From: Methanothrix soehngenii GP6 | GTDB lineage: Archaea; Halobacteriota; Methanosarcinia; Methanotrichales; Methanotrichaceae | Length of the DNA: 64,000 nt | Direction of reading: 5' to 3' | NCBI RefSeq assembly: GCF_000204415.1 | Contig: NC_015416.1 | Coordinates: 2,480,001 to 2,544,000, forward strand | In this document: positions 1 to 64,000 of the stretch, piece by piece | Numbering within the stretch: position 1 is the first letter of the stretch | Layout: each line of letters opens with the position of its first letter | The notes under the pieces: generated by a model | Told to the model about the DNA's origin: nothing | The model's input: the letters and a program-made list of their open reading frames with translations, nothing else | Database searches by the model: none | Translations under genes and position numbers: made by a program

Positions 1-636
1 GACCTTCTCGATCTCCTGCAGCTCATCGGGATCCAGGAAGGTGCTGCTATCGGGATAGTCGTCCAGGATGCCGAATATGCATTCTCCGTCTCCCACGGTC
101 TCTCTGATCTTGCGCTGGTATAAGGGCGGGCAATCCTCCTTTGTGGCATGGATCTGGGCCAGATAGCTGGAGAGGGCAATGACCCGATCATGATCCAGGT
201 CTGTTGCTCCCTCCTCTTTGACTCTTTCCAGGTCGAAGAAGTACTCCTTTCCCTCGATCTTCTCCATGAGGAGGAAATACTCGCATGCATCGCCAGCAGA
301 GACCAGCCTTCCATCCGGGGTGAAGTAGCCCACGTCCAAAGATCGGACGTGCTTGGGAAGGCTAGCGAATGTGGCATTCTGCCAGATTAGGATCCTCGCC
401 CGGTCTGAGAAGTGGTCGTGGCCGAAGCCATGCTGCACCCGCATGGTGGAGAGAACGCAGGATGCCTTTTTGCCCGAGAGCTTATAGTCCACCATCAGGG
501 GCGATCCATATCCAAATCCCTTTACATCCTCCGCCGTGGGAATGGTCTCCCCCAGCTTTCGAACCGATACGATGGAAAGGCCCTTACCATACAGGCTCCT
601 CAGATAGGCCTCCAGATTTTCCCTTAACAGATCCAT
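1..636 (-). CDS. Phosphotransferase (APH-like) family protein, partial
   Basis: The reading frame enters from the left edge of the window, so only the N-terminal ~212 residues are visible. It reads as a small-molecule kinase-like protein: an N-lobe with a glycine-containing turn and a Lys-rich strand, then 'LMEKIEGKEYFFDL' and the helix 'IALSSYLAQIHATKED', which resembles the hinge and alpha-helix of aminoglycoside/choline phosphotransferase (APH) folds. The catalytic HxD loop would lie beyond the window, so activity cannot be judged. The start at 636 is preferred over the ATG at 642 because a GAGGGG ribosome site lies 7 nt upstream of 636 and abuts 642. The gene begins 20 nt after the ahcY stop, on the same strand, so the two are probably co-transcribed. 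Substrate unknown; family call is from sequence pattern only. Confidence 0.6.
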   Translation of the reverse strand, partial: MDLLRENLEAYLRSLYGKGLSIVSVRKLGETIPTAEDVKGFGYGSPLMVDYKLSGKKASCVLSTMRVQHGFGHDHFSDRARILIWQNATFASLPKHVRSLDVGYFTPDGRLVSAGDACEYFLLMEKIEGKEYFFDLERVKEEGATDLDHDRVIALSSYLAQIHATKEDCPPLYQRKIRETVGDGECIFGILDDYPDSSTFLDPDELQEIEKV

Positions 637-655
637 AGCCATTCCCCTCTTATCA

Positions 656-1912
656 TCAGGTTCCCATCTGCCAGCTGTGCAGGTACTTCTCCTGTTCTGC
701 GGTGAGCTTCTCCGTCTCCAGGCCCATTGAGGCGAGCTTCAGCTCAGCCACTCTCCGGTCGATCTCCACAGGAACAGAGTAGACCGACTTTTTCAGGCTT
801 CGGCCTTGCTCCACAATGTAGCGCACTGAGAGCGCCTGGTTGGCAAAGGACATGTCCATGACCTCTGGGGGGTGGCCATAGGCCGCAGCCAGGTTGATCA
901 GGCGGCCCTCTGCCAGCAGATAAAGCCTGCGGCCGTCGGGGAGCTTATACTCGGTGACGTTATTTTGTATCTCATTCTTCTCCCCGGCCATCTTCTCCAG
1001 GGCAGGGATATCGATCTCCACATTGAAGTGGCCGCTGTTGGCGACGATTGCCTGATCCTTCATAAGGGCGAAGTGCTCTTTTCTTAACACATTGATGTTG
1101 CCGGTGAGGGTGACGAACAGGTCTCCCAGGGGAGCAGCCTGTCCCAGCGGCATGACCCTGTAGCCGTCCATGGCTGCCTCTAAAGCTTTGCGCGGCTCGA
1201 TCTCAATGACGATGACGTTTGCTCCCAACCCCTTGGCCCTCATGGCAAATCCCCGGCCGCACCAGCCGTAGCCGCATACGACCACCGTCTTGCCGGCAAA
1301 GAGGAAGTTTGTGGCCTGCATGATGCCATGCAATGTGCTCTGTCCAGTGCCGTAGCGGTTATCGAACATCATCTTGGTCTCGGCATCGTTGACCGCTATC
1401 ACCGGATAGAGCAGAGCCTTATCTTCGGCCATGGCCCGGAGGCGGACGACGCCGGTGGTGGTCTCCTCGCAGCCGCCTAACATCTGAGCGGCAAGCTCCG
1501 GATGCTCCTTGTGGATTATGGCTATGGTGTCTGCGCCGTCGTCCAGGCTTACATTGGGCTTGAGCTCCAGGGCTTTTTTTATGCAGTCGTAGTACTCAGT
1601 CTCATTCTCTCCCCGGAAGGCATAGACGAAGAGGCCCCGGGCGGCCAGGGCTGCAGCCACTTCGTCCTGGGTGGAGAGGGGATTGGAGCCCGTCACCGCC
1701 ACCTCTGCCCCCCCCGCCACCAGGGTGGTGATAAGGTTGGCCGTCTCCACAGTCACATGCAGACAGGCGACTATGCGAGCGCCCTTCAGGGGTTTCTCCC
1801 TCTCGAACTCCTCCTTTATCCTGTCCAGTACCGGCATATGCCTGCGGGCCCATTCGATACGCTTCTCTCCTGCTTCTGCTAAGGCAAGATCCTTGACCAC
1901 GCTCTCCTGCAA
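656..1912 (-). CDS. ahcY: S-adenosyl-L-homocysteine hydrolase
   Basis: Cytosolic NAD-dependent enzyme that reversibly splits S-adenosylhomocysteine into adenosine and homocysteine, removing the inhibitory product of SAM-dependent methyl transfers. Clear family signatures are present: '[12 protein letters not shown]' near the N-terminus, '[11 protein letters not shown]', '[12 protein letters not shown]', '[18 protein letters not shown]' with the catalytic Asp/Lys region, the Rossmann NAD motif '[11 protein letters not shown]', and '[10 protein letters not shown]'. An open frame extends to an ATG at 2005, but the extra ~31 residues have no family character. I prefer the TTG at 1912, which follows an AAGGTGAT site and gives 418 aa, the usual archaeal length. 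It lies beside a deaminase that also acts on SAH and deoxyadenosine (2516-3760), consistent with SAM by-product recycling. Function is secure; the start is not. Confidence 0.93.
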
Positions 1913-2321
1913 AATATCACCTTGAATTCTCTTAGCTTGACTGATCTGCTTGATCAATTTGTTGATACTTAAACCCAACCCCGGCCTTGCCAGGGGCTTT
2001 TGCATCTGTCAAATTCAGGTTATGGGCCTTGAAGCCTCTTTGGGCTGATATTTTGATTCGGACAGGTTGCCATTCCATGGGGCGGTTCAGCAGCTTCCTG
2101 ATTGCCGGGCAGTCGCGCAGGCAGGCATCCCGCCTCGGGCTATGGCGGCGTGAGATGGAATTCTCTCCCAAGCTATGATTTCTGTCCGCGTCGCCCTCTT
2201 CCATCAGGGCGGCAGGCTCGCCCCCCTTCGCGGGATGAGGACGAAGTGGGGAGAGTGATCCAGAGGATGGGGTTTCCTTGCTGTTCAGCACGGGTGAGCT
2301 TGGCAGTGGATCTATCTTTAT
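1913..2321. other. Gene-free spacer upstream of ahcY
   Basis: Frames here are open by chance and show no domain character. The GC-rich part near 2100-2260 has no recognisable RNA or repeat. The spacer continues into a MITE-like repeat at 2322-2481. Confidence 0.5.
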
Positions 2322-2481
2322 GCCTCCATGCTATTTGCTATGGGTGAACTTGAATCGCAAAAACTCTATGTCTCTGTGCCTCAGTGGTGAACCGCTACGC
2401 ACTGACCCAACCATGGAGATGCAGAGGAACAAAAGACCATAGTCCCTGCCTTAACTCACCCACATAATTCAGCGAAGAGCC
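2322..2481. repeat. MITE-like dispersed repeat, copy 1
   Basis: About 160 bp, the most diverged of four copies in the window (others at 9683, 22508 and 39386). The left end (GCCTCCATGCTATTTGCTAT then GGGTGA) and right end (TCACCCACATAATTCAGCGA then AGAGCC) are imperfect inverted repeats of about 26 bp. An inner pair of arms (CTCTGTGCC... / ...GATGCAGAGG) means the whole unit could fold into one long hairpin. It carries no coding frame. It lies between the divergent-looking gap upstream of ahcY and the end of the deaminase gene. Confidence 0.8.
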
Positions 2482-2515
2482 AAGAGAAAGTCCCACTTAT
2501 GTTGCACGAAATGGT

Positions 2516-3760
2516 CTAATCCTCAGATGTCAGCCTAATGAATCGCTGCTGCGCTTTTTCCAGGATCTCCTCTTCTCCAGGGATGATGCCGTTTTGCATC
2601 AGCACCCGTCCGTTGACGATGGTGGTATCCACTCCTCCCGCCATGCTGTAGACCAGATGGGATACGATATTCGACTGCGGATAAAACCAGGGTTTTTTCA
2701 GGTCGATCAGTGCCAGGTCGGCATTGGCGCCGACTGACATTCCGTTGTTCAATCCGAATGCTCGGTAGGCGTTTTCTGTGGCGAACTGCCAGATCTGCTC
2801 TGCGGTGAATGCGGCGGGTGTGTGGTAGGCATTCTTCTGCACTATAGCCGTGACCTTCATATCCTCAAACAGGCTGAGGTTGTTATTGCTGCATGCGCTG
2901 TCAGTTCCCAGGCAGACGTTAACCCCGGCTTTCATCAGGGTGTTTAGGGGGGCAATGCCCGATGCCAGCTTCAGGTTGCTCGCCGTGCATGAGACTACAT
3001 TTGCCTTTCTCTTCTCCAATAGATAACAGTCCTCTTCAGACAGCCAGACGCAGTGGATGGCTGTAAGGCGGCTATTCAAAAGGCCGAGCGAGTCCAGATA
3101 CTCCACCGGGCTTTTGCCCCGGCTCAGCAGGAATCCGTCCACCTCCTTCCAGGTCTCAGAGATGTGCATATGGACCATAGCCTGGTGCCTGTCCGCGATC
3201 TCTCCTGCCCGGAGAAGGGTCTCCTCAGAGCAGGTGTAAGCGGCGTGGGGGCCCACAGCCGGCCTTATCAGCTCATCGTCCTTCCAACGCTTGATGAAGG
3301 GCTCCACCTGAGACAATAGCTCGGGCTTCATATCGAAGACGACGCCTGAGATAAAACCCCGCAGCCCCATCTCCTTTGTGGCCTGAGCGGTCACATCCGG
3401 GAAGTAGTACATATCATTGTAGCAGGTGATGCCGAATCTGATCAGCTCCAGGCAGCCGAGCTTCACTCCCCAATAGACATCCTCCTCTGTTAACCTGGCC
3501 TCCAGGGGCCAGATCTTCTCCTCCAGCCACGGCATCAGCTCCATGTCGTCGGCATAGCCCCGCAGGAGGCTCATGGCCAGGTGGGTGTGGCAGTTTACGA
3601 GGCCGGGGATAGCCAGCTTGCCCTTGCCCTTTATCTCCTCATCGCCACGCTCTTTTTGCAGTTCAGGGCCGATCTGCTCGATCTTGCCCTCCTTGATTCT
3701 GATATCCTGCCCCAGCACGAGATGCCCGGACTGGAGTATGGAGACATTCTTTATGAGCAT
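2516..3760 (-). CDS. dadD: 5'-deoxyadenosine / S-adenosylhomocysteine deaminase (MtaD/DadD family)
   Basis: Amidohydrolase-superfamily enzyme of 414 aa that deaminates the adenine of 5'-deoxyadenosine, SAH or methylthioadenosine; in methanogens this family (DadD) serves SAM salvage. The metal site is visible: 'NCHTHLAMSLLRGYADD' (HxH), 'HMHISET' in the middle, and 'LGTDSACSNNNLSLFEDMK' with the late Asp. The N-terminal beta strand 'ISLQSG' type region and the C-terminal 'DLALIDL' strand form the usual composite barrel partner. The open frame runs up to 3991, but residues before the ATG at 3760 are translated spacer and reach into the tRNA gene on the other strand, so 3760 is the start. The neighbouring ahcY makes the same pathway likely. 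Substrate preference among the three nucleosides cannot be read from sequence. Confidence 0.9.
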   Translation of the reverse strand: MLIKNVSILQSGHLVLGQDIRIKEGKIEQIGPELQKERGDEEIKGKGKLAIPGLVNCHTHLAMSLLRGYADDMELMPWLEEKIWPLEARLTEEDVYWGVKLGCLELIRFGITCYNDMYYFPDVTAQATKEMGLRGFISGVVFDMKPELLSQVEPFIKRWKDDELIRPAVGPHAAYTCSEETLLRAGEIADRHQAMVHMHISETWKEVDGFLLSRGKSPVEYLDSLGLLNSRLTAIHCVWLSEEDCYLLEKRKANVVSCTASNLKLASGIAPLNTLMKAGVNVCLGTDSACSNNNLSLFEDMKVTAIVQKNAYHTPAAFTAEQIWQFATENAYRAFGLNNGMSVGANADLALIDLKKPWFYPQSNIVSHLVYSMAGGVDTTIVNGRVLMQNGIIPGEEEILEKAQQRFIRLTSED

Positions 3761-3889
3761 CCGAGAAAAATTGGCTCTGAAGATAAAAAAGATTGTCGAT
3801 TTGACAGATAAAGTGTAGGTTTTTGGGCCGGCCTTTAAAGGTGGGGTATCGTCAGGCTTAAGATCTATCGATTCCAAGCATGAGGGCGT

Positions 3890-4006
3890 GCTGAGGTAGC
3901 CAAGCGGCCTACGGCGCTGGTCTTGAGCTTTCGTCCTCCTCCAGAGGGCGGAACGGGCAAACCAGTGGTGCATCGCACCTCGTGAGTTCAAATCTCACCC
4001 TCAGCG
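3890..4006 (+). tRNA. tRNA-Ser(UGA) with a 32-nt intron
   Basis: Acceptor stem GCTGAGG pairs with CCTCAGC, followed by discriminator G, as in archaeal tRNA-Ser. D arm, a long class-II variable arm (GGTGC-ATC-GCACC) and T arm (GTGAG/CTCAC) all fold. The anticodon stem is CTGGT/ACCAG with loop CTTGAG then A, so the anticodon is TGA. Positions 3928-3959 interrupt the loop between bases 37 and 38, the canonical archaeal splice position; the intron folds as a 10-bp hairpin (TTTCGTCCTC / GAGGGCGGAA). Mature length is 85 nt. CCA is not encoded. The last 14 bases plus two flanking bases recur at 7670-7685. Confidence 0.93.
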
Positions 4007-4008
4007 CT
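3993..4008 (+). repeat. 16-bp direct repeat, tRNA copy (possible att site)
   Basis: TCTCACCCTCAGCGCT covers the 3' end of tRNA-Ser and recurs exactly at 7670-7685. A 16-bp exact match ending at a tRNA 3' end is the usual footprint of site-specific integration. Confidence 0.5.
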
Positions 4009-4050
4009 TGGGCTCCTGCAAAAGAGGAACACGAAAAAGCCATTTAAGGT

Positions 4051-4266
4051 TTATTTTGCATCGTAGTTGATCTTTATGCGCTGCTGATGATAATCCTTCT
4101 GCAGTGGCAGCCCGGGTTGATGGCGTCCTGGGGCGGAGGGGAATGGGAGAGACTGTGATCGATCTATTTGGGCAGGAAGATTTGCGCTTGCGCCCGGTAG
4201 GGGGTGCCGATTCACGGAAGCGATAAGGCATAGCAAGAAGGTTAAGGCTATTATGCTGGACTTCAA
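4051..4266 (-). CDS. Possible small exported protein (71 aa)
   Basis: A TTG-initiated frame encodes 71 residues whose first 20 look like a signal peptide (Lys at position 2, then the hydrophobic run 'IIALTFLLCLIASV'), followed by a Pro/Gln-rich polar tail. No family is recognised. There is no convincing ribosome site before the TTG and the frame lies next to the end of tRNA-Ser, inside the segment bounded by the 16-bp repeats. It may be a real exported peptide or a chance frame. Confidence 0.25.
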   Translation of the reverse strand: MKSSIIALTFLLCLIASVNRHPLPGASANLPAQIDRSQSLPFPSAPGRHQPGLPLQKDYHQQRIKINYDAK

Positions 4267-4485
4267 GATGAATATCTATCCCATGACTGCTCACGACAGC
4301 CATTCTACCTGGAGGGTGAGAATGGAAAGAGACGCTGGTTATGAGCTAGGGAGTGGTTAGGAGAAGGTCGAAAAGGAGGGGGACCTATTGAGATGAACTG
4401 CTGGATAAGGCAAAAGATAACGTGGAATTCGTCTTGACAGGCGGGCTTCCGGAGGGAAAAGAAGGGTACAAACGCTGCCCGCCGA

Positions 4486-4520
4486 TTTAGAGTATATTAT
4501 AAATATATTTATTTAAATAC
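4486..4520 (+). promoter_or_regulatory. AT-rich TATA promoter region
   Basis: A long AT tract containing TATATTATAAATATATTTAT lies 30-65 nt upstream of the ATG at 4551, the strongest TATA-like region of this segment. Confidence 0.45.
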
Positions 4521-4550
4521 TAGAATGCATATAATTAAAAGAGATTAAAC

Positions 4551-4649
4551 ATGAGCAATGCGTGCCTCTGTGGAGCTGATCTCAGGGATGCAAATCTCAG
4601 GTGGTCTGATCTCAATAGGACGATCCTTCGGTGGGCAAATCTAAATTAG
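4551..4649 (+). CDS. Miniature pentapeptide-repeat protein (32 aa)
   Basis: The frame reads MSNACLCGADLRDANLRWSD... and ends at TAG 4647. Residues 9-32 are five tandem pentapeptides of the A(D/N)LxX type (ADLRD, ANLRW, SDLNR, TILRW, ANLN), which normally stack into a right-handed quadrilateral beta-helix. Family members are usually 100-300 residues, so this is either a remnant of the 5' end of a longer gene or a deliberately tiny protein. It has an AT-rich promoter immediately upstream but no clear ribosome site. It sits in the decayed segment following tRNA-Ser. Confidence 0.4.
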   Translation: MSNACLCGADLRDANLRWSDLNRTILRWANLN

Positions 4650-4696
4650 AACAGATTTCTATCAAGCGAATAAATGCTAAAGATTTGTTTCAGCTA

Positions 4697-5002
4697 CTTT
4701 CTCCTCCCTTAGCCTCTCTGTCTTCTCTCCCAGGTCTACCCCTATACCATCCCCGGCTCGATCCTCTTGAAGCCGGCGTACATGATGCACAGCAGTTCCA
4801 GCGCCGAGAAGATCCTCCCCAGCAACACCCGCAGGACGCGCGTCCCCTGGGGGTCGTAGATGTCCGGCCCGTACTGCCCCAGCATGCCGATCTCGAAAGT
4901 GATCTCCTGGATCTCCTGCAGCAACTTCCCTCCAAGCCAGATCGCCAAGGAATTCGTTGGCTGGATGAAAAGCGGACCAAAAGACATTGGAACTGCCAAC
5001 AT
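4697..5002 (-). pseudogene. C-terminal remnant of an unrecognised protein, frameshifted
   Basis: An 86-residue frame with natural-looking protein sequence ('SLAIWLGGKLLQEIQEI', 'ALELLCIMYAGFKRIEPGM') stops at 4742, but the adjacent frame continues as 'GREDREAKGGES' to about 4697. This suggests a frameshift near 4745 at the 3' end of what was a longer gene, since the N-terminus begins abruptly. I do not recognise the family. It lies in the segment between the 16-bp repeats, in line with other fragments there. Confidence 0.4.
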
Positions 5003-5178
5003 TTGAAACCTTGAGGATCTGCGAGAAGAGTATGAATTACTGGGATGGAGGATTATCCTTCCGGAGGCAACGACCCGACACGCCGCTAACGATCTCTCAA
5101 CCGTTAGAGAAAAAGAGACCCACAGGAAAAGTGATAAATGGTTGCAGCGCGAAAATCATCGAAAATAGGAGAACTCGT

Positions 5179-5361
5179 ATGACTATGAAAGTAGAAATCA
5201 AGGATAACAAGCTCTTTATAGAAATTGACCTGGAAGAACCAACCCCATCGTCATCCGGTAAAACCCTTGTTGTTGCAAGTACACATGGGAATATCGTTAC
5301 TACCGCTAAAGTTAATGATAAGCCGATCACCATCGGCTTGAATGCTTATATTAAGCCTTGA
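5179..5361 (+). CDS. Conserved-looking 60-aa protein
   Basis: Begins MTMKVEIKDNKLFIEIDLEE and continues 'PTPSSSGKTLVVASTHGN', then ends 'KPITIGLNAYIKP'. An AGGAG site lies 7 nt before the ATG at 5179. The open frame extends upstream to 4987, but those residues are not protein-like. The alternating charged/hydrophobic start suggests a small beta-rich cytoplasmic protein. I recall similar short proteins in bacteria and archaea without assigned function, but cannot name a family. It is the best-formed small gene in the segment after tRNA-Ser. Confidence 0.65.
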   Translation: MTMKVEIKDNKLFIEIDLEEPTPSSSGKTLVVASTHGNIVTTAKVNDKPITIGLNAYIKP

Positions 5362-5691
5362 GCAACCGCAGAGCTGCTCTATACCATGTGGCTGGCTCAG
5401 GTCGAGATGAAGGTAGGGGTGGGTTATGTTTCTCGACCATAGGCCCTCGTTTGTGACCTTTGAGAAGGGCCTTTACTATCTCGTTCGAGCATATGCCTGA
5501 GGGCAGCTGTGCTCGGCCAGTCCGTCCCATGGGAGTCTTTCTTGGCCCTTGTGGCTTTTTGCTGGCGTTTTCACTTGGAAGCGTGGCAGTTCTTAGAAAG
5601 CTCAGTGTGAAGAGAGACTGGAGTGAATCCTCTGGATGGACAAAAAGCATCTCAGAAATGCACGAGTGCATTAGAATTTCACGCCGTGCGT
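5362..5691. other. Gene-free spacer between convergent genes
   Basis: No credible gene. A weak hairpin (GGCCCT ... AGGGCC, about 5442-5472) lies just after the 60-aa gene and might terminate transcription. Confidence 0.4.
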
Positions 5692-7404
5692 TTACCGTGC
5701 ATTTTCTCCGATTCTTCTCTCGTACTTCACGCTTCGTCCCTTTGTCCCAATCGGAGTGAGGTGCCCTTCCCGCTCCAGCTTCTTCAGCAGTCTGTAGGCC
5801 TGCGGCCCAGATATATGGCACAGCTCAGCAACTTCAGCCCGTGATATTTCTCCGTGCTTTTCCACATATTGAAGAACCATCTGCCCCCACTGCAAAGGCT
5901 CGAATCCATGAGTACGAATATAAGCCGCCCTCTCGCCAAGCCTTCTGTAGGTGGATGCGCATAGATGATATGCTCTTGCTTTTCCTTCACCCGAAGCTTC
6001 CAGTAAGCCGCCTTCAACCAGGCGCTCCAGCGCGGCACGAGCTTCGTTCTCAGGCTTTTGAATAATCTTTGCCGCCTCCTTTGCCGTGGTTCTTCGTTCG
6101 AGATACACATGATTTAAAAGAAGCAAATCATCCAGCCGGAAGGGCTGGCCTGCCTGGTTCTCTTCCACCACCAGCCGCACGAAATCCCGGTTTGCTTTCC
6201 CTCCTGGCAGGACCAGAATAACATCTGTTTCAGAGCTCCGCTCATAAGATGGAGCGGGACGGCCATTCCGAAGCTGCTCAAAGAAGATTGTATCTATCCC
6301 TCTGGCAGTACGCTCCACGATTCCGGCTCTCTTGAAGGCATCCGCAAGAGAGGGATTGCGAGGTCTCGGTGGTGTGACCAGCAAATTATCCAGCCGGACG
6401 CCTTCCGGAAAGCCGCCCGGATTGGAGATCTCAATCCTGTCCTCGTGCCACTGCACATGCACAGCCCCTAGTCTGGAATAATCGCGGTGAATCAGGGCAT
6501 TGGCCAGCCCTTCACGAAAAGCCCGCTCTGAGTAATCAGGAATTCCGATGCGAAAGATGTTCACCATCAGCTCTTCTTCTCGGTTCCTGGCCTGCAGCCT
6601 GGACAATAGCTCCTCCATTATCCTCAAAAGGGGCCATCGGAAGAATTCGTTGACTACAATCCTGGTGTCGGAAAGAACCTGGAAGGCCACCTCATGAGTG
6701 GGGAGGTAGCGATGGACTGCGTCCTCTCTTCCGAAGAGCAAAAGGCCGAGGACCCTAACTGCAGACACCTCGTGGTTCGCCTCCACTGCGCCAAGGGCCT
6801 TAGCTATCTCCTGGTCGGGAAGCTCGGCCAGGGCGGCATCGCTTCTTCCCCGGCTCTCGCGTATCATTCTCCGAAACCGTTCGAACTCCAGAGGGTCCAG
6901 ATCCTCCCAACGAGCATCGGGCACCACCAGAGCGGAGTAATCCTGTATCCCCCGGTCTGCCTGGCGGGCGAGCATTTCGGGGAAGAGATAGGGCATGCAC
7001 TCAGGCTTTCCCTTGCCCCCTATCGCCCGGCGCTGATACTTGCCTTCCGGAGTGCTCACCGGCGTTCGGGATGTGGGCACCTCGACAACGAGAACATACC
7101 GACCATCAATCTCGATGATCTCTACACGGCAAGCCAGAGACGGACGGGTGCGATTTGCAATGAGAGCTGAAACACGATATGTATCGGTTTTTTCTCCAGA
7201 GTGGCGCGGCCTGGAGCCTGTGATGCGGCCATCGTCTTCCACGCCGACCAAGAGCCATCCTGGCTCCACTCCCGATCGGTTGGCAAGGCATATGACCGCT
7301 TCCACCAGTGCTGAATCTGACAGGGATGCCTTCTCCTCGCCCTTGAACTCTACATTCAGGCTTTCGCCTTTGGCTATAATTTCGCGTAAGAGTTCTGGTA
7401 TCAT
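5692..7404 (-). CDS. Schlafen/AlbA_2-domain protein with winged-helix C-terminus
   Basis: 570-aa protein. Residues ~5-125 form an AlbA_2 (Schlafen-type, formerly AAA_4) domain with 'ESLNVEFKGEE' at the start and a 'LLVGVEDDGRITG' turn. The middle (~270-390) resembles the HATPase-like/RecG-related C-terminal domain found with AlbA_2 proteins: 'FREGLANALIHRDY', 'IEISNPGGFPEGV', 'AGIVERTARGIDTIF'. Two winged-helix-like segments follow ('TTAKEAAKIIQKPENEARAA' and 'ISRAEVAELCHISGPQAYRL'), pointing to nucleic-acid binding or regulation. Such proteins are common in accessory regions and some are defence-linked, but no activity can be assigned. The ATG at 7404 is preferred; a GTG at 7419 is possible. 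It lies within the segment bounded by the tRNA-Ser repeats. Confidence 0.8.
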   Translation of the reverse strand: MIPELLREIIAKGESLNVEFKGEEKASLSDSALVEAVICLANRSGVEPGWLLVGVEDDGRITGSRPRHSGEKTDTYRVSALIANRTRPSLACRVEIIEIDGRYVLVVEVPTSRTPVSTPEGKYQRRAIGGKGKPECMPYLFPEMLARQADRGIQDYSALVVPDARWEDLDPLEFERFRRMIRESRGRSDAALAELPDQEIAKALGAVEANHEVSAVRVLGLLLFGREDAVHRYLPTHEVAFQVLSDTRIVVNEFFRWPLLRIMEELLSRLQARNREEELMVNIFRIGIPDYSERAFREGLANALIHRDYSRLGAVHVQWHEDRIEISNPGGFPEGVRLDNLLVTPPRPRNPSLADAFKRAGIVERTARGIDTIFFEQLRNGRPAPSYERSSETDVILVLPGGKANRDFVRLVVEENQAGQPFRLDDLLLLNHVYLERRTTAKEAAKIIQKPENEARAALERLVEGGLLEASGEGKARAYHLCASTYRRLGERAAYIRTHGFEPLQWGQMVLQYVEKHGEISRAEVAELCHISGPQAYRLLKKLEREGHLTPIGTKGRSVKYERRIGENAR

Positions 7405-7419
7405 GCTTTTTGCTCGCAC

Positions 7420-7822
7420 CTAATTCCGGCTGATATGGAGTGGTATCTCACAGAAAGGTGATAAAGGCTTCTGCCTGGCTTGAGCCGTTTTCGAGATATA
7501 TGAACAAGATGAAGCCTGTAAGGAGGAGGAGCTGGTTAAGATCCTGTGGATCGTGACCATCAACAAAGCGCATAAACTCTACAAACATTTTGAGGTGTGA
7601 GTTATGAGCATAAAATAGGTTCAATTTGTGGAAAAATCAGGCCATTTTACCGGTAAAAATAAGCTGAAGTCTCACCCTCAGCGCTATTTTACAGGTTGAG
7701 AAAGCAGCACCCTAAAAGAGATTAAAGCCGGAAAATCATACACAATCATATGCAAGGACCACGGAGAATGACATCGGCTCTGTACGTCACCAGCGACAGC
7801 GCCTTTAGGCGGGCTCATCCCA
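7420..7822. other. Spacer with coding remnant and repeat boundary
   Basis: No intact gene. A plus-strand frame around 7492-7602 reads 'EACKEEELVKILWIVTINKA' and stops at TGA, like the C-terminus of a lost gene. The 16-bp copy of the tRNA-Ser 3' end follows at 7670-7685. Confidence 0.35.
7670..7685 (+). repeat. 16-bp direct repeat, distal copy (possible att site)
   Basis: TCTCACCCTCAGCGCT, identical to the 3' end of tRNA-Ser at 3993-4008 and in the same orientation, 3.68 kb away. The rest of the tRNA is absent here. Confidence 0.5.
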
Positions 7823-8653
7823 TTAATCCAATCCATGAGATTGCCCTTTTCGGCCATACCTGAACCGAGCTAATGTCTCGGGTCCCCATAAGAACACCAC
7901 GATCATGGCCGTGATCGTTATGAGCCCATAGGCAATAGCTGCATCGCCCAGCTCTAATGCTGAACGACTGCCGGGAAACACACTCCTCCCTGTATTGGTC
8001 ACAGCATGAAAGAGTATGGCCGCAAATACGCTATTACCAGTGTTGTTATAGAGCCAGACGGTCAGGATCCGGAAGCTAACGGTCAGTATGCTACCCCATA
8101 TGAACAATCCCGGAGCCATGCCCATCGAAATCATCGATGGCCAATGCCATATCGCATGGATCGACCCTATGATGAGACAGGCTGCCAGTGCGCTGTACAG
8201 GGCTTGCATGGGATCGGTGACATACCCCGTATAGCCAATCTCTTCTAAAGCCGCGGCGAAGAAAAAAAGCCCAAAGATGAACGGCGTCAGAAGGGGCAGA
8301 TGCCAAACGGTGGGGACCGGCAGCCCCACAAGACGCATTATCCAGTAGGTCAACACGTAGATGAGCGGCATCAAAAAAATGATGGGAATATACCAGATCT
8401 TTCGTGTGATCCTCTTATAATCGAAGGTTCTCCCCAAGAGCTTCCGCACCCCAAAAAGCTTCTCCTCCCTGTACACAAGGATCAAGGCAGCTATCGTCGG
8501 GGCAAAAGTGGCTGCAATGTCTGTCACGGGAAGGTTATCCACGGGAAGCTTAATTGGAAAGATGGTATTGAGCACCCAAAAGGGGATGGAAATGGCGTAA
8601 ACCAATACAAAGAATAGATAAGGTGACCCTTTTAATGCCGTACTATTATTCAT
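7823..8653 (-). CDS. CPBP-family intramembrane metalloprotease-like protein
   Basis: 276-aa membrane protein with about eight hydrophobic segments. It carries the three CPBP (CAAX protease and bacteriocin-processing, Abi/Rce1-like) motifs: 'EEIGYTGY' (the paired Glu), 'GSIHAIWHWP' (first His), and 'LFHAVTNT' (His-x3-Asn). In the first motif the Arg usual in EExxxR is replaced by Thr. A well-placed AGGAGAT lies 7 nt before the ATG. Family members cleave prenylated proteins or small peptides within the membrane; the substrate here is unknown. The C-terminal third is duplicated as a fragment at 9346-9680, 0.7 kb upstream on the same strand. Confidence 0.85.
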   Translation of the reverse strand: MNNSTALKGSPYLFFVLVYAISIPFWVLNTIFPIKLPVDNLPVTDIAATFAPTIAALILVYREEKLFGVRKLLGRTFDYKRITRKIWYIPIIFLMPLIYVLTYWIMRLVGLPVPTVWHLPLLTPFIFGLFFFAAALEEIGYTGYVTDPMQALYSALAACLIIGSIHAIWHWPSMISMGMAPGLFIWGSILTVSFRILTVWLYNNTGNSVFAAILFHAVTNTGRSVFPGSRSALELGDAAIAYGLITITAMIVVFLWGPETLARFRYGRKGQSHGLD

Positions 8654-8732
8654 AGCTGAAATCTCCTAAATGGATTAAATTAGTTTTGATTGTATAAAGA
8701 AATATCCTTTTGGATTGCGCAAATGAGCATTT

Positions 8733-9260
8733 TCATCTCGTTTGCTCAGCGTGCTCCCTAAGCGCCTGGTTCATCTCCTGAAAGCTTTGTTCAGTATCGT
8801 TGAGTATAGCTCCCGAAAACGGCACCAGAATCCCTCTGAAAGTCTCGCTCTGAATGAAACGCACCCTGTTCGCACCAAGAGGCTCGATGTTGAGGCTATG
8901 CTCACCGTCGAATATCCCGGGGATGGAAAAGCGGCCGAGCCAGCGCAACTCCCTTTCGGGCTGCATAAAAAGGACGGTTGGATTGAAGGTCATTGTGCGA
9001 CCGCTTAAGTTCAGCTCAATTATCAGTTGCTGCCCTGGTTGGATTGCTCCATCTATCTGACGGATAAAGGGATTCCATTGAGGATATGCCTCAAAGTCCG
9101 TCAGCACCTGCCAGACTTTAGAGGCTGTTGCATTGATGGTGACCTCGGTTTGGATGGTCCTCTGGGTGATTGATGTGTTTGCAGCAACAAGCATCGCTAT
9201 GTAGAGAATTACCAGGAGGATAAGCACTCCCAACGCCGCACGAGCAATGAGTTTCGTCAT
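8733..9260 (-). CDS. Membrane-anchored SRPBCC (START-like) protein
   Basis: 175 aa. Residues 5-28 are a single N-terminal transmembrane segment ('ALGVLILLVILYIAMLV'); the rest is an SRPBCC/polyketide-cyclase-like fold: 'EVTINATASKVWQVLTDFEAYPQWNPFI' is the diagnostic helix-grip opening, followed by 'FDGEHSLNIEPLGANRVRF' and a long C-terminal helix. Such domains bind hydrophobic ligands. A TATA box sits about 30 nt upstream of the ATG, giving a very short leader. It lies between the CPBP gene and its truncated duplicate. Ligand unknown. Confidence 0.8.
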   Translation of the reverse strand: MTKLIARAALGVLILLVILYIAMLVAANTSITQRTIQTEVTINATASKVWQVLTDFEAYPQWNPFIRQIDGAIQPGQQLIIELNLSGRTMTFNPTVLFMQPERELRWLGRFSIPGIFDGEHSLNIEPLGANRVRFIQSETFRGILVPFSGAILNDTEQSFQEMNQALREHAEQTR

Positions 9261-9286
9261 AGTATGATCCTTTTATAGGACTTAAT

Positions 9287-9300
9287 TTTTTATATACTTT
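9287..9300 (-). promoter_or_regulatory. TATA box of the SRPBCC gene
   Basis: On the minus strand AAAGTATATAAAAA is centred about 32 nt before the ATG at 9260, so transcription should start only a few bases before the start codon. Confidence 0.55.
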
Positions 9301-9345
9301 TTCTATCTGTAATTGCTGCTTTGAATTGCTCTTTTGCCCTGATGC

Positions 9346-9680
9346 TCAGCTGCGGTAAGCCGCCCTGCCGTTACAGCAATCAAGACAATCAGGAACTCGG
9401 CAACATCGACTTGAAGCTGAGCGAGCATACCTGAACCGAGCTAGTGTCGTAGGACCCCACAAGAACACTACGATCACAGCCGTGATAGCAATGAGCCCAT
9501 ACCCGATAGCCCCATCCCACAGTTCGAAGGTTAAACGACTGCCGGGAAATATGCTCCTTCCAGTATTGTTCACGGCATGAAAGACTATGGCTGCAAAGAC
9601 GCTTTTTCCAGTGTTGTTATAGAGCCAGACGGTCAGAATCCGGAAGCTAACGGCCAGCATAACTCCTCCTAATATAATTA
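9346..9680 (-). pseudogene. Truncated duplicate of the CPBP protease gene
   Basis: The frame contains 'VSFRILTVWLYNNTGKSVFA', 'IVFHAVNNTGRSIFPGSR' and 'VVFLWGPTTLARFRYAR', almost the same as the last ~85 residues of the CPBP protein at 7823-8653. The catalytic Glu motif and all upstream membrane segments are missing. The homology ends within a few bases of a MITE-like repeat (9683-9841), which now supplies the nonsense N-terminus of the open frame. The C-terminus also diverges into unrelated sequence after 'RFRYAR'. It is a dead partial duplication. Confidence 0.8.
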
Positions 9681-9682
9681 AT

Positions 9683-9841
9683 GGCTCCTCGCTATTTTGC
9701 ATGGGTGAACTTGAATCGGAGATTCTCTGTGTCTCTGTTTCTCTGTGGTGAACCGCTATGCTCTGACCCAACCACAGAGGCACAGAGGAACAGAGGCCAT
9801 ATTCCCAGCCTCAACTCACCCACATAATTCAGCAAAGAGCC
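9683..9841. repeat. MITE-like dispersed repeat, copy 2
   Basis: 159 bp. Ends GGCTCCTCGCTATTTTGCAT / ACATAATTCAGCAAAGAGCC are imperfect inverted repeats (~26 bp including GGGTGA/TCACCC). Inner arms CTGTTTCTCTGTGGT and ACCACAGAGGCACAG are also complementary. It sits exactly at the broken 5' end of the CPBP duplicate. No target-site duplication is evident. Confidence 0.88.
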
Positions 9842-9857
9842 GAAAAAATTGAAGGGT

Positions 9858-10181
9858 TTATTTCTCCATCACTTCGCCCAATATCTTCATGCCTTTGGTG
9901 AAGGGCGGCATTCCCGACGTGAGGAGAACGACCCTCAGTACATCCACTATCTCATCCTTGGTTACGCCAAACTCCTTTATGGCGCTTATCATCTGCTTCT
10001 TTGTAGCCCTTTCGTCGGAAGCAGCTGCATTGATCCCCATGGCGATGAGCTTCTGGGTCCTGTAATCCAGGACCTTGCCGGTGTAAGCTGCCTCGTTCAG
10101 GGCTACTATGGCCTCATACAGATCCGGATAATCTCTCTTTACCATGGCCATGCCTTCGCCGAAGAATACCTGTTCTTTCAT
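9858..10181 (-). CDS. Carboxymuconolactone decarboxylase (AhpD-like) family protein
   Basis: 107-aa all-helical protein with the CMD pattern: 'YPDLYEAIVALNEAAYTGKVLD', 'KLIAMGINAAASDERATKKQM', then 'AIKEFGVTKDEIVDVLRVVLL' and 'GMPPFTKGMKIL'. The CxxC-xxxH redox pair of AhpD-type members is absent (Ala-Ser-Asp at that position), so it should not be a peroxidase partner. The ATG at 10181 follows TTGGTGA by 5-6 nt and is preferred over the upstream TTG/GTG. CMD proteins form trimers or hexamers; the role of Cys-less archaeal ones is not established. Confidence 0.85.
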   Translation of the reverse strand: MKEQVFFGEGMAMVKRDYPDLYEAIVALNEAAYTGKVLDYRTQKLIAMGINAAASDERATKKQMISAIKEFGVTKDEIVDVLRVVLLTSGMPPFTKGMKILGEVMEK

Positions 10182-10329
10182 GCAATTCACCAATTAATTT
10201 ACTACCTGCCTGAAGTTATAGATTGCTGTTAAGAGGATGTCTCTTTGCAGCCGTTGACCTTCAGACTCGCTTGGTCGAGAAAATACAAGTCAGTTGCCTG
10301 TACCATGTACCCCGCTAAGTCGAACTTGG

Positions 10330-10446
10330 ATTGGGCAACAGTGTAGTAGTCGCGGACTGCGTCGAATTCAAGCCTGTGGAGAACTCGAAGGTGCTCGATG
10401 AAGCAGGAAGCCCCTGCCCCTTCAGGGACAAGGGAAGAAGTCACCG
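10330..10446 (+). pseudogene. tnpB: Possible relic of an IS200/IS605 tnpB 3' end
   Basis: The plus strand translates in pieces as 'VEFKPVENSKVLDEAGSP', reminiscent of the polar tail of IS200/IS605 TnpB proteins. It is followed by GAAGCCCCTGCCCCTTCAGG, which resembles the hairpin-forming right end of such elements. Stop codons and frame changes interrupt it. A minus-strand frame over the same bases shows no family character. The assignment rests on resemblance only. Confidence 0.25.
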
Positions 10447-10461
10447 CACTTTTTGTCCATG

Positions 10462-12195
10462 CTACTTTGTAGCCTCGTCCTGGCTTCTTTTCATCTCCCT
10501 CTCATAAGCCCTGATCACATCCGAGCGGGTGATGATGCCAATCAGCTTCTGAGGATCGTCTTTTTCCACCACTGCCAGCCTTCCAACGTCATTTTCATAC
10601 ATGATATCCATGGCCATCTTGGCCGACTGGTGGGGATTAATGGTGATAGGAGCCCTGACCGCCACCTCCTTTACTGTCATCTTCTCCTGCTCATGCGGGG
10701 GAATTCTCCTGATATCGTCAAAGGTTATCATCCCAACCAGACGGCCTTCATCCACCACAGGGAAACCGGTATAGTTGCAGCGGTAGATGCCATCTCTCAC
10801 CTCCGAGATCCTGCAGAGGGGGCTGACGGTGATCACCTCTTTGTGCATCGCCTCCCCCACCGATACTTCGGAGAGCACCGGCTGGGGAAGATCGAGATAA
10901 ATGCCCTTTCTCATCAGCTTGATAGTGTAAATGGACCCACCCTTCAACAGAATTCGAGCCACGGTATAGCTGGTGATGCAACAAATAATCAGAGACGGCA
11001 AGCCACTATAGTTGCCGGTCATCTCCGTGATCATGAATATACAGGTGAGAGGTGCCCCGGCTGTCCCGGCGAAAAGAGCCCCCATGCCCAGGAGCCCGTA
11101 GTCCAGAGGATTGGCAATCTGATCGGGCGCCAGGATCTCAGCCAGCATGCCCGCCGCCAGGCCGAACATGGTTCCAATGTAGAGCGTGGGCGCAAACACC
11201 CCGCCGCTCCCTCCGGATCCGACGGTGGAGGATGTTGCCAGCATCTTCAGCAAGCCCAAAGCTAGGAGCAGAAGGAGCAGATCAGTGGCTGGTGCTCTCG
11301 CTGCCAGCATGAAGATGTTATTGATGCCCTCATAGCCCACTCCCATTATGCCGAACTCGAAGAAGAATATGCCGCATACTCCTGCTGTTAGCCCGCCGAC
11401 CGCCGGCTTCAGAATGTCAGGCAGAGGCAGATCCTGGAATCGGTCCTCAAAGAAGTAGTAGCCTTTCACCCATAGGAAGGAGAGAAATCCAAACAGGGGC
11501 CCGATGAAAAAGCAGAGAACCATATCGAAGGTGGTAAAGTAAAAGTTGGGATTCACGAACTCCGGCACGGGATCGATCAACTCCGTTGCTACCGCTTTTC
11601 CCACCACCGCCGCCAGCAGAATGGGTACAGCATCAAGTGATGTGAACTTCTTGCTGATCACCTCCATGCTGAATATCGCCCCGCCCATTGGTGCATTGAA
11701 GGTGGCGGCAATCCCCGAGGCCACGCCGCAGCAGGTGAGCACCTTCAAATCGCGTGCAGACAGCCTTATGGCTTTGCCGATGGCCGAGCCTGCTGAGGCT
11801 CCAATCAGGGCAATGGGCCCCTCCCGCCCGGCGCTCCCACCGCTGCCCAGGGTTATTGCGGAGGTGAAGATGAGAACCAGACCGGCTCGCTTTCTGATGT
11901 CGCCGGTAAACCTCTGCAGAGCGATCATGATATGAGATATGCCGTCGCCCTTCGCCTCCGGCGCCAGCTTGTAGATCAGAGGTCCGACGATGAGGCCGCC
12001 AAGGACCGGCAGCAGAACGACGAAGTAGCTATTCGGCAGGAGAGGGAGGAGAAAGCCGAAGAAGAAATCGTGGCTAAGCTCCACCAGCTTTCGGAAGGCC
12101 ACTGCCCCCAGGCCCCCGCTTATCCCTACCACAATGGAGAGAAGGTCCAGGTAGATCCATCGCAGATCTTCTGTGAGCTTCAGATGGATATTCAT
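10462..12195 (-). CDS. ClC-family chloride channel/antiporter with C-terminal CBS pair
   Basis: Integral membrane protein of ~577 aa. Residues to ~430 hold the ClC core, with the selectivity motifs 'GSGGSAGREGP' (the gating glutamate of GxEGP is present, as in Cl-/H+ exchangers), 'GSGGSGGVFAPTL' (GxFxP) and the inverted-repeat pore helices. The last ~130 residues form two CBS domains ('VSVGEAMHKEVITVSP' and 'MTVKEVAVRAPITINP' onward), normally nucleotide-sensing. Two starts are possible: ATG 12195 and GTG 12216; neither has a strong ribosome site. Probable role is anion exchange or regulated chloride flux in the plasma membrane. Confidence 0.92.
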   Translation of the reverse strand: MNIHLKLTEDLRWIYLDLLSIVVGISGGLGAVAFRKLVELSHDFFFGFLLPLLPNSYFVVLLPVLGGLIVGPLIYKLAPEAKGDGISHIMIALQRFTGDIRKRAGLVLIFTSAITLGSGGSAGREGPIALIGASAGSAIGKAIRLSARDLKVLTCCGVASGIAATFNAPMGGAIFSMEVISKKFTSLDAVPILLAAVVGKAVATELIDPVPEFVNPNFYFTTFDMVLCFFIGPLFGFLSFLWVKGYYFFEDRFQDLPLPDILKPAVGGLTAGVCGIFFFEFGIMGVGYEGINNIFMLAARAPATDLLLLLLALGLLKMLATSSTVGSGGSGGVFAPTLYIGTMFGLAAGMLAEILAPDQIANPLDYGLLGMGALFAGTAGAPLTCIFMITEMTGNYSGLPSLIICCITSYTVARILLKGGSIYTIKLMRKGIYLDLPQPVLSEVSVGEAMHKEVITVSPLCRISEVRDGIYRCNYTGFPVVDEGRLVGMITFDDIRRIPPHEQEKMTVKEVAVRAPITINPHQSAKMAMDIMYENDVGRLAVVEKDDPQKLIGIITRSDVIRAYEREMKRSQDEATK

Positions 12196-12296
12196 CCACT
12201 CGCCATAGGCTAACACATATTCAGATGGTGATAAAAAAGCTTTTCTTTTGGAGGTGACTACTCCGAACTTAAGGAAGGCTTGATCAGAGGGATGGA

Positions 12297-14087
12297 ATGG
12301 ATTTGAATTTATCGATTATCTTCGTTCTTTTGGCTGCGAGCGCTGCAATCTCGACTGCTGCTCCGGGCGGAGAATCAATGATTGCTGATCTGACCATGAT
12401 TCATGCCATCCAGGGAGATGGACAGTCAAGCCCATTTCAGGGGATGAAAGTCTCGATAGAGGCTATTGTTACCGCTGATTTCCAGGGAACAGATAAGCTG
12501 GAAGGATTCTTTGTCCAGGAAGAGGACAGCGATATAGATGACAATATTGAGACCTCAGAGGGCATCTATATCTATGATCCTGGACGGCTGGGAGTGAAAG
12601 AGAATGTCACCAGAGGTGATCTGGTCATAGCCAGGGGGCATATCGAAGAGTTCCATGGCCTGACCCAGATGAATTTAAAGGAGATAAAAAAGAAAAAGGC
12701 TGGCAAAAATGAGACTAAGAGCACTTTGACCGCCCACCAGCTCATCCTGCCGCTAAAGGAGGATTCGCTGGAAAGATACGAGGGAATGCTCTTGATGCTC
12801 CCTCAAGATCTGGTCATCACCGATATTGAGAATTTCTCCGCATATGGGGAACTGGCCATATCTCCCCAATCCCGGCTGCCTGTTCCCACCAACGTTGCCA
12901 AGCCCGGAGCCCCAGCCGCGCAGGTCCAGGAATTGAACAGTCGCAGCATGATCATCCTTGATGACGGCAGCAGCCGAAGATTCCCCGAGTCTTATCCATT
13001 TCCAAGAACCATTCGCTGTGCAGACACCATCCAGGGAATTATGGGGATAATGAGCTATGGCTACGGAAATTATAGATTGGAACCTTTGAATATCTCTAAA
13101 ATCATAATATCCAATCCCCGGCCGATGAATCCTGAACCAGTGGGCGGCAGATTAAGGATTGCCAGCCTGAATCTGGAAAACTACTTTAACGGCAATGGAG
13201 CAGGCCGTGGTTTTCCCAGTGCAAGAGGAGCCAGATCGAATGGCGAGTTCGAGCTGCAGAGAGCTAAGATCATTCAGGCTATCACTGATATGAAGGCGGA
13301 TGTGATCGGTCTCATCGAGATAGAGAATGATGGCTATGGAAACCTGAGCGCCATTCATGATCTATGTGACGGGCTGAATGCTCGTGAAGATGGGATTGGG
13401 TTGGAGAATTATTCATTTGTAGACCCGGGATCACCAAAGCTAGGCGATGACCTCATATCAGTGGGATTGATCTACAACAGAACAACGATCAGACCCATAG
13501 GCAAGGCAGCGACGACATCCATGGGCGCTTTCTCATCGGGCAACCGCCAGCCTCTGGCCCAGACCTTCGAGGAGATCAGCACTCTTGAGCGGCTTACAGT
13601 CGTGGTCGTTCATCTGAAATCCAAGAATCCGCCAGGAGGGGATGAGGTGGCGAATGGAGACAATAGGGATTGTGGAGATGGTCAAGGATACTGGAATGGT
13701 GACCGCACAAGGGCCGCAAATGAGCTGATAGATTGGTTGTCTTCCGATCCTACTGGAAGCCATGATCCCGACTATCTGATCCTGGGGGATATGAACTCGT
13801 ACAGAAACGAGGATCCCATCATGGCCTTGAAGAGGGCCGGATATGTTAACCAGATTTCCTCTCTGCTCGCCTCTAATTCTTACTCATATGTGTTTCAGGG
13901 CAGATGGGGGGAGCTGGATCATATCCTGGCAAGCCCAAGCCTGACCGGACAGGTAACTGGAGCGAGCATCTGGCATATAAATTCCGATGAATCCCCTGAC
14001 TTCGGCTACAGTGGCATTTGGAGCAGCCCAGACAAATATCGCTGCTCGGATCACGATCCATTGATCGCAGGAATCAGTCTAACCTGA
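12297..14087 (+). CDS. Secreted endonuclease/exonuclease/phosphatase-family nuclease (ExeM/NucH-like)
   Basis: 596 aa. Residues 1-21 are a signal peptide ('LSIIFVLLAASAAISTAA'). Residues ~30-270 resemble the OB/lamin-like N-terminal portion of extracellular nucleases ('GFFVQEEDSDIDDN', 'EGIYIYD'). Residues ~285-596 are an EEP nuclease domain with its metal and catalytic motifs: 'IASLNLENY' (291-295), 'DVIGLIEIEN' with the metal Glu (335-344), 'VHLKSK' (438-443), 'ILGDMNSY' (GDxN, 497-502) and the terminal 'CSDHDPL' (583-588). All key residues are present, so it is probably an active exported DNase scavenging extracellular DNA. AGAGGG lies 5 nt before the ATG. It converges on, and overlaps by 9 nt, the next gene. 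Confidence 0.88.
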   Translation: MDLNLSIIFVLLAASAAISTAAPGGESMIADLTMIHAIQGDGQSSPFQGMKVSIEAIVTADFQGTDKLEGFFVQEEDSDIDDNIETSEGIYIYDPGRLGVKENVTRGDLVIARGHIEEFHGLTQMNLKEIKKKKAGKNETKSTLTAHQLILPLKEDSLERYEGMLLMLPQDLVITDIENFSAYGELAISPQSRLPVPTNVAKPGAPAAQVQELNSRSMIILDDGSSRRFPESYPFPRTIRCADTIQGIMGIMSYGYGNYRLEPLNISKIIISNPRPMNPEPVGGRLRIASLNLENYFNGNGAGRGFPSARGARSNGEFELQRAKIIQAITDMKADVIGLIEIENDGYGNLSAIHDLCDGLNAREDGIGLENYSFVDPGSPKLGDDLISVGLIYNRTTIRPIGKAATTSMGAFSSGNRQPLAQTFEEISTLERLTVVVVHLKSKNPPGGDEVANGDNRDCGDGQGYWNGDRTRAANELIDWLSSDPTGSHDPDYLILGDMNSYRNEDPIMALKRAGYVNQISSLLASNSYSYVFQGRWGELDHILASPSLTGQVTGASIWHINSDESPDFGYSGIWSSPDKYRCSDHDPLIAGISLT

Positions 14088-15035
14088 GCCCTGGGCTCTC
14101 AGGATCAAAGCGGCATTGGTCTGCCAGATGGCCCCAAAAGCGACCAGACAGAATCTCAATGCCTCCCATCTGCTCCCGCGAAAGCCATGCCGCTTGATGG
14201 CAGCTGCATTCCTCAAAAGCTCCAGCTTCTGCTCGCTTGATAGACCTAGGTTCTTCTCTAAAAGAAAGCGCAACCGGTCGAAGACAGCATTCTCGAATTG
14301 CGATGCTTCGGCAAAGCTTCTCATCTTCTCCTGAGGGGGAGGAATCATGCTTTTCTGGTAGATGTTCACCGACTCCACCTCATAGAAGAGCGCCTTGACT
14401 GCATAGCCTGTTGCCTTCTGAGGAAGGATCAAGGCGAGGACAAAAGAGGCAAGAGCAATGCTTTGAGGCACCATTATAGCTTTCAGTCTTTCCCACCAGG
14501 TGAAGTGGGGATTTATCTCCGGGCGAATGTCCCGGCCGAAGAGAATCTTGCCCTCATATTTCATTTTGTAAAGCAGAGTGAGCTGGCTGGCGACGAGAAC
14601 AGCACCCGGCAAAAGGTCCGGCCTCTTGACCAATCCTTCACTCCAATCGATATCATTCGGTCCAAACACCTCAAAGGGCTTGTAGAGCCTGACATGCTTT
14701 TCCAGAAACTTGATCGATTCTTCCAGGATGCTTTCACTCATGCCTGTTGATAGAACCTTCTCAAACTGCGTGCCATGCTTTTCATTCAGTCGCCAGAAGA
14801 GAGATTCAGCAAACCTTTCCACCCTGCGGACAGCAGCATCGCTCTTTGTCTGAATGATGAGATCTACATCGCTCTTTCCCAGGATGAACTCGCCTCTGGC
14901 TGCACTTCCGAAGAGAAGGATAAAATCTATATCATCCTCCATTGATCCCACAAGCCCAGAGACGAACTCTTCCAGGAATAGTTCAGCTCTCTGCTGATCC
15001 GCTGTCTTCAGGTTATTTGTCATATTTCCACTCAT
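14079..15035 (-). CDS. Nucleotidyltransferase-domain protein
   Basis: 318 aa. Residues ~35-75 carry the Pol-beta-type nucleotidyltransferase signature 'LLFGSAARGEFILGKSDVDLI' split as GSxARGE and DVDL, followed by a helical region and a hydrophobic stretch ('QSIALASFVLALILPQ', ~200-215) that could dip into the membrane. The remainder is helical, resembling the substrate-binding helices of larger MNT-like proteins rather than the ~100-aa toxin-antitoxin MNT proteins. No HEPN partner is adjacent. Specific substrate unknown. The 3' end overlaps the secreted nuclease gene on the opposite strand by 9 nt. Confidence 0.75.
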   Translation of the reverse strand: MSGNMTNNLKTADQQRAELFLEEFVSGLVGSMEDDIDFILLFGSAARGEFILGKSDVDLIIQTKSDAAVRRVERFAESLFWRLNEKHGTQFEKVLSTGMSESILEESIKFLEKHVRLYKPFEVFGPNDIDWSEGLVKRPDLLPGAVLVASQLTLLYKMKYEGKILFGRDIRPEINPHFTWWERLKAIMVPQSIALASFVLALILPQKATGYAVKALFYEVESVNIYQKSMIPPPQEKMRSFAEASQFENAVFDRLRFLLEKNLGLSSEQKLELLRNAAAIKRHGFRGSRWEALRFCLVAFGAIWQTNAALILRAQGSG

Positions 15036-15438
15036 TATTATTTATATCAATCTGTTCTTCAGGGAAAAAAGCCTTGTCATATCAGCTAAATTGGTCCATT
15101 GTCGCTCGGGCATTTCAGAAATTTCATTTAAAAATAGAAATGTTATTTAAAAAATTTCAGTAGCTCAATCCAGTGAAATGAGTGCGATTTTCCTGTTTCC
15201 ATGCCCGCTACCTTCCGTAAAATAACAAATATATATTAAATAAGCCTAAAGCTATTTATACGATCAATGAGAAAATATGCTAAAAAATATGTAAATCTCT
15301 GCTGTGTCAAAGACCAGGATCCTCCGGAGCCAAAGAGTCCTGAGTCTCATATGATTAAGTGCTGCATGATAACGGGCTGGATGATCAAGGGCTGGAAGAT
15401 TTGGGGCGGGATAATTGAGGGCATTGGGGATAATTCAT
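15036..15438. other. AT-rich promoter/leader region of the giant Ig protein
   Basis: Contains AT tracts at about 15125-15150 and 15225-15260 (AAATATATATTAAATAAG). An ATG-started 61-residue frame (15267-15452) rich in Trp, Lys and Cys, ending with 'MITGWMIKGWKIWGG', overlaps the start of the next gene. It could be a leader peptide or simply untranslated leader; no ribosome site supports it. Confidence 0.35.
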
Positions 15439-18400
15439 ATGAAAAATTATAGCTGCAATAAATGGTTGATTTTGGTGATATTTTTGGCCGCGTTAACGAT
15501 TCTGTGCTGTCAGAGTGCTTATTGCAGCCAACCCTGTATCGCGATGGATTTGAATGCATCCTTTGGGGGATCCTTTGACGACGAGCTATATTCCATTCAG
15601 CGAACCAGCGATGCGGGGTATATAGCCACTGGCAGAACAAAGTCATATGGCGATAACAATTATGATTTATTTTTGATAAAAGCCGATAAAAGCGGAAATA
15701 TTTTATGGCAAAAAAATTATGGCGGGGCCAGAGAGGATGAGGGATATTCAGTAGAAGAGACCGCTGATGGTGGCTATATTGTAGCCGGAAGAACCAGATC
15801 CTATGGCAGCGGAATGTACGATGTTTGGCTGATGAAGGTAGATCCGTCCGGAGAGAAGATATGGGATAAAGCCTTCGGAGGAGCACTGGATGATGAAGCA
15901 AGCAGCATAAAACAGACTATTGATGGCGGATTTATCATCGCGGGCAATACAAAATCCTTTGGCAGCGGAATGTATGACGTCTGGTTGCTCAAGATCGACC
16001 AGTTCGGTGGCAAAATCTGGGATAAGACCATTGGCGGATCCCGAGATGATATGGGGGATTCGATCCAGGAGACTCGTGATGGAGGATTCGTCGTCGCCGG
16101 CACAACCGGCTCCTGGGGAAATGGCGATTCTGATGCCCTGCTGATTAAAATTGATTCGAATGGGAATGAGCAATGGAAAAAGACATTCGGTGGGCCCAGA
16201 AGCGAGCGGAATCCCTGGAGCAGAGGGTGGTCGGTCCAGCAGACTGCTGATGGCGGCTTTGCCATGCTCGGCTCCACCAACTCCGTTGGCTCTGGGGGAT
16301 ATGATATCTGGTTTATCAAGACCGATGCCAATGGAGATAAAATTGCAGATAAGGTTTATGGCGGAGCATACGATGAGGAAGGAGGCTCCCTGGTCAAGAC
16401 AAGAGAAGGACACCATATTCTCATAGGTTCGACAAGATCCTTTGGCTCCGGGGGCTTTGATGCCTGGCTGATCATGACCGATCAGAATGGCGAAAGGATA
16501 TGGGATCAGACATTTGGCAGCAAACTGGATGATAAGGGCTATTCAGTCATTCAAACGGATGATGGCAGCTCTGTCTTTGCCGGAAAGACAACGCCCTATA
16601 TCGCTCAGACTACAAGAAGAAAAAGCGCATGCTACGGCGATTGTCAGCAACAAGAGCCAGCTACCTATTATGATGGCTGGCTGGTCGCTATCAGATCAGC
16701 TCATCCGATGATCGAGATCCAGCCTGCTGACTATTCAGCCTGCGAAGACCAGGAAGCAAGATTCAATGTGGTCGCTGCCGGAAATGGGCCGATATCATAC
16801 CAGTGGTCGAAGAATGGATCCCAAATCGCTGGGGCTACAACAGACTCATACATAATTCCAGCCGCCAAGTTGGCAGATGCTGGAAGCTACCGGGTGAGGG
16901 TGAGCAATGCTTGCGGTTCTATCGAATCGAACCCTGCAGTTCTGACCGTCAGCTCAAAACCGGTGGTGGAGATTGAGCCGCTTGATGAGATTGCCTGCGA
17001 AGGATCGGAGGTTTTATTGAATGCGCAGGCATCTGGAACCGAGCCTCTGAACTACCAATGGAAGAAGAACGGAGAGAATATCACAGGAGCCAATACAAAC
17101 CGCTATCTGATCTCCAGCATCCTGCCGACTGATGAAGGCGATTACAGTCTGGCAGTGAGCAATATATGCGGTATGGCAGAATCCGGAGCGGTTCACATAT
17201 CTGTGAGATCCAGGCCAAAAATTCTGGTGCAGCCAATCAGCCAAACCGTCTGCACCGGCTCGCCGGTCTCCTTTGAGGTCCAGGTTGCCGGCAATGAGTC
17301 ATATACCTATCAATGGCAGAAGGATGGCCTGAACATTACCGCAGCCAATGCCGCCGTTTTAAGCATATCAGCGGCCAATAGTACGGACCAGGGCAATTAC
17401 AGTGTAATCATAGGCAGTGACCTATGCGGCTGGACTCAATCCGATAAGGCTAAATTGAGCATTAGATCAATGCCGATGATCACAGGACTGCATTTGCCTG
17501 CCAGCAAAAAGATATGTGAGGGATCGGATATAGCTCTTGTAGCCGATGTGACCGGCAGCGATCCCATCACAATTCAGTGGATGAAAGACGGATTGCAGAT
17601 TCCTGGTGCAAACCTTGACTCTTTTGTCATCAAGAATGCGACCCGCAATGATTCCGGCAGCTATAGCCTGATCGTCAGCAACGACTGCGGCCAGATTGAA
17701 TCAATTGCGTCCTATCTAAATATCGCAACCAGACCAGAGATTCTTGTCCAGCCTGCCAACCTGAGGGTATGCCAGGGTGCGGCAGCAACGTTCTCTGTTC
17801 AAGCCAAGAGCAGTGAGCCATTAAGCTATCAGTGGTTCAAAGACGGTATCAAGATAGATGGTGCTACGTCAGAATACTACACCATCCCTCAAACTAACCT
17901 TAGCGATATGGGAAGCTACTCGGTGCAGGTGGCAAATAACTGCAGCCAGGTCGAATCAGAGGCCGCTGGTTTGGATATAATTACCATGCCAAAGATTCTA
18001 CTGCAGCCGGCAAACCTGAAGATATGCCAGGGCGCTGCAGCAAAATTCGAGGTTCAAGCAGAAAGCAGCGAGCCATTGAGCTATCAGTGGCTCAAAGATG
18101 GAGTGAATATCCCCGCTGCTACGTCTGATACGTACGCCATCCCTGCCTCTAACCTAAACGATACGGGAAGCTACTCAGTGCAGATAACAAATAACTGCAG
18201 CCAGATCGAATCAGAGGCAGCTGATCTGGATATCATCGCCAGGCCGAAGATTCTTCTGCATCCGGCCAACCTTAAGATATGCCAGGGTGCAAAAGCAAAA
18301 TTCGAGGTTCAAATAGAAAGCACTGAGCCACTGAAGTATCAATGGCTAAAAGATGGAATCGAGATTCCGGGGGCAACAGATGATAGGTACACAATCGATC

Positions 18401-21400
18401 TAGCTGATATTGCCGATATGGGAAGCTATTCCGTTCTGGTGGCAAATAGCTGTAGTCAGATCGAGTCGGAGGCTGCCAGTCTGGATATCATCGCTATGCC
18501 TGATATCCTGGCCCAACCGACCAGCCAGAATGTATGCCAGGGGACGAGGGCAGCATTCTCTGTTCAGGCAGAGAGCAGTGAGCCATTGAGCTATCAGTGG
18601 CTCAAAGAAGGAATCAAGATAGAAGGTGCAACATCTGAATCCTACACCATCCCTCAAACTAGCCTCAGCGATACAGGAAGCTACTCAGTCCAGGTGAGCA
18701 ATAATTGCAGCCGGATTGAATCGGAGGCTGCTGTTCTGGATATCATCGCTATGCCTGATATCCTGGCCCAACCGACCAGCCAGAAGGTATGCCAGGGGAC
18801 GGCTGCAACTTTCTCTGTTCAGGCCAGGAGCAGTGAGCCATTGAGCTATCAGTGGCTCAAAGATGGAGTGAATATACAAGGTGCTGCGTCTGATACGTAC
18901 ACTATCCCTGCCTCTAACCTAAACGATACGGGAAGCTACTCGGTCCAGTTGAGGAATAATTGCAGCCAGATTGAATCAGAGGCAGCTGATCTGGATATTA
19001 TAGTCATGCCTCAGATCCTGTCCCAACCGACCAGCCAGAATGTATGCCAGGGGACGAGGGCAGCATTCTCTGTTCAGGCCAAGAGCAGTGAGCCATTGAG
19101 CTATCAGTGGTTTAAAGACGGGATCAAGATAGATGGTGCAACATCTGAATCCTACGCCATCCCAGCCGCTAGCCTCAGCGATACGGGAAGCTACTCAGTC
19201 CAGGTAAGCAATAACTGCAGCCAGATCAAATCGGAGGCTGCCAGTCTGAATATAATTGCTATTCCTGAGATTCTGATACAGCCGGTCGGCCAGAGGGGGT
19301 GTGAGGGGGCTACAACAACATTTTCCGTTCAGGCAGAGAGCAGTGAGCCATTGAGCTATCAGTGGTTCAAAGACGGTATCAAGATAGATGGTGCTACGTC
19401 AGAATACTACACAATCCCTCAAACTAACCTTAGTGATATGGGAAGCTACTCAGTCCAGGTAAGCAATAACTGTAGCCAGATCGAATCGGAGGCTGCCAAT
19501 CTGGATATCATCGCCAGGCCGAAGATTCTACTGCAGCCGGCAAACCTGAAGATATGCCAGGGCGCTGCTGCAAAATTCGAGGTTCAAGCAGAAAGCAGCG
19601 AGCCATTGAGCTATCAGTGGCTCAAAGATGGAGCGAATATCCCCGGTGCTACGTCTGATACGTACACTATTCCTGCCGCTAAACTAAACGATACGGGAAG
19701 CTACTCGGTGCAGGTAGCAAACAATTGCAGCCAGATCGAATCAGAGGTCTCCAGTCTGGATATCATCGCCAGGCCGAAGATTCTTCTGCAGCCGGCAAAC
19801 CTTATGATATGCCAGGGTGCTGCTGCAACATTCCATGTGGAAGCATCAAGCTACGAGCCAATTGAGTACCAATGGCTAAAAGATGGAATCGAGATTCCGG
19901 GGGCAACAGATGATAGGTACACAATCGATCTAGCTGATATTGCCGATGTGGGAAGCTATTCCGTTCTGGTGGCAAATAACTGCAGCCAGGTCGAGTCGGA
20001 GGCTGCCAGTCTGGATATCATCGCTATGCCTGATATCCTGGCTCAACCGACCCGCCAGAGGATATGCCAGGGGACGATGGTAACATTCGCTGTTCAGGCC
20101 AAGAGCAGTGAGCCGTTGAGATACCAGTGGCTTAAAGATGGAGTGAATATCCCCGGCGCTGCGTCTGATACATACACCATCCCTGCCGCTAACCTCAGCG
20201 ATATGGGAAGCTACTCGGTCCAGGTAAGCAACAATTGCAGTCAGATCGAATCGGAGGCTGCTGTTCTGGATATCATCGCTATGCCTGATATCCTGGCCCA
20301 ACCGACCGGCCAGAAGGTATGCCAGGGAACGGCTGCAACGTTCTCCGTTCAGGCCAAGAGCAGTGAGCCATTGAGCTATCAGTGGCTCAGAGATGGAGCG
20401 AATATCCCCGATGCTACATCTGAATCCTACACCATCCTTGCCGCTAACCTCAGCGATACGGGAAGCTACTCAGTGCTGGTGGCAAATAAATGCAACCAGA
20501 TTGAATCAGAGGCAGTCCGCCTGGATGTAATTTCATCACCGGATATTCTTGTGCAGCCAAAAAGCCTGGAGACGTGCGAAGGTGCGGCAGCAACATTCGG
20601 CGTAAAGGCAAGCGGTGGCGAACCGCTGGAATACCAATGGTATAAGGACGGTACAGAAATAGAAGGAGCAACATCGAATTCTTATTCGATTCCAGTGGCT
20701 AGCCCCAGCGATAGGGGAAGCTACTGGGTACAGGTGAGAAATAGCTGCAGCCAGATCGGATCCAATGCAGCAATCCTGGATATCGTAGCCAAGCCGGAGA
20801 TTCTTGTGCCGCCGACCAGCCAGAAGATATGCCAGGGAAGCGCAGTGACTTTCACCGTCCAAGTGGAGAGCAGCAAGCCTTTGAGCTATCAATGGTTTAA
20901 GGATGGAATAAAGATTCCTGGAGCCACCCAGGATGTTTACACGATTGCTCGGGCCGTTCTCAACGATACTGGAAGCTACTGGGTGCAGGCGGCAAACAAC
21001 TGCAGCCAGATCAAATCCGGTGCTGCTGTTTTGGAGATAGTTGCATTGCCCGAGATTCATCTGCCGCCGGCCAGCCAGAAGGTGTGTGAGGGGGCGGCAG
21101 CAACGTTCTTTGTTCAGGCAGAGAGCAGCGAGGCATTGAGCTATCAATGGTTCAAAGATGGAATCGAGATCTATGAAGCCACGGCGGATGCTTATACTAT
21201 TCCAAGAACCGGCAAATTTGATATGGGCAACTACATGGTACAGGTGAGAAATAGCTGCGGCTCGGTCGAATCAAAGGCCGCTTACCTGGAGATGGTCTCA
21301 ATGCCAAAGATCCTTGTTCCGCCCAAGGGCCAGAGGGTATGCCAGGGAGATGCAGCGACATTCTCTGTGCAGGCAAGCAGCAGCGAGCCATTATCCTATC

Positions 21401-22383
21401 AATGGTTCAAAGACGGAAAGATGATCCAGGGAGCAACTGCTGATACCTACACCATCCCAGCCGCAACCTTTGGCGATACAGCGAGCTACTCAGTGCAGAT
21501 AAGAGACAGGTGTAATCTGATTGAATCGGAGGCAGCAAATCTGCAGACAATTGGGGTGCCAGCCATCTCCCTCCAGCCGGCCAGCCAGATCGTATGCCAG
21601 GGAACGCCTGTGACTTTCAATGTTCGGGCAATAAGCGATGATCCTCTGAGCTACCAGTGGTTCAAGGACGGAGTGGAGATCCCAGGAGCCATAGCTGAGG
21701 TTTATACCATTCAAAAGGCCATCACAGGCGATAAAGGAAGCTACTATGTGCAGGCAAGAAACAGCTGCGGCCAGATCGAATCAGAGACTGCAAATCTGGA
21801 TATAATCGCATTGCCTGAGATTTTGGTCCAGCCAACCAGCCAGAAGGTCTGCGAAGGATCGACGGCGACGTTCACTGTGTTGGCAAAGAGTGCTCAGCCT
21901 CTGACCTATCAATGGATAAAAGGCGGCAGGATCATTCCAGGGGCCAACTCTGAGGAGCTCACCATATTCGATGCGAATATGGAGGATATGGGTGAATACA
22001 GAGTTGCTATATCCAATGGATGCGGATTCATCGATTCAAATGCTGTGAGCCTGATAGTAGAAAGGCCGCCTGGGGATGTGGAAATTGAACCCGATTGCCT
22101 GATTGCCGACGCCGGTGAGACTGTGGCGTTCATAATGAAGGGCACCGCTGTTGGGGCAAATTCCTATCAATGGGAGAAGAATGGAGAGATAATTCCAGGA
22201 GAGGTATCACCCTCATTGATAATCCTTAATCCGAGACCATCTGATTCCGGCGGCTACAGACTGACAGTAAGCAATGGCTGCGGCTCGAATAAATCAAAAA
22301 TGTCAGTGTTGAGGGTGGTGGAGGATTCAACAAAGGTTGATCCATGTTTAAATCCGCTGTCAGCATGCTGCAATTCGAGCTGA
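15439..22383 (+). CDS. Giant exported protein: seven-bladed propeller plus ~22 Ig-like domains
   Basis: 2314 aa. Start chosen at ATG 15439 (GGGGAT ~8 nt upstream) because it is followed at once by a signal peptide ('WLILVIFLAALTILCC'). Residues ~35-415 contain seven repeats of the form GGxxDDExxSI..T.DGGYI.AG.T.SxGxxxxDxWLIK.D, a seven-bladed beta-propeller-like array. Then come about 22 tandem 83-86-residue Ig-like modules, each with a conserved Cys after 'QPxxxxxC', 'SYQWxKDG' and 'GSYSVxVxNxC', suggesting one disulfide per domain. There is no C-terminal transmembrane helix or sorting signal; the end is Cys-rich (DPCLNPLSACCNSS). Probably a secreted or envelope-attached adhesin or sheath component. 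Domains 5-15 are nearly identical at DNA level, showing recent expansion. Confidence 0.88.
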   Translation: MKNYSCNKWLILVIFLAALTILCCQSAYCSQPCIAMDLNASFGGSFDDELYSIQRTSDAGYIATGRTKSYGDNNYDLFLIKADKSGNILWQKNYGGAREDEGYSVEETADGGYIVAGRTRSYGSGMYDVWLMKVDPSGEKIWDKAFGGALDDEASSIKQTIDGGFIIAGNTKSFGSGMYDVWLLKIDQFGGKIWDKTIGGSRDDMGDSIQETRDGGFVVAGTTGSWGNGDSDALLIKIDSNGNEQWKKTFGGPRSERNPWSRGWSVQQTADGGFAMLGSTNSVGSGGYDIWFIKTDANGDKIADKVYGGAYDEEGGSLVKTREGHHILIGSTRSFGSGGFDAWLIMTDQNGERIWDQTFGSKLDDKGYSVIQTDDGSSVFAGKTTPYIAQTTRRKSACYGDCQQQEPATYYDGWLVAIRSAHPMIEIQPADYSACEDQEARFNVVAAGNGPISYQWSKNGSQIAGATTDSYIIPAAKLADAGSYRVRVSNACGSIESNPAVLTVSSKPVVEIEPLDEIACEGSEVLLNAQASGTEPLNYQWKKNGENITGANTNRYLISSILPTDEGDYSLAVSNICGMAESGAVHISVRSRPKILVQPISQTVCTGSPVSFEVQVAGNESYTYQWQKDGLNITAANAAVLSISAANSTDQGNYSVIIGSDLCGWTQSDKAKLSIRSMPMITGLHLPASKKICEGSDIALVADVTGSDPITIQWMKDGLQIPGANLDSFVIKNATRNDSGSYSLIVSNDCGQIESIASYLNIATRPEILVQPANLRVCQGAAATFSVQAKSSEPLSYQWFKDGIKIDGATSEYYTIPQTNLSDMGSYSVQVANNCSQVESEAAGLDIITMPKILLQPANLKICQGAAAKFEVQAESSEPLSYQWLKDGVNIPAATSDTYAIPASNLNDTGSYSVQITNNCSQIESEAADLDIIARPKILLHPANLKICQGAKAKFEVQIESTEPLKYQWLKDGIEIPGATDDRYTIDLADIADMGSYSVLVANSCSQIESEAASLDIIAMPDILAQPTSQNVCQGTRAAFSVQAESSEPLSYQWLKEGIKIEGATSESYTIPQTSLSDTGSYSVQVSNNCSRIESEAAVLDIIAMPDILAQPTSQKVCQGTAATFSVQARSSEPLSYQWLKDGVNIQGAASDTYTIPASNLNDTGSYSVQLRNNCSQIESEAADLDIIVMPQILSQPTSQNVCQGTRAAFSVQAKSSEPLSYQWFKDGIKIDGATSESYAIPAASLSDTGSYSVQVSNNCSQIKSEAASLNIIAIPEILIQPVGQRGCEGATTTFSVQAESSEPLSYQWFKDGIKIDGATSEYYTIPQTNLSDMGSYSVQVSNNCSQIESEAANLDIIARPKILLQPANLKICQGAAAKFEVQAESSEPLSYQWLKDGANIPGATSDTYTIPAAKLNDTGSYSVQVANNCSQIESEVSSLDIIARPKILLQPANLMICQGAAATFHVEASSYEPIEYQWLKDGIEIPGATDDRYTIDLADIADVGSYSVLVANNCSQVESEAASLDIIAMPDILAQPTRQRICQGTMVTFAVQAKSSEPLRYQWLKDGVNIPGAASDTYTIPAANLSDMGSYSVQVSNNCSQIESEAAVLDIIAMPDILAQPTGQKVCQGTAATFSVQAKSSEPLSYQWLRDGANIPDATSESYTILAANLSDTGSYSVLVANKCNQIESEAVRLDVISSPDILVQPKSLETCEGAAATFGVKASGGEPLEYQWYKDGTEIEGATSNSYSIPVASPSDRGSYWVQVRNSCSQIGSNAAILDIVAKPEILVPPTSQKICQGSAVTFTVQVESSKPLSYQWFKDGIKIPGATQDVYTIARAVLNDTGSYWVQAANNCSQIKSGAAVLEIVALPEIHLPPASQKVCEGAAATFFVQAESSEALSYQWFKDGIEIYEATADAYTIPRTGKFDMGNYMVQVRNSCGSVESKAAYLEMVSMPKILVPPKGQRVCQGDAATFSVQASSSEPLSYQWFKDGKMIQGATADTYTIPAATFGDTASYSVQIRDRCNLIESEAANLQTIGVPAISLQPASQIVCQGTPVTFNVRAISDDPLSYQWFKDGVEIPGAIAEVYTIQKAITGDKGSYYVQARNSCGQIESETANLDIIALPEILVQPTSQKVCEGSTATFTVLAKSAQPLTYQWIKGGRIIPGANSEELTIFDANMEDMGEYRVAISNGCGFIDSNAVSLIVERPPGDVEIEPDCLIADAGETVAFIMKGTAVGANSYQWEKNGEIIPGEVSPSLIILNPRPSDSGGYRLTVSNGCGSNKSKMSVLRVVEDSTKVDPCLNPLSACCNSS
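16707..22330 (+). repeat. Tandem Ig-domain coding repeats (~255 bp unit)
   Basis: About 22 consecutive units of ~249-258 bp, each coding one Ig-like domain with a Cys...Trp...Cys core. The central units are most alike and the outer ones diverged, as expected for internal unequal exchange. Confidence 0.9.
17740..20530 (+). repeat. Higher-order duplication of a six-domain block (1530-bp period)
   Basis: Units 5, 6 and 7 (e.g. sites ending 17830, 18000 and 18360) recur in units 11, 12 and 13 at exactly 1530 bp (6 x 255), with long identical stretches. The unusual 'ATDDRYTIDLADIAD' segment occurs only in units 7 and 13. Units 8-9 and 14-15 also pair by sequence. Confidence 0.85.
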
Positions 22384-22507
22384 GGACGCTCGGGGATGCG
22401 CCCGAATGTGGCTGAACCCCTCTGAGAAACTGGGGGGCTCTATCACAGCCAAGCGCTTATAGTATCCCTGCACGTGCTCCCTTTTCCCTTTTTCATTCCT
22501 TTTTCTG

Positions 22508-22664
22508 GGCTCCTCGCTATGTAGTATGGGTGAACTTGAATCGGAAATTCTCTGTATCCTTTTGCATCTGGGGTGAACAGCGATCCTGACCCAACCACAG
22601 AGGCGCAGAGGAACAGAGACCAAAACCGCGGCCGGGCCTGACCCACATAATTCAGCGAAAAGCC
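22508..22664. repeat. MITE-like dispersed repeat, copy 3
   Basis: 157 bp; ends GGCTCCTCGCTATGTAGTAT and ACATAATTCAGCGAAAAGCC, with GGGTGA and TGACCCAC inside them. It fills most of the 344-bp gap between the giant gene and the convergent gene at 22728. Confidence 0.87.
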
Positions 22665-22727
22665 CTTTTCCTGCACCTGCATTGTCTCCTTTCCTCTCCC
22701 TCAATCTCGTCCTCGAGCTTCTTCTTC

Positions 22728-23306
22728 TCACCTTCCCTTCAGCTCGTCTATATTCAAGGGATTGAGAGGCTTGCAGATGATCTCATTAACCCTTAGCCTT
22801 TTCAGATGCTGGCTGGAGGCGGCCTGCATCACCAGTGCGGTATCCGATCCTGAGGCGGTCCCCGCTATTGCTATTACCTTCTCTCCCGAGACCAGGAGGC
22901 CGGCATCTGTGGCCATGAGCACTATCTCGAAGCAGACCTTTACCCCCTGGCAGAAGCATCGCAGGAGGTTAGCCATTGTGGTAGCGCTGTTTGAGCCGTA
23001 GAGCCCGTCGGTATGAAAGAGCATCGTCCCAAAATGAACCTCATGCCCCTCTCTGCGCAGCTCTCTCGTCAGCGGCTCAGGAAAGGCATTCTGCTCCCGA
23101 TGAAAATCCCACTGATGGGGCACTACTATCAGCTTGATACCATCCCGGCTGAAAAAGTCTTTCGCCTTCACCGCAGTAGATCCAGTGGTGGAAGCCAGGA
23201 CTAGCTTCCTGATGTTCAGGCTGCTTGATCTCTCCTGCACCAGCCGAAATGTCTCTAGGGTATTTTCCGATCCTCCCTCATCAAAATAGACTATCTTCTT
23301 ATCCAT
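22728..23306 (-). CDS. Pyruvate-kinase alpha/beta-domain-like protein
   Basis: 192 aa starting MDKKIVYFDEGGSENTLETF. It resembles the stand-alone PK C-terminal (alpha/beta) domain proteins: 'IRKLVLASTTGSTAVKAKDFF', 'KLIVVPHQWDF', 'GLYGSNSATTMANLLRCF' and 'KVIAIAGTASGSDTALVMQAA', a Rossmann-like repeated pattern. These proteins lack the catalytic barrel of pyruvate kinase, so a kinase activity is not expected; they may bind a regulatory ligand. ATG 23306 has AGGTGA 9 nt upstream and is preferred over 23342. Function unknown. Confidence 0.75.
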   Translation of the reverse strand: MDKKIVYFDEGGSENTLETFRLVQERSSSLNIRKLVLASTTGSTAVKAKDFFSRDGIKLIVVPHQWDFHREQNAFPEPLTRELRREGHEVHFGTMLFHTDGLYGSNSATTMANLLRCFCQGVKVCFEIVLMATDAGLLVSGEKVIAIAGTASGSDTALVMQAASSQHLKRLRVNEIICKPLNPLNIDELKGR

Positions 23307-23379
23307 TGAGCTTGTCACCTCTCCATCTTCAATCGACCGCATCTGATATCTTTTCTTCGGCTTTGAAAAGAGAGCATAA

Positions 23380-23455
23380 GCCCGGAGAAGACGAAAGATG
23401 AAAGATGGAGATGAAATCTGGAAGATAAAAGATGAAAGACGGAAGATAAACGATT
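23380..23455. repeat. Purine-rich imperfect short repeats
   Basis: Repeated variants of GAAAGATGAAAGA / GGAAGATAAA in the spacer between divergent genes. No gene; possibly slippage-derived. Confidence 0.5.
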
Positions 23456-23500
23456 TATGTCCGGGGGACGAAAGATTTCAGCAGACAGTGGAGGACGATT

Positions 23501-24013
23501 ATGCTAGATATATTGAGAGACCGGCGGAGCATCAGGAAATATAAGGATGTGAAGATCGATGAACAAATCATTGATCAGCTCAAGGAGGCTGCTTTGCGCT
23601 CACCAAGCTCCAGGGGTATCAATCCCTGGCGGCTTTTGTTCATCACCGATAAGGATATGCTGGAGGTGCTGTCCCGCGCCAAACAAAGCGGCTCCGGCTT
23701 CCTGAAGGGAGCCAGTCTGGGTGTGGTGGTCATAGCCAGGGATGAGGAATCGGACGTCTGGATTGAGGACTGCTCCATCGCTTCCATCATCCTGCAGCTG
23801 ACTGGCCAGAGCCTGGGGCTGGGATCATGCTGGATCCAGATCCGAAACCGGATGCATAATGATGGCCAAACCTCTGAGGATTATATCCGAAAGGCCCTCG
23901 ATCTGCCGGAGGGATCGAAGGTGGAATGCATGATCGCCTTTGGCTACCCTGATGAGATAAAGGAGCCCCATCCCAAGAGCGAGTTGGAGTACGGGAAGAT
24001 ACTGGAATCATAG
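23501..24013 (+). CDS. Nitroreductase-family flavoprotein
   Basis: 170 aa. 'LRDRRSIRKYKD' at residues 5-16 is the FMN-phosphate-binding start typical of the family; 'ALRSPSSRGINPWRLLFI' and 'QSLGLGSCWIQIRN' complete the FMN pocket, and 'VECMIAFGYPDE' is the C-terminal signature. It should be a dimeric FMN-dependent NAD(P)H oxidoreductase, of the compact kind frequent in anaerobes. GGAGG is 6 nt before the ATG. It stands alone, divergent from the gene at 22728. Natural substrate unknown. Confidence 0.9.
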   Translation: MLDILRDRRSIRKYKDVKIDEQIIDQLKEAALRSPSSRGINPWRLLFITDKDMLEVLSRAKQSGSGFLKGASLGVVVIARDEESDVWIEDCSIASIILQLTGQSLGLGSCWIQIRNRMHNDGQTSEDYIRKALDLPEGSKVECMIAFGYPDEIKEPHPKSELEYGKILES

Positions 24014-24188
24014 GAAGGAGTGGTTGGGAAAAGGGCATGAGGATGGTCCTAACTCATCAATCTTTTTTATTCTGACAATTATTAACTCTGGTTAGAACTA
24101 CTGAATGTCCAGAGAAAGGAGTTAATACTCATTAGAGCATATATGCTTAGCAAGTACATAGCTCAACTGTTCATTAGGAGATGAATTA

Positions 24189-24767
24189 ATGGATTCAGTG
24201 GTTAATATGGCAATGGAACAGCTTATGGCGGGAGATAATCTCTCTATATTAAGCAGCAAAGTTGGTGCAGACGAACAATCCACCAAATCCGCCCTGGAGA
24301 TGGGCCTGCCCCTATTATTGGGAGCCATGAGCAGCAAAGCCTCCAGCAATGATGGGGCGAACGCTATCTTGAGCGGTCTTGCCGATTCAGCCAAGGGCAA
24401 CTCAATGCAGGACATGGCCAAATACTTTGGCAGCAGCAGCTCATCCTTTGGACCGGGCATGCTCAATTCCATATTGGGGAGCAGCATGATTCCCATTCAG
24501 CAATCGATCGCTAAAAAGACTGGACTGCCTCAGGAGGTCGTCGGCCAGCTGCTTACTATGGCTCTGCCTCTGATTCTGGGATATTTGACAAAAAGCTCCC
24601 CAGAAAAGGAGATGAAACCGGATGATCTCTCAAAGCTGCTTGATGAGCAATCGAAGATGGCACTCACCTCGTCGCCAGAGGCTGAAGCAATGATGAAGGA
24701 TATCCTATCCGCACAGGACAGCGGCAGTGGATTTATGGGGATGATCAAGAAGCTGTTTAAATCTTAG
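24189..24767 (+). CDS. DUF937-domain protein
   Basis: 192 aa. The helical, Ser/Gly/Leu-rich pattern ('ALEMGLPLLLGAMSSKASS', 'GLADSAKGN', 'GQLLTMALPLILGYLTKSS') matches DUF937, whose members resemble bacterial YidB. A short Ser-rich hinge (residues ~80-90) separates two DUF937-like halves, and the C-terminus ends with a basic amphipathic helix ('MGMIKKLFKS'). No signal peptide. AGGAG precedes the ATG by 8 nt. Role unknown. Confidence 0.85.
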   Translation: MDSVVNMAMEQLMAGDNLSILSSKVGADEQSTKSALEMGLPLLLGAMSSKASSNDGANAILSGLADSAKGNSMQDMAKYFGSSSSSFGPGMLNSILGSSMIPIQQSIAKKTGLPQEVVGQLLTMALPLILGYLTKSSPEKEMKPDDLSKLLDEQSKMALTSSPEAEAMMKDILSAQDSGSGFMGMIKKLFKS

Positions 24768-25157
24768 CTATATATCTCCCGAGTGGGGAAGGCTGCTCCT
24801 GCGGCAGCAGCCATGCAGATGAGCGAAAATAGCCACAAATTTTTGATAGGATTCAGGTTCTGGTGGTCTGCATGAGGCTGGATAGCTGCAGGACTGTTTT
24901 GCCAGTGAAGCCAAATATGTTCAGGGGCAGCCTTTCCTCCCCGCAATGCTGATTTGGAGACTGCTCCCCGGCTGCAGAAATGTCCAGAATTCATATCGAT
25001 GCAAAAATTGATATGTTGGTGAACATAGAAAGAAAGAGGAAGGAATAAGCTGATAGATGAGGGCGACTGCAGCATCTAAAAAAAAGCCGTTGGTCGAATC
25101 CTCCTATCAAGAATATCATTGGAGAGTCTTGGTATAACGCCATAGGAGGTTATATTT
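24768..25157. other. Gene-free spacer with hairpin
   Basis: A stable hairpin GGCTGCT-CCTGCGGC-AGCAGCC lies at about 24789-24811, 20 nt after the DUF937 stop; it lacks a T-run. A minus-strand open frame here has no credible start. AGGAGGTT just before 25158 serves the next gene. Confidence 0.45.
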
Positions 25158-25481
25158 ATGAAGATGTATATAATTTCTGTATTGATTCTTTTAGCGATAG
25201 CATGCAGCAGCCAGTCAACGGATACAGTGAACATCAGCAGAGATTCTGGCATGGCAATACTGGCCAATCTGACAGAAGGCTCTTCCAGCCCCTCTGCGGT
25301 CCAGGAGAGCATGCTGCAAAACCTGACAAACCAAACAAACCAGACAAATCAGACTGGCGACGCCCGACTGTTAGCGAATGATGACTTGTGGAGCTGGGGC
25401 AAGATTCCCATTGGCTATGAGGTAAGCGATAACGGAACTCTGATCAACCTGGCCGAGCAGGAATGGGCTCCAAGCATCTAA
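25158..25481 (+). CDS. Small exported protein, LWSWG family member 1
   Basis: 107 aa with a signal peptide (residues 1-~20, 'MYIISVLILLAIACSS', a Cys near the cleavage zone raising the option of a lipoprotein). It shares three blocks with the proteins at 52114 and 52726: 'DSGMAILANL', a low-complexity Ser/Asn/Gln/Thr linker with 'NQTNQTNQT' sequons, and 'DLWSWGKIPIG'. It lacks the longer C-terminal half of the other two. A near-perfect AGGAGGTT lies 8 nt upstream, so strong translation is expected. I know no named family. Exported or surface role inferred. Confidence 0.75.
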   Translation: MKMYIISVLILLAIACSSQSTDTVNISRDSGMAILANLTEGSSSPSAVQESMLQNLTNQTNQTNQTGDARLLANDDLWSWGKIPIGYEVSDNGTLINLAEQEWAPSI

Positions 25482-25555
25482 AGGGCATACTGACAAGACT
25501 CTTTAATTTTTTAGCCAGCCGCACTCCAGGCCATATGATGATGCAAAAGCTTGCC

Positions 25556-25996
25556 TCATAAAGATCTTCTCTCCGCTTCCCTCTTGAGATATAAGAGCGT
25601 CTGCTGGATCGACCTTGAGAGCATCCTTTTCATTGTGCCGCGCAGAATGCTTGGCAGGAGACCTTCCCAGGACTCCTCCGACCTGACGAGCGCTTTTTCT
25701 CCTCTCTTCTCGATCTGCCAGAGATGAACCGCCTTAATTCCAGTGGTCGTGCCAGTCCAGACCAGATGGTGGGGCCTTTCCATCTGCAAGACTGTTGAGC
25801 GGATGGTCAATTGGCCAGCCTTCCAACTGAACCTCGTGCCGACAGCCAGATCGCCCTCTATAAAGGCGGCCTTGACATCCGAATTCCAGTCCGGCCAGCT
25901 GTCGACGGCGACGATGATATCCCAGATGGTCTCTGGCGAGGCCTCGACCTCAACCTCTCGAGAGGCTATTACGGGAGCTAATTCATTTATCTTCAT
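25556..25996 (-). CDS. SRPBCC (START-like) domain protein
   Basis: 146 aa, cytoplasmic. 'EVEASPETIWDIIVAVDSWP' then 'DWNSDVKAAFIEGDLAVGTR' is the standard SRPBCC opening; 'HHLVWTGTTTGIKAVHLWQI' is the central sheet and 'ILRGTMKRMLSRSIQQTLLYL' the C-terminal helix that closes the hydrophobic cavity. Unlike the paralogue at 8733-9260 it has no membrane anchor. Ligand unknown; probably a small-hydrophobic-molecule binder. Divergent from the hydrolase gene at 26085. Confidence 0.85.
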   Translation of the reverse strand: MKINELAPVIASREVEVEASPETIWDIIVAVDSWPDWNSDVKAAFIEGDLAVGTRFSWKAGQLTIRSTVLQMERPHHLVWTGTTTGIKAVHLWQIEKRGEKALVRSEESWEGLLPSILRGTMKRMLSRSIQQTLLYLKREAERRSL

Positions 25997-26645
25997 TTCC
26001 GGATTTCTCCAGGATCACTCATCTCCTCATACTCAATAGGTTTATCGATCTCAAGATCCTTTTCGCCAGCTTTTTCTAGGTCTGGTGAAGAGCAGATACG
26101 AGAAAATGGCAAGCTACAAGGCAGGAGCAGGACTTCTAATTGCCGCTTTGGCTATTGCTCTATTCATTGGATGGATGGGCCTTCCCGGCAGCATTCCAGC
26201 AACCAAGCTCAATAGCCTGGACTGGAAGGTGGAAGAAGATGGCAGGCTGGATTATCTGATCTCAATGCCCGAGTTCAATCTGAGCGAGGAGACGGTTGAA
26301 GGCAATAGCTCCTTGATTACAGTTCGGTATGCCAGCCGGGGAGCGGAGATGGCGGGACTTTTGAGACTTTCGAGATTTAGCAAGACCGTCAGCGATGATG
26401 CGAACAAAAAGGACAGTATTCCCGGAATAGTTCTCCTGCCCGGAGCCACAGTGACCAAAGAGCGGGAGCAGGGTTTGGCCAAGCGCCTGGCCGACCTGGG
26501 ATATGCCACAATCACCTTGGACCAGAGAAACCTGGGGGCGATTGATGTTAATGCGGATCTTGCGCTTTTTATAGATGGAAGAGAGCCTGTGGAGCATATG
26601 ATGGTCTATGATGCCCTGTCTGCAGCCGAAGTTCTGCGCTCTGTG

Positions 26646-28260
26646 GGCACAATCTCCTAAATAAGTGATGTAGGCAGGGCACATTCTATCACAAGTTATT
26701 AATATTATGATAATCATGTACCCTGTGTGACCCTACAATGACTGAGATGCAATTAAGCTTGATAAATTTTCCGTATCGTGAAATGCTTTCAAATATCTTC
26801 CAGGATTACTCAAACGACTTTGAATTTACTGCGAGCGGTATTTTTCGGAAAATAGTGCCGCCATTATGTCCCGAATGTGGCCATCCAATGAGCCATAATG
26901 GTTTTAACACCTGCCAGAAGAGACATCTCGGAGGGGCAAACGTCGGGAAATATTTATGTGGCGCTTGCGGGAAGTCAACCGAAGAAGATCGAGACTTCTG
27001 GATCAAGCTAAAGGCAGACTTCTTCGGGATTGTCACGGAAATCTGCACACGTCTGAGGCTTAATCACGTATCTTATGAAGTGATAGAATCGATAATGGGC
27101 TATCTGTATCCTCGGGATAAAGATACCATCCGGAACATGGTCCAGTGCGCGATTGAGGAGACAGATGTCCCTTCGGTCAAAAATATCCAGTTCGTGCATT
27201 ATGACGAGCAACATCCCAAGGCAGGACGAAACCAAAAGTATCGTTTGACACTCCTTGATTCGGTAACAAGGCAAGTAATCGCGGATGAGCTTTTCGATTC
27301 AAAAGATGCCGATACTATCGAAGGTTTCCTTCGAAGAAATCTCGACACTCAAAAGCAGATATTTATTGTCACAGACCTTTACAGAGGATACAGCAATGTT
27401 TTTAAAAGAGTATTCGGCAACAAGGTAATCCATCAATTCTGTTTGCTCCACTTGAATAAGCTCATAGTCAATGATTTTCCTCGAAAAACAAGCATCGAAC
27501 AGGAATTGCTTAAATACAAAATGCTTAACATATTTTTTAACCGTGAACTTGAGATTGAATTCCTTTCCACCTTGATCGAAGAAGAGAAAATGATGAGACA
27601 GAGAAGCAACAAGGAATACAAATCATGGATTGCAGAAGCCAAGCACCTATTTTATGATTTTGTTCGACGTCTGGAATTGAGACGTAGAAGAGAAAGCAAA
27701 AACCTTGAGCAAAGAACTTATCATGAAGCTTTAAATAATTTTAAATTTTTAAAGATGCAATCCGACTCGTTTATGATATCCGTTAGAAAGAGGCTGGATA
27801 AAATCGAAGAGCTTTGGCCAAACCTTACAGCATTTTACTTTACCGATAATGCCCCGGCTACAAACAATCCCATAGAAAATTACTATTCAACAAGTCTCAA
27901 GACTCATAGAAAAAAACAATTAGAGGAACCAGGAATCAAAGAGCAGATAAAGCTCTCTGCGCTAAAGAGAGCAGGAGTCTTTGGAAGGCCTCAAAAGTCT
28001 CTACTCAATGCATTCTTTATGTTCATTCCTTTTCTAGATACGGGTTAAAAGATTCGGCATCGCCTAACCAGATTCTAAAACAATAGCGTTAGCTTAGTAA
28101 TTTTTTTTAAAATACAAAATTATTTTATAAATTATTCTGATAAATTTGCTTTAATCAAACCAAATGGGCCGATTTGTGTAACCACATTAGCAATAATATC
28201 ATAAATGAGACAATCTATCGCTGGTAAAAAACAAATTTCACTTGATTTCTAGATAGTGCC
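26646..28260 (+). mobile_element. Insertion sequence (1615 bp), IS256/MULE-like
   Basis: Bounded by an 8-bp target duplication GCTCTGTG at 26638-26645 and 28261-28268. Ends GGCACAATCT... and ...AGATAGTGCC form a ~22-bp imperfect inverted repeat (16/22 matches). It carries one transposase gene. The undamaged ends, duplication and open transposase frame suggest recent insertion. Confidence 0.93.
26738..28048 (+). CDS. DDE transposase of the 1615-bp IS
   Basis: 436 aa, intact. The N-terminal ~80 residues carry two Cys pairs ('CPECGH', 'CGACGK') forming a probable zinc finger. The DDE core follows MULE/IS256 logic: Asp in 'VHYDEQH' (~156), Asp in 'IVTDLYRGY' (~213), the CxxH motif 'CLLH' (~235-238) and the final Glu in 'NNPIENYY' (~381). 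The 8-bp target duplication fits this superfamily. I cannot assign an ISfinder family name from sequence alone. Confidence 0.9.
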   Translation: MTEMQLSLINFPYREMLSNIFQDYSNDFEFTASGIFRKIVPPLCPECGHPMSHNGFNTCQKRHLGGANVGKYLCGACGKSTEEDRDFWIKLKADFFGIVTEICTRLRLNHVSYEVIESIMGYLYPRDKDTIRNMVQCAIEETDVPSVKNIQFVHYDEQHPKAGRNQKYRLTLLDSVTRQVIADELFDSKDADTIEGFLRRNLDTQKQIFIVTDLYRGYSNVFKRVFGNKVIHQFCLLHLNKLIVNDFPRKTSIEQELLKYKMLNIFFNRELEIEFLSTLIEEEKMMRQRSNKEYKSWIAEAKHLFYDFVRRLELRRRRESKNLEQRTYHEALNNFKFLKMQSDSFMISVRKRLDKIEELWPNLTAFYFTDNAPATNNPIENYYSTSLKTHRKKQLEEPGIKEQIKLSALKRAGVFGRPQKSLLNAFFMFIPFLDTG

Positions 28261-28721
28261 GCTCTGTGCCCGAGATCGACCCGGAGAGGATCATTTATGC
28301 TGGAGAGAGCAATGGTGCTCGAACTGCCATCATCGCCTGCGCCCTGGATGAAAGATCTAAGGGCGTTCTGGCCTTAAGCACCTGCGGTTATGGTACCGAT
28401 GCCGTCGTTGCCCAGTTGGGCATCGAGGATGAGGATATAATTCGCTTCTATCGATCCATCGATCCTGATACCTATCTACCTCTGATCGCACCCCGGCCAT
28501 TGGCTATGATCCACTCCAGAAACGATACGGTGATTCTCTATCCTCTGGCGGTGAAAACTTATGCTCTCGCTTCTCAGCCCAAGAGCCTGATCTCTGTGGA
28601 CTGCACAGTGCATGGCTACTGCCAGGAGATGGATGAGGGGATCGAAAAAGGGCTGAAAGGAATGGTTTCATGATCTAATATGCATCATGCACATATCATG
28701 ATCTGAGCCCTCGAACTTCCC

Positions 28722-29525
28722 TCATATCCCTCCGTAGTTTTGCGCATGCTCCCAGGCCCTGTGGCCCTCCGGGAAGCGATCCGGCCGGGAATAAATCGAT
28801 ATATCCTCCCGGCGAAACAGCCGCCGATCCAGACCCACCGGGCAGACTTTGATGCAGATTCCGCAAGGGGATATGCCCTTCTGGTTCAGCTCATTGCTAT
28901 GCTCGGCACAGCTCTTCTTATTGGTCAGACCCTGGGGGTAATCCCTCTCATCCAGTGCATTGACCGGACACATCTTGACGCAGCGCATGCATTCAGAGCA
29001 GAGCTTCTCATCTCTAATTGGGTCCGATGGAAGAACTGCGGAGGTGAAGACAGAGCCGAAGCGCACCCGGGGACCATAATCTGGCGTCAGGAGCATATTG
29101 TTCACACCGAAGCTTCCCAGGCCTGCCAGAAAGGCAGCATGGCGGTGGGAGAAGATTGCCACCGGATTTTTCAGCAGCGCCCGGATTCCGATGTATCCAT
29201 CCCTGGGAACGAAGACGGAAGGATGGCCCAATTGGGTGAGATAGCTGGCCAGGCGGTAGGTATACTGGTCGAGAAGGGAGTTGACTGTGCTGTACAGCTC
29301 CCGGTAATAGACAGAGGGCGACGTTTCCAGAACTGGCAGGCTGATTGGTAGGCCGATGACTATCACCGACCGGGCTTCGGGGTATATAGACTGAGGATAG
29401 AACTCCTCCGGCATCCAAGGCTGAAATGGGGGTTCTTTCCATCGATCCACGCTGGCCACTCCCACCAGGGGTATCTCCAACTTTTCGCACCATTTCTGGA
29501 TAGCGGCTTTCAGCTCATTGCTCAT
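28722..29525 (-). CDS. Double 4Fe-4S protein related to epoxyqueuosine reductase
   Basis: 267 aa. The C-terminal third has two ferredoxin-type cluster motifs, 'CSECMRCVKMCPVNAL' and 'CGICIKVCPVG' preceded by a lone Cys. The N-terminal portion ('EARSVIVIGLPISLPV', 'SYLTQLGHPSVFVPRDGYIGI', 'LAGLGSFGVNNMLLTPDYGPRVRFGSV' in part) matches the corrin-binding-like region of QueG and reductive-dehalogenase relatives. Archaea make archaeosine rather than queuosine, so true QueG activity is doubtful; these methanogen homologues are of unknown function. Single-gene unit. Confidence 0.8.
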   Translation of the reverse strand: MSNELKAAIQKWCEKLEIPLVGVASVDRWKEPPFQPWMPEEFYPQSIYPEARSVIVIGLPISLPVLETSPSVYYRELYSTVNSLLDQYTYRLASYLTQLGHPSVFVPRDGYIGIRALLKNPVAIFSHRHAAFLAGLGSFGVNNMLLTPDYGPRVRFGSVFTSAVLPSDPIRDEKLCSECMRCVKMCPVNALDERDYPQGLTNKKSCAEHSNELNQKGISPCGICIKVCPVGLDRRLFRREDISIYSRPDRFPEGHRAWEHAQNYGGI

Positions 29526-29692
29526 GAAAGGATCATATGCCGCTCAAAGGATAAAAGGATCACCAGGGATTATCGGCGGCTTGAAGATCCCTTCAGATAT
29601 CCCTGGCACCCCCTCTTTCATCGCTATTTTATAATTATTTTATCATTATTCTATAGCTGCAGCATTTGAGGAACGGAGTGCAATGCTCTTTC

Positions 29693-31615
29693 TCATATCA
29701 CATCCTCTCGGTTCTGCTCCTTGGACTTGCGGAAGAGCATCTTCATCTCATATACCCCTTCTTCTCTTCTTTTTTCCGTATAGAATCCCATCTTCTCAAA
29801 TAAGCTCACCATGGCCTTGTTCTCCACCAGTGTGTCCGCGGTAAAGCCCAAGAGGCCATGCCTCCTGGCGATGTATGTCAGATAAGAGAGAAGCTCTTTG
29901 CCCACCCCCATTCCATGATACTCGTCCTTTACTACTATTGCTACCTCTGCCAGGTACTTGTCTGGGTTCAGCTCGTACTGGCCAAGAGCAATAATGGTCT
30001 CTCTTTCTCTCTCCTTCTCCTTGATCACCGCTAAGATCTCCATCTTCCGGCTCCAGTCTACAACAACGAAGTCCTGCAGCCTCTTATGAGGCATATCCTT
30101 CCGGGCAGAGAAGAACCTCATGTACATGCTGTCCTCTGATAGATCGTAGAAGAAGTCTTTAAGCATGGTCTCATCGGTTATCTTCACCGGCCGGAGGAAT
30201 ATCTCCAGCCCCTTCTTGGTGGTCCTGTATGTCTCCAGCTCCTCGGGATACATTCCCTTCTCGCCAGGGATGAAGACCTGATCTTTGTAGATCAGAGATC
30301 TCTTCCGGGCGGCTTCGATCAGCCAGGGGCGGAACTTGGGATGGGCGATGGCGATAAGGTCCATTGCCCTCTCACGGATGTTCTTGCCGTGCAAATAGGC
30401 GATTCCGTATTCAGTCACCATATAATGCACGTCTCCCCTGGTTAAGGTGATCCCTGCTCCCTCCTGCAGGACGGGAACGATGCGGGAGACGCTGTCGTTC
30501 AGTGCAGTGGAGGGGAAGGCGAGAATGGTCTTCCCTCCGGGGCTCAGGACCGCTCCCCGCATGAAGTCCGCCTGACCGCCGGTGCCGCTGTAGAAGGTCC
30601 CTCCCAGAGATTCTGCTGTTGCCTGGCCGGTCAGGTCTACCTCCATGGCGCTGTTGATGGCGGTCATCATCCTGTTCCGGGAGATTATGAGGGGATTGTT
30701 GGTGTAGTCGATCCTCTTGAACTCGATCGATGGGTTCTCGTCCAGGAAATCGTAGGTATCCCGGCTTCCCATGCAGAATGAGGCGATGGTCTTTCCTGGA
30801 TTGTGGATCTTCTTCTGATTGGTGACCACTCCCTTTTTCATCAGCTCGACGATGCCATCGGATAAGAGTTCCGTATGCACTCCCAGGTCCTTTTTGTTCT
30901 CGAGGCTGTGCACCACCTCGTCCGGTATCAGGCCGTATCCCACCTGAATGGTCGAGCCATCCTCTATGATACGAGCGACGTATTTTCCGATCCTCTGCAC
31001 GATGTCGTTGGGAGCCTTAACCGAATACTCGAGGAGAGGCTCGTCATGGGGAAGGATAAAATCGATATCTTTGATATGAATGAAGCCATCTCCATGTGTT
31101 CTAGGCATGTTTTCGTTCACCTGGGCCACGACGACCTCTGCCTTTTCCAGGGCAGCCTTGACCACGTCCACGCTTATGCCCAGGCTAAGGTAGCCGTGCT
31201 TATCCGGAAGAGAGGTCTGGACTAGGGCTATATCCACCGGAACCATCTCTGAGCGGAAGAGATCGGGAACGGATGAGAGGAAGATTGGGGTATAATCCGC
31301 TGCACCACGGTTGACCGGATTTCTGGTGCTGTCTCCCACGAAGAAGGAGTCAAGCCTGAAGTTATCCTGGAACTTTTCATCGGTATATGGAGCCACGCCA
31401 AGCGTCCAGATGTGGATCAGTTCCGCATCGAAGAACGCTTTGGGATTATTGTTGACGTAGTTGACCAGCTCAGCCACCAGGAATTGAGGCTCGCCGCAAC
31501 CGGTCCCTATGAAGATCCTATCTCCTGCATGGATGTGGCTGAATATGACCTCTGGGGGCAGGAACTTCTCAGGATATGTCTTCTTGAACTCTTCCAGGAT
31601 CTTTTTGTCTTTCAT
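29693..31615 (-). CDS. Acetyl-CoA hydrolase/CoA-transferase fused to a GNAT acetyltransferase domain
   Basis: 640 aa. Residues ~1-450 form the two-part CoA-transferase fold of the acetyl-CoA hydrolase/4-hydroxybutyrate CoA-transferase family, with the catalytic Glu region 'NSAMEVDLTGQATAES' and the CoA-site 'GTGGQADFMRGA'. Residues ~475-625 are a GNAT domain ('LRPVKITDETMLKDFFYDLS', 'EVAIVVKDEYHGMGVGKELL', 'LVENKAMVSLFEKMGFY'). Fusions of this type are known in archaea and bacteria; in an acetate-using methanogen it could act on the acetyl-CoA/acetate pool with protein-acetylation control, but that is inference. GAGGAGAGA lies before the ATG. Confidence 0.9.
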   Translation of the reverse strand: MKDKKILEEFKKTYPEKFLPPEVIFSHIHAGDRIFIGTGCGEPQFLVAELVNYVNNNPKAFFDAELIHIWTLGVAPYTDEKFQDNFRLDSFFVGDSTRNPVNRGAADYTPIFLSSVPDLFRSEMVPVDIALVQTSLPDKHGYLSLGISVDVVKAALEKAEVVVAQVNENMPRTHGDGFIHIKDIDFILPHDEPLLEYSVKAPNDIVQRIGKYVARIIEDGSTIQVGYGLIPDEVVHSLENKKDLGVHTELLSDGIVELMKKGVVTNQKKIHNPGKTIASFCMGSRDTYDFLDENPSIEFKRIDYTNNPLIISRNRMMTAINSAMEVDLTGQATAESLGGTFYSGTGGQADFMRGAVLSPGGKTILAFPSTALNDSVSRIVPVLQEGAGITLTRGDVHYMVTEYGIAYLHGKNIRERAMDLIAIAHPKFRPWLIEAARKRSLIYKDQVFIPGEKGMYPEELETYRTTKKGLEIFLRPVKITDETMLKDFFYDLSEDSMYMRFFSARKDMPHKRLQDFVVVDWSRKMEILAVIKEKERERETIIALGQYELNPDKYLAEVAIVVKDEYHGMGVGKELLSYLTYIARRHGLLGFTADTLVENKAMVSLFEKMGFYTEKRREEGVYEMKMLFRKSKEQNREDVI

Positions 31616-31865
31616 TGCCCGTCTCTCCTCATTTGCGTCTTATGTCAATTCCTCTCGGTTCATTCCTGTTTGGATCTTCTTCTTCTTCCATAATCAGCCT
31701 ATCGCTCTGAAAAGAGAAGATTATGAAGGTCAGCTGTGGTCAGATGTCATTCGCTCTTTGCACATTATTATATTTTCAATGGAGAATCTATCTTAAAAGG
31801 GGAATAGATTGATATAGAAATGGTCAGCATTTAACAATAATCGGGTTTAATTGAGGAGATCGACA

Positions 31866-31982
31866 ATGATCAACCTATTCAAGAAGAATGCTGGAGGAGA
31901 GGCAAGAAAGGATAAGAAGAAAGAAAAGCAGGAGGAGAGGCGACAGAAAGCGCAGGCCAGGGGACAGAAGCCCATAAGATAA
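31866..31982 (+). CDS. Small highly basic protein (38 aa)
   Basis: The frame starts MINLFKKNAGGEARKDKKKE and continues with alternating Lys/Arg/Glu/Gln, ending 'QKAQARGQKPIR'. GGAG lies about 9 nt upstream of the ATG and an AT-rich tract precedes it. The strongly charged, helix-forming, partly amphipathic N-terminus ('INLFKK') suggests a nucleic-acid or ribosome-associated peptide, or a membrane-surface peptide. No family recognised. Confidence 0.5.
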   Translation: MINLFKKNAGGEARKDKKKEKQEERRQKAQARGQKPIR

Positions 31983-32031
31983 CCATTTTTCGGCTTAACT
32001 ATAAAAGATCGATCTCACCAGTAGCGAGAAT

Positions 32032-32604
32032 TCACTGGCGTGAGCGGTCAATGGTTTCCACCGCCTTCACAACGCTCTCCCATTCCGGGCAGTATGAGAC
32101 CTGGCTGCGATAATCCTCAATTCCAGTGCCGTTCAGGCTCCATGGGTGCTGAAATAGAATTCCATGCCGATCTGGATCGCTCTTCACGAACTCCACTATA
32201 TTGATGTCCAGATCATCGATAAGCACATCTGATGGCACATTATGCTTGGTCCCCGTTCTGGCCCAGTAGTAGCCCTTCAGGGAAGGAAAATGGGCGCTCA
32301 GCCATCGGCGGGTAGCCTCTTCGGTATGCGGCCTCCTGGCGGTCACCACGAAGACATCATGGTGGCTGAGCTTCTTTATCGCCTTTTGCGAGCCATGGAT
32401 AATTGGCACTTGCATCACATATTCCGGATCCGAAAGCAATCTAGATATCTCCTCCCAGACCTCCCTTCCCTCGAAGGTCCAGTGCGCACGATCGACATCG
32501 CTCTTGGAATATATGAGGCCGTATTCCCTCTCGATCTCCCTCAGAACAGCAGCCACCTGATCTGCGAGCACCCCGTCGATGTCCACAGCGATCTTTAATG
32601 TCAT
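32032..32604 (-). CDS. HAD-superfamily 5'(3')-nucleotidase-like phosphatase
   Basis: 190 aa. 'IAVDIDGVLAD' (DxDGV, residues 6-12) is the HAD nucleophile motif of the NT5C (5'(3')-deoxyribonucleotidase-like) family; 'FVVTARRP' is motif II, and 'DVLIDDLDINI' supplies the motif IV acids. A Lys upstream ('GTKHNVPSDVLIDD') fits motif III. It probably dephosphorylates a nucleotide or sugar phosphate in the cytosol. Single-gene unit between the 38-aa gene and the transposon region. Confidence 0.85.
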   Translation of the reverse strand: MTLKIAVDIDGVLADQVAAVLREIEREYGLIYSKSDVDRAHWTFEGREVWEEISRLLSDPEYVMQVPIIHGSQKAIKKLSHHDVFVVTARRPHTEEATRRWLSAHFPSLKGYYWARTGTKHNVPSDVLIDDLDINIVEFVKSDPDRHGILFQHPWSLNGTGIEDYRSQVSYCPEWESVVKAVETIDRSRQ

Positions 32605-32959
32605 TTTTTGCGGAAACCTCGTTTATTTGAGTTGGTGAATATCGATATGCAACCACTGTCCTGCTCAACTGCTCCATTCAACTGCATTATCCTATTGCTG
32701 ATCCTCAACTGCCTCATTCAGCGGGTCTATTAATGCATTTAATCAGGGCACCCATATAAAGGTTTCAACCTGCGCCGGATGCACTGGTGAGGCAACGATC
32801 CTATTGTGCACCTGACTATGGGCAGTTCAGTGGTCAATGCCATGCGTACGATTCAACTCGCAGCAGCGCGGAGTTTTCATCGTTTACGGTGGGGAGGAGC
32901 GCGTACAAATATCTTCACCCAGGATAACCATATGTAGCATTAAGTGAATATACCAAATC
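32605..32959. other. Spacer with orphan promoter, left of the tnpB element
   Basis: CATATAAAGG at 32751-32760 is a good TATA box with no intact gene downstream. A 39-residue frame (ATG ~32818) runs to a stop just before the tnpB start. This may be the remains of a gene displaced by the IS200/IS605-type element. Confidence 0.3.
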
Positions 32960-33734
32960 ATGCAGCTCACAAAGACCATTATCCTGAAGCTAGATGCACC
33001 GGATAATGACCTAGCAGAGCTGCTAGGAGCATTCTCCCAAGGCATGAATTATGCCTCGCAAATCGTGTTTGACATCGGCAAGCCTGTTGGAAGTGGACTT
33101 ATCCAAAAAGCCACTTACAAGCATCTACGGAACAATCTTAACCCTGAAATCTCAGATGGCTTGCAATGTAGCTCGCCAGGTTTCGGGAGCTTACAAAACA
33201 CTTCAGAGTCAGATCGACAAAAGAGAATCAGAATGGCAATTCCTCGATTTCGATCCAACCTCGGCTACATTCTCGTTCGAACGCGATTTTGGCTTATCCG
33301 GAGACACTTTGAGCATAACTACATTAGCGGGGCGCAGGAGATATAAGATCTTGAATTACCAGTATGCTCAGAGATACTTAGACGGGTCCTGGAAATACCT
33401 GGCATCCAAGCTTTGTTTGCACAAAAACGGAGCTTACTTTTTCCATTTGGCCTGTGCGAAGGATATTCCAGACAAGAATATAGTTGATGCATCCACTTTC
33501 ATGGGTGTTGATGTCGGTATTAATTGTCTGGCGGTTGCATCTACCACGGACAAGCAATGCAAGTTCTTTGCAGGTGGTGAAATCAAGAACCACCGAAACA
33601 TCCGATCCAAGGAACGCCAGAGATTGCAGAAGGCAGGCGGTCGATATTTGGGCACTCGATCTTCTATGAGAACTCTTAGAAAAATAGCAGGCCTAGAGAC
33701 ACGGTTTATGACTGCCGTCAACCATAAGGTATCC

Positions 33735-35192
33735 CATGCGTCTTCGGTTAGCAGATCATTCCTAGCACAATCGTTATAAATGCACATTAATTTATCTTCT
33801 GAAATAGTTCATCTAATAAGATTTATATGGAATATGTGATACTATATTCAATCCAAGGGATTAGCATGCGAAAAGGAGTATCACAAATTGAGAAAGATAT
33901 AGTCGAGCAAGAACTAACCAGGATGTTTGAATCCAAGTGGATTCGAGATAAAGCAAGAGAGAGCGGATTGATCGAAAGAGAAAGAAAGATTGATCCAGTG
34001 ATAATGTTTTGGACTCTCGCTATCGGCTATGGCTCACAGTTGTATCGAACTATAGTGGAGTTGAAACGCGTTTACGAAGTCAGAGGGAAAGTATCAATTT
34101 CAGACAGCAGTTGGCATGATCGTTTCACTCCAGAACTGGTAAAATTTCTCAGAGAATGTGTGATTCACGGCATAGAGCACATTTCTGAAGAACCCAGTAG
34201 GATTTTGGGTGACCGTCTAGCTAGCTTTCGGGATGTAATGATTCAAGATAGCACTATTATTCGGCTTCATAAAAGCCTTGCTGATAAGTGGCCAGCCACT
34301 CGTTCCCGAAAAGTGGCTGCAGGAGTAAAAGTGGCATTTTTAACAAGTGCCATAGCCAATAGTCCAAAAAGCATTTCGATACTGCCTGAGAATACCAACG
34401 ATGTAAAGACCTTAAAAATAGGTCCCTGGGTAAAAGATATAATATTATTAATAGATCTAGGATTTTACAAATATCAACTGTTCAGCAGGATAGTTGAAAA
34501 CGGCGGATCCTTTGTCTCTCGCCTCAAGAGCAATGCAAATCCCTTAATAGTAGGAACAAATCAGGTACGCAATACCCGTGGCGTTGATCTAAACGGGAAA
34601 CATTTGAAAGATATTAAACTAGAAAAATCCGATGATATTTTTGATGTAAATGTGGAAGTATCATTTGACCGAAGATCCTATCGCGGCGAGAGCAAAAAAG
34701 ATAATAAGATATTTAGATTAGTCGCCATTTATAATACCGAAGCAGAAGAACATCACTTTTATCTAACTAATATTTCATCAGATATATTAAATGCTTCAGA
34801 GGTTGCAGCGGTTTATTCTGGGAGATGGGAAGTCGAACTCATCTTCAAAGAATTGAAGAGCAGATATGCGCTAGATCAGATAACAACAAAGAGCCCATAC
34901 GCGATTGAGGCCTTAATCTGGGTCTCAATTTTGACGCTTCTTGTCAGCAGAAAATTGTATTCGATAGTGCGAAAACTAAATCCCGGTGCCAAAATGGTTC
35001 GCTTTACTCAATTGAGATGGAGTAACATCTTTGTCCAAAATTCCTCGCATCTATTGTCTGCGATATTGGATTACCTTGGAATAGAGCATGATTTCTCTAC
35101 AGTCTTAAATGTGTGTTCAAGTGAGGCACTTGATCCGCATGTCAATAGAGAACGATTCAGGGAGGGATTGTGGTCTTAACCGAAGACGCATG
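33735..35192 (+). mobile_element. IS4-like insertion sequence (1458 bp) nested in tnpB
   Basis: Flanked by a 10-bp duplication TAAGGTATCC (33725-33734 and 35193-35202). Ends carry a perfect 16-bp inverted repeat CATGCGTCTTCGGTTA / TAACCGAAGACGCATG. One intact transposase gene. Its 10-bp duplication and YREK motif fit the IS4 (ISH8-like) group. Confidence 0.93.
33866..35179 (+). CDS. IS4-family DDE transposase
   Basis: About 437 aa from ATG 33866, which has AAGGGAT 5 nt upstream; an ATG at 33827 is less likely because a TATA-like TTTATATGG lies just before it. The DDE residues are in 'DVMIQDSTIIRL', 'ILLIDLGFYKY' and 'YSGRWEVELIFKELK'; the last is the IS4 YREK signature (Y-x2-R-x3-E-x6-K). 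The C-terminal region is helical. The frame is complete and the inverted repeats intact, so the element may still be able to move. Confidence 0.92.
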   Translation: MRKGVSQIEKDIVEQELTRMFESKWIRDKARESGLIERERKIDPVIMFWTLAIGYGSQLYRTIVELKRVYEVRGKVSISDSSWHDRFTPELVKFLRECVIHGIEHISEEPSRILGDRLASFRDVMIQDSTIIRLHKSLADKWPATRSRKVAAGVKVAFLTSAIANSPKSISILPENTNDVKTLKIGPWVKDIILLIDLGFYKYQLFSRIVENGGSFVSRLKSNANPLIVGTNQVRNTRGVDLNGKHLKDIKLEKSDDIFDVNVEVSFDRRSYRGESKKDNKIFRLVAIYNTEAEEHHFYLTNISSDILNASEVAAVYSGRWEVELIFKELKSRYALDQITTKSPYAIEALIWVSILTLLVSRKLYSIVRKLNPGAKMVRFTQLRWSNIFVQNSSHLLSAILDYLGIEHDFSTVLNVCSSEALDPHVNRERFREGLWS

Positions 35193-35812
35193 TAAGGTAT
35201 CCAAGGATCTCATAGAATTTGCTGTAGATAACGGCGTTTCGGCAATCGGCATGGAAGATTTGACGGGCATCAGGAAGAGAACGGAAAACAAAGTCTCCAC
35301 AGAATTCAGGTACGAGCATAGCAGTTGGGCATTCAGGCAACTACAGGCTTTTGTGGAATACAAAGCCAAAGAGACCGGGATAGCTATAATTTACGTAAAT
35401 CCTGAATATACTTCCCAAACTTGCCCCAGATGTAACCACATCAGCCGAAATAACCGCTGCGGCGTAGCCTTCAGGTGCGAAAAATGCGGTTACGAAACCC
35501 ATGCCGACAGAGCTGGTGCTATGAACATAGAGCACCGAACACGAGACTTGAGGTATATCCTGGAGTCTCAGGGCGGTAATGTCAGCCCGCCAGACGCGAC
35601 ACGACTTTTTGCGTAGTCGCAAGCCGCGCCCTTCAGGACGCGGTAGTTGACTTGATCAAGATGGTTAGGTAAATAAATGATCAAGATGATCAGCCATGCA
35701 CCATCACTGACAGAATGGCAAAAATGCATAGCCAGCAAAACACTGCAATAACGGCCAGGCTCAATTGATGATAAAAAAAGATATAATAAATGGATTATAA
35801 GAGGCAGGCAAA

Positions 35813-36985
35813 ATGGATTATGTTCTTCACCCCAAGTCAGAGATCGATAGCAGGATAAAAAAGCTAAAAGATCGGATGGACGACATCGACGGAGCCCTTC
35901 TATTTCAGGCGGTGGACATGTGCTACTTCTCTGGAACCGCCCAGGACGGACTGGTCTACATACCCAGAGACGGCGAGCCGATTATTATGATGAAAAGAAG
36001 CCTGGTGAGGGCAAAAGAGGAGTCGCCCCTGGAGGTCCGGCCGCTAAAGAATATGAGAAATCTAAAAGAGGACCTGGGCATCAAAACGAGCGCTACCATT
36101 GGCCTGGAGATGGATGTCCTTCCCTGCAGCTTCTACTTTAGGGTGAACAAGGCCCTGGAGGATGCTTCTTTTGTCGATGTTGCCGAGAGGATCAAGCATA
36201 TCCGCTCAGTCAAGTCAGAGTTCGAGATAAAACTGGCCAAGGAAGCTGCACAGATGCTGGTGGAGGGATTCTCCACCGTTCCGGATCATATTAAAGAGGG
36301 AATGACTGAGGTGGAGCTGATGTGCCGCATGGAATCGGAGATGAGGCTGATGGGCCATCAGGGATCCCTGCGCTTTCGCCGCTTCAACAGCATCGTTCCC
36401 ATAGGCCATATAATGTCCGGATCGAGCGCTGCCATCCCCAGCTTCCTGGCCTCGCCCACCGGCGGCAAGGGAACCTCGGTGGTGTTTCCTCATGGTCCAG
36501 GCTACAGAAAGATAAAGAGAAACGAACCGGTATTTGTGGACACGGTGGGCATCTGCAATGGATATATCGCCGATGCCACCAGGATCTTCTCTTTGGGCAA
36601 GATCGAGCCGGAGCTCGTGGAGGCCTACGAGGCCTCCTGCCAGATCGAGGAGGCCATCGCCAGGGAGATGAAGCCGGGCAGGACGGCTAGAGAGCTGTTC
36701 GAGCTCTCAGAATCAGAGGGGGCGCGCCTGGGCTATGGCGATTTCCTGGGTGGACCGGTAGGGAGCAAATGCGGCTTTGTGGGTCACGGTGTAGGTCTTG
36801 AGCTGGATGAGTATCCGGTGCTCGCCCCGCTGGACCACAAGATCCAGGAAGGGATGACCATCGCCGTGGAGCCCAAGATCATCTATCCGGGCAAAGGTGT
36901 TTTAGGGGTGGAGGACACCTTCCTGACGACATCATCTGGAGCCCTGAGGCTGACGGAGATGCCCCTGGAGATCTGGGAGGTCTGA
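35813..36985 (+). CDS. M24-family metallopeptidase (Xaa-Pro dipeptidase-like)
   Basis: 390 aa. Residues ~1-130 are a creatinase-like N-terminal domain; 'IKHIRSVKSEFEIKLAKEAA' is the linker typical of prolidases. The pita-bread catalytic domain has its metal ligands: two Asp in 'VFVDTVGICNGYIADATR', His in 'FVGHGVGLELDE', and Glu in 'TIAVEPKI' and 'GVEDTFL'. It should be a cytosolic dinuclear-metal aminopeptidase or prolidase. It starts a new transcription unit 160 nt after the tnpB element; AGGCA-type ribosome signal is weak. Confidence 0.88.
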   Translation: MDYVLHPKSEIDSRIKKLKDRMDDIDGALLFQAVDMCYFSGTAQDGLVYIPRDGEPIIMMKRSLVRAKEESPLEVRPLKNMRNLKEDLGIKTSATIGLEMDVLPCSFYFRVNKALEDASFVDVAERIKHIRSVKSEFEIKLAKEAAQMLVEGFSTVPDHIKEGMTEVELMCRMESEMRLMGHQGSLRFRRFNSIVPIGHIMSGSSAAIPSFLASPTGGKGTSVVFPHGPGYRKIKRNEPVFVDTVGICNGYIADATRIFSLGKIEPELVEAYEASCQIEEAIAREMKPGRTARELFELSESEGARLGYGDFLGGPVGSKCGFVGHGVGLELDEYPVLAPLDHKIQEGMTIAVEPKIIYPGKGVLGVEDTFLTTSSGALRLTEMPLEIWEV

Positions 36986-37057
36986 GGCTTTGTCGATGGG
37001 ATCAGAGGGTGCAGATCCGGTTTTGGGTTTTTGTGACGCTCCGTCGGGACAACTTCG

Positions 37058-38041
37058 CTAGAGGAGCTCCGCCTCAGTCTCATTTGCCATAACCTGGATG
37101 GATCCAAAACCTCTGGAGCTGGCATTCAGTGGGCGCCAGCTGTTCATGTACTGATTCACGATCACCGGATCGTAGTACTCTATGATCCAATTCCCTTCTT
37201 TTTCGGAGGCGTTGATGGCTACTGCACTGGATCTCCACCGGAAGAGCTTGACCTGGGGGAGGCTCTCAGCTCTTTTGAGGGCTTCGTCCAATCCGTCTTT
37301 ATGGAGCGGGGCATTTTGGTGAAGATAGGATGCATTATCCGGCAGCAATCCAGTAAAGATATTGAACTTGGATATCAGGAAACTATTGTTATTGCTATCG
37401 TTTTTCAGCATGATCCACTGGAAGAGATTTGAGTCCGGATAGATCTTGAAGCCGTCATCATGAAAACCATTCGCCATATCTTTGCCCTCCAGCCTTATTC
37501 CGCTTATGACCAAAAGAAATATGAGAAAGGCGGCGGACACCTTTTTATCGATTTTCATCTCTGGCCGGTCCCGGAAGAGCTTCGCCATAAATAGAAGGGT
37601 AGCGATCATTATCACGATCTCTATCCGGCTGAAGATCTCGGCTGAGTACCTGGCAGCGGTCAGAGGATAGAAGAGGGGAACGCCTCCTGAGGTGAGAAAG
37701 TCTAAGAAGAGGTGGCTGATGATTCCTGCATAGGAATAGGCCAGGGTCGTGGCTGAGAACTGCAGGTCTTCAGTAACGATACCCCTGGACCTGGTCTTTA
37801 TCCAGCCGCGAGAGACCAGAAAGAGGAGGATTGCTGCCACGAAGAAGCCGAAGAGGAAAGTATGGGTGAAACCCCTGTGCACTATGAGATAAGAGGTCGG
37901 ATGGATCTGATTGATCCAGACCACCAGCACGTCCAGGTCGGGAGCTATTCCGCCGAGCACCAGGGCGGCAAGATAATCTCTCCTGATCCTCAAGAAGCGG
38001 CCCAAGAGATAGGGAAGCAATGCATGGGAGAAGAAGTCCAT
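37058..38041 (-). CDS. YdjM/DUF457-type membrane metal-dependent hydrolase
   Basis: 327 aa. The N-terminal half is a polytopic membrane domain with the His/Asp signature of this family: 'MDFFSHALLPYLLG', 'GGIAPDLDVL', 'HRGFTHTFLFGFF' and 'GIISHLFLDFLTSGGVPLF'. The C-terminal ~150 residues are a soluble, probably extracellular domain with a strand-rich pattern and three Asn-linked sequons ('NASYLHQ', 'INASEKE', 'LNASSRG'). TTG 38044 directly precedes the ATG used here. Family function is loosely 'hydrolase'; substrate unknown. Confidence 0.82.
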   Translation of the reverse strand: MDFFSHALLPYLLGRFLRIRRDYLAALVLGGIAPDLDVLVVWINQIHPTSYLIVHRGFTHTFLFGFFVAAILLFLVSRGWIKTRSRGIVTEDLQFSATTLAYSYAGIISHLFLDFLTSGGVPLFYPLTAARYSAEIFSRIEIVIMIATLLFMAKLFRDRPEMKIDKKVSAAFLIFLLVISGIRLEGKDMANGFHDDGFKIYPDSNLFQWIMLKNDSNNNSFLISKFNIFTGLLPDNASYLHQNAPLHKDGLDEALKRAESLPQVKLFRWRSSAVAINASEKEGNWIIEYYDPVIVNQYMNSWRPLNASSRGFGSIQVMANETEAELL

Positions 38042-38216
38042 CAAGGCAGTTTAGCTCATCATGGCTATTTTTGCTTTTTGGAAACGGCCTTTGTCCAGAA
38101 CAAAATAAAAAAGTATAGATGAGATCAACTGTCAGATGGTCGCAGGCATCTGGGCAGGCTCCTGATTTACCTATGATTCTGCGCCCCAGGCACCTGGCTA
38201 CCCCTGGCCTTGATCT

Positions 38217-39002
38217 TTATTGTGCCAGTCCAAATGTATTAACGGGTGGCTCTGCTGAGACAGAGTCCGGGGATAGGATTTGATCTGTCTGATTCATCTG
38301 CCCCGAGATACCCTCCGGATCTGCTTGATCAGCCTGAACTGGCTGACCAGCAGGGATGGCCTGATCTGCATTGCCGGAGATGGGCTGCCCAGGATAGGGC
38401 ATGATCATCAGATATGGCCCCTGGCCGCTCTCTTTAGACAGAAAGTCGATCTCAGTCGTGCTGTTGCCAATGGCCTCCAGGAGGAATGATACCTTGTCCC
38501 CTCTTCCCTTTGCCTGCATGAGCTTTTGGGAGACGTCGAAGGCATAGATATCATCGCCATCGCTATTGGTGCTCATCAGAGAAAGGTCATTTTTCACTAT
38601 CAGGTTCCTGGCAGGTAGGATGTTGACCAGGAAGGTGGTTATATCGGATTGCTCATCCCAATCCGAGCCGATGGTCACCAGAGCCACAATGCCTGAGCGA
38701 TCCATCTGGCGCACCGATGCTGCTTTGAGCACCAGAATTGCGATGTCGTCATCGGCAATGTCTATGCCGGAAAGGTTGAATTGTATTAATGGAACCCCGG
38801 GATAGCTGTTCAAAGTGGTATTGTTTGCATCCGGCACATTGGTGGCGCAAAGCAGTGTATCGCTCTGGTTGTATACCGTCTCATTTCCCGTTCCCAGGCT
38901 GACATAAACGTCCTGGGAAGCGGGAATCTCTGTCGCCTGGCATTGCCCGCAGACGGCGATGACCGCCGCCAGCAGCATGAGAATTATCCCCCTTCTATTC
39001 AT
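38217..39002 (-). CDS. Exported DNRLRE-like surface protein
   Basis: 261 aa. Signal peptide at residues 1-~23 ('GIILMLLAAVIAVCGQCQA'). Residues ~28-205 have the DNRLRE-like pattern: 'QDVYVSLGTGNETVYN', 'PLIQFNLSGI', 'ILVLKAASVRQMDRSGIVAL', 'YAFDVSQKLMQAKGRGD' and 'VSFLLEAIGN', a beta-sandwich found in archaeal and bacterial surface proteins. The C-terminal ~55 residues are a Gln/Pro/Asp-rich low-complexity tail ('GQPVQADQADPEG'). Asn-X-Thr/Ser sequons are frequent. A similar but shorter protein is at 59534. Surface or sheath role inferred. Confidence 0.7.
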   Translation of the reverse strand: MNRRGIILMLLAAVIAVCGQCQATEIPASQDVYVSLGTGNETVYNQSDTLLCATNVPDANNTTLNSYPGVPLIQFNLSGIDIADDDIAILVLKAASVRQMDRSGIVALVTIGSDWDEQSDITTFLVNILPARNLIVKNDLSLMSTNSDGDDIYAFDVSQKLMQAKGRGDKVSFLLEAIGNSTTEIDFLSKESGQGPYLMIMPYPGQPISGNADQAIPAGQPVQADQADPEGISGQMNQTDQILSPDSVSAEPPVNTFGLAQ

Positions 39003-39385
39003 ATCTCATCTCTCCTCAATCAATTCTTATCCAGATGATATTACATAAAATCGATTCATATTTAAAATTATAGTCTGCAAATCTTTTTTGTGAAGAGAAA
39101 GAAAAATGTAGAGCCACAGGAAGCACTTCTTGGGCGGAAATGCGCGCTGGTTAACAATAGGGCCTGAGGCTGGATGGATGCTTTAGGCTTTTCTATTGGC
39201 AGGTCGTCTTGCTAGCCAGTCTCATCTGCCAGGGGATGGCTTCATGCGCGTAGGGGATTGGGCTCCGAGGAGTCTTCTCGCCCAGGGCAGCGTACTTTTC
39301 TATCTTCTCGATAACCTCCAGAATGCCAGAATGTCAAGGAGCCATTCTCGATCATTCCTCAGAGAGCCACCGCCTCATTCAATTT

Positions 39386-39532
39386 GGCTCCTCGCTATTT
39401 TGTATGGGTGAACTTGAATCGGAACAACTCTATGTCTCCGTGCCTTCTGTGGTGAACCGCTATGCTCTGACCCAATCACAGGGGAACAGAGGCTATATTT
39501 CCTGCCTCACCCACATAATTCAGCGAAGGGCC
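39386..39532. repeat. MITE-like dispersed repeat, copy 4
   Basis: 147 bp. Ends GGCTCCTCGCTATTTTGTAT and ACATAATTCAGCGAAGGGCC, the best-conserved left end of the four copies. It lacks part of the inner arm (only ATCACAGGGGAACAGAGG remains), explaining its shorter length. Located in a 1.26-kb gene-free stretch. Confidence 0.87.
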
Positions 39533-39580
39533 TTCAATTTTAGTTATTTTCAGGGCCTTTATTATTTTTTTACCGCAATA

Positions 39581-39808
39581 CCCCGATGCTTGCATCGGGG
39601 ATAAAGGGCATCCGTGTCCAACTTAGGGATTTGATCAGATCCGAGTAGTACTATCTTTATGCGGCGACGCCTCGGATGCCCCGTCTGCTTGCAGCGGGGT
39701 GCGTCGCCGCCGTTTCACTTCAGTCGATTTCTTGAATCCAGCTGGATTGAGGCTAATATTCTTCACAGCTGTTTTTTTTAGTGGGCGACGCGCGCGATTA
39801 AACGCGCG
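39581..39808. repeat. Cluster of strong hairpins in non-coding DNA
   Basis: Three perfect or near-perfect palindromes: CCCCGATGC-TT-GCATCGGGG (39581-39600); GCGGCGACGC ... GCGTCGCCGC (39661-39710) with an inner CCCCGtCTGC-TT-GCAGCGGGG; and CGCGCG-ATTAAA-CGCGCG (39791-39808). The first two share the same loop design. No coding frame with family character. Could be repetitive extragenic elements or a structured RNA. Confidence 0.55.
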
Positions 39809-40019
39809 GAAGAGCTTTGGCCCCCTCAACGCCGGTGAGGCTTGGATGGAACTATCGAGGTGGTTAAGTCTGATTCCAATCATTTATGGAGCTTTCCTTT
39901 GAGAGGCCCATCGCTGTAGATGCGATCTTTGAGCGGATCGCCCGCCACTTTCCCGATGCCCGGGGGCGGATGCTAAAATTAAATATCCCTGCCTTCAGAC
40001 CCGTCATCTGATTCTTCTT

Positions 40020-40215
40020 CAGTCGATATGACTCACTTTGACCGTGGTTTGTATGCTGGTTGCAGGAATCCCGCATATCTGAGCGAGTCCTTTGTGAGCT
40101 TTGTGTTCTTTGTGGTTAAATTATTGCACGTGTTATTAATTAAAGATAATTCCTCAACCACATAGAACAGAAGCGATTCACACAGAACGCATAAAGAGAA
40201 CAAAGAGACTTCCAT
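40020..40215. repeat. Imperfect inverted repeat of the 'TTCTTTGTGGTT' type
   Basis: Arms around CTTTGTGTTCTTTGTGGTTA (about 40098-40117) and CCTCAACCACATAGAACAGA (about 40153-40172) face each other over an AT-rich centre. Similar arms occur as dispersed elements in many prokaryotic genomes. No gene. Confidence 0.45.
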
Positions 40216-40266
40216 GTTTCATCTGCAATTAAGAAGTCTCGTGCAAGCCTTAAATCCAGAAGAGGA

Positions 40267-41844
40267 TCAAAAACCCTGGCATTTGCCAGAGTTCAGCCTC
40301 CCCTCCCCAATCTCCATCCCGCAGTCCAGCGCATTTTCATCCATTGTCAGGCTCTTTCTCTTGCTCGCAAACCTCCACTCAGCCTTCCCATCCATAGAGA
40401 AGTTGCCAATAAGCCGCTGGTCTATGAAGCCGCCCTGCCATGCCGCCATGCGATCGGCAGTGCCATTCACCTGGGCAGAGGTCTCCAGATATGATAGCGA
40501 TTTTCCCAGCTTTGTCTTGTAGCTCAGATTGATCCAGCTTGCCTCATGGTATCTGTCCATCCAGCCCAGATCCCGGTAATCGTTCTCCGCCCGCACATCG
40601 GCAGACCAGCTCTCATCCAGGGCAATCGAGCGATGGGAGAGGTTGAGCGTGCAAGGGGATTGAGAGGCAGAAACACTACGGTCAGCGGATATGCTCGAAG
40701 ATCTATAGTCCAGCTCCTCCTCCGCTCGATAGGTGCCAGAGCCATGCTCGCCGTAAGCCAGTGTCGAGCCGACTATCGGCTTTATCGCCGTGTCCAGAGA
40801 GGCCGAGTAGCTGCGGTTGCCCGCCAGGATCTGGACGCTGTTGGTGATGATGTACCTTTCAAATTCTGTTGAAAGCATGCCACGGGTTGAGGAAAGACCT
40901 ATGCCTGAGACTGTGCCCTCTATATCAGCCTTAGCTGCGGGCTTCACTGTCTTCATGACGATCTTGATCTGGCCGTGCTTGCCTGGAGCTACGGCGGGGA
41001 TGGTCCAGCGGTTGTTGCTGCCCGGATCGGGCGCTGGCTGGGATTCGATGAAGACTGTCTTCGGGTCGTAATTCTCCCTGACCACGATGTCAACGGGCTG
41101 GAAATCGTTGTTCCCATAGGTGATGGTATAGGTGATCTTCCCTCCGGCGGCCGCGCTTTTGGGGCCATACTTGACGTCTTCTTCCTCCAGGGGTTCGAAG
41201 CTGATGATCTCATCGCCAATTCTTATGTAATCGATGAAGGCCGAGGTCACCGGCGCTTTGGAATCTTTATAGAGGGTGATATAGATATGCAATACCTCAT
41301 GCCCTTTTAGCCATTCTTTGAAATCCTCTAGGCCGCCGTGGGGGAAGTTCTTATTGCCATATTTCTCAAATTCGAGGTCAAAGCCATCCAGCTCATTCCA
41401 CTGGCCGTGGGAGAATCCCAGATCCGACCACGACCGGCTAATGGAGCGAATCCTTGCATCCTGAGGGTCTTTGCTCTCGTAGGCACCGCTCTCATCACCA
41501 TCCATATAGAACTCGATCTGAACCTTTCCATTCCCAGCTCCCGGATTCACCCACATACTCATCCTATCGATGTCCTCTATGGCCATGGGCTCATCCAGAT
41601 AAATTCGCGCCCGGACGGTAGTGCCCTTATTGTCCACAGACAGGTCTGCGCAGTTCGACCCGTGAAATGCCGCCTCATCGCTGACCGACCCCTGGGAGTA
41701 CTTCGAGCTACCCAGCCTCCAGTCCAGATCGGTAAGGCCTGCGGCAGGAAAATAACACAATAGCATAAGAATGAGGATCGCCATGATACATGAAAGGTAG
41801 CGGGCGCTCCTCAATAACTTGCCTGGCTTGTATGACTTGCACAT
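40267..41844 (-). CDS. Exported surface protein with DUF11-like domain
   Basis: 525 aa. A hydrophobic signal segment lies at residues ~20-36 ('MAILILMLLCYFPAAG'); GAGGAAG precedes the ATG. Residues ~40-210 form a jelly-roll-like region ('DEAAFHGSNCADLSVDNKGTT', split by turns; 'MSMWVNPGAGNGKVQIEFYM') that resembles carbohydrate-binding or lectin-like beta-sandwiches. Residues ~225-320 match the DUF11/conserved-repeat pattern ('AAAGGKITYTITYGNND', 'DIVVRENYDPKTVF'). The remaining ~200 residues are Ser/Tyr-rich beta strands without family match. No C-terminal membrane anchor is seen. Probably part of the cell surface or sheath. Confidence 0.75.
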   Translation of the reverse strand: MCKSYKPGKLLRSARYLSCIMAILILMLLCYFPAAGLTDLDWRLGSSKYSQGSVSDEAAFHGSNCADLSVDNKGTTVRARIYLDEPMAIEDIDRMSMWVNPGAGNGKVQIEFYMDGDESGAYESKDPQDARIRSISRSWSDLGFSHGQWNELDGFDLEFEKYGNKNFPHGGLEDFKEWLKGHEVLHIYITLYKDSKAPVTSAFIDYIRIGDEIISFEPLEEEDVKYGPKSAAAGGKITYTITYGNNDFQPVDIVVRENYDPKTVFIESQPAPDPGSNNRWTIPAVAPGKHGQIKIVMKTVKPAAKADIEGTVSGIGLSSTRGMLSTEFERYIITNSVQILAGNRSYSASLDTAIKPIVGSTLAYGEHGSGTYRAEEELDYRSSSISADRSVSASQSPCTLNLSHRSIALDESWSADVRAENDYRDLGWMDRYHEASWINLSYKTKLGKSLSYLETSAQVNGTADRMAAWQGGFIDQRLIGNFSMDGKAEWRFASKRKSLTMDENALDCGMEIGEGRLNSGKCQGF

Positions 41845-42206
41845 ACTTCCTCATAATATTTTTTCTGTAGAAAAAGGATTCGGTCCAAAAAGCCCGCACT
41901 GTATAGTTATCACCATCAAAAAGATCCTTCAGGAATTAACTATTGTGAAATCGAAGGGTGAAGCAGCTCGGCCATTGGTCCTGAATTTTTAATTGAAAAA
42001 ATAACCTATATCAGACCTACATAAGCTCTACATGAAAAAAACAGTTATTAACTTCGGAGAGAATCGACTATTGAGCGGTAGGAGAGTGGGGACTTGTCTT
42101 GCCGCCCTGGCAGGAGCAGCAAAGTTGGCAGAATGCCTCCTGCCAGCATATCGCCATTAAGCCATCAAGGCTGTTATCGCTGGTTTATCCACTGGATCGC
42201 AGGCTG
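41845..42206. other. Gene-free spacer
   Basis: AT-rich from about 41990 to 42050 and likely holding the promoter of the surface protein gene near its proximal end. I see no RNA gene, repeat or credible small gene. Confidence 0.4.
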
Positions 42207-42845
42207 CTATTCGCTGCCGGAAGCTAATTCCTCCTCAACCTTGCGCGCTGCCCGGGCTGCCATTCGGGCCAATCTAACCGGCTCCGGCACCCTGCCATCC
42301 AGTGTGAACTTATTTAAGAGAATTCTCGCCTCTTCCACCGTTGCCCCGTGCACGCGCACGAATAGCTCGTAGCCCGTCTTGAGCCTGATCTTCTCCCGCA
42401 TGCCCAGGGAACGGTAGCGCTCGATCTTTTCTTCCGGTTCCGGGAAATATTCGCGCAGGTATTTTTCCAAGCCCTCTGATTCCTCGTAGGTCAGGCAGAT
42501 GAGGGGCCGGCTGACCTCTTCGAACACCGCCACGAGGTCGATGATATTAAACCAGCTTATTGCTGCCCCGCTCAGGAAAAGGGCATTGATATCCCTGCGA
42601 TCCAGCCGGCGACATATCTCCAGGACCGCTCGGGTGGCATCGTCTCCCCCCACACTCGCCCGGGCATAGGCCAGGCCGTCCACCCTTCTGTCTGCGCGCA
42701 TGACCACCCCCGCCAGCATGGACCAGGAACTCATCGGCGGTGAGAGAGTTGTGGATACGGGATCGGAGGATAGGGCACAAGGCCGCTCGAAGCTCTCCGC
42801 AATCCCCAAGACCCGCAGGGCAGGCTTGTTGAGATGAAGTGGCAT
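42207..42845 (-). CDS. DUF99-family protein (UPF0215)
   Basis: 212 aa. 'RVLGIAESFE', 'SWSMLAGVVMRADRRVDGLAY', 'DALFLSGAAISWFNIIDL' style strands and 'RPLICLTYEESEGLEKYLR' match the archaeal DUF99 family, which has an RNase H/endonuclease V-like fold. The C-terminal helix is Ala/Arg/Glu-rich ('LARMAARAARKVEEE'). Activity of the family is not established; the fold suggests nucleic-acid handling. Single-gene unit on the minus strand. Confidence 0.88.
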   Translation of the reverse strand: MPLHLNKPALRVLGIAESFERPCALSSDPVSTTLSPPMSSWSMLAGVVMRADRRVDGLAYARASVGGDDATRAVLEICRRLDRRDINALFLSGAAISWFNIIDLVAVFEEVSRPLICLTYEESEGLEKYLREYFPEPEEKIERYRSLGMREKIRLKTGYELFVRVHGATVEEARILLNKFTLDGRVPEPVRLARMAARAARKVEEELASGSE

Positions 42846-43027
42846 ACATCTACCTTATCATCTCTGCGACAAATAGCATACGGCCGTGATTCAATAATGG
42901 ATCATACCCCGGTCATATAGAACGCGGCCCAGTAGAATGGATGTCGGAATCGCTCATCCTCTCGCAGCTTTCTTTGGGCCTCAGCCTTATAGCAATCTCT
43001 GCCCCTGATCAAAGCTTCGAGATTTTG

Positions 43028-43612
43028 CTAAGACCTCATCTTGGCCTTAATCTCCGTCACATCGCTCTCGATCCTCTGCAGTCGCTCTTCTGTGCGGCTC
43101 TTCAAATCCGAGCGCATGCCACAAACCTCAGAGACTATCTCCTCTCTGGCATCGTCTATCCTATCGATGATTTGATCCTGTTTCCCAGAGATCTCTTTTA
43201 AAAAGGAGCTCATGCCATCCAGCTTGGATCCCATACTATCGAGCTTTGAACCATTATCTCTGAATCCCTCTCTCACGGCAGATATCAGCTCTTTGAGATA
43301 ATCTGCTGCCTGGTCCAGGCGGGCGTCGGTCTCCCTCTCCCCCGCAACTTTGAAAAACTCTTCGTAAGATCCATTTGCCCCAGAAAATTCTGCCTCAATC
43401 TCTTCCACGTCGATCAGGGTATTTTTGATCCTGATGGCTTCAAGGAACCTTTCTAAATCAGCTTCATGGCCCTCTGCAACGATCTTCACCCTGCTGTCAG
43501 ACAGGTTCATCACATATCCTTTGAGTCCAAAGACGCGCGCTATGGTTACTACCTTCGACCTGTAGCCAGCCATCTGGACCTTTCCAGAGACATAAGCGGT
43601 GAGCTTGAGCAT
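43028..43612 (-). CDS. Acylphosphatase domain fused to a coiled coil
   Basis: 194 aa. Residues 1-~90 are an acylphosphatase fold: 'AYVSGKVQMAGYRSKVVTIA' gives the phosphate loop with the catalytic Arg, and 'GYVMNLSDSRVKIVAEG' the catalytic Asn. Residues ~100-194 are heptad-patterned helix ('GSKLDSMGSKLDGMSSFLKE', 'QIIDRIDDAREEIVSEV', 'EERLQRIESDVTEIKAKM'), predicting a coiled coil. Stand-alone acylphosphatases are ~90 residues, so the coiled coil is an added oligomerisation or partner-binding region. No membrane segment. Confidence 0.82.
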   Translation of the reverse strand: MLKLTAYVSGKVQMAGYRSKVVTIARVFGLKGYVMNLSDSRVKIVAEGHEADLERFLEAIRIKNTLIDVEEIEAEFSGANGSYEEFFKVAGERETDARLDQAADYLKELISAVREGFRDNGSKLDSMGSKLDGMSSFLKEISGKQDQIIDRIDDAREEIVSEVCGMRSDLKSRTEERLQRIESDVTEIKAKMRS

Positions 43613-43782
43613 TCTTTTGACTGTTATCCCTTTTCGTATTTGGACTTTATCATCCCATGCGGGAAAGGCGATTAGTATTTCACCATCTTTTGCATTCAGA
43701 CTTCCTGCTCGCGTCTCCTTTCCCTTTCCACAAATGGAGATCTGCAGGAGAGGAGAAATTGACTGTTATATCGGGCCATGAG

Positions 43783-43816
43783 AAAAAAAGAAAAATCTGC
43801 GGCCGCAATGGCCGCA
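43783..43816 (-). terminator. Hairpin plus T-tract terminator
   Basis: On the minus strand TGCGGCC-ATTGC-GGCCGCA is followed by GATTTTTCTTTTTTT, directly downstream of the lamin-tail gene. Confidence 0.7.
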
Positions 43817-43823
43817 TTAAGCT

Positions 43824-44666
43824 CTAGTACTGAATCATATCCTTCCAGGGATCGACATATTCAGTTGCTACCTCTGCTGCAGCAGTGGTGACATCATAGC
43901 TGGTTAAGATATTTCCCGCAGCATCCTTTAAGGTAACGATATTGTCGACCCAGAGGGGCTCAGTGCTATTGGTATAGATATCTGTGGCAGTTCCAGCGCC
44001 CATTCCCTCATGAACCTTGATCGACGTGCCATCCTCGAGGACCAGTTGGGGGAAGACGAAGGTGGCAACTCCTGCAGACTCCAGCGTCCAGCCGGTCATA
44101 TCCCACTCGCCAACGGCCTCATTGGCTACCTGGACATACTTGTCCCCAGGAGTATCAACTACTCTGGCGATTGTTACCTTTACCGAAGGAGCCGGAATTC
44201 CAGAATCGCGGCTGAATACGGCAGCCCGATCTGCGGATGTGGCCACATCAGAATAGCCTCCCGGAAGAGCCTTCCCCAGAACCATGGAGGTGCCAGCGGT
44301 GTAGTTAGAGAGCTGCTTGAACCTTGATGCGGTCTCAGTAGCGACAGCGACCTCTTCCGCGGGTGTCTCGTTCATTGGGGTCTCGTTCACTGGGGTGTCA
44401 ACCACTGGTGTCTCAACTACTGGGGTCTCAACTACTGGAACCTCTTCTACAGGGGCCTCTGTGACATTAATTGTCTCTATTGCAGCAGTTGCATTAGTGA
44501 CGGCTGTCATATTTGTGACATTGGTGGCGTTCGTGAGATTGGTGATGTTAGTGACATTCAAATCTGCGAGGGCAGCGATATCTGCTACATCCTGGGCATA
44601 AACCAGCCCCACGGAGAAGGCTACCATCATAGATAGAATCAACATTCCTGTACACTTCATATTCAT
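43824..44666 (-). CDS. Exported lamin-tail-domain protein with sequon-rich linker
   Basis: 280 aa. Signal peptide 1-~24 ('GMLILSMMVAFSVGLVYA'). Residues ~37-68 are nearly all Asn-X-Thr sequons ('NVTNITNLTNATNVTNMT'), then a Val/Glu/Thr/Pro repeat ('VVETPVVETPVVDTPVNETP') to ~105. Residues ~160-265 form a lamin-tail-like (LTD) Ig fold: 'VTIARVVDTPGDKYVQVAN', 'WDMTGWTLESAGVATFVFP', 'DGTSIKVHEGMG', 'IVTLKDAAGNILTSYDV'. The layout suggests a glycosylated stalk carrying a folded surface domain. It shares its sequon run with the small protein at 44858. Confidence 0.82.
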   Translation of the reverse strand: MNMKCTGMLILSMMVAFSVGLVYAQDVADIAALADLNVTNITNLTNATNVTNMTAVTNATAAIETINVTEAPVEEVPVVETPVVETPVVDTPVNETPMNETPAEEVAVATETASRFKQLSNYTAGTSMVLGKALPGGYSDVATSADRAAVFSRDSGIPAPSVKVTIARVVDTPGDKYVQVANEAVGEWDMTGWTLESAGVATFVFPQLVLEDGTSIKVHEGMGAGTATDIYTNSTEPLWVDNIVTLKDAAGNILTSYDVTTAAAEVATEYVDPWKDMIQY

Positions 44667-44857
44667 ACCTCAATCAAAACGTATTCGCAGAAAAATATAA
44701 GCCTTTCTTATGGCCTCTTTCGATTCGTCCATAGTGCCAATATAATTTATTGCTGCTTATGGCCTCTGGGCAAAAAAAATTGGCAAGAGAATATAGCCCC
44801 TCTTCCGCCCGTTTAGGCGTTTCTGCTGAGCCACCTTCTCCTGACCTGGGTTTTGAT

Positions 44858-45085
44858 TTACTCCTCAGCGGACTCAGTGACAGTGACGTTTTCGGCTTCG
44901 ATGGTCACATTGGTTACATTTGTCATGTTGGTAACGTTTGTCATGTTGGTTACATTGGTCATGTTCGTGGATTCGTTTTCGCTTGCATTCAGGTCCTCAT
45001 CCAATACTTCCTCGCTCAAGGCAGCTCCAATCGACAGAGCCATCAAGAGGGAGAAGAGTACCAATCCGCTTGATATTTTGCTCAT
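44858..45085 (-). CDS. Small exported sequon-repeat protein (75 aa)
   Basis: Signal peptide at residues 1-~24 ('GLVLFSLLMALSIGAALS'), an acidic stretch, then 'NMTNVTNMTNVTNMTNVTNV', in which almost every third residue is an N-glycosylation Asn, and an acidic tail. The mature peptide is only ~50 residues. An 18-bp DNA repeat underlies the TNMTNV units. No recognised family. It lies upstream of the lamin-tail gene on the same strand. A heavily glycosylated surface peptide is the simplest reading. Confidence 0.65.
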   Translation of the reverse strand: MSKISSGLVLFSLLMALSIGAALSEEVLDEDLNASENESTNMTNVTNMTNVTNMTNVTNVTIEAENVTVTESAEE

Positions 45086-45280
45086 AGTTTACACTCCATT
45101 TGCTAACTTAGCGTGTGAAAATCTTTATTGAATATAAACTTTTCCGTGACAAAAATTAAGTATATCTCGGGCTAATAGGAGAATTGATCAGCAAAAAACG
45201 AGCTTTTCCCCTGCCAAGTAGGCTCAGCCAAAGCAGGCTCAAAAAGCAGTCTTTTTAAGAGCTATTGCAGATATCCGGAT

Positions 45281-46744
45281 TCAACTCCTCCTGTATGCAC
45301 GACAGCTTTCAATGAATTTATTACCAGATACCGAATAAAAGTGAGTATGCAGATATCCAGCCATGGTGTTGTTCTCCACCAGACCGTCCCGGCCATCAGC
45401 GATTCCTTTTCCCCGGGAAAGCTTCAGGCAATAACGGGCATCCCTATCACAAATGCAGCGCGAATAGTGAAACTCATGACCGCGAAGGCTCCTGCCCACA
45501 TCAGCCAAAGGATTTCTCTCCGATACCTCCGCCTTCACATAGCCAAGGGCCATGAGCCTCTTCTCCATGAACGTGGTGCAGGGAAGGGCCCCAGCCATTT
45601 TAAAGGAGCCTGCCTCCGACTCCAGGGCTGCTCCCAGATACATCAGACCCCCGCACTCTCCATAGATGGGCATGCCATCCTCGGAAGCCTTCTTGATCTG
45701 TTTCCTGGCAGGAGCTCTCTCCAGCTGAGAGGCATAAAGCTCTGGATAGCCTCCCCCGATATACAGTCCATCCACATCGGGCAACTTGTCTTCCAGAGGG
45801 CTGAAATAGACCAGATCCGCGCCATGCCTCTCCAGCTCCAAGAGGTTCTCATGATAGTAAAAGCAGAAGGCTCGATCCCTGGCCACTCCTATTCGCACCG
45901 ATCCATTTCCATTTGCCTTTGCCCCTGCCAGTTCAATAGAGGTGGAAATCGCGGGTGGCCGGGCCTGGCCCGGAAGCTTAAGAATCATGTCGATATCGGC
46001 ATTCTCCTCCAGTAATGTCGCCAGGATTCCTGGATCATGATCCTTCTCAAAGCCCATAACCAGCCCCAGGTGGCGGCTTTTCATCTCCATCTCTTTATCC
46101 CTGGGCAGGGCTCCGAATACGGGCTTTGCCAGGCAGCTTTTGAGCATATCCAGATGCCTCTTGCTTCCCACCCGGTTGAGTATCGTCCCCGCCAGCCGCA
46201 CCCCTGGATCGTAGCTGGCAAATCCCAGCTCCATGGCTGCAGCACTTCGCGACATGCCGTGCACATTGATCACCAGGAGAACGGGTATATCCAGTATCTT
46301 GGCCACCTGGGCGGTGCTGCCAACCTCTGTGCCATCCATGCCGTCGAATAGACCCATCACACCCTCCACCACCGCCACATCTGCTCCCTCGAGGGCAGAG
46401 AAAAAGGAGCGACGTACACCCTCCTCGCTCATCATAAAGGGATCTAAATTTAGGGAAGGCCGTCCACAGATAGCGGTATGGTGGGAGGGATCGATGAAGT
46501 CCGGGCCCACCTTATAAGGCTGAACCACCAGACCCCGAGCACGCAGGGCGGCCATCAGACCTAAGGTGATCGTCGTCTTGCCTACTCCGCTATGGGTACC
46601 GGCGATGAGCACCGCTGGGATAGATCCTTTCAGGGATCCCTCAATTGAGCTATCATGCGATCTCTCAATTGAACTCTCCGATGATCTCTCCAATGATCCT
46701 TCCATCGATCTATCCGACCGCCTCTTTGAACTTGCGGGGTGCAT
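45281..46744 (-). CDS. cfbB: Ni-sirohydrochlorin a,c-diamide synthase (CbiA/CobB family)
   Basis: 487 aa. ATP- and glutamine-dependent amidation of the a and c acetates of Ni-sirohydrochlorin, a step in coenzyme F430 synthesis; the family also includes cobyrinate a,c-diamide synthase, and a role in cobamide synthesis is not excluded. Residues ~43-60 carry the P-loop 'AGTHSGVGKTT', then 'KVGPDFIDPSHH' and 'EGVMGLFDGMDG'; the C-terminal half is a class I glutamine amidotransferase with the Cys nucleophile in 'YGECGGLMYLG' and a late His ('YLHTHFYS'). Residues 13-41 are an unusual run of seven Ser-ending tetrapeptides before the P-loop domain. Divergent from the DUF166 gene. Confidence 0.92.
   Translation of the reverse strand: MHPASSKRRSDRSMEGSLERSSESSIERSHDSSIEGSLKGSIPAVLIAGTHSGVGKTTITLGLMAALRARGLVVQPYKVGPDFIDPSHHTAICGRPSLNLDPFMMSEEGVRRSFFSALEGADVAVVEGVMGLFDGMDGTEVGSTAQVAKILDIPVLLVINVHGMSRSAAAMELGFASYDPGVRLAGTILNRVGSKRHLDMLKSCLAKPVFGALPRDKEMEMKSRHLGLVMGFEKDHDPGILATLLEENADIDMILKLPGQARPPAISTSIELAGAKANGNGSVRIGVARDRAFCFYYHENLLELERHGADLVYFSPLEDKLPDVDGLYIGGGYPELYASQLERAPARKQIKKASEDGMPIYGECGGLMYLGAALESEAGSFKMAGALPCTTFMEKRLMALGYVKAEVSERNPLADVGRSLRGHEFHYSRCICDRDARYCLKLSRGKGIADGRDGLVENNTMAGYLHTHFYSVSGNKFIESCRAYRRS
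46622..46708 (-). repeat. 12-bp tandem repeats at the 5' end of cfbB
   Basis: Degenerate 12-bp units (e.g. TCAATTGAGGGA) code seven tetrapeptides of the form x-(E/D/K)-x-Ser. Not part of the known CbiA fold. Confidence 0.65.
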
Positions 46745-46766
46745 GCTTCCATCTTCTCCGGCAAGG

Positions 46767-46775
46767 ATATTAATA
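46767..46775 (+). promoter_or_regulatory. TATA box of the DUF166 gene
   Basis: ATATTAATA centred 25 nt before ATG 46796, so the transcript should be leaderless. It lies just beyond the divergent cfbB start. Confidence 0.5.
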
Positions 46776-46795
46776 CGCTGGCCGATCCCTTCTGC

Positions 46796-47536
46796 ATGCT
46801 GGTTGGGGTAATCAAAAGAGGAAAATACGGCGAACGCCTTCTAGAGACCATAAAAGACCATACCGACTTCGAAGTGGTATCGGTTGATGTCCCGGAGATC
46901 CTGCCGGGATTCATAGAGGATCCGGAGGAGTTCGTCCGGGAGCTGAATTTAGACCCGCAAATCTTCCAGGCTGACCTGCTCATTCTCTACACATTTCATC
47001 CGGACCTCACTCCGGAGATCGTCCGCCTGGCAGGAAAAGAAGGGGTTAAGGCGGTCATCATTCCCGGCGGCATAGGCCGGGCGGGCTCCATCACTGAGCT
47101 GGAGAAGATCGCTGAGGTGCATAACATCCACATCGAGGTTGATGAGATCTGCTGCACCCTGGAGGAATGCGGCGTCCCGGCGATCGACCAGTTCGCGAAA
47201 AAGCTGGGAAAACCGGAGCTAGAGGTCCAGACAAAGGACGGCAAGATCAGCGGCGTGCGCGTCTTGCGTGGCTCCCCCTGCGGAGCGACATGGCATGCCG
47301 CCACAGACATAGTGGGGAAGACTGTGGCTGAGGCACCATCCCTCACAGGCCTATTCTGCCAGCAGTATCCATGTCGCGCAGTGAGGGGAGGTCCGGGGGG
47401 CATCCACACCTCCGGAGACCTGCATAAGGATGCCATGGAGAGGGCTCTGGGTAAGGTCACCCGGCTTGTCCTTCCCGAGCAGTCCAAACCCATCAAGATC
47501 GAGCCGGGAAAGAAGGGCAAGAAGCTGGAAGGGTAA
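46796..47536 (+). CDS. DUF166-family protein
   Basis: 246 aa from ATG 46796. The open frame begins at 46739, but MLVGVIKRGKYGERLLETI is the usual family N-terminus and a TATA box is placed for leaderless initiation there. DUF166 features are clear: 'LILYTFHPDLTPEIVRLAG', 'AVIIPGGIGRAGS', conserved Cys residues in 'EICCTLEECG', and 'RGSPCGATWHAATDIVG' with 'FCQQYPCRAVRG', suggesting a metal or cofactor site. The family is largely restricted to methanogenic archaea; biochemical role not established. Directly followed (3 nt) by the fumarase genes. Confidence 0.9.
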   Translation: MLVGVIKRGKYGERLLETIKDHTDFEVVSVDVPEILPGFIEDPEEFVRELNLDPQIFQADLLILYTFHPDLTPEIVRLAGKEGVKAVIIPGGIGRAGSITELEKIAEVHNIHIEVDEICCTLEECGVPAIDQFAKKLGKPELEVQTKDGKISGVRVLRGSPCGATWHAATDIVGKTVAEAPSLTGLFCQQYPCRAVRGGPGGIHTSGDLHKDAMERALGKVTRLVLPEQSKPIKIEPGKKGKKLEG

Positions 47537-47539
47537 AAG

Positions 47540-48439
47540 ATGGGTGAGAATCAGATGATCACTAGCACTCAGGTGACAGACGCCACCGTTCGCGCCCTAT
47601 ATCGAGCGGAAACCTCTCTTCCTCCCTGGGTCTTGGAGAGAATAAAAGAAGGGCTTGAAAGGGAGACCAATCCCCTGGCCCGCTCTCAGCTTCAGTTCAT
47701 GCTGGACAATGTTAGCCTTGCCGGATCAAGAGGCCTGCCCATCTGCCAGGATACGGGCCTGGCCATATTTCATGTTCTGATGGGCCAGGATCTGATCCTG
47801 GACTTCGATCTTCAGGAGGCCATAGCTCAGGGAGTGAGGAGAGCAACATCTCAGATACCTCTACGGCCCAATGCCGTCGATCCCTTAACAAGAGAGAACA
47901 GCAAGGACAATACCGGTCCCGGGATGCCGGACATCATCCTGGACCAGGCCCGTGGCCAGAGCCTGAGCATAACTGCTTTTCCCAAGGGAGCGGGATCTGA
48001 GAACATGAGCCTCGTCATGATGCTCAATCCGGCAGACGATCCGATGGAGTTCATCGTCGATGCGGTCAGGGAAAGGGCAGCCAATGCCTGTCCACCCCTG
48101 TTCCTGGGAATAGGGATCGGCGGCAGCTTCGATCTGGCCGCCCGGCTGGCCAAGCACGCTCTCCTCAATATGCACCGCATCCAGCCATATTCTCAGGAAT
48201 CCTCCCAGAGAGCCGACCGCAGCATCACCCTTACCACCTCACCTGAAGAGATAAAAAAGCTTGAAGAGAGCCTCATGAAGAGGCTGAACAACCTGGGCAT
48301 CGGCCCCATGGGCCTGGGCGGGGACACCACCGTCCTCGGCCTGAGAATCGAGAAGGCTCTATGCCATACCGCCTCCCTGCCGGTGGCCATAAACTTCCAG
48401 TGCTGGGCAAACAGAAGCGCTACCGAGGTGATTTTATGA
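47540..48439 (+). CDS. fumA: Class I fumarate hydratase, alpha subunit
   Basis: 299 aa. Alpha subunit of the two-subunit, 4Fe-4S-dependent fumarase (or a tartrate dehydratase relative). Cluster ligands are in 'GLPICQDTGLAIF', 'ERAANACPPLFLGIGIGGS' and 'ALCHTASLPVAINFQCWANR'. 'NTGPGMPDIILDQ' and 'PKGAGSENMS' are family signatures. The gene lies 3 nt after DUF166 and overlaps the beta gene by four bases (ATGA), so the two subunits are translationally coupled. In methanogens fumarase works in the incomplete TCA cycle linking malate and fumarate. Confidence 0.93.
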   Translation: MGENQMITSTQVTDATVRALYRAETSLPPWVLERIKEGLERETNPLARSQLQFMLDNVSLAGSRGLPICQDTGLAIFHVLMGQDLILDFDLQEAIAQGVRRATSQIPLRPNAVDPLTRENSKDNTGPGMPDIILDQARGQSLSITAFPKGAGSENMSLVMMLNPADDPMEFIVDAVRERAANACPPLFLGIGIGGSFDLAARLAKHALLNMHRIQPYSQESSQRADRSITLTTSPEEIKKLEESLMKRLNNLGIGPMGLGGDTTVLGLRIEKALCHTASLPVAINFQCWANRSATEVIL

Positions 48440-48972
48440 CCATATTTCATCTCCATACCCCCCTTTGCCAGGAGGATGTGAAAAAGCTAAACGCTGGTGA
48501 TATAGTATTTCTGAAGGGCAAGGTGTTCACCGCTCGGGACAAAGCCCATGCTCTGATCCGTCGCCAGGGCAGCCCAGTACCTTTAGAGGGAGCGGCGCTC
48601 TATCATTGCGGCCCCATCATTCAGGATGATTCTGTCATCTCTGCCGGGCCTACCACCAGCGGCCGAATGGCACGCTATACCGATGAGATTCTGGCTTTAG
48701 GGGTGAAGGCCATAATCGGCAAAGGAGGCCTGCCAGGAGAGCCGTTCTTGAATAGAGCAGTCTATCTTGCCTATCCAGGGGGTTGCGGTGCGGCGGCTGC
48801 ATCACAGCTTCGGATTCGTGCTGTTCACTTCCCGGAGCTGGGGATGGCGGAGTCCATCTGGGAGCTGGAGGCCGAAGATCTTGGTCCCATGGTAGTGGCA
48901 GTGGACTCGTATGGTCGGGATCTGTACCAGGATGTGAGACTGTCGGCGAAGGCTGCAAGAGAGAAGCAATAA
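48436..48972 (+). CDS. fumB: Class I fumarate hydratase, beta subunit
   Basis: 178 aa starting MTIFHLHTPLCQEDVKKLNA. GAGGTGA lies 4-5 nt upstream, inside the alpha gene. Family signatures: 'GDIVFLKGKVFTARDKAHA', 'YHCGPIIQDDSVISAGPTTS', 'GRMARYTDEILALGVKAIIG', 'AYPGGCGAAAASQL', and 'PMVVAVDSYGRDLY' at the C-terminus, where the swivelling domain supplies substrate contacts. Gene symbol denotes the beta subunit of the two-component enzyme, not E. coli FumB. Its stop overlaps the region where the DUF434 coding region must begin. Confidence 0.93.
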   Translation: MTIFHLHTPLCQEDVKKLNAGDIVFLKGKVFTARDKAHALIRRQGSPVPLEGAALYHCGPIIQDDSVISAGPTTSGRMARYTDEILALGVKAIIGKGGLPGEPFLNRAVYLAYPGGCGAAAASQLRIRAVHFPELGMAESIWELEAEDLGPMVVAVDSYGRDLYQDVRLSAKAAREKQ

Positions 48973-49013
48973 AAGCAAAAACGGCAAAAGCCCTGGAGGA
49001 GGCGAGGTATCTG

Positions 49014-49613
49014 GTGGACCGGGGCTACCCCAAGGACTCTGCGGTCAGGTTCATCTCCAATCACCATCGATTGGCGATTGAAGAGAGGTTCATCATGATG
49101 AGGGTAATAGTGAGATCGGACGTTGCTCAGATCAGAAGGTCCAGGATGCAGAAGTTGGAGGACCTGAAGGATCAGACCATCTTCATTGACGGCTACAATG
49201 TCCTTATCACCACTGAGAGCCTCCTCGGAGGCCATCCCGTCTATTCATGCGATGACGGCTTCCTGCGAGATAGCAGAGGGATCTTCAGGAGCTACAAAAT
49301 CTCCTCGCTCACCGCTCTTGCCCTCAACCAGATCCTTGATCTTCTGGCCCAGGCTGGTCCCGCAAGAACAGAGGTGCTGCTGGACCAGCAGATGAGCCGC
49401 AGCGGAGAGATGGCAGAGCTGATAAAAGGGATGATGGCAGATCGGCACCTCTGCGGCACAGCCAGAACCGCCAGAGATGTCGATCGCCTTTTAAAGGCAA
49501 CCAGGGGAATAGTGTTGACCAGCGACGGAAATGTGATCGATAGCTTGGATCATGTTATGGACCTTCCCCGAGAGATTGCCAGAAGATCGGGCATAAGGCC
49601 TCTGACTCTCTGA
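49014..49613 (+). CDS. DUF434-family protein
   Basis: 199 aa from GTG 49014, preceded by GGAGGAGGCGAGGT. Diagnostic sequence: 'DRGYPKDSAVRFISNHHRL', 'TIFIDGYNVLITTESLLGG', 'CDDGFLRDSRGIFRSYK', 'VLLDQQMSRSGEMAELI' and 'IVLTSDGNVIDSLDHVMDL', a PIN/NYN-like nuclease-fold pattern with several acidic residues. The coding character extends upstream ('AIKAKTAKALEEARYL', from about 48960), where family members normally begin, yet there is no ATG, GTG or TTG in frame between 48786 and 49014. The true start is therefore uncertain. Cotranscribed with the fumarase genes. Confidence 0.8.
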   Translation: MDRGYPKDSAVRFISNHHRLAIEERFIMMRVIVRSDVAQIRRSRMQKLEDLKDQTIFIDGYNVLITTESLLGGHPVYSCDDGFLRDSRGIFRSYKISSLTALALNQILDLLAQAGPARTEVLLDQQMSRSGEMAELIKGMMADRHLCGTARTARDVDRLLKATRGIVLTSDGNVIDSLDHVMDLPREIARRSGIRPLTL

Positions 49614-49725
49614 CAATTGCCTGACACTATCTTTTATCTCTATCATCCAATCGTTATCTTTTTATGCTACATGGATTAATATACTATTGGGGTTTGAAAA
49701 GCTTTCAAAGTTATGGTGAGTGGTA

Positions 49726-50175
49726 ATGAGAACGAGAGTATTTGCTTTAGTGGCGTTGGCATTGTTGCTCATGGGCGGAGGGGCTCTGGCATCCCATCCT
49801 ATGTTCTTTCCCCTTAGCGAGCATACCATAGCCAAGGATATTACCGATAGCGGCATGCCGCTATACAGGACAAACATATTTACCACCGATGATGAGCAGG
49901 CCGTCTCCTGGTTGCTTATCTGGCGGGACTCAAAGCCGCATACTGTGGAGTGGAGATGGTACTGGCCCGAGGGCAGGACCTATGCCCGGTCGTTTAGCAC
50001 CATTCCGCCCATCGACGGATTCACGGGAATGTGGGCGGCACCTGTCTGGAGCTGCCTGAAGATCAAGGGAACCGACGTTGCCAGGCTTCCAGGAAACTGG
50101 AGGGTGGATGTGATAGTGGACTTCAAAAAGGAGCTCACGGAGTACTTCACCATCAACACTCCTTATGCCTGCTGA
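49726..50175 (+). CDS. Exported protein of unknown function (149 aa)
   Basis: Signal peptide at residues 1-~22 ('FALVALALLLMGGGALA'). The mature part is beta-rich with many Trp: 'DSKPHTVEWRWYWPEGRTYA', 'TGMWAAPVWSCLKIKG', 'GNWRVDVIVDFKKELTEYF', resembling a single immunoglobulin- or BsuPI-like sandwich in which a ligand or partner may be bound. GGTGAG lies 5 nt before the ATG, and an AATATACTATT tract about 45 nt upstream is a TATA candidate. I do not recognise a family. Stand-alone gene between DUF434 and pgi. Confidence 0.7.
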   Translation: MRTRVFALVALALLLMGGGALASHPMFFPLSEHTIAKDITDSGMPLYRTNIFTTDDEQAVSWLLIWRDSKPHTVEWRWYWPEGRTYARSFSTIPPIDGFTGMWAAPVWSCLKIKGTDVARLPGNWRVDVIVDFKKELTEYFTINTPYAC

Positions 50176-50298
50176 GTCCTATACTGGCATATCAGCATAT
50201 CGAGATTAATAAAGGTCCTGAATGATAAGACTGGCAAGCTAAAGCGCTAGCTTTGCTTTTGGTCTTTCCATTTCTTTGCTCGAATGCCAGTGGAAGAC

Positions 50299-50307
50299 CA
50301 TATAAAT
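50299..50307 (+). promoter_or_regulatory. TATA box of the glucose-6-phosphate isomerase gene
   Basis: ATATAAATC centred ~39 nt upstream of ATG 50342, allowing a leader of about 13 nt. Confidence 0.5.
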
Positions 50308-50341
50308 CCTGGAGGGCCTAAGGAGAGCGGTGGCATAGAAA

Positions 50342-51061
50342 ATGGATCTAGAATTTGGTGGCAAGACCAAAGAGCCTGATATTCGCAGGCTCTTTGACAT
50401 GAAAGACGTTATATTCGATCAGATCTGGCTGGCGGGAAGAGAGAACTTTGAGCTGTACTATATGTTCCGCGACCTCTTCTTGAGCCGGGCGGACGGGGAT
50501 AAGCTTCGAGACCAGAACTTGAGATACGATATCACCATAATCCCTCCAGGGATGATGGGCAGCGAGTACATTAAGACTGCAGGCCACTATCACCCCCTGG
50601 CACCGGGGTCTGCCGTTACCTATCCTGAGCTCTATGAGGTGCTTGAGGGCGAGGCGCTCTATCTCCTGCAGAAGGAGGATCTATCCGATGTGGTGGCCAT
50701 AAACGCAGCCGCCGGGGATAAGGTCCTGGTCCCCCCCAATTACGGGCATATCACCATCAATCGATCCAATAAGACCCTCAAGATGTCCAATTTCGTGGCC
50801 AGGGACTTCTCATCCCTCTACGATCCCATAAAGGAGAAGGGAGGAGGGGCATACTTCTTTACCCGCGATGGGTGGATCAAGAACCCGCGCTGTCCGGAGG
50901 CGTCTGAGCTGCGGCGGGCCGACGCACCAGGTGGCAGAACCCTTTCCCAGCTGGGGCTGGCCAAAGGCAAAGAGATGTACCCTCTCCTCAAGGAGCATGG
51001 CCGGCTGGATTATCTGACCCGGCCCGGGGATCACCTGGATCTCTTTTCAGGCGTAATCTGA
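50342..51061 (+). CDS. pgiA: Cupin-type glucose-6-phosphate isomerase
   Basis: 239 aa. Interconverts glucose 6-phosphate and fructose 6-phosphate; this metal-dependent cupin enzyme replaces the classical isomerase in many archaea. The cupin metal motif is evident: 'KTAGHYHPLAPGS' then 'YPELYEVLEGEALYLLQ' (His, His, Glu), with the second-half His in 'VPPNYGHITINRS'. Upstream 'IIPPGMMGSEYIKT' is the characteristic lead-in. The length is above the ~190 of Pyrococcus-type enzymes because of a ~45-residue C-terminal extension. Probably gluconeogenic in this organism. Confidence 0.92.
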   Translation: MDLEFGGKTKEPDIRRLFDMKDVIFDQIWLAGRENFELYYMFRDLFLSRADGDKLRDQNLRYDITIIPPGMMGSEYIKTAGHYHPLAPGSAVTYPELYEVLEGEALYLLQKEDLSDVVAINAAAGDKVLVPPNYGHITINRSNKTLKMSNFVARDFSSLYDPIKEKGGGAYFFTRDGWIKNPRCPEASELRRADAPGGRTLSQLGLAKGKEMYPLLKEHGRLDYLTRPGDHLDLFSGVI

Positions 51062-51106
51062 GAGTATGGATTCAAAAGATGAACCCCTGAGGGAAGTTTG
51101 AATAAA

Positions 51107-52045
51107 ATGACAAACCAAGGATTCTCAGACTTCAGAGCATATATCGAGCTGCTACGCCCACCGCTCGCGCCCATGGACATCGCCATGCCTGCAGCCTCGG
51201 CTCTCTTGGCGGTCTATGCGGTGGAAGGGACTCTTCCTCCTCTGATTCCTTTTGTAATAGCTGTGCTCGGATCCTACTGTGCCATCACCAGCTCTTATGT
51301 CTATAACGACTGCTGCGATATCGAGGTGGATAAGGTCGGCATGCCCTGCCGGCCACTGCCTTCGGCAAAGCTGAACAAGAGGCAGGCCCAGTCTTGGTCG
51401 ATATTTCTCTTTCTCGTCGCCCTGTCTGCCGCCCTCTACCTCAACCCCGAGAGCTTTGTCGCCCTCGTCGCTGCCACCATACTTGCAAGCATCTACTCCG
51501 CCTGGGCCAAGAGGAATACCCCCTTCTCCTGGATCTTCGTGGGATTATCCTATGGATTGGTGCCTTTAGGCGTCTGGCTGGCTATGGAGCCGGCGGGGAT
51601 TCTCAAGGCCGGCGCTGGCATCCACCCTGCCTCTCTGATCCTGGCGGCGATGATCTGCATCACCGATTGGGGATTTACCAACTGCGATGCCTCCCGTGAT
51701 GTTGAGGGCGACAGAAGAGAGGGAATTCCCACCACACCCGCCACCTTCGGCATTGCGGTCACCGCAAAGATGGTGGCCCTCTTCTGGCTGGCAGGAATCG
51801 CTCTTTCCATTGCCCTGGGATTGGCCTCGGGCCTGGGGTGGTTCTATTTCATCGCAGCCATTGTATCCGGCGGCTGGCTGCTGAGTCAGAACCAGGATTT
51901 CGTGCGCCATCCGACAGCAAAAAGAGGCGAGCAGTTCTTCTATCAGTCCGCCAACTACCGTGCGTGGCTCTTTGCGGCTCTGATCATCGATGTGCTGCTC
52001 AGAGCAACCCTGCTCCAGGCCCTGCCTCAGTTGGGTTGGCTTTGA
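51107..52045 (+). CDS. UbiA-family prenyltransferase
   Basis: 312 aa polytopic membrane enzyme. The two Asp-rich motifs that bind Mg-prenyl diphosphate are present: 'YNDCCDIEVDKV' (NDxxDxxxD) and 'NCDASRDVEGDRREGIPTTP'. About eight or nine hydrophobic segments follow the family pattern. In archaea this family includes digeranylgeranylglyceryl phosphate synthase for ether lipids and quinone or heme-type prenyltransferases; the exact acceptor cannot be decided here. Start is ambiguous between TTG 51098 (close to GAGGGAAG) and ATG 51107. Confidence 0.85.
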   Translation: MTNQGFSDFRAYIELLRPPLAPMDIAMPAASALLAVYAVEGTLPPLIPFVIAVLGSYCAITSSYVYNDCCDIEVDKVGMPCRPLPSAKLNKRQAQSWSIFLFLVALSAALYLNPESFVALVAATILASIYSAWAKRNTPFSWIFVGLSYGLVPLGVWLAMEPAGILKAGAGIHPASLILAAMICITDWGFTNCDASRDVEGDRREGIPTTPATFGIAVTAKMVALFWLAGIALSIALGLASGLGWFYFIAAIVSGGWLLSQNQDFVRHPTAKRGEQFFYQSANYRAWLFAALIIDVLLRATLLQALPQLGWL

Positions 52046-52065
52046 ACACAAATGGCTCTTGCATT

Positions 52066-52079
52066 CGAAAGCCTTTTAT
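52066..52079 (+). promoter_or_regulatory. Promoter element shared by two LWSWG genes, copy 1
   Basis: CGAAAGCCTTTTAT, identical to 52678-52691, 34 nt before the ATG in both cases. Position fits BRE plus TATA. Confidence 0.6.
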
Positions 52080-52113
52080 TGCCAAGAGTCATTTCAACAC
52101 CAGTGGGGTCAGT

Positions 52114-52659
52114 ATGAAGACTGCATTTGCAGCAGCAATGGCATTGCTGATAGCATGCCTCTTGGTCGGGAACGCTCTTGCTCAGGAGAATAATAACTTC
52201 CAGAGCGTTGGCGGGGACTACGGCAGAAATGTATTGAGCACCATCGGAGCATCGGACGCCGAGGCGGCATCAAAAAGCGAGAGCAATCAAAATCTATGGA
52301 GCTGGGGAGGAGCGCCCAAAGGCAGCCTGATTGTGGACGGTAATATCATCGGCGATCCGCGGTATACGTTGAAGAACCTGAGCGTTATGCGCGATTGGCT
52401 GGGCGATTCGTTCGTGGATCCCTATGGAGATACTCCTGCTTATTCCTATTTCGATCCGGTCACTGGGGAGAGAGTTAAAACCTATGTGGATCCAATCACC
52501 GGGCAGCACTACTATACATACACAGATTCCAATAGCGGAAAACTGGTCTACGTCTACTTTAATCCGGAGACTGGCGAGCCGATATATGCCAGCTTCACTC
52601 CCATCTCCGGCCAATACATCGAAGAAGAGCAATACTCATTGCCACCAATACTCAGATAA
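52114..52659 (+). CDS. Exported LWSWG family member 2
   Basis: 181 aa from ATG 52114, the first Met followed by a signal peptide ('AFAAAMALLIACLLVGNALA'); upstream in-frame residues belong to the end of the UbiA gene in another frame. Block 1 'DYGRNVLSTIG', a Ser/Glu linker, then 'LWSWGGAPKGSLIVDG'. Residues ~108-170 are five short repeats of the form (F/V/T)(D/N/T)PxTGxxxxxY ('FDPVTGERVKTY', 'VDPITGQHYYTY', 'TDSNSGKLVYVY', 'FNPETGEPIYAS', 'FTPISGQYI'), likely beta hairpins. It ends 'YSLPPILR'. Followed by its paralogue 66 nt later under a duplicated promoter. Function unknown. Confidence 0.78.
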   Translation: MKTAFAAAMALLIACLLVGNALAQENNNFQSVGGDYGRNVLSTIGASDAEAASKSESNQNLWSWGGAPKGSLIVDGNIIGDPRYTLKNLSVMRDWLGDSFVDPYGDTPAYSYFDPVTGERVKTYVDPITGQHYYTYTDSNSGKLVYVYFNPETGEPIYASFTPISGQYIEEEQYSLPPILR

Positions 52660-52677
52660 AACTGATTAAATGACCTG

Positions 52678-52691
52678 CGAAAGCCTTTTAT
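52678..52691 (+). promoter_or_regulatory. Promoter element shared by two LWSWG genes, copy 2
   Basis: CGAAAGCCTTTTAT, same spacing to the ATG at 52726 as copy 1 has to 52114. Confidence 0.6.
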
Positions 52692-52725
52692 CATCAGGCA
52701 TCAATCTCAGCATGGTGGGTTCGGT

Positions 52726-53211
52726 ATGAAGACTGCATTAGCAGTGATTGTATTGGCATTAGCTTGTCTCTTGCTAGCGAACTCTTCTGCTCAGAGCATT
52801 GGCAGCTTTCAGACTCTGAGTGGAGATTCCGGCAGGTCTATCCTGGCAAGCCTGGAGGCCATTGATTCCCAATCAAAGGAAAAAAGCCAGAATACGAGCG
52901 AGAATGATACCCTTTGGAGCTGGGGAAGCGCGCCCAAGGGAAGCGTTCTTGTGGATGGAGAGGTCTTGACCGATCCATTCAACAGCTGGAAGGATTTCAA
53001 CCTCACAGAGAGCGGGATAGCTCAAGTGGGAGTCGATCCCTTCAAGGGGTATCCGATATATGCCTACAAGATCCCCAGGACTGGGGAGACGAAGTACTTC
53101 TACCTGGATCCTTACACCAATGAGCCATTCTATGTGGATGGCTATGCCGGTGCAGACATCCCTGTTGTTGCGAAGAGCAGCAGTTACTCATTGCCACCGG
53201 TCTTGAGATAG
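52726..53211 (+). CDS. Exported LWSWG family member 3
   Basis: 161 aa. Signal peptide 'ALAVIVLALACLLLANSSA', then 'LSGDSGRSILASLEAIDS', a Ser/Lys/Asn linker with one sequon, 'DTLWSWGSAPKGSVLVDGEV', and a Tyr-rich C-terminal half holding two of the DPxTG-like units ('KIPRTGETKYFY', 'LDPYTNEPFYV'). It ends 'YSLPPVLR', the same C-terminal motif as the preceding gene. The pair arose by tandem duplication that included the promoter. No named family is known to me. Extracellular. Confidence 0.78.
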   Translation: MKTALAVIVLALACLLLANSSAQSIGSFQTLSGDSGRSILASLEAIDSQSKEKSQNTSENDTLWSWGSAPKGSVLVDGEVLTDPFNSWKDFNLTESGIAQVGVDPFKGYPIYAYKIPRTGETKYFYLDPYTNEPFYVDGYAGADIPVVAKSSSYSLPPVLR

Positions 53212-53348
53212 GAGCCTCCCGGATAGATCTGAATTGACCGAACGGAATGATGGCCGCTCTGCTCACATGCAGGATAAGAGCGGAGCTTGATATTATTGGC
53301 AGAAATGCTGCCGTTAATGAGCATAATCGAATAAAGGAGTGATTGAAT

Positions 53349-53801
53349 ATGAAGAATAAAATCGTATATATTTCGATATTTCTGTGTCTGGCGGGCCTGG
53401 CAGTGGCCGCAGAATATACCGACTGGCAGAACGGAGCCATTGATGGCTTCAAGAAGGGCTTTGAGATGGGTCAAGCATACCAGCTTGCCCTTGACGGAAA
53501 GAATATCGATGGCTTCAATGCCAAGGTTGACGAATACAATGCCTGGGTGAGGGCCAACTTCGGAGAAGATCCAAATATGCTAATGCCGAAGATGACCGCT
53601 CCAGTAGATCTTAGCAAGCCGGTTCTCATCACCAATACCACCGCCAGCTCGAAGGGGATAGTGCACGAGATCGATGGATCGTCAGGCAACAAGACATTTT
53701 CCACCAATGACGTTAACCTGCTTTCAGATGCGGCTATCGATCAATATCGGAGATCTGAAGAGGGAAAGGCCAGCGGAGCAGAGTATCTGGGCGGGATCTG
53801 A
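53349..53801 (+). CDS. Exported protein of unknown function (150 aa)
   Basis: Start ATG 53349 has AGGAGTGA 6 nt upstream; TTG 53343 is also open. Signal peptide 'IVYISIFLCLAGLAVA', then a helical region 'TDWQNGAIDGFKKGFEMGQA' in which aromatic and Gly residues recur ('DGFNAKVDEYNAWVRANFG'), followed by a polar tail with sequons ('ITNTTASS', 'GNKTFSTN'). No family recognised. Ends in a strong terminator, so it is the last gene of its unit. Confidence 0.7.
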   Translation: MKNKIVYISIFLCLAGLAVAAEYTDWQNGAIDGFKKGFEMGQAYQLALDGKNIDGFNAKVDEYNAWVRANFGEDPNMLMPKMTAPVDLSKPVLITNTTASSKGIVHEIDGSSGNKTFSTNDVNLLSDAAIDQYRRSEEGKASGAEYLGGI

Positions 53802-53827
53802 AGCTTCCGCCACAAGCTTCTTTTTTT
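53800..53827 (+). terminator. Hairpin plus T7 terminator
   Basis: GAAGCTT-CCGCCAC-AAGCTTC followed directly by TTTTTTT, starting at the stop codon of the preceding gene. Confidence 0.8.
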
Positions 53828-53960
53828 ATTCGGGCGATCTGCCAATTCGAATCCCAAAAAAGATGGGGCGAGGAGGCAGTGAAAAAAGGTAGCGGCTCGG
53901 CTGATACAGCCAGATAGAAGACTGCAATCCTCATATACTTGCAGCTCTAACAGAAGGCAG

Positions 53961-54233
53961 ATGCAATGGGAACTGGTTGGCTGGTGTGCAGCTCTTTTGA
54001 CGATGTTCGGATTCGTCCCCCAGATCCTCAAAATCTATCGGACAGAGTCTGTCTCAGATGTCAGCCTGATCATGCTCCTGCAATTTTCACTGGGAATGTT
54101 CCTCTGGCTGCTCTATGGCCTGTATATTCAGGATCGCATTCTGATCGTCTCCAATACGATCTCCTTTCTCACCCTGATGGTGGCCACCGGGATGTATATG
54201 AAGTACAGAAAAAGTGGTGCCAGCCCTCTGTAG
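53961..54233 (+). CDS. SemiSWEET/PQ-loop sugar transporter
   Basis: 90 aa with three transmembrane helices: ~4-22, ~36-55 and ~62-80. The PQ motif lies in 'LLTMFGFVPQILKIYRTESV', and 'LGMFLWLLYGLYIQDRILIV' is the second-helix signature with the Trp and Asn-side lining of the sugar site ('VSNTISFLTL'). SemiSWEETs act as dimers facilitating sugar diffusion across the membrane. No ribosome site is obvious. Stands alone after the terminator at 53800. Confidence 0.88.
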   Translation: MQWELVGWCAALLTMFGFVPQILKIYRTESVSDVSLIMLLQFSLGMFLWLLYGLYIQDRILIVSNTISFLTLMVATGMYMKYRKSGASPL

Positions 54234-54355
54234 CATCCATGAGAGGCAGTCATTAGCCGGAATGAAAAGCAAAAGAGCGCTCCAAGCATCATGTTCGGGA
54301 GCAGGCGAGAACAAGAAAGCAGGTTAACTGACATTGACCAATTGACACAGCATCC

Positions 54356-54661
54356 CTATCCGTCTTCTTCCCGCTCACTCATCTTATTTTTGATCCTCTC
54401 TTGCAGCCTCTCCAGAGAGGCTTTTGTGCTCAGGCGACTGTCACAGGGAGAAGTGTCTTTGGGATTGCAGCCAGCCAGAAGGTCCATCACTCTGTCGGCC
54501 ATATCGAAGGCCTCAAGCTCCTCCAGATGCTGCAATAAGATACTGGCGCGGGAGTTGAATTCCCGGCATTTCCCCGTCTGCGAGATAGCAGCCTCGTGCA
54601 TTTCATAGAGCAGAGAAAGCTCCTTATTGATCTGCAACCAGTCCTCCCTTTTTATCGCCAT
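54356..54661 (-). CDS. Hypothetical helical protein (101 aa)
   Basis: Starts MAIKREDWLQINKELSLLYE. It is wholly helical and charged ('ASILLQHLEELEAFDMADRV', 'ERLQERIKNKMSEREEDG'), with three Cys residues. No family is recognised. The open frame reaches 54706, but the Met at 54661 is preferred because the corresponding sequence is duplicated from exactly that region at 57855-57925. It is divergent from the first ArsR gene and could be part of the same regulatory unit. Confidence 0.5.
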   Translation of the reverse strand: MAIKREDWLQINKELSLLYEMHEAAISQTGKCREFNSRASILLQHLEELEAFDMADRVMDLLAGCNPKDTSPCDSRLSTKASLERLQERIKNKMSEREEDG

Positions 54662-54811
54662 CCGGGAAAGGTATCCATCTTTCAGAAATATTAAGGCGAT
54701 GATCAAGGCGATTCTCTCAATGCAGAGGCGATGGTCTTATAGTCTCGATTCCAGTATCCTCGAATCCGATCAGCCTGAAAAATCGAATCAATTGCTTGAA
54801 TATGGAAGAGT

Positions 54812-54852
54812 GATAATATCGTATTATCGTCTTATGGCGATAAGCTTATATC
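54812..54852 (+). promoter_or_regulatory. Operator/promoter of arsR copy A
   Basis: Perfect dyad GATAATA-TCG-TATTATC (54812-54828), then CTTAT-GGCG-ATAAG (54831-54844) abutting the TATA-like CTTATATC (54845-54852), ~30 nt before the ATG. Candidate ArsR binding sites. Confidence 0.55.
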
Positions 54853-54879
54853 TGAATATGCTTTAATCGCGCTCCAATC

Positions 54880-55224
54880 ATGGCTCAAAAGAATGTCTCT
54901 GAACTGCGCTTGAAGATTCTGAGCGCTCTGTCCGATCCCACCCGTCTGGAGCTGCTCGAATACCTGAGCGGGGGCGAGCGATGCGTTTGCGAGATCCTTC
55001 CCGCCTTCTCCAGATCTCAGTCCACCATATCCAAGCATCTGAATATCCTCTTCGAGGCCGACATTCTGGATCGCAGAATAGACGGGAAAAAGACGCTCTA
55101 CAGCATAAAAGACCCTCAGGTTTTCGAATTGGTTCGCCTTGTAGACCAGATGGCCCTAAAGCAGATATCGCAGCTCGCAGAAGCAGGAAGGATTATCGAG
55201 GAGTCATTGAGCTGCGGGAGATAG
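54880..55224 (+). CDS. arsR: ArsR-family regulator, copy A
   Basis: 114-aa winged-helix repressor. 'LKILSALSDPTRLELLEYLS' opens the domain, 'SRSQSTISKHLNILFEADIL' is the recognition helix, and 'RIDGKKTLYSI' the wing. 'ERCVCEIL' matches the CxC (ELCVCDL-like) metalloid-sensing site of ArsR, so As(III)/Sb(III) or another soft ligand may be the inducer. Transcript predicted to be nearly leaderless. The permease gene follows within 5 nt, so autoregulation of a two-gene operon is likely. Nearly identical to the regulator at 58076. Confidence 0.9.
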   Translation: MAQKNVSELRLKILSALSDPTRLELLEYLSGGERCVCEILPAFSRSQSTISKHLNILFEADILDRRIDGKKTLYSIKDPQVFELVRLVDQMALKQISQLAEAGRIIEESLSCGR

Positions 55225-55229
55225 ATTTC

Positions 55230-56315
55230 ATGGCAACCTATGTCATAATGGCAGCCTTGGAGGCCGGGCTGGCAACACTGCTTGAATACCTCTCGGCGCA
55301 TGTATTGACCTGCCTGGTGCCAGCATTCTTCATCGCCGGTGCGATAGCAGCTCTCTTGAACAAGGATACTGTGCTCAAGTACTTCGGTGCTGATGCCCCA
55401 AAGTGGCTCTGCTACAGCGTGGCTTCCACCTCGGGGACTATATTGGCCGTCTGCAGCTGCACCATCCTGCCCATGTTTGCAGGAATCGAAAAGAGAGGGG
55501 CGGGCATTGGGCCAGCAACGGCCTTCCTCTTCTCCGGACCGGCGATAAACCTCATGGCCATCATCCTCACAGCCAGGGTCTTGGGCCTGGACCTGGGTGT
55601 AGCCAGGGCAGTGGCTGCAGTCTTCATGGCCGTGGTTATAGGTCTGATCATGGCGGCTATATTCCAAAGACATGACCCAAGCTGCAAAAACGATGCGGCT
55701 CCTTCTTCTTTTGATGTCGATCCAGACCCGGATCAAATGAGCCGGCCCAAATATATCACTGGCACATTTATGGCCGTGCTGGTGGCCATACTGCTCGTTG
55801 CCACCTCAAGCGCCATAGAGCTCCTGCCCAAGGCGATAATCGTGGGAGCGCTGATAGCAGTGGCTGCCTTCCTGATGAATAGATACTACCAGCCAGAGGA
55901 AAAGAGCGCCTTCCTGGAAGAGACCTGGTGGCTGACCAGGAAGATCTTTCCTCTCCTGGTAGTGGGCACATTTGTAACCGGGGTGATCGGCTACTTCCTG
56001 CCGGTTGAATGGGTAAGGACCATCTTTGGCACCAGCAGCTTTCTGGCCTGTTTTCTGGCCTCAGTGATCGGCTCGTTGCTCTATATGCCTACATTGCTTG
56101 AGGTGCCAGTAGTCGGAACTCTTTTCGGCTATAGCACGGGAGTTACGGCTGCCGGTCCTGCTCTGGCCCTTCTGCTTGCTGGTCCATCCCTGAGCCTTCC
56201 CAATATGATTGTTATCTGGAGGATAGTTGGAGCGAAAAAGGCCAGCGTCTACATCAGCCTGGTGGTGATCCTATCCACATTGGTGGGAATGCTCTACGGT
56301 GCCGTCGTTTCATAA
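55230..56315 (+). CDS. Permease of the DUF318/ArsP family, copy A
   Basis: 361 aa with two four- or five-helix bundles separated by a polar loop (residues ~148-172, 'RHDPSCKNDAAPSSFDVDPD'). Family motifs: 'VCSCTILPMFAGI' with a Cys pair in the membrane, 'GIGPATAFLFSGPAINLMAI', and the mirror half 'SVIGSLLYMPTLLEVPVVG' and 'GPALALLLAGPSLSLPNMIV'. Members (COG0701) include ArsP, which exports trivalent organoarsenicals, and relatives linked to other soft thiol-reactive compounds. Control by the ArsR protein just upstream supports export of such a compound. Start ATG 55230. Confidence 0.88.
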   Translation: MATYVIMAALEAGLATLLEYLSAHVLTCLVPAFFIAGAIAALLNKDTVLKYFGADAPKWLCYSVASTSGTILAVCSCTILPMFAGIEKRGAGIGPATAFLFSGPAINLMAIILTARVLGLDLGVARAVAAVFMAVVIGLIMAAIFQRHDPSCKNDAAPSSFDVDPDPDQMSRPKYITGTFMAVLVAILLVATSSAIELLPKAIIVGALIAVAAFLMNRYYQPEEKSAFLEETWWLTRKIFPLLVVGTFVTGVIGYFLPVEWVRTIFGTSSFLACFLASVIGSLLYMPTLLEVPVVGTLFGYSTGVTAAGPALALLLAGPSLSLPNMIVIWRIVGAKKASVYISLVVILSTLVGMLYGAVVS

Positions 56316-56341
56316 TTGATAAGAGTAGGAGGATATCTTAT

Positions 56342-56911
56342 TTATTTTGAGATTCCCGGTTCTACCTCGGACACCCGGCCGCCTTCGACCTTGACTCTGA
56401 CCATGGTCTTCAGGTTGTAGCCTTTGGACCTCAGCAGCTCTGCTCCGTTTCCTCTCTCCACCACGATCACTGTATCCATAACCTCGGCCCCAGCCAGCTC
56501 CATAGAGTCCAGCGTGGCCTGAAGGGTGCCGCCGGTGCTGATCACATCATCCACCACGATCACCCTATCTCCCCTGTTTATTCCGTTCAGATAGAGCTGC
56601 GAGCGGGAGTAGCCGGTGACCTGGCTGATCTCGACCTCATTCGGGAGCCCGTACTTTCTCTTCCTTATTATCACCAGGGGGATATCGCATAGGATGGAAA
56701 GCACTATGCCTATGGGAATTCCCATGGCCTCAACAGTCACTATCTTATCCACATCCAGATTGGCGATCCGCACGATATTGGCGGTGACCTCTCTGATCAG
56801 ATCCGGCCTGATCTCGGGAACTCCGTCTGTAATGGGATGGATGAAGTAGTCGTACTCTCCCCGTTTGAATACGGGGGCTTCCAGCAATGATTTTTTGAGC
56901 CTTTCCAGCAT
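56342..56911 (-). CDS. hpt: Hypoxanthine/guanine phosphoribosyltransferase (archaeal Hpt)
   Basis: 189 aa. Purine salvage: transfers hypoxanthine or guanine to PRPP. The PRPP-binding motif is 'VIVVDDVISTGGTL' (~118-131), preceded by 'TVEAMGIPIGIVLS' and 'PLVIIRKRKYGLPNEVEIS' as in archaeal Hpt, which is related to adenine phosphoribosyltransferase. Residue patterns after the PRPP loop ('AEVMDTVIVVERG') complete the fold. It lies in the opposite orientation between the two ArsR-permease units and is not itself duplicated. Confidence 0.9.
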   Translation of the reverse strand: MLERLKKSLLEAPVFKRGEYDYFIHPITDGVPEIRPDLIREVTANIVRIANLDVDKIVTVEAMGIPIGIVLSILCDIPLVIIRKRKYGLPNEVEISQVTGYSRSQLYLNGINRGDRVIVVDDVISTGGTLQATLDSMELAGAEVMDTVIVVERGNGAELLRSKGYNLKTMVRVKVEGGRVSEVEPGISK

Positions 56912-57015
56912 AGGTGAGTTCTTTCATACTATTTTCCTTTTCAAGTTATTGGTCCCTGTGGCCAATCCTCCGGCAGGGCGGAAAAGATATATGACGTCCG
57001 ATAGGGATGCTATTG

Positions 57016-57807
57016 ATGACAGAGAAAAGCGTATGGGAAGAGTTTTTCGATGCTCATGCTCCGATCTATGAGGAAAACGTATTCACAAAAAACACCATTC
57101 AGGAGGTCAATTTCCTTACAGAGGAACTGGCGGTGAGAGATGGGGGCTCAATTCTTGATGTTGGATGCGGTACAGGACGTCACTCCATTGAGCTGGCCAG
57201 GCGGGGTTATGCTGTCACCGGGCTTGATCTGTCCGCAGAGATGCTTGCCAGGGCTGCGGATGCTGCCAGGAGCAAAAAAGTGAATGTGCAATGGATTCGT
57301 TCTGATGCTGCCCGGTTTCAGCTACCGAATAGCTACGATGGCGCAATCTGCCTGTGCGAGGGAGCTTTTGGGCTTCTGGGCAAGGGCGATGATCCTATTG
57401 GCCAGCCCCTGTCCATCCTGTGCAATATCTCCCGCAGCCTGAAGCCGCAGGCAAAGGCAGTATTCACTGTTCTCAACGCACTGGCATCGATTCGCAGGAA
57501 CGCGAATAAGGACGTTGAGGAGGGACGATTCGATCCTCTGACACTGGTTGAGTCTTCGGAATGCACGCCCCAAGAGGGGGTGGCTGCAGTTGCCGTTCGA
57601 GAGAGGGCTTTCGTGCCAACTGAGCTCGTCCTGCTCTTCCGCCTGGCAGGGATGTCTGTGATCAACATATGGGGCGGGACAGCAGGGAACTGGGGGAGAA
57701 GGCCCGTCGACCTGGATGAGATGGAGATCATGGTTGTGGCATGCAAAACAGGCGAGCCTCTGGATGGGGATGGCGCCCGCTCGCGCTCAAAATTGTCTGC
57801 AGAATAA
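57016..57807 (+). CDS. Class I SAM-dependent methyltransferase
   Basis: 263 aa from ATG 57016 (AGGG at a distance of ~9 nt; ATG 57007 is an alternative). Motif I 'ILDVGCGTGRHSIELARRGY', motif II 'VTGLDLSAEMLARA', 'VQWIRSDAARFQLPNSYDGA' and 'LCEGAFGLLG' establish the Rossmann methyltransferase fold. The C-terminal ~60 residues extend with 'INIWGGTAGNWGRRPVDLDE', typical of small-molecule methylases of the UbiE/arsenite-methylase type, but the three Cys of ArsM are not seen, so arsenite is not implied. Lies between the duplicated ArsR-permease units. Confidence 0.85.
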   Translation: MTEKSVWEEFFDAHAPIYEENVFTKNTIQEVNFLTEELAVRDGGSILDVGCGTGRHSIELARRGYAVTGLDLSAEMLARAADAARSKKVNVQWIRSDAARFQLPNSYDGAICLCEGAFGLLGKGDDPIGQPLSILCNISRSLKPQAKAVFTVLNALASIRRNANKDVEEGRFDPLTLVESSECTPQEGVAAVAVRERAFVPTELVLLFRLAGMSVINIWGGTAGNWGRRPVDLDEMEIMVVACKTGEPLDGDGARSRSKLSAE

Positions 57808-57854
57808 AAGCTCTGTGCGGGAGTTGAAATGCCAGCATTCTGCCTTTAGATAAC

Positions 57855-57925
57855 TGCCTCGTGCAGCTCGCAGAGCAGAGAAAGCTCCTTTTGGATCTGC
57901 ACCAGTCGTCCCTGTTCATCGCCAT
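57855..57925 (-). pseudogene. Frameshifted fragment of the 101-aa hypothetical gene
   Basis: Bases 57855-57925 match the first ~70 nt of the gene at 54356-54661 (ATGGCGAT..AGGGA.GACTGG). One T is missing after the Trp codon, shifting the frame. It marks the left limit of the duplicated segment. Confidence 0.7.
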
Positions 57926-58026
57926 CCGGGAAAGATATCCGCTATTACGGAGTATTAAGGCGATGCTCTCAAAACAAACGTGATGCTCTAAATGTGGTTC
58001 GATTAGATGTGCATTTCTATTATCGT

Positions 58027-58048
58027 CTTATGGCGATAAGTTTATATC
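58027..58048 (+). promoter_or_regulatory. Operator/promoter of arsR copy B
   Basis: CTTATGGCGATAAG (58027-58040) followed by TTTATATC (58041-58048). Only the right half (TATTATC) of the upstream dyad seen in copy A is retained. Confidence 0.5.
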
Positions 58049-58075
58049 GGAATATGCATTAATCGCGCTTTAATC

Positions 58076-58420
58076 ATGGCTCAAAAGAATGTCTCTGAAC
58101 TGCGCTTAAAGATTCTGAGCGCTCTGTCCGATCCCATCCGTCTGGAGCTGCTCGAATTCCTGAGCGGGGGCGAGCGATGCGTTTGCGAGATCCTTCCCGC
58201 CTTCTCCAGATCTCAGTCCACCATATCCAAACATCTGAACATCCTCTTCGAGGCCGACATTCTGGATCGCAGAATAGACGGGAAAAAGACGCTCTACAGC
58301 ATAAAAGACCCTCAGGTTTTCGAATTGGTTCGCCTTGTAGACCGGATGGCCTTAAAGCAGATATCGCAGCTCGCAGAAGCAGGAAGGATTCTCGAGGAAT
58401 CATTGGGCATCGGGAGATGA
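58076..58420 (+). CDS. arsR: ArsR-family regulator, copy B
   Basis: 114 aa, differing from copy A at only a handful of positions (for example Pro-Ile for Pro-Thr near residue 21 and 'LGIGR' for 'LSCGR' at the end). Winged helix with 'SRSQSTISKHLNILFEADIL' and the CxC motif 'ERCVCEIL'. Leaderless, with an operator similar to but shorter than that of copy A. Its stop overlaps the permease start by ATGA, tighter coupling than in copy A. Because both repressors keep the same recognition helix, cross-regulation between the two units is likely. Confidence 0.9.
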   Translation: MAQKNVSELRLKILSALSDPIRLELLEFLSGGERCVCEILPAFSRSQSTISKHLNILFEADILDRRIDGKKTLYSIKDPQVFELVRLVDRMALKQISQLAEAGRILEESLGIGR

Positions 58421-59511
58421 TATTTACGGTAACTTATACCATCATGGCAGCCTTGGAGGCCGGGCTGGCAACGCTGCTTGAATACCTTTCGGCGCATGTC
58501 TTGACCTGCCTTGTGCCAGCATTCTTCATAGCCGGTGCAATAGCAGCTCTCTTGAACAAGGATACTGTGCTCAAGTACTTCGGTGCTGATGCTCCCAAGT
58601 GGCTCTGCTACAGCGTGGCTTCCACCTCAGGGACCATATTGGCAGTGTGCAGCTGCACCATCCTGCCCATGTTTGCAGGAATCGAAAAGAGAGGCGCAGG
58701 CATTGGGCCGGCAACGGCCTTCCTCTTCTCCGGACCGGCGATAAACCTCATGGCCATCATCCTCACAGCCAGGGTCCTGGGCCTGGACCTGGGCATAGCC
58801 AGGGCAGTGGCCGCAGTGATCATGGCCGTGGTCATAGGTCTGATCATGGCGGCCATGTTCCAAAAACATGACCCAAGCTGCAAAACCGATGTTGCTCCTT
58901 CTATGATTCAGGCCGATCCAAAGCCAGATCAGATGAGCCGGCCAAATTATATCACAGGCACATTTATGGCAGTTCTGGTGGCCATACTGCTCGTTGCCAC
59001 CTCAAGTGCCATAGAGCTCCTGCCCAAGGCGATAATTGTGGGAGCGCTGATAGCAGTGGCCGCCTTCCTTATGAACAAGTATTACGAGCCAGAGGAAAAG
59101 AGCGCCTTCCTGGAAGAGACCTGGTGGCTGACCAAGAAGATCTTTCCTCTGCTGGTAGTGGGCACATTTGTAACCGGGGTGATCGGCTACTTCCTGCCGG
59201 TTGAATGGGTCAGGACAATCTTCGGCACCAGCAGCTTTCTGGCCTGCTTTCTGGCCTCAGTGATCGGCTCGTTGCTTTATATGCCCACATTGCTTGAGGT
59301 GCCGATCGTCGGCACTCTCTTCGGCTACAGCACGGGAGTTATGGCTGCCGGTCCTGCTCTGGCCCTTCTGCTTGCTGGCCCCTCCTTGAGCCTACCCAGT
59401 ATGATAGTTATCTGGAGGATCATTGGAGCGAAAAAAGCCAGCGTCTACATCAGCCTGGTGGTGATCTTATCCACATTGGTGGGAATGCTCTACGGTGCCA
59501 TCGTTTCATAA
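58417..59511 (+). CDS. Permease of the DUF318/ArsP family, copy B
   Basis: 364 aa starting MIFTVTYTIMAALEAGLATL. Sequence is close to copy A throughout the membrane parts; differences cluster in the cytoplasmic or external loop ('KHDPSCKTDVAPSMIQADPK') and at the N-terminus. 'VCSCTILPMFAGI' and the duplicated half-motifs are kept. Followed after 22 nt by an exported protein and then a redox gene set, whereas copy A is followed by the convergent hpt gene. Copy B is thus the one likely to work with the downstream cluster. Confidence 0.88.
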   Translation: MIFTVTYTIMAALEAGLATLLEYLSAHVLTCLVPAFFIAGAIAALLNKDTVLKYFGADAPKWLCYSVASTSGTILAVCSCTILPMFAGIEKRGAGIGPATAFLFSGPAINLMAIILTARVLGLDLGIARAVAAVIMAVVIGLIMAAMFQKHDPSCKTDVAPSMIQADPKPDQMSRPNYITGTFMAVLVAILLVATSSAIELLPKAIIVGALIAVAAFLMNKYYEPEEKSAFLEETWWLTKKIFPLLVVGTFVTGVIGYFLPVEWVRTIFGTSSFLACFLASVIGSLLYMPTLLEVPIVGTLFGYSTGVMAAGPALALLLAGPSLSLPSMIVIWRIIGAKKASVYISLVVILSTLVGMLYGAIVS

Positions 59512-59533
59512 TTGATAAAAGGAGTGAGATAAA

Positions 59534-60097
59534 ATGAGATACTATGCCATTCGGGCCATAATTGCATTGGCCTGTATATTCCTTCTGGCGAGCTGTGCTG
59601 GAGCGGTGAAAGTCACTTCTGCATTGCATATCGATACCTATACCGACGCCGAGAATGAGGATCAGAGCTTTGGAGAAGAGAGCGCTGTATGGGTCTCATC
59701 CCACATGGGGGAGCCTGTGAGGATTGCCTATCTCTCCTTTGCCGGCATGACCAAGCTGCCCGAGCAGATAAGCTCCGCCAACCTGAAGATCTACGTCAAA
59801 GGGGTGGAAAGGCCAGGAAAGGTGACTCTCTACCTTTACGATAATGCAGCCATGAACACCGTTACCTGGGCGGATCAGCCTGAATATGATTCGCAGGCCC
59901 TGGGAAGCATAGAGATTCAGGAGACAGGCTGGCAGACCTGGGATGCTACAGATTTTGTGAAAAAGGCGGCAGTAGAGTGCAGCGAGGGCTGTTCCTTCTC
60001 AGTGGTTTTGGTGGCTGATGAAGATGCCTCCATAAGCTTCGCCTCCCAAGAGGGATCCGAGGAGGAGAAGGCTGTCTTGCAGTATGAAGCATTCTGA
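59534..60097 (+). CDS. Exported DNRLRE-like protein
   Basis: 187 aa. Signal peptide ('AIIALACIFLLASCAGA', with a Cys that could also be a lipobox). Mature part: 'SALHIDTYTDAENEDQSFGE', 'RIAYLSFAGMTKLPEQISS', 'ANLKIYVKGVERPGKVTLYL', 'VTWADQPEYDSQALGS' and 'GWQTWDATDFVKKA', the DNRLRE sandwich pattern with Asp-rich loops that may bind calcium. GGAGTGAGAT is 4-9 nt upstream of the ATG and the permease stop is 22 nt away, so it belongs to the copy B operon. Role in that operon unknown. Confidence 0.78.
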   Translation: MRYYAIRAIIALACIFLLASCAGAVKVTSALHIDTYTDAENEDQSFGEESAVWVSSHMGEPVRIAYLSFAGMTKLPEQISSANLKIYVKGVERPGKVTLYLYDNAAMNTVTWADQPEYDSQALGSIEIQETGWQTWDATDFVKKAAVECSEGCSFSVVLVADEDASISFASQEGSEEEKAVLQYEAF

Positions 60098-60211
60098 TGA
60101 TCGATAGAACCGATCGATGAGAATAGCAGCAGAATCGGAGAAAAATCGCCGGAGAAGAATACCTCCCTCCGGCATAATCCTATTCAGATTAAGCGATGCG
60201 GGAAAAGTGAG

Positions 60212-61306
60212 ATGAAGGCCAGACGGCGAATCACAGCAGTTCTGCTGACGGTAGCCCTATTCATGGTTCTATTGCCTGCTGCTGCATGGGCTAACAGCGA
60301 GATAACTGTAATCACCTCTCCCGGTTGCAGCAAGTGCGCTGCTGCAGAAAGGGCGCTGACAGAGGTTCTGTCTAATTACCAGGAGAGCACCTTTGAAGAG
60401 GTTATATTTTCCAGTGAAGAGGGACACAGGATCGTAAAGGAGCATAAGGTCAAGGATGTTCCATCGATAATCATCGGCAGTTCGGTTATCGGCTACAAAG
60501 ACTATGGTGGAAACGAAAGCAGACTTAAGATACTAATCAATGCTGCTTTGCAGGGAGAGAATATCAGCGTTAAGAGTGAGGATGAAACAGATAGCAATCT
60601 GAATATTGAAGATGCACTGCAAAATCTTAACCTATCTTCCGCTGTCACTGTCTTTGCGGCTGGCCTTCTGGCGGGCTTCAACCCCTGTCTTCTGGCTATA
60701 CTGGCCTTTCTGGCGAGCACCGTGCTGGCCAGCTCCGGCCGAAGAAGGGATCTATTGACCATGATAGCACTCTTCTCCCTGGGCATATTCGTTGTTTACT
60801 ACATATTCGGAGTAGGCCTGTTCAATGTTCTGCAGGAGAAGTCCACTGCCACCATGTTTAAACTTGTTCTGGCAGCCGTACTGCTGATCCTGGGCTTGAC
60901 TCAGATGGAAGACGGGAGAAGGTTGAATGCAGGACGGGATTCCCTCTTTCGCACAGATTGGGCTATGAAGTATGTGCATGGTGCTCTGGCCAGCAAGAGG
61001 CTTAGCTCCTATTTCCTATTAGGTGCACTGTTCTCTTTAGTGAAGGCCCCCTGTGTAGGAGCGGTCTATATCGCCATCATAGGGGTTATTTCCAGCCATG
61101 GATATTCCTCGTCAGGTCTGATATATCTGATGTTATACAACCTGGGAATAGTGCTTCCCGTGCTGCTCTTGGGAGTTATCATGACCCTTGGCATGAGCCC
61201 GGAGCAGGTGGACGATTTCCGGAATAATCACAAAGTGGCCATAAGAGTGATAACAGGGCTTACATTGATCATTCTTGCTCCGCTGATTTACTGGGAGCTG
61301 ATTTGA
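60212..61306 (+). CDS. Exported glutaredoxin-like domain fused to CcdA/DsbD-type membrane protein
   Basis: 364 aa. Signal peptide or first helix 'AVLLTVALFMVLLPAAAWA'. Residues ~28-110 form a thioredoxin-fold domain with 'TSPGCSKCAAAERAL' (CxxC) and the cis-Pro strand 'VKDVPSIIIG'. Residues ~145-364 are a CcdA-type six-helix electron carrier with its paired Cys sites: 'GLLAGFNPCLLAILAFLAS' and 'SLVKAPCVGAVYIAIIGV'. It should pass reducing equivalents from cytoplasmic thioredoxin across the membrane to the fused outer CxxC domain. The next gene supplies a matching cytoplasmic thioredoxin-like protein. Confidence 0.9.
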   Translation: MKARRRITAVLLTVALFMVLLPAAAWANSEITVITSPGCSKCAAAERALTEVLSNYQESTFEEVIFSSEEGHRIVKEHKVKDVPSIIIGSSVIGYKDYGGNESRLKILINAALQGENISVKSEDETDSNLNIEDALQNLNLSSAVTVFAAGLLAGFNPCLLAILAFLASTVLASSGRRRDLLTMIALFSLGIFVVYYIFGVGLFNVLQEKSTATMFKLVLAAVLLILGLTQMEDGRRLNAGRDSLFRTDWAMKYVHGALASKRLSSYFLLGALFSLVKAPCVGAVYIAIIGVISSHGYSSSGLIYLMLYNLGIVLPVLLLGVIMTLGMSPEQVDDFRNNHKVAIRVITGLTLIILAPLIYWELI

Positions 61307-61328
61307 GCTAAAAAGGAAGGCGAATTAA

Positions 61329-61565
61329 ATGGTAAAGATTGAAGTTCTGGGGACAGGCTGCGCCAAGTGCAAGAGCCTGCTGAAGAATGTGGAGAAAGCA
61401 GTAGCAGAATTGGGCGTCTCTGCTGAGGTGGTCAAGGTTGACAGCATCCAGGAGATAATGGACAGAGGTGTGATGATGACCCCTGCCCTTTACATCGACG
61501 GAAAGTCAATGATGGCGGGCAGAACGGCAACAGTTGAAGAGATCAAGAGGATGCTTCAGAAATAA
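61329..61565 (+). CDS. Small thioredoxin-fold redox protein (TIGR00412 type)
   Basis: 78 aa. 'MVKIEVLGTGCAKCKSLLKN' carries the CxxC (Cys-Ala-Lys-Cys), and 'GVMMTPALYIDGK' the cis-proline. This is the compact redox-active disulfide family known from methanogens (MTH895-like), often next to COG0701 permeases and ArsR regulators. It is the likely electron donor for the CcdA-type protein 22 nt upstream. Cytoplasmic. Confidence 0.9.
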   Translation: MVKIEVLGTGCAKCKSLLKNVEKAVAELGVSAEVVKVDSIQEIMDRGVMMTPALYIDGKSMMAGRTATVEEIKRMLQK

Positions 61566-61579
61566 GGGTGACCTGAATT

Positions 61580-61726
61580 ATGGATGAGAAGAGATGCACT
61601 TGTGGTACAATGGATGTGCGCGTAGTAGCCTGTTCAGGCGGCTCGAATGTGGGACAGATCGCGAATGATGCAGCAAAAGCCTGTTCACTGGTGGTAGAGA
61701 AGGTAAAAGATGAGCTTGCCGCATGA
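61580..61726 (+). CDS. Miniature DGC-type (putative zinc-binding) protein, 48 aa
   Basis: Starts MDEKRCTCGTMDVRVVACSG and continues 'GSNVGQIANDAAKACSLVVE' to a Lys/Glu-rich helix. The beginning matches the N-terminus of DGC-domain 'putative zinc-binding' proteins (CSGGSNVGQ...AND.A), which are normally about 110-130 residues; here the sequence jumps to a C-terminal-like helix. GGTGA lies ~8 nt before the ATG. Four Cys (two in CTC, one in ACSG, one in KACS) could bind zinc or another thiophile. It could be functional in miniature or an internal-deletion relic. Confidence 0.6.
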   Translation: MDEKRCTCGTMDVRVVACSGGSNVGQIANDAAKACSLVVEKVKDELAA

Positions 61727-61743
61727 AATCAGGTAGGTGCGAT

Positions 61744-62814
61744 ATGAGTATTCTAAATGCAAAAAAAAGCATAACATGCGCTCTTTTGCTGGCTACCCTG
61801 GCCCTTACGCAGAGCGCATATGGCGGGGCTGAATGTGCTTCCCTTGGCGGCGGCTGCGATGACGGCGGCGACTGGGATCCCATGGCCAAGCTGGATGAGA
61901 TAGGCACCGGAATATACGACCAGGCTCAGGCCAGCGCAAATTGGCCCGCAGAGTCGAGGAAACAAAGATGGAATATGTCTTCCGGCAGCGAGGACAGCCA
62001 GGGGGAGGACGGGGCTGCATCTACTATTAAGGAAGATGTGAGAGCTGATCTGAGCGCTGAGCAGAGTACTGGCAGGTGGCATGAGATAATAATTGAGATT
62101 GATGAGATCTCAAATGAGAATGTTCTCCTGGATGTCAGCGAGAGTGCCAAAGAGCACATCTCTGGATCTATAGCCATTCCTTATCAGGAGTTCCTGCAAG
62201 GGGACTCGCTCAAATCCGTGCCGGAATTGGCAGAGATCCTCGGAAATGCCGGAATCTCCAGTGATGATCCCCTGGTCATCTATGGAGAGTGCCTGCCTTG
62301 CGGAGGAGGGCCATCGGCTTCAGCCTATGTCTACTGGATGCTTAAATCCCTGGGGCATGAAGATGTCAGGATCCTAAACGGATATGTGCAGGACTGGAAG
62401 GATAAAGGACTGCCGGTATCATCAAATGCGACCACTAGGCCTGTTGCTGAATACGTACCTCAATTCACCGATCAGTATATTGGAAGCTATAATTATGTGA
62501 AGAGCGGCCAGGCTCAAGTGGTAGACGCCAGGACAGTTTTAGAGTACGAATCGGGAACGATCCCCTCTGCCATCAGCATTCCTTATGAGAGTGTCCTTGA
62601 TGGCGATAAGCTGAGGAATGTGAATGAGCTGGATGAGCGCTTTTTCATTTTGGATAAAGAGCAACAGGTTGTGGCATTTACAAACACGGGCTTCAAAGGC
62701 TCTGTTTTATGGCTTGCCCTGGAGATCATGGGCTATGATGCCCGGCTCTACAGCTACCAGAATTGGATGGCAAATCAGCTCATAGAGCAAAGATCCAGTG
62801 ATGCCCAGGAGTGA
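61744..62814 (+). CDS. Exported tandem rhodanese-domain protein 1
   Basis: 356 aa from ATG 61744 (AGGT 5 nt upstream; ATG 61723 overlaps the preceding stop and is less likely). Signal peptide 'ITCALLLATLALTQSAYG'. A ~75-residue polar spacer with Cys-Asp-rich 'ECASLGGGCDDGGDW' is followed by two rhodanese-like domains. In the first the active loop is 'YGECLPCGGGPSASAYVYWM', keeping a Cys in CxxC; in the second the loop 'AFTNTGFKGSVLWLAL' has no Cys, so only one domain can form a persulfide. Sulfur or selenium transfer outside the cell membrane is inferred. Confidence 0.82.
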   Translation: MSILNAKKSITCALLLATLALTQSAYGGAECASLGGGCDDGGDWDPMAKLDEIGTGIYDQAQASANWPAESRKQRWNMSSGSEDSQGEDGAASTIKEDVRADLSAEQSTGRWHEIIIEIDEISNENVLLDVSESAKEHISGSIAIPYQEFLQGDSLKSVPELAEILGNAGISSDDPLVIYGECLPCGGGPSASAYVYWMLKSLGHEDVRILNGYVQDWKDKGLPVSSNATTRPVAEYVPQFTDQYIGSYNYVKSGQAQVVDARTVLEYESGTIPSAISIPYESVLDGDKLRNVNELDERFFILDKEQQVVAFTNTGFKGSVLWLALEIMGYDARLYSYQNWMANQLIEQRSSDAQE

Positions 62815-62819
62815 TGGTT

Positions 62820-64000
62820 ATGATTTACTTGAATTTGTTTCGGATGAGCAAAATGGGAAACGGAAAAGCTACAGCCTTTGCATCGGCTTTGACCTTACTC
62901 CTCCTTTGCCTGGCTTTAGCCCACCCGGCTCTGGCAGGCACGGAAACCGGCGAATTTTGCCCCACCTGTCCTGACTGGACCGATATGGATGGCTGGCTGG
63001 CCAAGAAGGAGGCATACGAGCAGGAGCAGCAGCAAAAAGCTCAGCTTGAAAAGGAAGCGATAACACTGACCACGCAGAATGCGCCTCCTGAGCAGGTGCA
63101 GGTCCCACCCGAAAGCAATCCGGCTACTGGAGGCATTTCGAGAGTGAGGACAGGCAACTTTGCCCAGGCACTTGTATCCCCTCAAGAGGTCTTATCTGAT
63201 GATATTGTGCTGGACATAAGCCCCAGCGCGACAAGATATATCGAAGGGGCAGTCAATATCAACTATGAGCGCTTTTATGCCGAAGGTGGCCGGTTCAGAT
63301 CCGTTGGGGAGATCGCAGAGCTTTTGGGCCAGGCAGGAATTTCTCGAAATGACTCTCTGGTGATTGCAGGCGAGTGTCTTCCATGCGGTGGCGGCCCTTC
63401 TCCTGCCGTCTTCAGCTACTGGATTCTCAAGTATCTCGGCCAGGAAAAGGTCAGAGTCCTGGATGGCAGCATTGAAGACTGGGCAGCAGCCGGACTAAAC
63501 ACCAGCAATGTGTCTGCTATGAGGCCGAGGACCGACTACATTCCAGCTCTCAGGCCAGAGCTTCTTGCCACCTATGACTTCGTCGTTAACGGCGGGGCTC
63601 AGATTGTGGATGCCAGGCCGCCTGGAGACTTCAGCATAGGCTCAATCCCCGGCGCGATTAACATTCCTTTCGAGAGTGTGGTGGAAGACGAGACTGTAAG
63701 GGCACAGGAGGATCTGGAGAAGGTTTTTGTCGGCCTGGATAAGGCTCGGCCCATCGTCGTCTACACCAATGTCGGCGTTGAGGCCTCTTTAGTATGGTTT
63801 GCCCTGACCCTATCCGGTTATGATGCCCGGCTTTATACCTGGCGGGACTGGCTGGAAAATCAGCCAAAATTCGGCTATGAGCTGACAGAGGCTAGGGCCG
63901 AGCCCAATCCGGTGAGGTCGGGAATGGCCACAACTATAACGGCATCATTCCGGGAAAGGGATAGTGATGCGGAGGAGATTTCATCCTCAGGCAATTCCTC
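62820..64000 (+). CDS. Exported tandem rhodanese-domain protein 2, partial
   Basis: Runs off the right edge. ATG 62820 is favoured by GGAGTGA 5 nt upstream; ATG 62814 in the same frame is possible. Signal peptide near residues 15-37 ('ALTLLLLCLALAHPALAG'). A 'FCPTCPDW' Cys pair and a Gln/Glu-rich helix lead into two rhodanese domains: the first with 'AGECLPCGGGPSPAVFSYW', the second with 'VYTNVGVEASLVWFAL' lacking Cys. It is a tandem paralogue of the preceding protein with the same division into active and inactive domains. After the second domain a Ser/Glu-rich tail begins. Confidence 0.85.
   Translation, partial: MIYLNLFRMSKMGNGKATAFASALTLLLLCLALAHPALAGTETGEFCPTCPDWTDMDGWLAKKEAYEQEQQQKAQLEKEAITLTTQNAPPEQVQVPPESNPATGGISRVRTGNFAQALVSPQEVLSDDIVLDISPSATRYIEGAVNINYERFYAEGGRFRSVGEIAELLGQAGISRNDSLVIAGECLPCGGGPSPAVFSYWILKYLGQEKVRVLDGSIEDWAAAGLNTSNVSAMRPRTDYIPALRPELLATYDFVVNGGAQIVDARPPGDFSIGSIPGAINIPFESVVEDETVRAQEDLEKVFVGLDKARPIVVYTNVGVEASLVWFALTLSGYDARLYTWRDWLENQPKFGYELTEARAEPNPVRSGMATTITASFRERDSDAEEISSSGNS

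Follow-up and report, generated by a model that had tools for sequence, protein, structure and literature searches.

Two nearly identical units, each made of an ArsR-type regulator gene and a permease gene, start 3.2 kb apart in the chromosome of the methanogenic archaeon Methanothrix soehngenii GP6. The question is how they came to be there, which of them is the derived one and what they may control. They lie in a window of 64,000 nucleotides (C1:2480001-2544000), the whole stretch of DNA analysed here, from a genome of 3,026,645 bases in two contigs (C1, 3,008,626 bases); positions are those of the window unless given as genome positions. The duplication is real, recent and lineage-specific, of a known type and within ordinary genome evolution. 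The best explanation of the whole, which we consider probable, is a history of tandem duplication together with an ArsR-repressed regulon of three sites.

Extent and content of the duplicated unit

A sequence-only reading of this DNA had proposed two near-identical ArsR-permease copies, each preceded by the 5′ part of one hypothetical gene (hyp), with hpt and a methyltransferase gene between them, and these points were confirmed. The alignment of both units gave a single homologous block, 54548-56328 for copy A and 57817-59524 for copy B, outside which identity was at background level. Within it (local alignment, A vs B), promoter plus arsR were identical at 384 of 401 positions and the permease block at 1014 of 1102. 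The ArsR proteins are about 95% identical (6 of 114 residues differ) and the permeases about 94% (23 of 361 aligned residues differ).

Copy A is preceded by a gene for a SemiSWEET/MtN3-like membrane protein (53961-54233, +; Pfam MtN3_slv and PQ-loop), which adjoins hyp in relatives too, and by intact hyp itself (54356-54661, -; probable start 54661, reading frame open to 54706). The hyp product matched none of the Pfam or NCBIfam profiles at E 0.001, and its alignment with most relatives begins at residue 12-25. The unit then comprises a predicted ArsR operator with a TATA-like box (54826-54851, +; dyad 54826-54841, box 54845-54851; one mismatch to the pattern, with 0 matches for the reversed-pattern control), arsR (54880-55224, +; HTH_5; NF033788, 81.9 bits, cut-off 55), encoding an ArsR/SmtB metalloregulator with a CVC motif, and an ArsP_1-type permease gene, arsP (55230-56315, +; PF03773, 244.2 bits, cut-off 32.3). 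In copy B the corresponding elements are the predicted operator and box (58022-58047, +; exact pattern match), arsR (58076-58420, +; HTH_5; NF033788, 78.7 bits, cut-off 55) and the permease gene (58417-59511, +; PF03773, 242.3 bits, cut-off 32.3), whose start overlaps the arsR stop (ATGA). The listed 444-residue permease reading frames run into the arsR reading, and the permeases most likely start at 55230 in A and 58417 in B.

Between the units, the segment 56329-57816 holds hpt (56342-56911, -; hypoxanthine/guanine phosphoribosyltransferase, NF040646, 277.6 bits, cut-off 200) and a SAM methyltransferase gene (57007-57807, +; Pfam Methyltransf_25). Copy B is followed by genes for a CBM96/DNRLRE-domain protein (59534-60097, +; CBM96, 116.5 bits), a thioredoxin-like plus CcdA/DsbD-type membrane protein, here called TrxCcdA (60212-61306, +; DsbD_TM, 45.7 bits), an ArsE/MTH895-type small thioredoxin (61329-61565, +; TIGR00412, 104.2 bits, cut-off 62) and a rhodanese-domain protein (61723-62814, +; Pfam Rhodanese, 67.2 bits).

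Relationship of the two copies

Matches were found in 24 of the 26 genomes of the genus, the own genome included; 23 have a close relative and one (G010) distant ones only. The permease tree was built on 24 rows, 4 of the 28 units being left out as partial or odd. In it, A, B and a contig assigned to genome G001 form one clade at 100/100, and the ArsR tree (26 rows) has the same clade at 93/100. The permease dS between A and B was 0.244, against 0.932 and 0.991 between B and two other species rows (L008 and L007). The closest permeases among named records belong to Methanosaeta/Methanothrix MAGs. Since A and B are sisters at 100/100 within the genus, the duplication took place within the own lineage, and the segmental duplication is borne out.

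The contig of G001 (MVRK01000001, 3966 bp) was considered as a second species carrying copy B and rejected. It is identical to the window at 3950 of 3966 positions, while the own hpt of G001 is only 76% identical and its other arsP 69%. With these genes of G001 so diverged, the contig is probably a stray one from a strain of the window's species and is not independent evidence. Its positions 1-3966 correspond to window positions 57640-61605, with all 16 differences outside 57706-60543, so that 2.8 kb over arsR-arsP-CBM96 are identical to the window; this uneven spread may reflect recombination or assembly.

Flanks and direction of the duplication

In relatives, different selections from a set of CBM96, TrxCcdA, ArsE, DGC and rhodanese genes come after operator, arsR and arsP. 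Among the 35 loci of named genomes, some of which end at a contig end and one of which is the stray contig and so not independent, 26 have ArsE downstream of arsP and 13 have CBM96 there; hpt was absent from the examined stretch of all 35. Copy B retains this downstream cluster (CBM96, TrxCcdA, ArsE, rhodaneses). Copy A lacks it and retains the upstream neighbours, the SemiSWEET-like gene and intact hyp. Of the 28 relative hyp loci examined (37 relative hits in all), 12 have the two genes of that pair side by side, and no arsR was seen in the examined stretch of those 12. A diverged hyp paralogue (48-52%) adjoins arsR-arsP of the same type in three relative loci, and one further relative hyp locus has a distant arsR. 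In G009 and G016, hyp is bordered on its other side by a gene from a block that is represented in this genome at position 2,572,330, about 33 kb beyond B. Each copy thus has one old side, which fits a tandem duplication of 5′ hyp-arsR-arsP.

The hyp part beside copy B is a decayed remnant on the minus strand, frameshifted and truncated as had been described; it lacks a partner for A position 54636, a one-base deletion, and contains an in-frame stop. Its alignment scored 144.5, whereas 500 shuffles reached no more than 26.0. It spans 57817-57968, somewhat more than the 57855-57925 reported before. Its distance from hyp, 0.198, matches the age of the permease pair. The proposal that copy B or its flank is derived therefore holds for the flank, by virtue of this remnant, and fails for copy B itself, whose downstream genes are the cluster of relatives that A lacks. 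So, the direction of the duplication has to be corrected.

Smaller features of the two units were also compared. The arsR-arsP junction is a 5-nt spacer in A and an ATGA overlap in B and in four relative loci (L135, L146, L147 and L149), while in other relatives the spacing is 4 to 19 nt or the start is unclear; the spacer of A is probably derived. The arsP-CBM96 spacer of B resembles that of relatives, and so do the approximately 13 nt behind copy A (56316-56328, +), up to the point where A/B homology ends; to see in the 3′ end of A a trace of that spacer is suggestive only. Among the polarised nucleotide changes in the permease gene, 46 fell in A and 27 in B, with 12 unresolved (binomial p 0.034), while in arsR the same comparison gave p 0.23; this is a weak indication of faster change in copy A.

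The junction between the copies

The segment 56329-57816 is bounded by the ends of A/B homology, so the duplication junction is occupied by hpt and the methyltransferase gene. At 21 relative hpt loci (at most 1.5 kb on each side), neither arsR nor arsP nor the methyltransferase gene was seen. In 4 of 6 longer relative stretches hpt has a neighbour gene that here stands at genome position 464,543, which is 2.07 Mb from hpt along the contig, or, on a circular chromosome, 0.94 Mb in the opposite direction. The methyltransferase had matches at E <= 1e-30 in 8 of the 50 family genomes, a count that takes in this genome and the stray G001 contig. Near full-length relatives of it (79% and 74%) occur in two other genera, and three genomes have stop-bearing partial matches; the gene is patchy and decaying in the family.

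Proposed history and alternatives

The sequence of events that we infer would begin with the cluster operator-arsR-arsP-CBM96-TrxCcdA-ArsE-rhodanese coming to lie beside the SemiSWEET-hyp pair in the own lineage. About 1.8 kb, reaching from within hyp to a point just past arsP, would then have been duplicated in tandem, producing the order hyp-arsR-arsP-hyp′-arsR-arsP-CBM96. The junction would later have been filled by hpt and the methyltransferase gene, hyp′ would have decayed, and gene conversion would have made arsR and its promoter partly uniform again, with the permeases diverging meanwhile. No pre-duplication arrangement occurs among the genomes examined, so the order of these steps is a reconstruction.

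Other histories account for part of the same facts. In one of them, a single rearrangement, with no strict tandem step, would have brought in copy A as a dispersed copy of the cluster head along with hpt and the methyltransferase gene. The location of hpt elsewhere in relatives and the exact fit of the hpt-methyltransferase segment into the junction agree with this, but by itself it leaves the hyp sequence before both copies unexplained, and we regard it as unlikely. It is also quite improbable that the arsR-arsP of copy B is the newcomer, hyp-arsR-arsP from A having replaced, or been placed at, the head of the downstream cluster. The decayed hyp remnant stands beside B and the intact gene beside A, as such a transfer would have it; against it, the ATGA overlap is shared by B with the four relative loci while A has the spacer, the sequence between arsP and CBM96 in B is like that of relatives, and a tandem duplication yields identical flanks in one step. 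As to separate acquisition of the two units by horizontal transfer, which had been named beforehand as the refutation of a duplication, no supporting point was found. It fails on the sister clade at 100/100 and on the permease dS, which is much lower between the copies than towards the nearest species rows, besides the hyp flank common to both copies; within the sampled genomes it is refuted, and we give it next to no weight.

Predicted operator and a third site

A 26-base element, ATCGTCWTATNGCGATANGTTTATAT, lies before arsR and can be seen by eye in the unfiltered upstream regions. In 30 rows picked for a match to the element at no more than 4 mismatches, a choice that raises the figure, the information content was 1.66 bits per column within the element, 0.23 upstream of it and 0.48 downstream. 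The first 16 bases form the dyad ATCG-N8-CGAT, which runs straight into the TATA-like box. The element was found in 19 of 26 genus genomes (up to 3 mismatches) and, with one base loosened and up to 3 mismatches, in 33 of 50 family genomes, being missed in 17. The reversed pattern gave 0 matches in every genome of the genus set and in all 50 family genomes. Of 41 sites found in the family 38 were examined, and at 36 of them, A, B and the stray contig included, arsR starts 23-29 nt downstream, a nearness partly built in because the pattern was written from regions preceding arsR. Of the two remaining sites, one is truncated where its contig stops, and the other is a third site in this genome. 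In three genomes (G003, G008 and G022) both ArsR and the element are diverged.

The third site, at genome position 2,690,545, has a weaker TATA-like box and stands 144 nt before the first gene of a cluster ArsE2-DGC-rhodA2-rhodB2, which is 151 kb away and has neither arsR nor arsP. An arsR or arsP remnant was sought there, and none was found beyond the operator stretch itself. The stretch from this operator copy through its cluster corresponds to genome C1 2690545-2694215 (4546-8216 of the extracted locus L169), with a DUF2193 gene on the other side.

These sites point to a small regulon of three sites in the genome, as a prediction. In archaeal promoters, an ArsR bound to the dyad would cover the BRE/TATA region. 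Bound to ATCG-N8-CGAT directly upstream of the TATA box, ArsR dimers would deny TBP/TFB access to the promoter until released by a thiophilic ligand (As(III), Sb(III), an organoarsenical or a metal) at the CVC cysteines. Both arsR-arsP units and the arsR-less ArsE2-DGC-rhodanese unit would then be induced together, and the permease would export the toxicant. All the parts are of known kinds, and of the predictions made here the regulon of three sites is the most useful. The analysis supplies a predicted operator, defined precisely enough to be tested, for one group of archaeal ArsR proteins, and a third target in the genome that has no regulator of its own. No paper was recognised among those listed by the literature searches as treating this locus or operator, which is not a claim that none is in print.

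Silent divergence of arsR

The dS between the arsR copies was 0.064, and of the fourfold sites none of 49 differed in arsR, while 38 of 199 did in arsP (Fisher p 0.0002). A change-point fell at codon 107 of the 114 in arsR (p 0.0017 by permutation), and the longest identical run between the copies was weakly unusual (p 0.045). Having far fewer silent differences in arsR than in the permease gene suggests later gene conversion of promoter and arsR as the likeliest cause. The alternative that the DNA of arsR is itself constrained seems possible rather than probable. It gains from the control pair L013/L015, with fewer silent changes in arsR too (p 0.004), and from L011/L015, which leans the same way (p 0.06); it loses from the remaining 7 of 9 control species pairs, with p 0.15 or more, and from several pairs with more silent change in arsR than in arsP. 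These nine pairs share rows and are not independent.

If conversion is the true cause, the locus offers a compact example from nature in which a regulator is kept uniform and the transporter linked to it diverges. Speculatively, two nearly interchangeable ArsR proteins might be kept alike by conversion since both serve three promoters, with the permeases, free of this demand, diverging; an uncharacterised archaeal thiol/metalloid regulon would then join an ArsP-type pump to thioredoxin, DGC and rhodanese. We hold this wider picture to be rather doubtful.

Divergence in the permease loop

The differences between the permeases cluster in a loop, as had been noticed. For residues 145-175, dN was 0.188 and dS 0.308 (dN/dS about 0.61), against dN 0.021 and dS 0.240 in the rest of the protein (A vs B). 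The column entropy of the loop in 21 other rows was 1.98 bits, compared with 0.60 overall. Relaxed or diversifying change had been suggested, and only the former stands: the loop varies throughout the genus, and with the dN/dS found the case for diversifying selection is removed. The loop is under a weak constraint common to the genus. In an AlphaFold model of the permease, residues 146-173, approximately, are without helix; the model, with a mean pLDDT of 49, was too poor for a fold search. A phmmer search found no relatives among solved structures at E <= 0.01.

Predicted function and known systems

The CVC pair is present in both ArsR copies and in each arsR translation compared, and we take it to be the metal-thiolate motif of ArsR/SmtB metalloregulators. 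Membership of that family agrees with the NF033788 scores, both above cut-off, and with the predicted operator dyad at the own promoter of A and B. Both permeases pass the gathering score of ArsP_1, and the small thioredoxin passes the cut-off of the ArsE/MTH895 model. From the CVC pair, the ArsP_1 permease and the ArsE-type thioredoxin, a response to metalloids or organoarsenicals is the best guess. The permeases scored 91.0 and 94.7 bits with the SO_0444 Cu/Zn efflux equivalog (below 300) and 89.0 and 89.2 bits with the SaoE equivalog (below 325). ArsR of copy A has a cysteine at residue 112 that is absent in B and in 21 compared relatives (one gapped there).

Concerning known systems, passages of PMC6205960 state that ArsP of Campylobacter jejuni exports trivalent organoarsenicals and not arsenite, and that redundant ars operons arise by duplication or transfer. 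The present units resemble the ArsR-ArsP operons treated in those passages in that the gene of an ArsP_1 permease comes after that of an ArsR/SmtB regulator, whose own promoter carries a putative operator; the differences are that they are archaeal, that their permeases fall below the cut-offs of both NCBIfam permease equivalogs matched, and that their substrate is a matter of prediction. The twin ars operons of Pseudomonas putida KT2440, mentioned in the same source, are likewise redundant within one chromosome, whereas here the starts lie close together, a broken flank is shared and the copies are sisters within the lineage. ArsE, ArsF and ArsG are given as organoarsenical resistance genes in PMC9144182. 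The likeness here is that a small thioredoxin of the ArsE model and a CcdA-like membrane protein stand side by side; the difference is that the latter has an N-terminal thioredoxin-like part and scored 40.8 bits with the ArsG model NF040495, below the cut-off of 200. MsvR, described in PMC3729527 as a redox regulator of methanogens, is similar in being a methanogen DNA-binding regulator with cysteines, but the ArsR copies of the window scored 34.0 and 35.7 bits with its model, far below the cut-off of 220.

Further observations in the neighbourhood

About 18 kb from copy B (genome C1 2557497-2558330 and 2559346-2559624) there are a distant ArsR (42%) and an ArsP-like permease (22-26%), followed by a hyp paralogue. 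The genes at 52103-52659 and 52726-53211 encode related proteins in tandem and share direct repeats of 30 and 74 nt; genes like this pair adjoin SemiSWEET-hyp in some relatives. The neighbourhood is rearranging, as seen from a three-gene block at 45281-48440, which in another genome (G025:C8, locus L105) lies beside the ars locus in the other orientation.

Follow-up and report, generated by a model that had tools for sequence, protein, structure and literature searches.

An ArsR-linked efflux gene array with a Trx-CcdA protein and remodelled rhodanese-fold proteins in Methanothrix soehngenii and other Methanotrichaceae

Introduction

ArsE and ArsG are, by their NCBIfam names, proteins of aromatic arsenical efflux, and clusters of ArsR, an ArsP permease (COG0701), a TIGR00412 thioredoxin, and a DGC protein occur in methanogens and other Halobacteriota. 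Rhodaneses are found in two further kinds of cluster. The three selenoprotein operon (Tso) includes TsoB, a rhodanese/DsbD fusion, and TsoR, an ArsR-type regulator (PMC13188914, a 2026 review; NCBIfam names), and ExtH is a rhodanese-like protein of a Geobacter selenite/tellurite reduction cluster (PMC5877670).

Methanothrix is a major biological methane source; little of its outer-surface thiol chemistry or metal resistance has been described. Here we analysed a 64-kb stretch of DNA from Methanothrix soehngenii GP6 (hereafter, the window; coordinates are positions in it) in which a preliminary description had proposed a candidate new system. The reading that we favour, and to which we give about an even chance, is that of an operon for efflux and repair, under ArsR control and responsive to soft metalloids, whose rhodaneses would be CcdA-fed, exported dithiol redox or binding proteins and not classical thiosulfate sulfurtransferases.

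Layout of the gene array

The array runs on the + strand in the order ArsR, ArsP permease, CBM96/DNRLRE protein, Trx-CcdA protein, ArsE-type thioredoxin, DGC remnant, and two tandem rhodaneses; profiles and ORF coordinates placed every gene where the preliminary description had put it. The ArsR/SmtB-family regulator gene (58076..58420; PF01022, 3.8e-15; NF033788 above cut-off) is overlapped at its stop by the start of the ArsP_1 (DUF318/COG0701) permease gene (~58417..59511). The permease is an ArsP family member (PF03773, 7.3e-72; 242 bits vs the gathering score of 32.3) with an intramembrane AVCSCTILP motif that is conserved among its orthologues. A CBM96/DNRLRE protein, probably exported, follows (59534..60097; PF24517, 1.4e-33; NF033679 above cut-off). 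The Trx-CcdA gene (60212..61306) encodes an N-terminal Trx/glutaredoxin-like domain (CSKC; Thioredoxin_3, 0.00022, under the cut-off) and a CcdA/DsbD transmembrane domain (PF02683, 6.2e-12, above the cut-off). The next gene (61329..61565) encodes a small cytoplasmic thioredoxin-like protein (CAKC) of the MTH895/ArsE family (TIGR00412, 104.2 bits, curated cut-off of 62).

The DGC-domain gene (61580..61726) had been taken to encode a mini-DGC protein. Alignment with intact DGC proteins revealed that its 48 aa product is a deletion remnant, in which an in-frame internal deletion of the full 126-134 aa protein has removed the middle of the domain, leaving no complete DGC domain with the DGCPxxC motif. 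Orthologous clusters hold an intact DGC gene, and the window copy is a decayed gene, not one for a functional mini-protein.

Rhodanese A is encoded at 61723..62814 and rhodanese B from 62811 to the window's end at 64000 and on to L009:13367. The DNA past 64000, which had been singled out for inspection, contains the last 367 bases of rhodanese B, giving a protein of 518 aa. A TauE/SafE sulfite-exporter-type permease adjoins the operon. Next to the cluster lies a tandem duplicate (54826..56315, + strand) of operator, ArsR (54880-55224), and permease (to 56315), with 93% DNA identity over 1508 bases to 58018-59524 and a 1-mismatch operator; it lacks the downstream genes of the main array.

Fold and cysteines of the rhodanese-like proteins

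Both proteins have two tandem rhodanese domains (PF00581 twice above cut-off), and their hydrophobic N-terminal segments indicate that they are probably exported. The predicted model of rhodanese A (pLDDT >90 for 232 residues) matched Rv3117 with a Z of 27.1, and the full two-domain TST fold was recovered at Z 26-27 over 234 residues (Rv3117, Thermus rhodanese, SseA). Rhodanese B, for which an orthologue was modelled, has the TST fold, an N-terminal CPTC, and, at its C terminus, a beta domain that contains another CxxC.

In canonical two-domain rhodaneses, domain 1 is the dead half. Both window proteins have an ECLPCGGGP loop in this domain, its CxxC formed in rhodanese A by C190 and C193, with further N-terminal cysteines at C38/C45. 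The catalytic cysteine of the C-terminal domain loop is missing from both, YTNTG/FTNTG standing where solved enzymes have YCRIG. The earlier remark that each rhodanese has one dead domain is an understatement, with the catalytic Cys gone from domain 2 and the CxxC lying in the half that is canonically dead. The domain-1 CxxC is invariant in 30 alignment rows and at least 90% conserved in a 50-row alignment, and the domain-2 Cys is absent in the Methanotrichaceae rows aligned. Both loop and both C-terminal cysteines are invariant in the RhoB alignment, and cysteines recur at three sites, each time as a spaced pair.

A genome-contig scan outside Methanotrichaceae detected only MAG loci labelled Methanosarcinales/Euryarchaeota and a few weak bacterial TST-like matches. 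A search of the phylum gave weaker matches in many other families, which by score look like ordinary TSTs, and one further group with longer, stronger matches, for which 16S loci were located. Three genomes of this group carry McrA with DQCTACGSYSYQSDEG, which we take to be ANME-1. These relatives and their kin mostly keep both the loop CxxC and the domain-2 Cys, and would, by sequence, be an apparent intermediate toward the CxxC form. Their canonical VVYCxSG loop suggests that the ancestor was probably a sulfurtransferase.

Could the window proteins still be non-classical sulfurtransferases or persulfide carriers, in which one CxxC cysteine would carry sulfur or selenium, the other release it, and CcdA give the electrons? 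We consider this unlikely. The complete TST fold, the VVYCxSG loop of the relatives, the neighbouring TauE/SafE permease, and the rhodaneses TsoB (fused to DsbD) and ExtH in selenium- or metalloid-linked clusters all agree with such a role, against which stand the absent domain-2 Cys, the pairing of the cysteines at three sites, and an ECxPCGGGP loop that differs from the CxxGxR-type catalytic loop and exceeds it in length. Loss of the domain-2 Cys together with retention of the CxxC in domain 1 favours an exported dithiol protein over a sulfurtransferase. Thiosulfate sulfurtransferase or persulfide chemistry, as the preliminary description had it, should therefore not be the default, and annotation of these proteins as sseA sulfurtransferases is to be warned against.

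Conservation and genomic context in other genomes

The rhodanese family was present in all 50 of the Methanotrichaceae genomes. Co-occurrence with the permease, on which the preliminary description had staked its proposal, is conserved. Within the family, 25 of the 29 ArsE-thioredoxin loci examined (23 of 27 genomes) encode this rhodanese on the same strand, no more than 3 kb away, a fraction somewhat biased by the picking of part of these loci by rhodanese position. No rhodanese was found near the thioredoxin at 20 comparable loci from the phylum's other families, which were picked by thioredoxin only and many of which carry the ArsP-thioredoxin-DGC core. At the level of sequence, the ArsP_1 permease, ArsE-type thioredoxin, and DGC protein make up an old core, to which Methanotrichaceae added the Trx-CcdA carrier and two probably exported rhodanese-fold proteins.

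The proximity of CcdA and rhodaneses noted in the window extends to three kinds of locus, with Trx-CcdA proteins beside the rhodaneses of the ars locus, of a NosD locus (20/30, somewhat biased since the loci were fetched via rhodanese similarity), and of an ACR3 locus. In line with the favoured reading, an ACR3 arsenite exporter (above cut-off) with its own rhodanese adjoins or neighbours the module in several genomes. Other features of these contexts count against that reading. In ACR3-linked rhodaneses of the RhoL011 type the loop lacks cysteines altogether, and the protein therefore does not require the CxxC in every setting. Rhodanese-thioredoxin-DGC units without a nearby ArsP in several genomes (L089, L090, L092) suggest that the permease may not be an obligate partner. 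The second conserved locus combines rhodaneses with NosD, subtilase, CBM96, and Trx-CcdA; its rhodaneses are widespread in Methanotrichaceae and lack a neighbouring ArsR, a pattern that suggests a general role of older date.

Such a role could be general thiol-disulfide maturation of Cys-bearing surface proteins of the envelope (NosD beta-helix, sheath), with the ars operon merely inducing extra copies under thiol stress. The family's presence in every Methanotrichaceae genome and the NosD locus itself are consistent with this, and in the tree the ars RhoA lies beside the NosD-locus RhoA and the ars RhoB beside the NosD-locus RhoB, as expected from a copied pair. The ars-type pairs nevertheless form their own branches and have a common metalloid-type operator, and we judge this explanation, too, to have a low probability. 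In M. thermoacetophila, Mthe_1071 is numbered two after the sheath gene mspA, Mthe_1069 (PMC10470525), but that genome is the sole one in which this linkage was observed; the loci fetched with rhodaneses gave no MspA match, and a general link to mspA was rejected.

Regulator, operator, and candidate substrate

The regulator has both the HTH_5 profile (PF01022) and the cysteine metalloid box of the ArsR/SmtB family, a CVC box (ERCVCEI) that was found in 18 of the 18 ArsR orthologues listed. The predicted operator, a palindrome (ATCG-N8-CGAT, 58022-58037), abuts a TATA box (58040-58047), the two spanning 58022..58047 (+ strand) ~30 bases upstream of the ArsR start. The motif is kept 5' of ArsR orthologues, and the CVC-box ArsR probably binds it over the TATA box. 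The palindrome plus TATA box occurs at only three sites in the whole 3-Mb genome (reversed control, 0), i.e., before both ArsR-permease copies and before a second thioredoxin-DGC-RhoA-RhoB cluster without ArsR. A genus-wide scan gave 26 matches in 19 of 26 genomes (reversed control, 0), and the matches examined sit just 5' of ArsR-ArsP. The site before the ArsR-less cluster indicates a regulon, and the predicted sites thus support action of ArsR in trans on rhodaneses. Unrelated promoters, which would have spoken against the preliminary description, are not what we found, as the operator is common to the ArsR copies and the rhodanese cluster. With its single direction, kept gene order, and shared operator, the array is one operon-like unit.

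Arsenic as the substrate is inferred from the ArsR, ArsP, and ACR3 families. It is quite unlikely that the operon instead handles copper or another soft metal, with the CxxC sites as metal ligands. CVC boxes are also known in Cd/Pb sensors, NosD carries an annotation as periplasmic copper-binding protein, and among named NCBIfam families the permease matches the SO_0444 Cu/Zn efflux transporter best; that match is far under the cut-off (NF033936, 94.7 vs 300) and was rejected, and an ACR3 arsenite exporter and an ArsE-type thioredoxin are associated with the array. The permease also scored under the SaoE cut-off. That unrelated genes merely stand in line by chance, to which the decayed DGC gene might point, is extremely improbable and is refuted by gene order conserved across many genomes and the common operator, which confirm that the array is real.

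Discussion

If the favoured reading of an efflux and repair operon is right, metalloid binding would release ArsR, the cytoplasmic thioredoxin would keep thiols of the substrate or permease reduced, and ArsP would export a trivalent, thiol-loving (organo)metalloid. Electrons would cross the membrane via Trx-CcdA and reach the rhodaneses at their outer CxxC sites, i.e., the N-terminal pair, the domain-1 loop, and, in rhodanese B, the C-terminal pair. The reduced outer dithiols could then bind the exported metalloid or hand it on, reduce damaged surface thiols again, or do both, and extracellular handling of toxic metalloids or damaged thiols is the probable task of the exported rhodaneses. We propose more tentatively, as a doubtful extension, that the rhodanese fold was converted to an extracytoplasmic dithiol carrier whose CxPC takes CcdA electrons and serves as the outside acceptor for ArsP-exported metalloids. 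This would be a third use of CcdA-derived electrons beside DsbC/DsbG-like and Trx-like proteins, so far in one methanogen family.

Under the operon reading, an exported thiol system fed by CcdA would be tied to an operon of the arsenic type, and a rhodanese scaffold would have become a CxxC protein. The testable set consists of a single operator present at three places in the genome, two pairs of rhodaneses, and one defined electron carrier.

The described systems each share part of this arrangement. In the Halobacteriota clusters, as in the window, ArsP_1, the ArsE-type thioredoxin, and DGC adjoin, often with ArsR or ACR3; unlike the window, they had a rhodanese at 0 of 20 loci and no labelled CBM96 or window-type Trx-CcdA. 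The window shares with ArsE/ArsG an ArsE-family thioredoxin above the cut-off and a CcdA-like protein with weak similarity to ArsG (NF040495, 40.8 bits vs a cut-off of 200, and so rejected as ArsG), but in this protein a further Trx domain stands at the N terminus, and the operon adds the exported rhodaneses. Tso, known here from NCBIfam names and the review, likewise brings together a rhodanese, a DsbD-type electron carrier, and an ArsR-type regulator, whereas the window, which is archaeal, has separate rhodanese and CcdA genes and cysteines for selenocysteine. The window ArsR was rejected as TsoR (29.4 vs a cut-off of 115), and neither the rhodaneses nor Trx-CcdA matched TsoB at E 1e-5, with relatives far under 805. 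ExtH is similar in that it is rhodanese-like and belongs to a redox cluster related to metalloids; the window rhodaneses had no NF040901 match at E 1e-5, and only relatives of other families scored, far under the cut-off. YnjE of E. coli has a multi-domain rhodanese fold (Z 23 to the window rhodanese model) in a longer chain. Two-domain TSTs (Rv3117, Thermus rhodanese, SseA) have the same fold, in which the window proteins have the domain-2 Cys replaced, a CxxC inserted in the domain-1 loop, and terminal cysteine pairs added. "Candidate new system" is therefore too strong a term, given that the ArsR-ArsP-ArsE thioredoxin-DGC core is, judged by gene content, common in Halobacteriota and that ArsE/ArsG, Tso (with its rhodanese/DsbD combination near an ArsR-type regulator), and ExtH (a rhodanese in a selenite/tellurite cluster) offer parallels; what is new here is the Methanotrichaceae-specific addition and the remodelled rhodanese active site.

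Gene array and its surroundings in GP6

The preliminary description had read an ArsR-permease operon with a redox relay and exported double rhodaneses in this region (G000:C1:2480001-2544000; the genome has 3,026,645 bases, 3,008,626 of them in the larger of its two contigs), and ORFs and family profiles bore out the gene array at the named places. On the + strand lie genes for ArsR (58076-58420), an ArsP_1 permease (58417-59511), a CBM96/DNRLRE protein (59534-60097), Trx-CcdA (60212-61306), a TIGR00412 thioredoxin (61329-61565), a mini-DGC (61580-61726), rhodanese A (RhoA; 61723-62814) and rhodanese B (RhoB; from 62811). ArsR/permease, mini-DGC/RhoA and RhoA/RhoB overlap, and intergenic gaps are 0-25 bases throughout, with the sole exception of 114 bases 5' of the Trx-CcdA gene. 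A GC-rich inverted repeat (gccggag...ctccggc) spotted by eye in this gap (60098-60211) is a possible processing or attenuation site. Comparison with an intact DGC gene led us to reject the mini-DGC as a functional small protein; it is a DGC gene remnant with an in-frame internal deletion.

Inspection of the genes beyond 64000, proposed at that earlier stage, placed the RhoB stop 367 bases past the window, followed on the opposite strand by a TauE/SafE permease gene and by another DGC gene, short at its N-terminus (L009:13426-15472, in the GP6 segment continuing past the window). An apparent IS110-type transposase gene (L009:15604-16902), identified by eye, begins ~2.2 kb past the RhoB end. The cluster at another extracted locus, L107, is likewise trailed by a TauE-sized ORF and DGC. 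The region carries the ArsR-permease pair twice in tandem, the other copy (54880-56315) being 93% identical over 1508 bases. A second GP6 rhodanese pair (2690715-2694215) has a thioredoxin and an intact DGC gene on its 5' side, with neither ArsR nor permease.

A shared predicted operator

The ArsR orthologues share an ERCVCEI/EKCVC box, and upstream of their genes a palindrome, ATCG-N8-CGAT, abuts the TATA box. This motif occurred three times in the entire GP6 genome versus none in the reversed control. Two sites precede the two ArsR-permease copies; the third (2690545, two mismatches) stands ~145 bases ahead of the thioredoxin-DGC-RhoA-RhoB cluster that lacks ArsR. Across the genus there were 26 matches in 19 of 26 genomes (reversed control, 0), and ArsR-ArsP was directly downstream in eight of nine inspected loci, the ninth running off its contig. 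Among the independent lines of evidence from sequence, this shared predicted operator speaks most strongly for placing the rhodaneses in the ArsR response. The substrate of the system may be arsenic-like.

Conservation and related loci

RhoA relatives were detected in all 50 Methanotrichaceae genomes and the thioredoxin in 44, and extracted loci repeat, whole or in part, the order ArsR-ArsP-(CBM96)-(Trx-CcdA)-thioredoxin-DGC-RhoA-RhoB. The anticipated co-occurrence held: 25 of 29 Methanotrichaceae thioredoxin loci (23/27 genomes) carried a family rhodanese on the same strand within 3 kb, and two of the other four sit ≤1 kb from a contig end. Elsewhere in the phylum, 20 thioredoxin loci of other families, where ArsP and DGC are frequent neighbors, contained no ORF matching the rhodanese profile, so in Methanotrichaceae a widespread core has acquired the rhodaneses and Trx-CcdA.

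One main rival is that the rhodaneses serve general envelope maturation. Two more types of locus carry the same proteins. The NosD locus reads NosD-RhoA-RhoB-subtilase, with CBM96 and Trx-CcdA divergent upstream; around 30 NosD genes we counted subtilase in 29, CBM96 in 21, Trx-CcdA in 20 and rhodanese in 30, the last biased by retrieval through rhodanese similarity. This locus (L012:2802-9506 and orthologues) is conserved across Methanotrichaceae genera and encodes CxxC rhodaneses alongside the NosD beta-helix protein, the subtilase and an aldolase-like product. At L093:4522-8678, in a genome that we take to be M. thermoacetophila PT, a family rhodanese (ECRPCGG) lies 3' of two apparent major sheath protein genes, presumably Mthe_1069 (mspA) and Mthe_1070 from order and size. 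The ACR3 locus, which adjoins the ars module in several genomes, reads ArsR-rhodanese-ACR3 with another Trx-CcdA pair divergent; the GP6 rhodanese there (L011:7160-8056 = G000:C1:2567160-2568056) has an in-frame TAA within its second domain, and relatives have intact versions. Trx-CcdA thus adjoins putatively exported rhodaneses in three kinds of locus, and electrons may flow out through it. In a quick-method tree (support 88-100 at most relevant forks), each ars rhodanese groups with its NosD-locus counterpart, RhoA with RhoA and RhoB with RhoB, a pattern suggesting that a tandem pair already in place was copied from one locus to another.

Rhodanese fold and cysteines

Both rhodaneses are predicted to form full two-domain TST folds, RhoB as read from an orthologue's model; RhoA domains had pLDDT >90, and the fold search returned Foldseek 1e-16 and Z 27.1 against Rv3117 over 234 residues. 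The other main rival, that they act in sulfurtransfer, agrees with this fold. In profile alignments, the domain-2 catalytic Cys position of Rv3117-type enzymes is T in GP6, and CLPCG aligns with the cysteine-free dead domain-1 loop of Rv3117 and relatives. The loop CxxC is invariant in a 30-row alignment and ≥90% conserved in 50 rows that include ACR3-linked forms; it and a C-terminal CxxC are both invariant in 39 RhoB rows. Conserved cysteines are paired, at the N-terminus, in the loop and in the RhoB C-terminal domain. The odds seem even to us that the rhodaneses are exported dithiol proteins, which would bind or reduce their substrate.

ACR3-linked RhoL011 proteins have neither the domain-1 CxxC nor the domain-2 catalytic Cys, and more distant relatives mostly have CxxC(GG) in domain 1 plus VVYCxSG in domain 2. 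In the simplest history, the CxxC would have been gained first and the sulfurtransferase cysteine then lost in Methanotrichaceae. McrA in three genomes of these distant relatives is, in our reading, of ANME-1 type; in two (L204 and L208, with L220 and L221) a family rhodanese lies ~5 kb from mcrA.

Comparison with known systems

Our literature search found no functional study of Methanothrix rhodaneses and one paper mentioning such a protein, named sseA, as a qPCR target. TIGR00412, the family of the operon thioredoxin, now carries the name ArsE. Membership of the GP6 proteins in ArsG, Tso or ExtH (the rhodanese of a selenite/tellurite cluster) was rejected, none reaching its cut-off; the CcdA part of Trx-CcdA gave a weak ArsG score. 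TsoB, a rhodanese/DsbD fusion selenoprotein encoded in the same operon as the ArsR-type TsoR, is a useful precedent for rhodanese-CcdA coupling.
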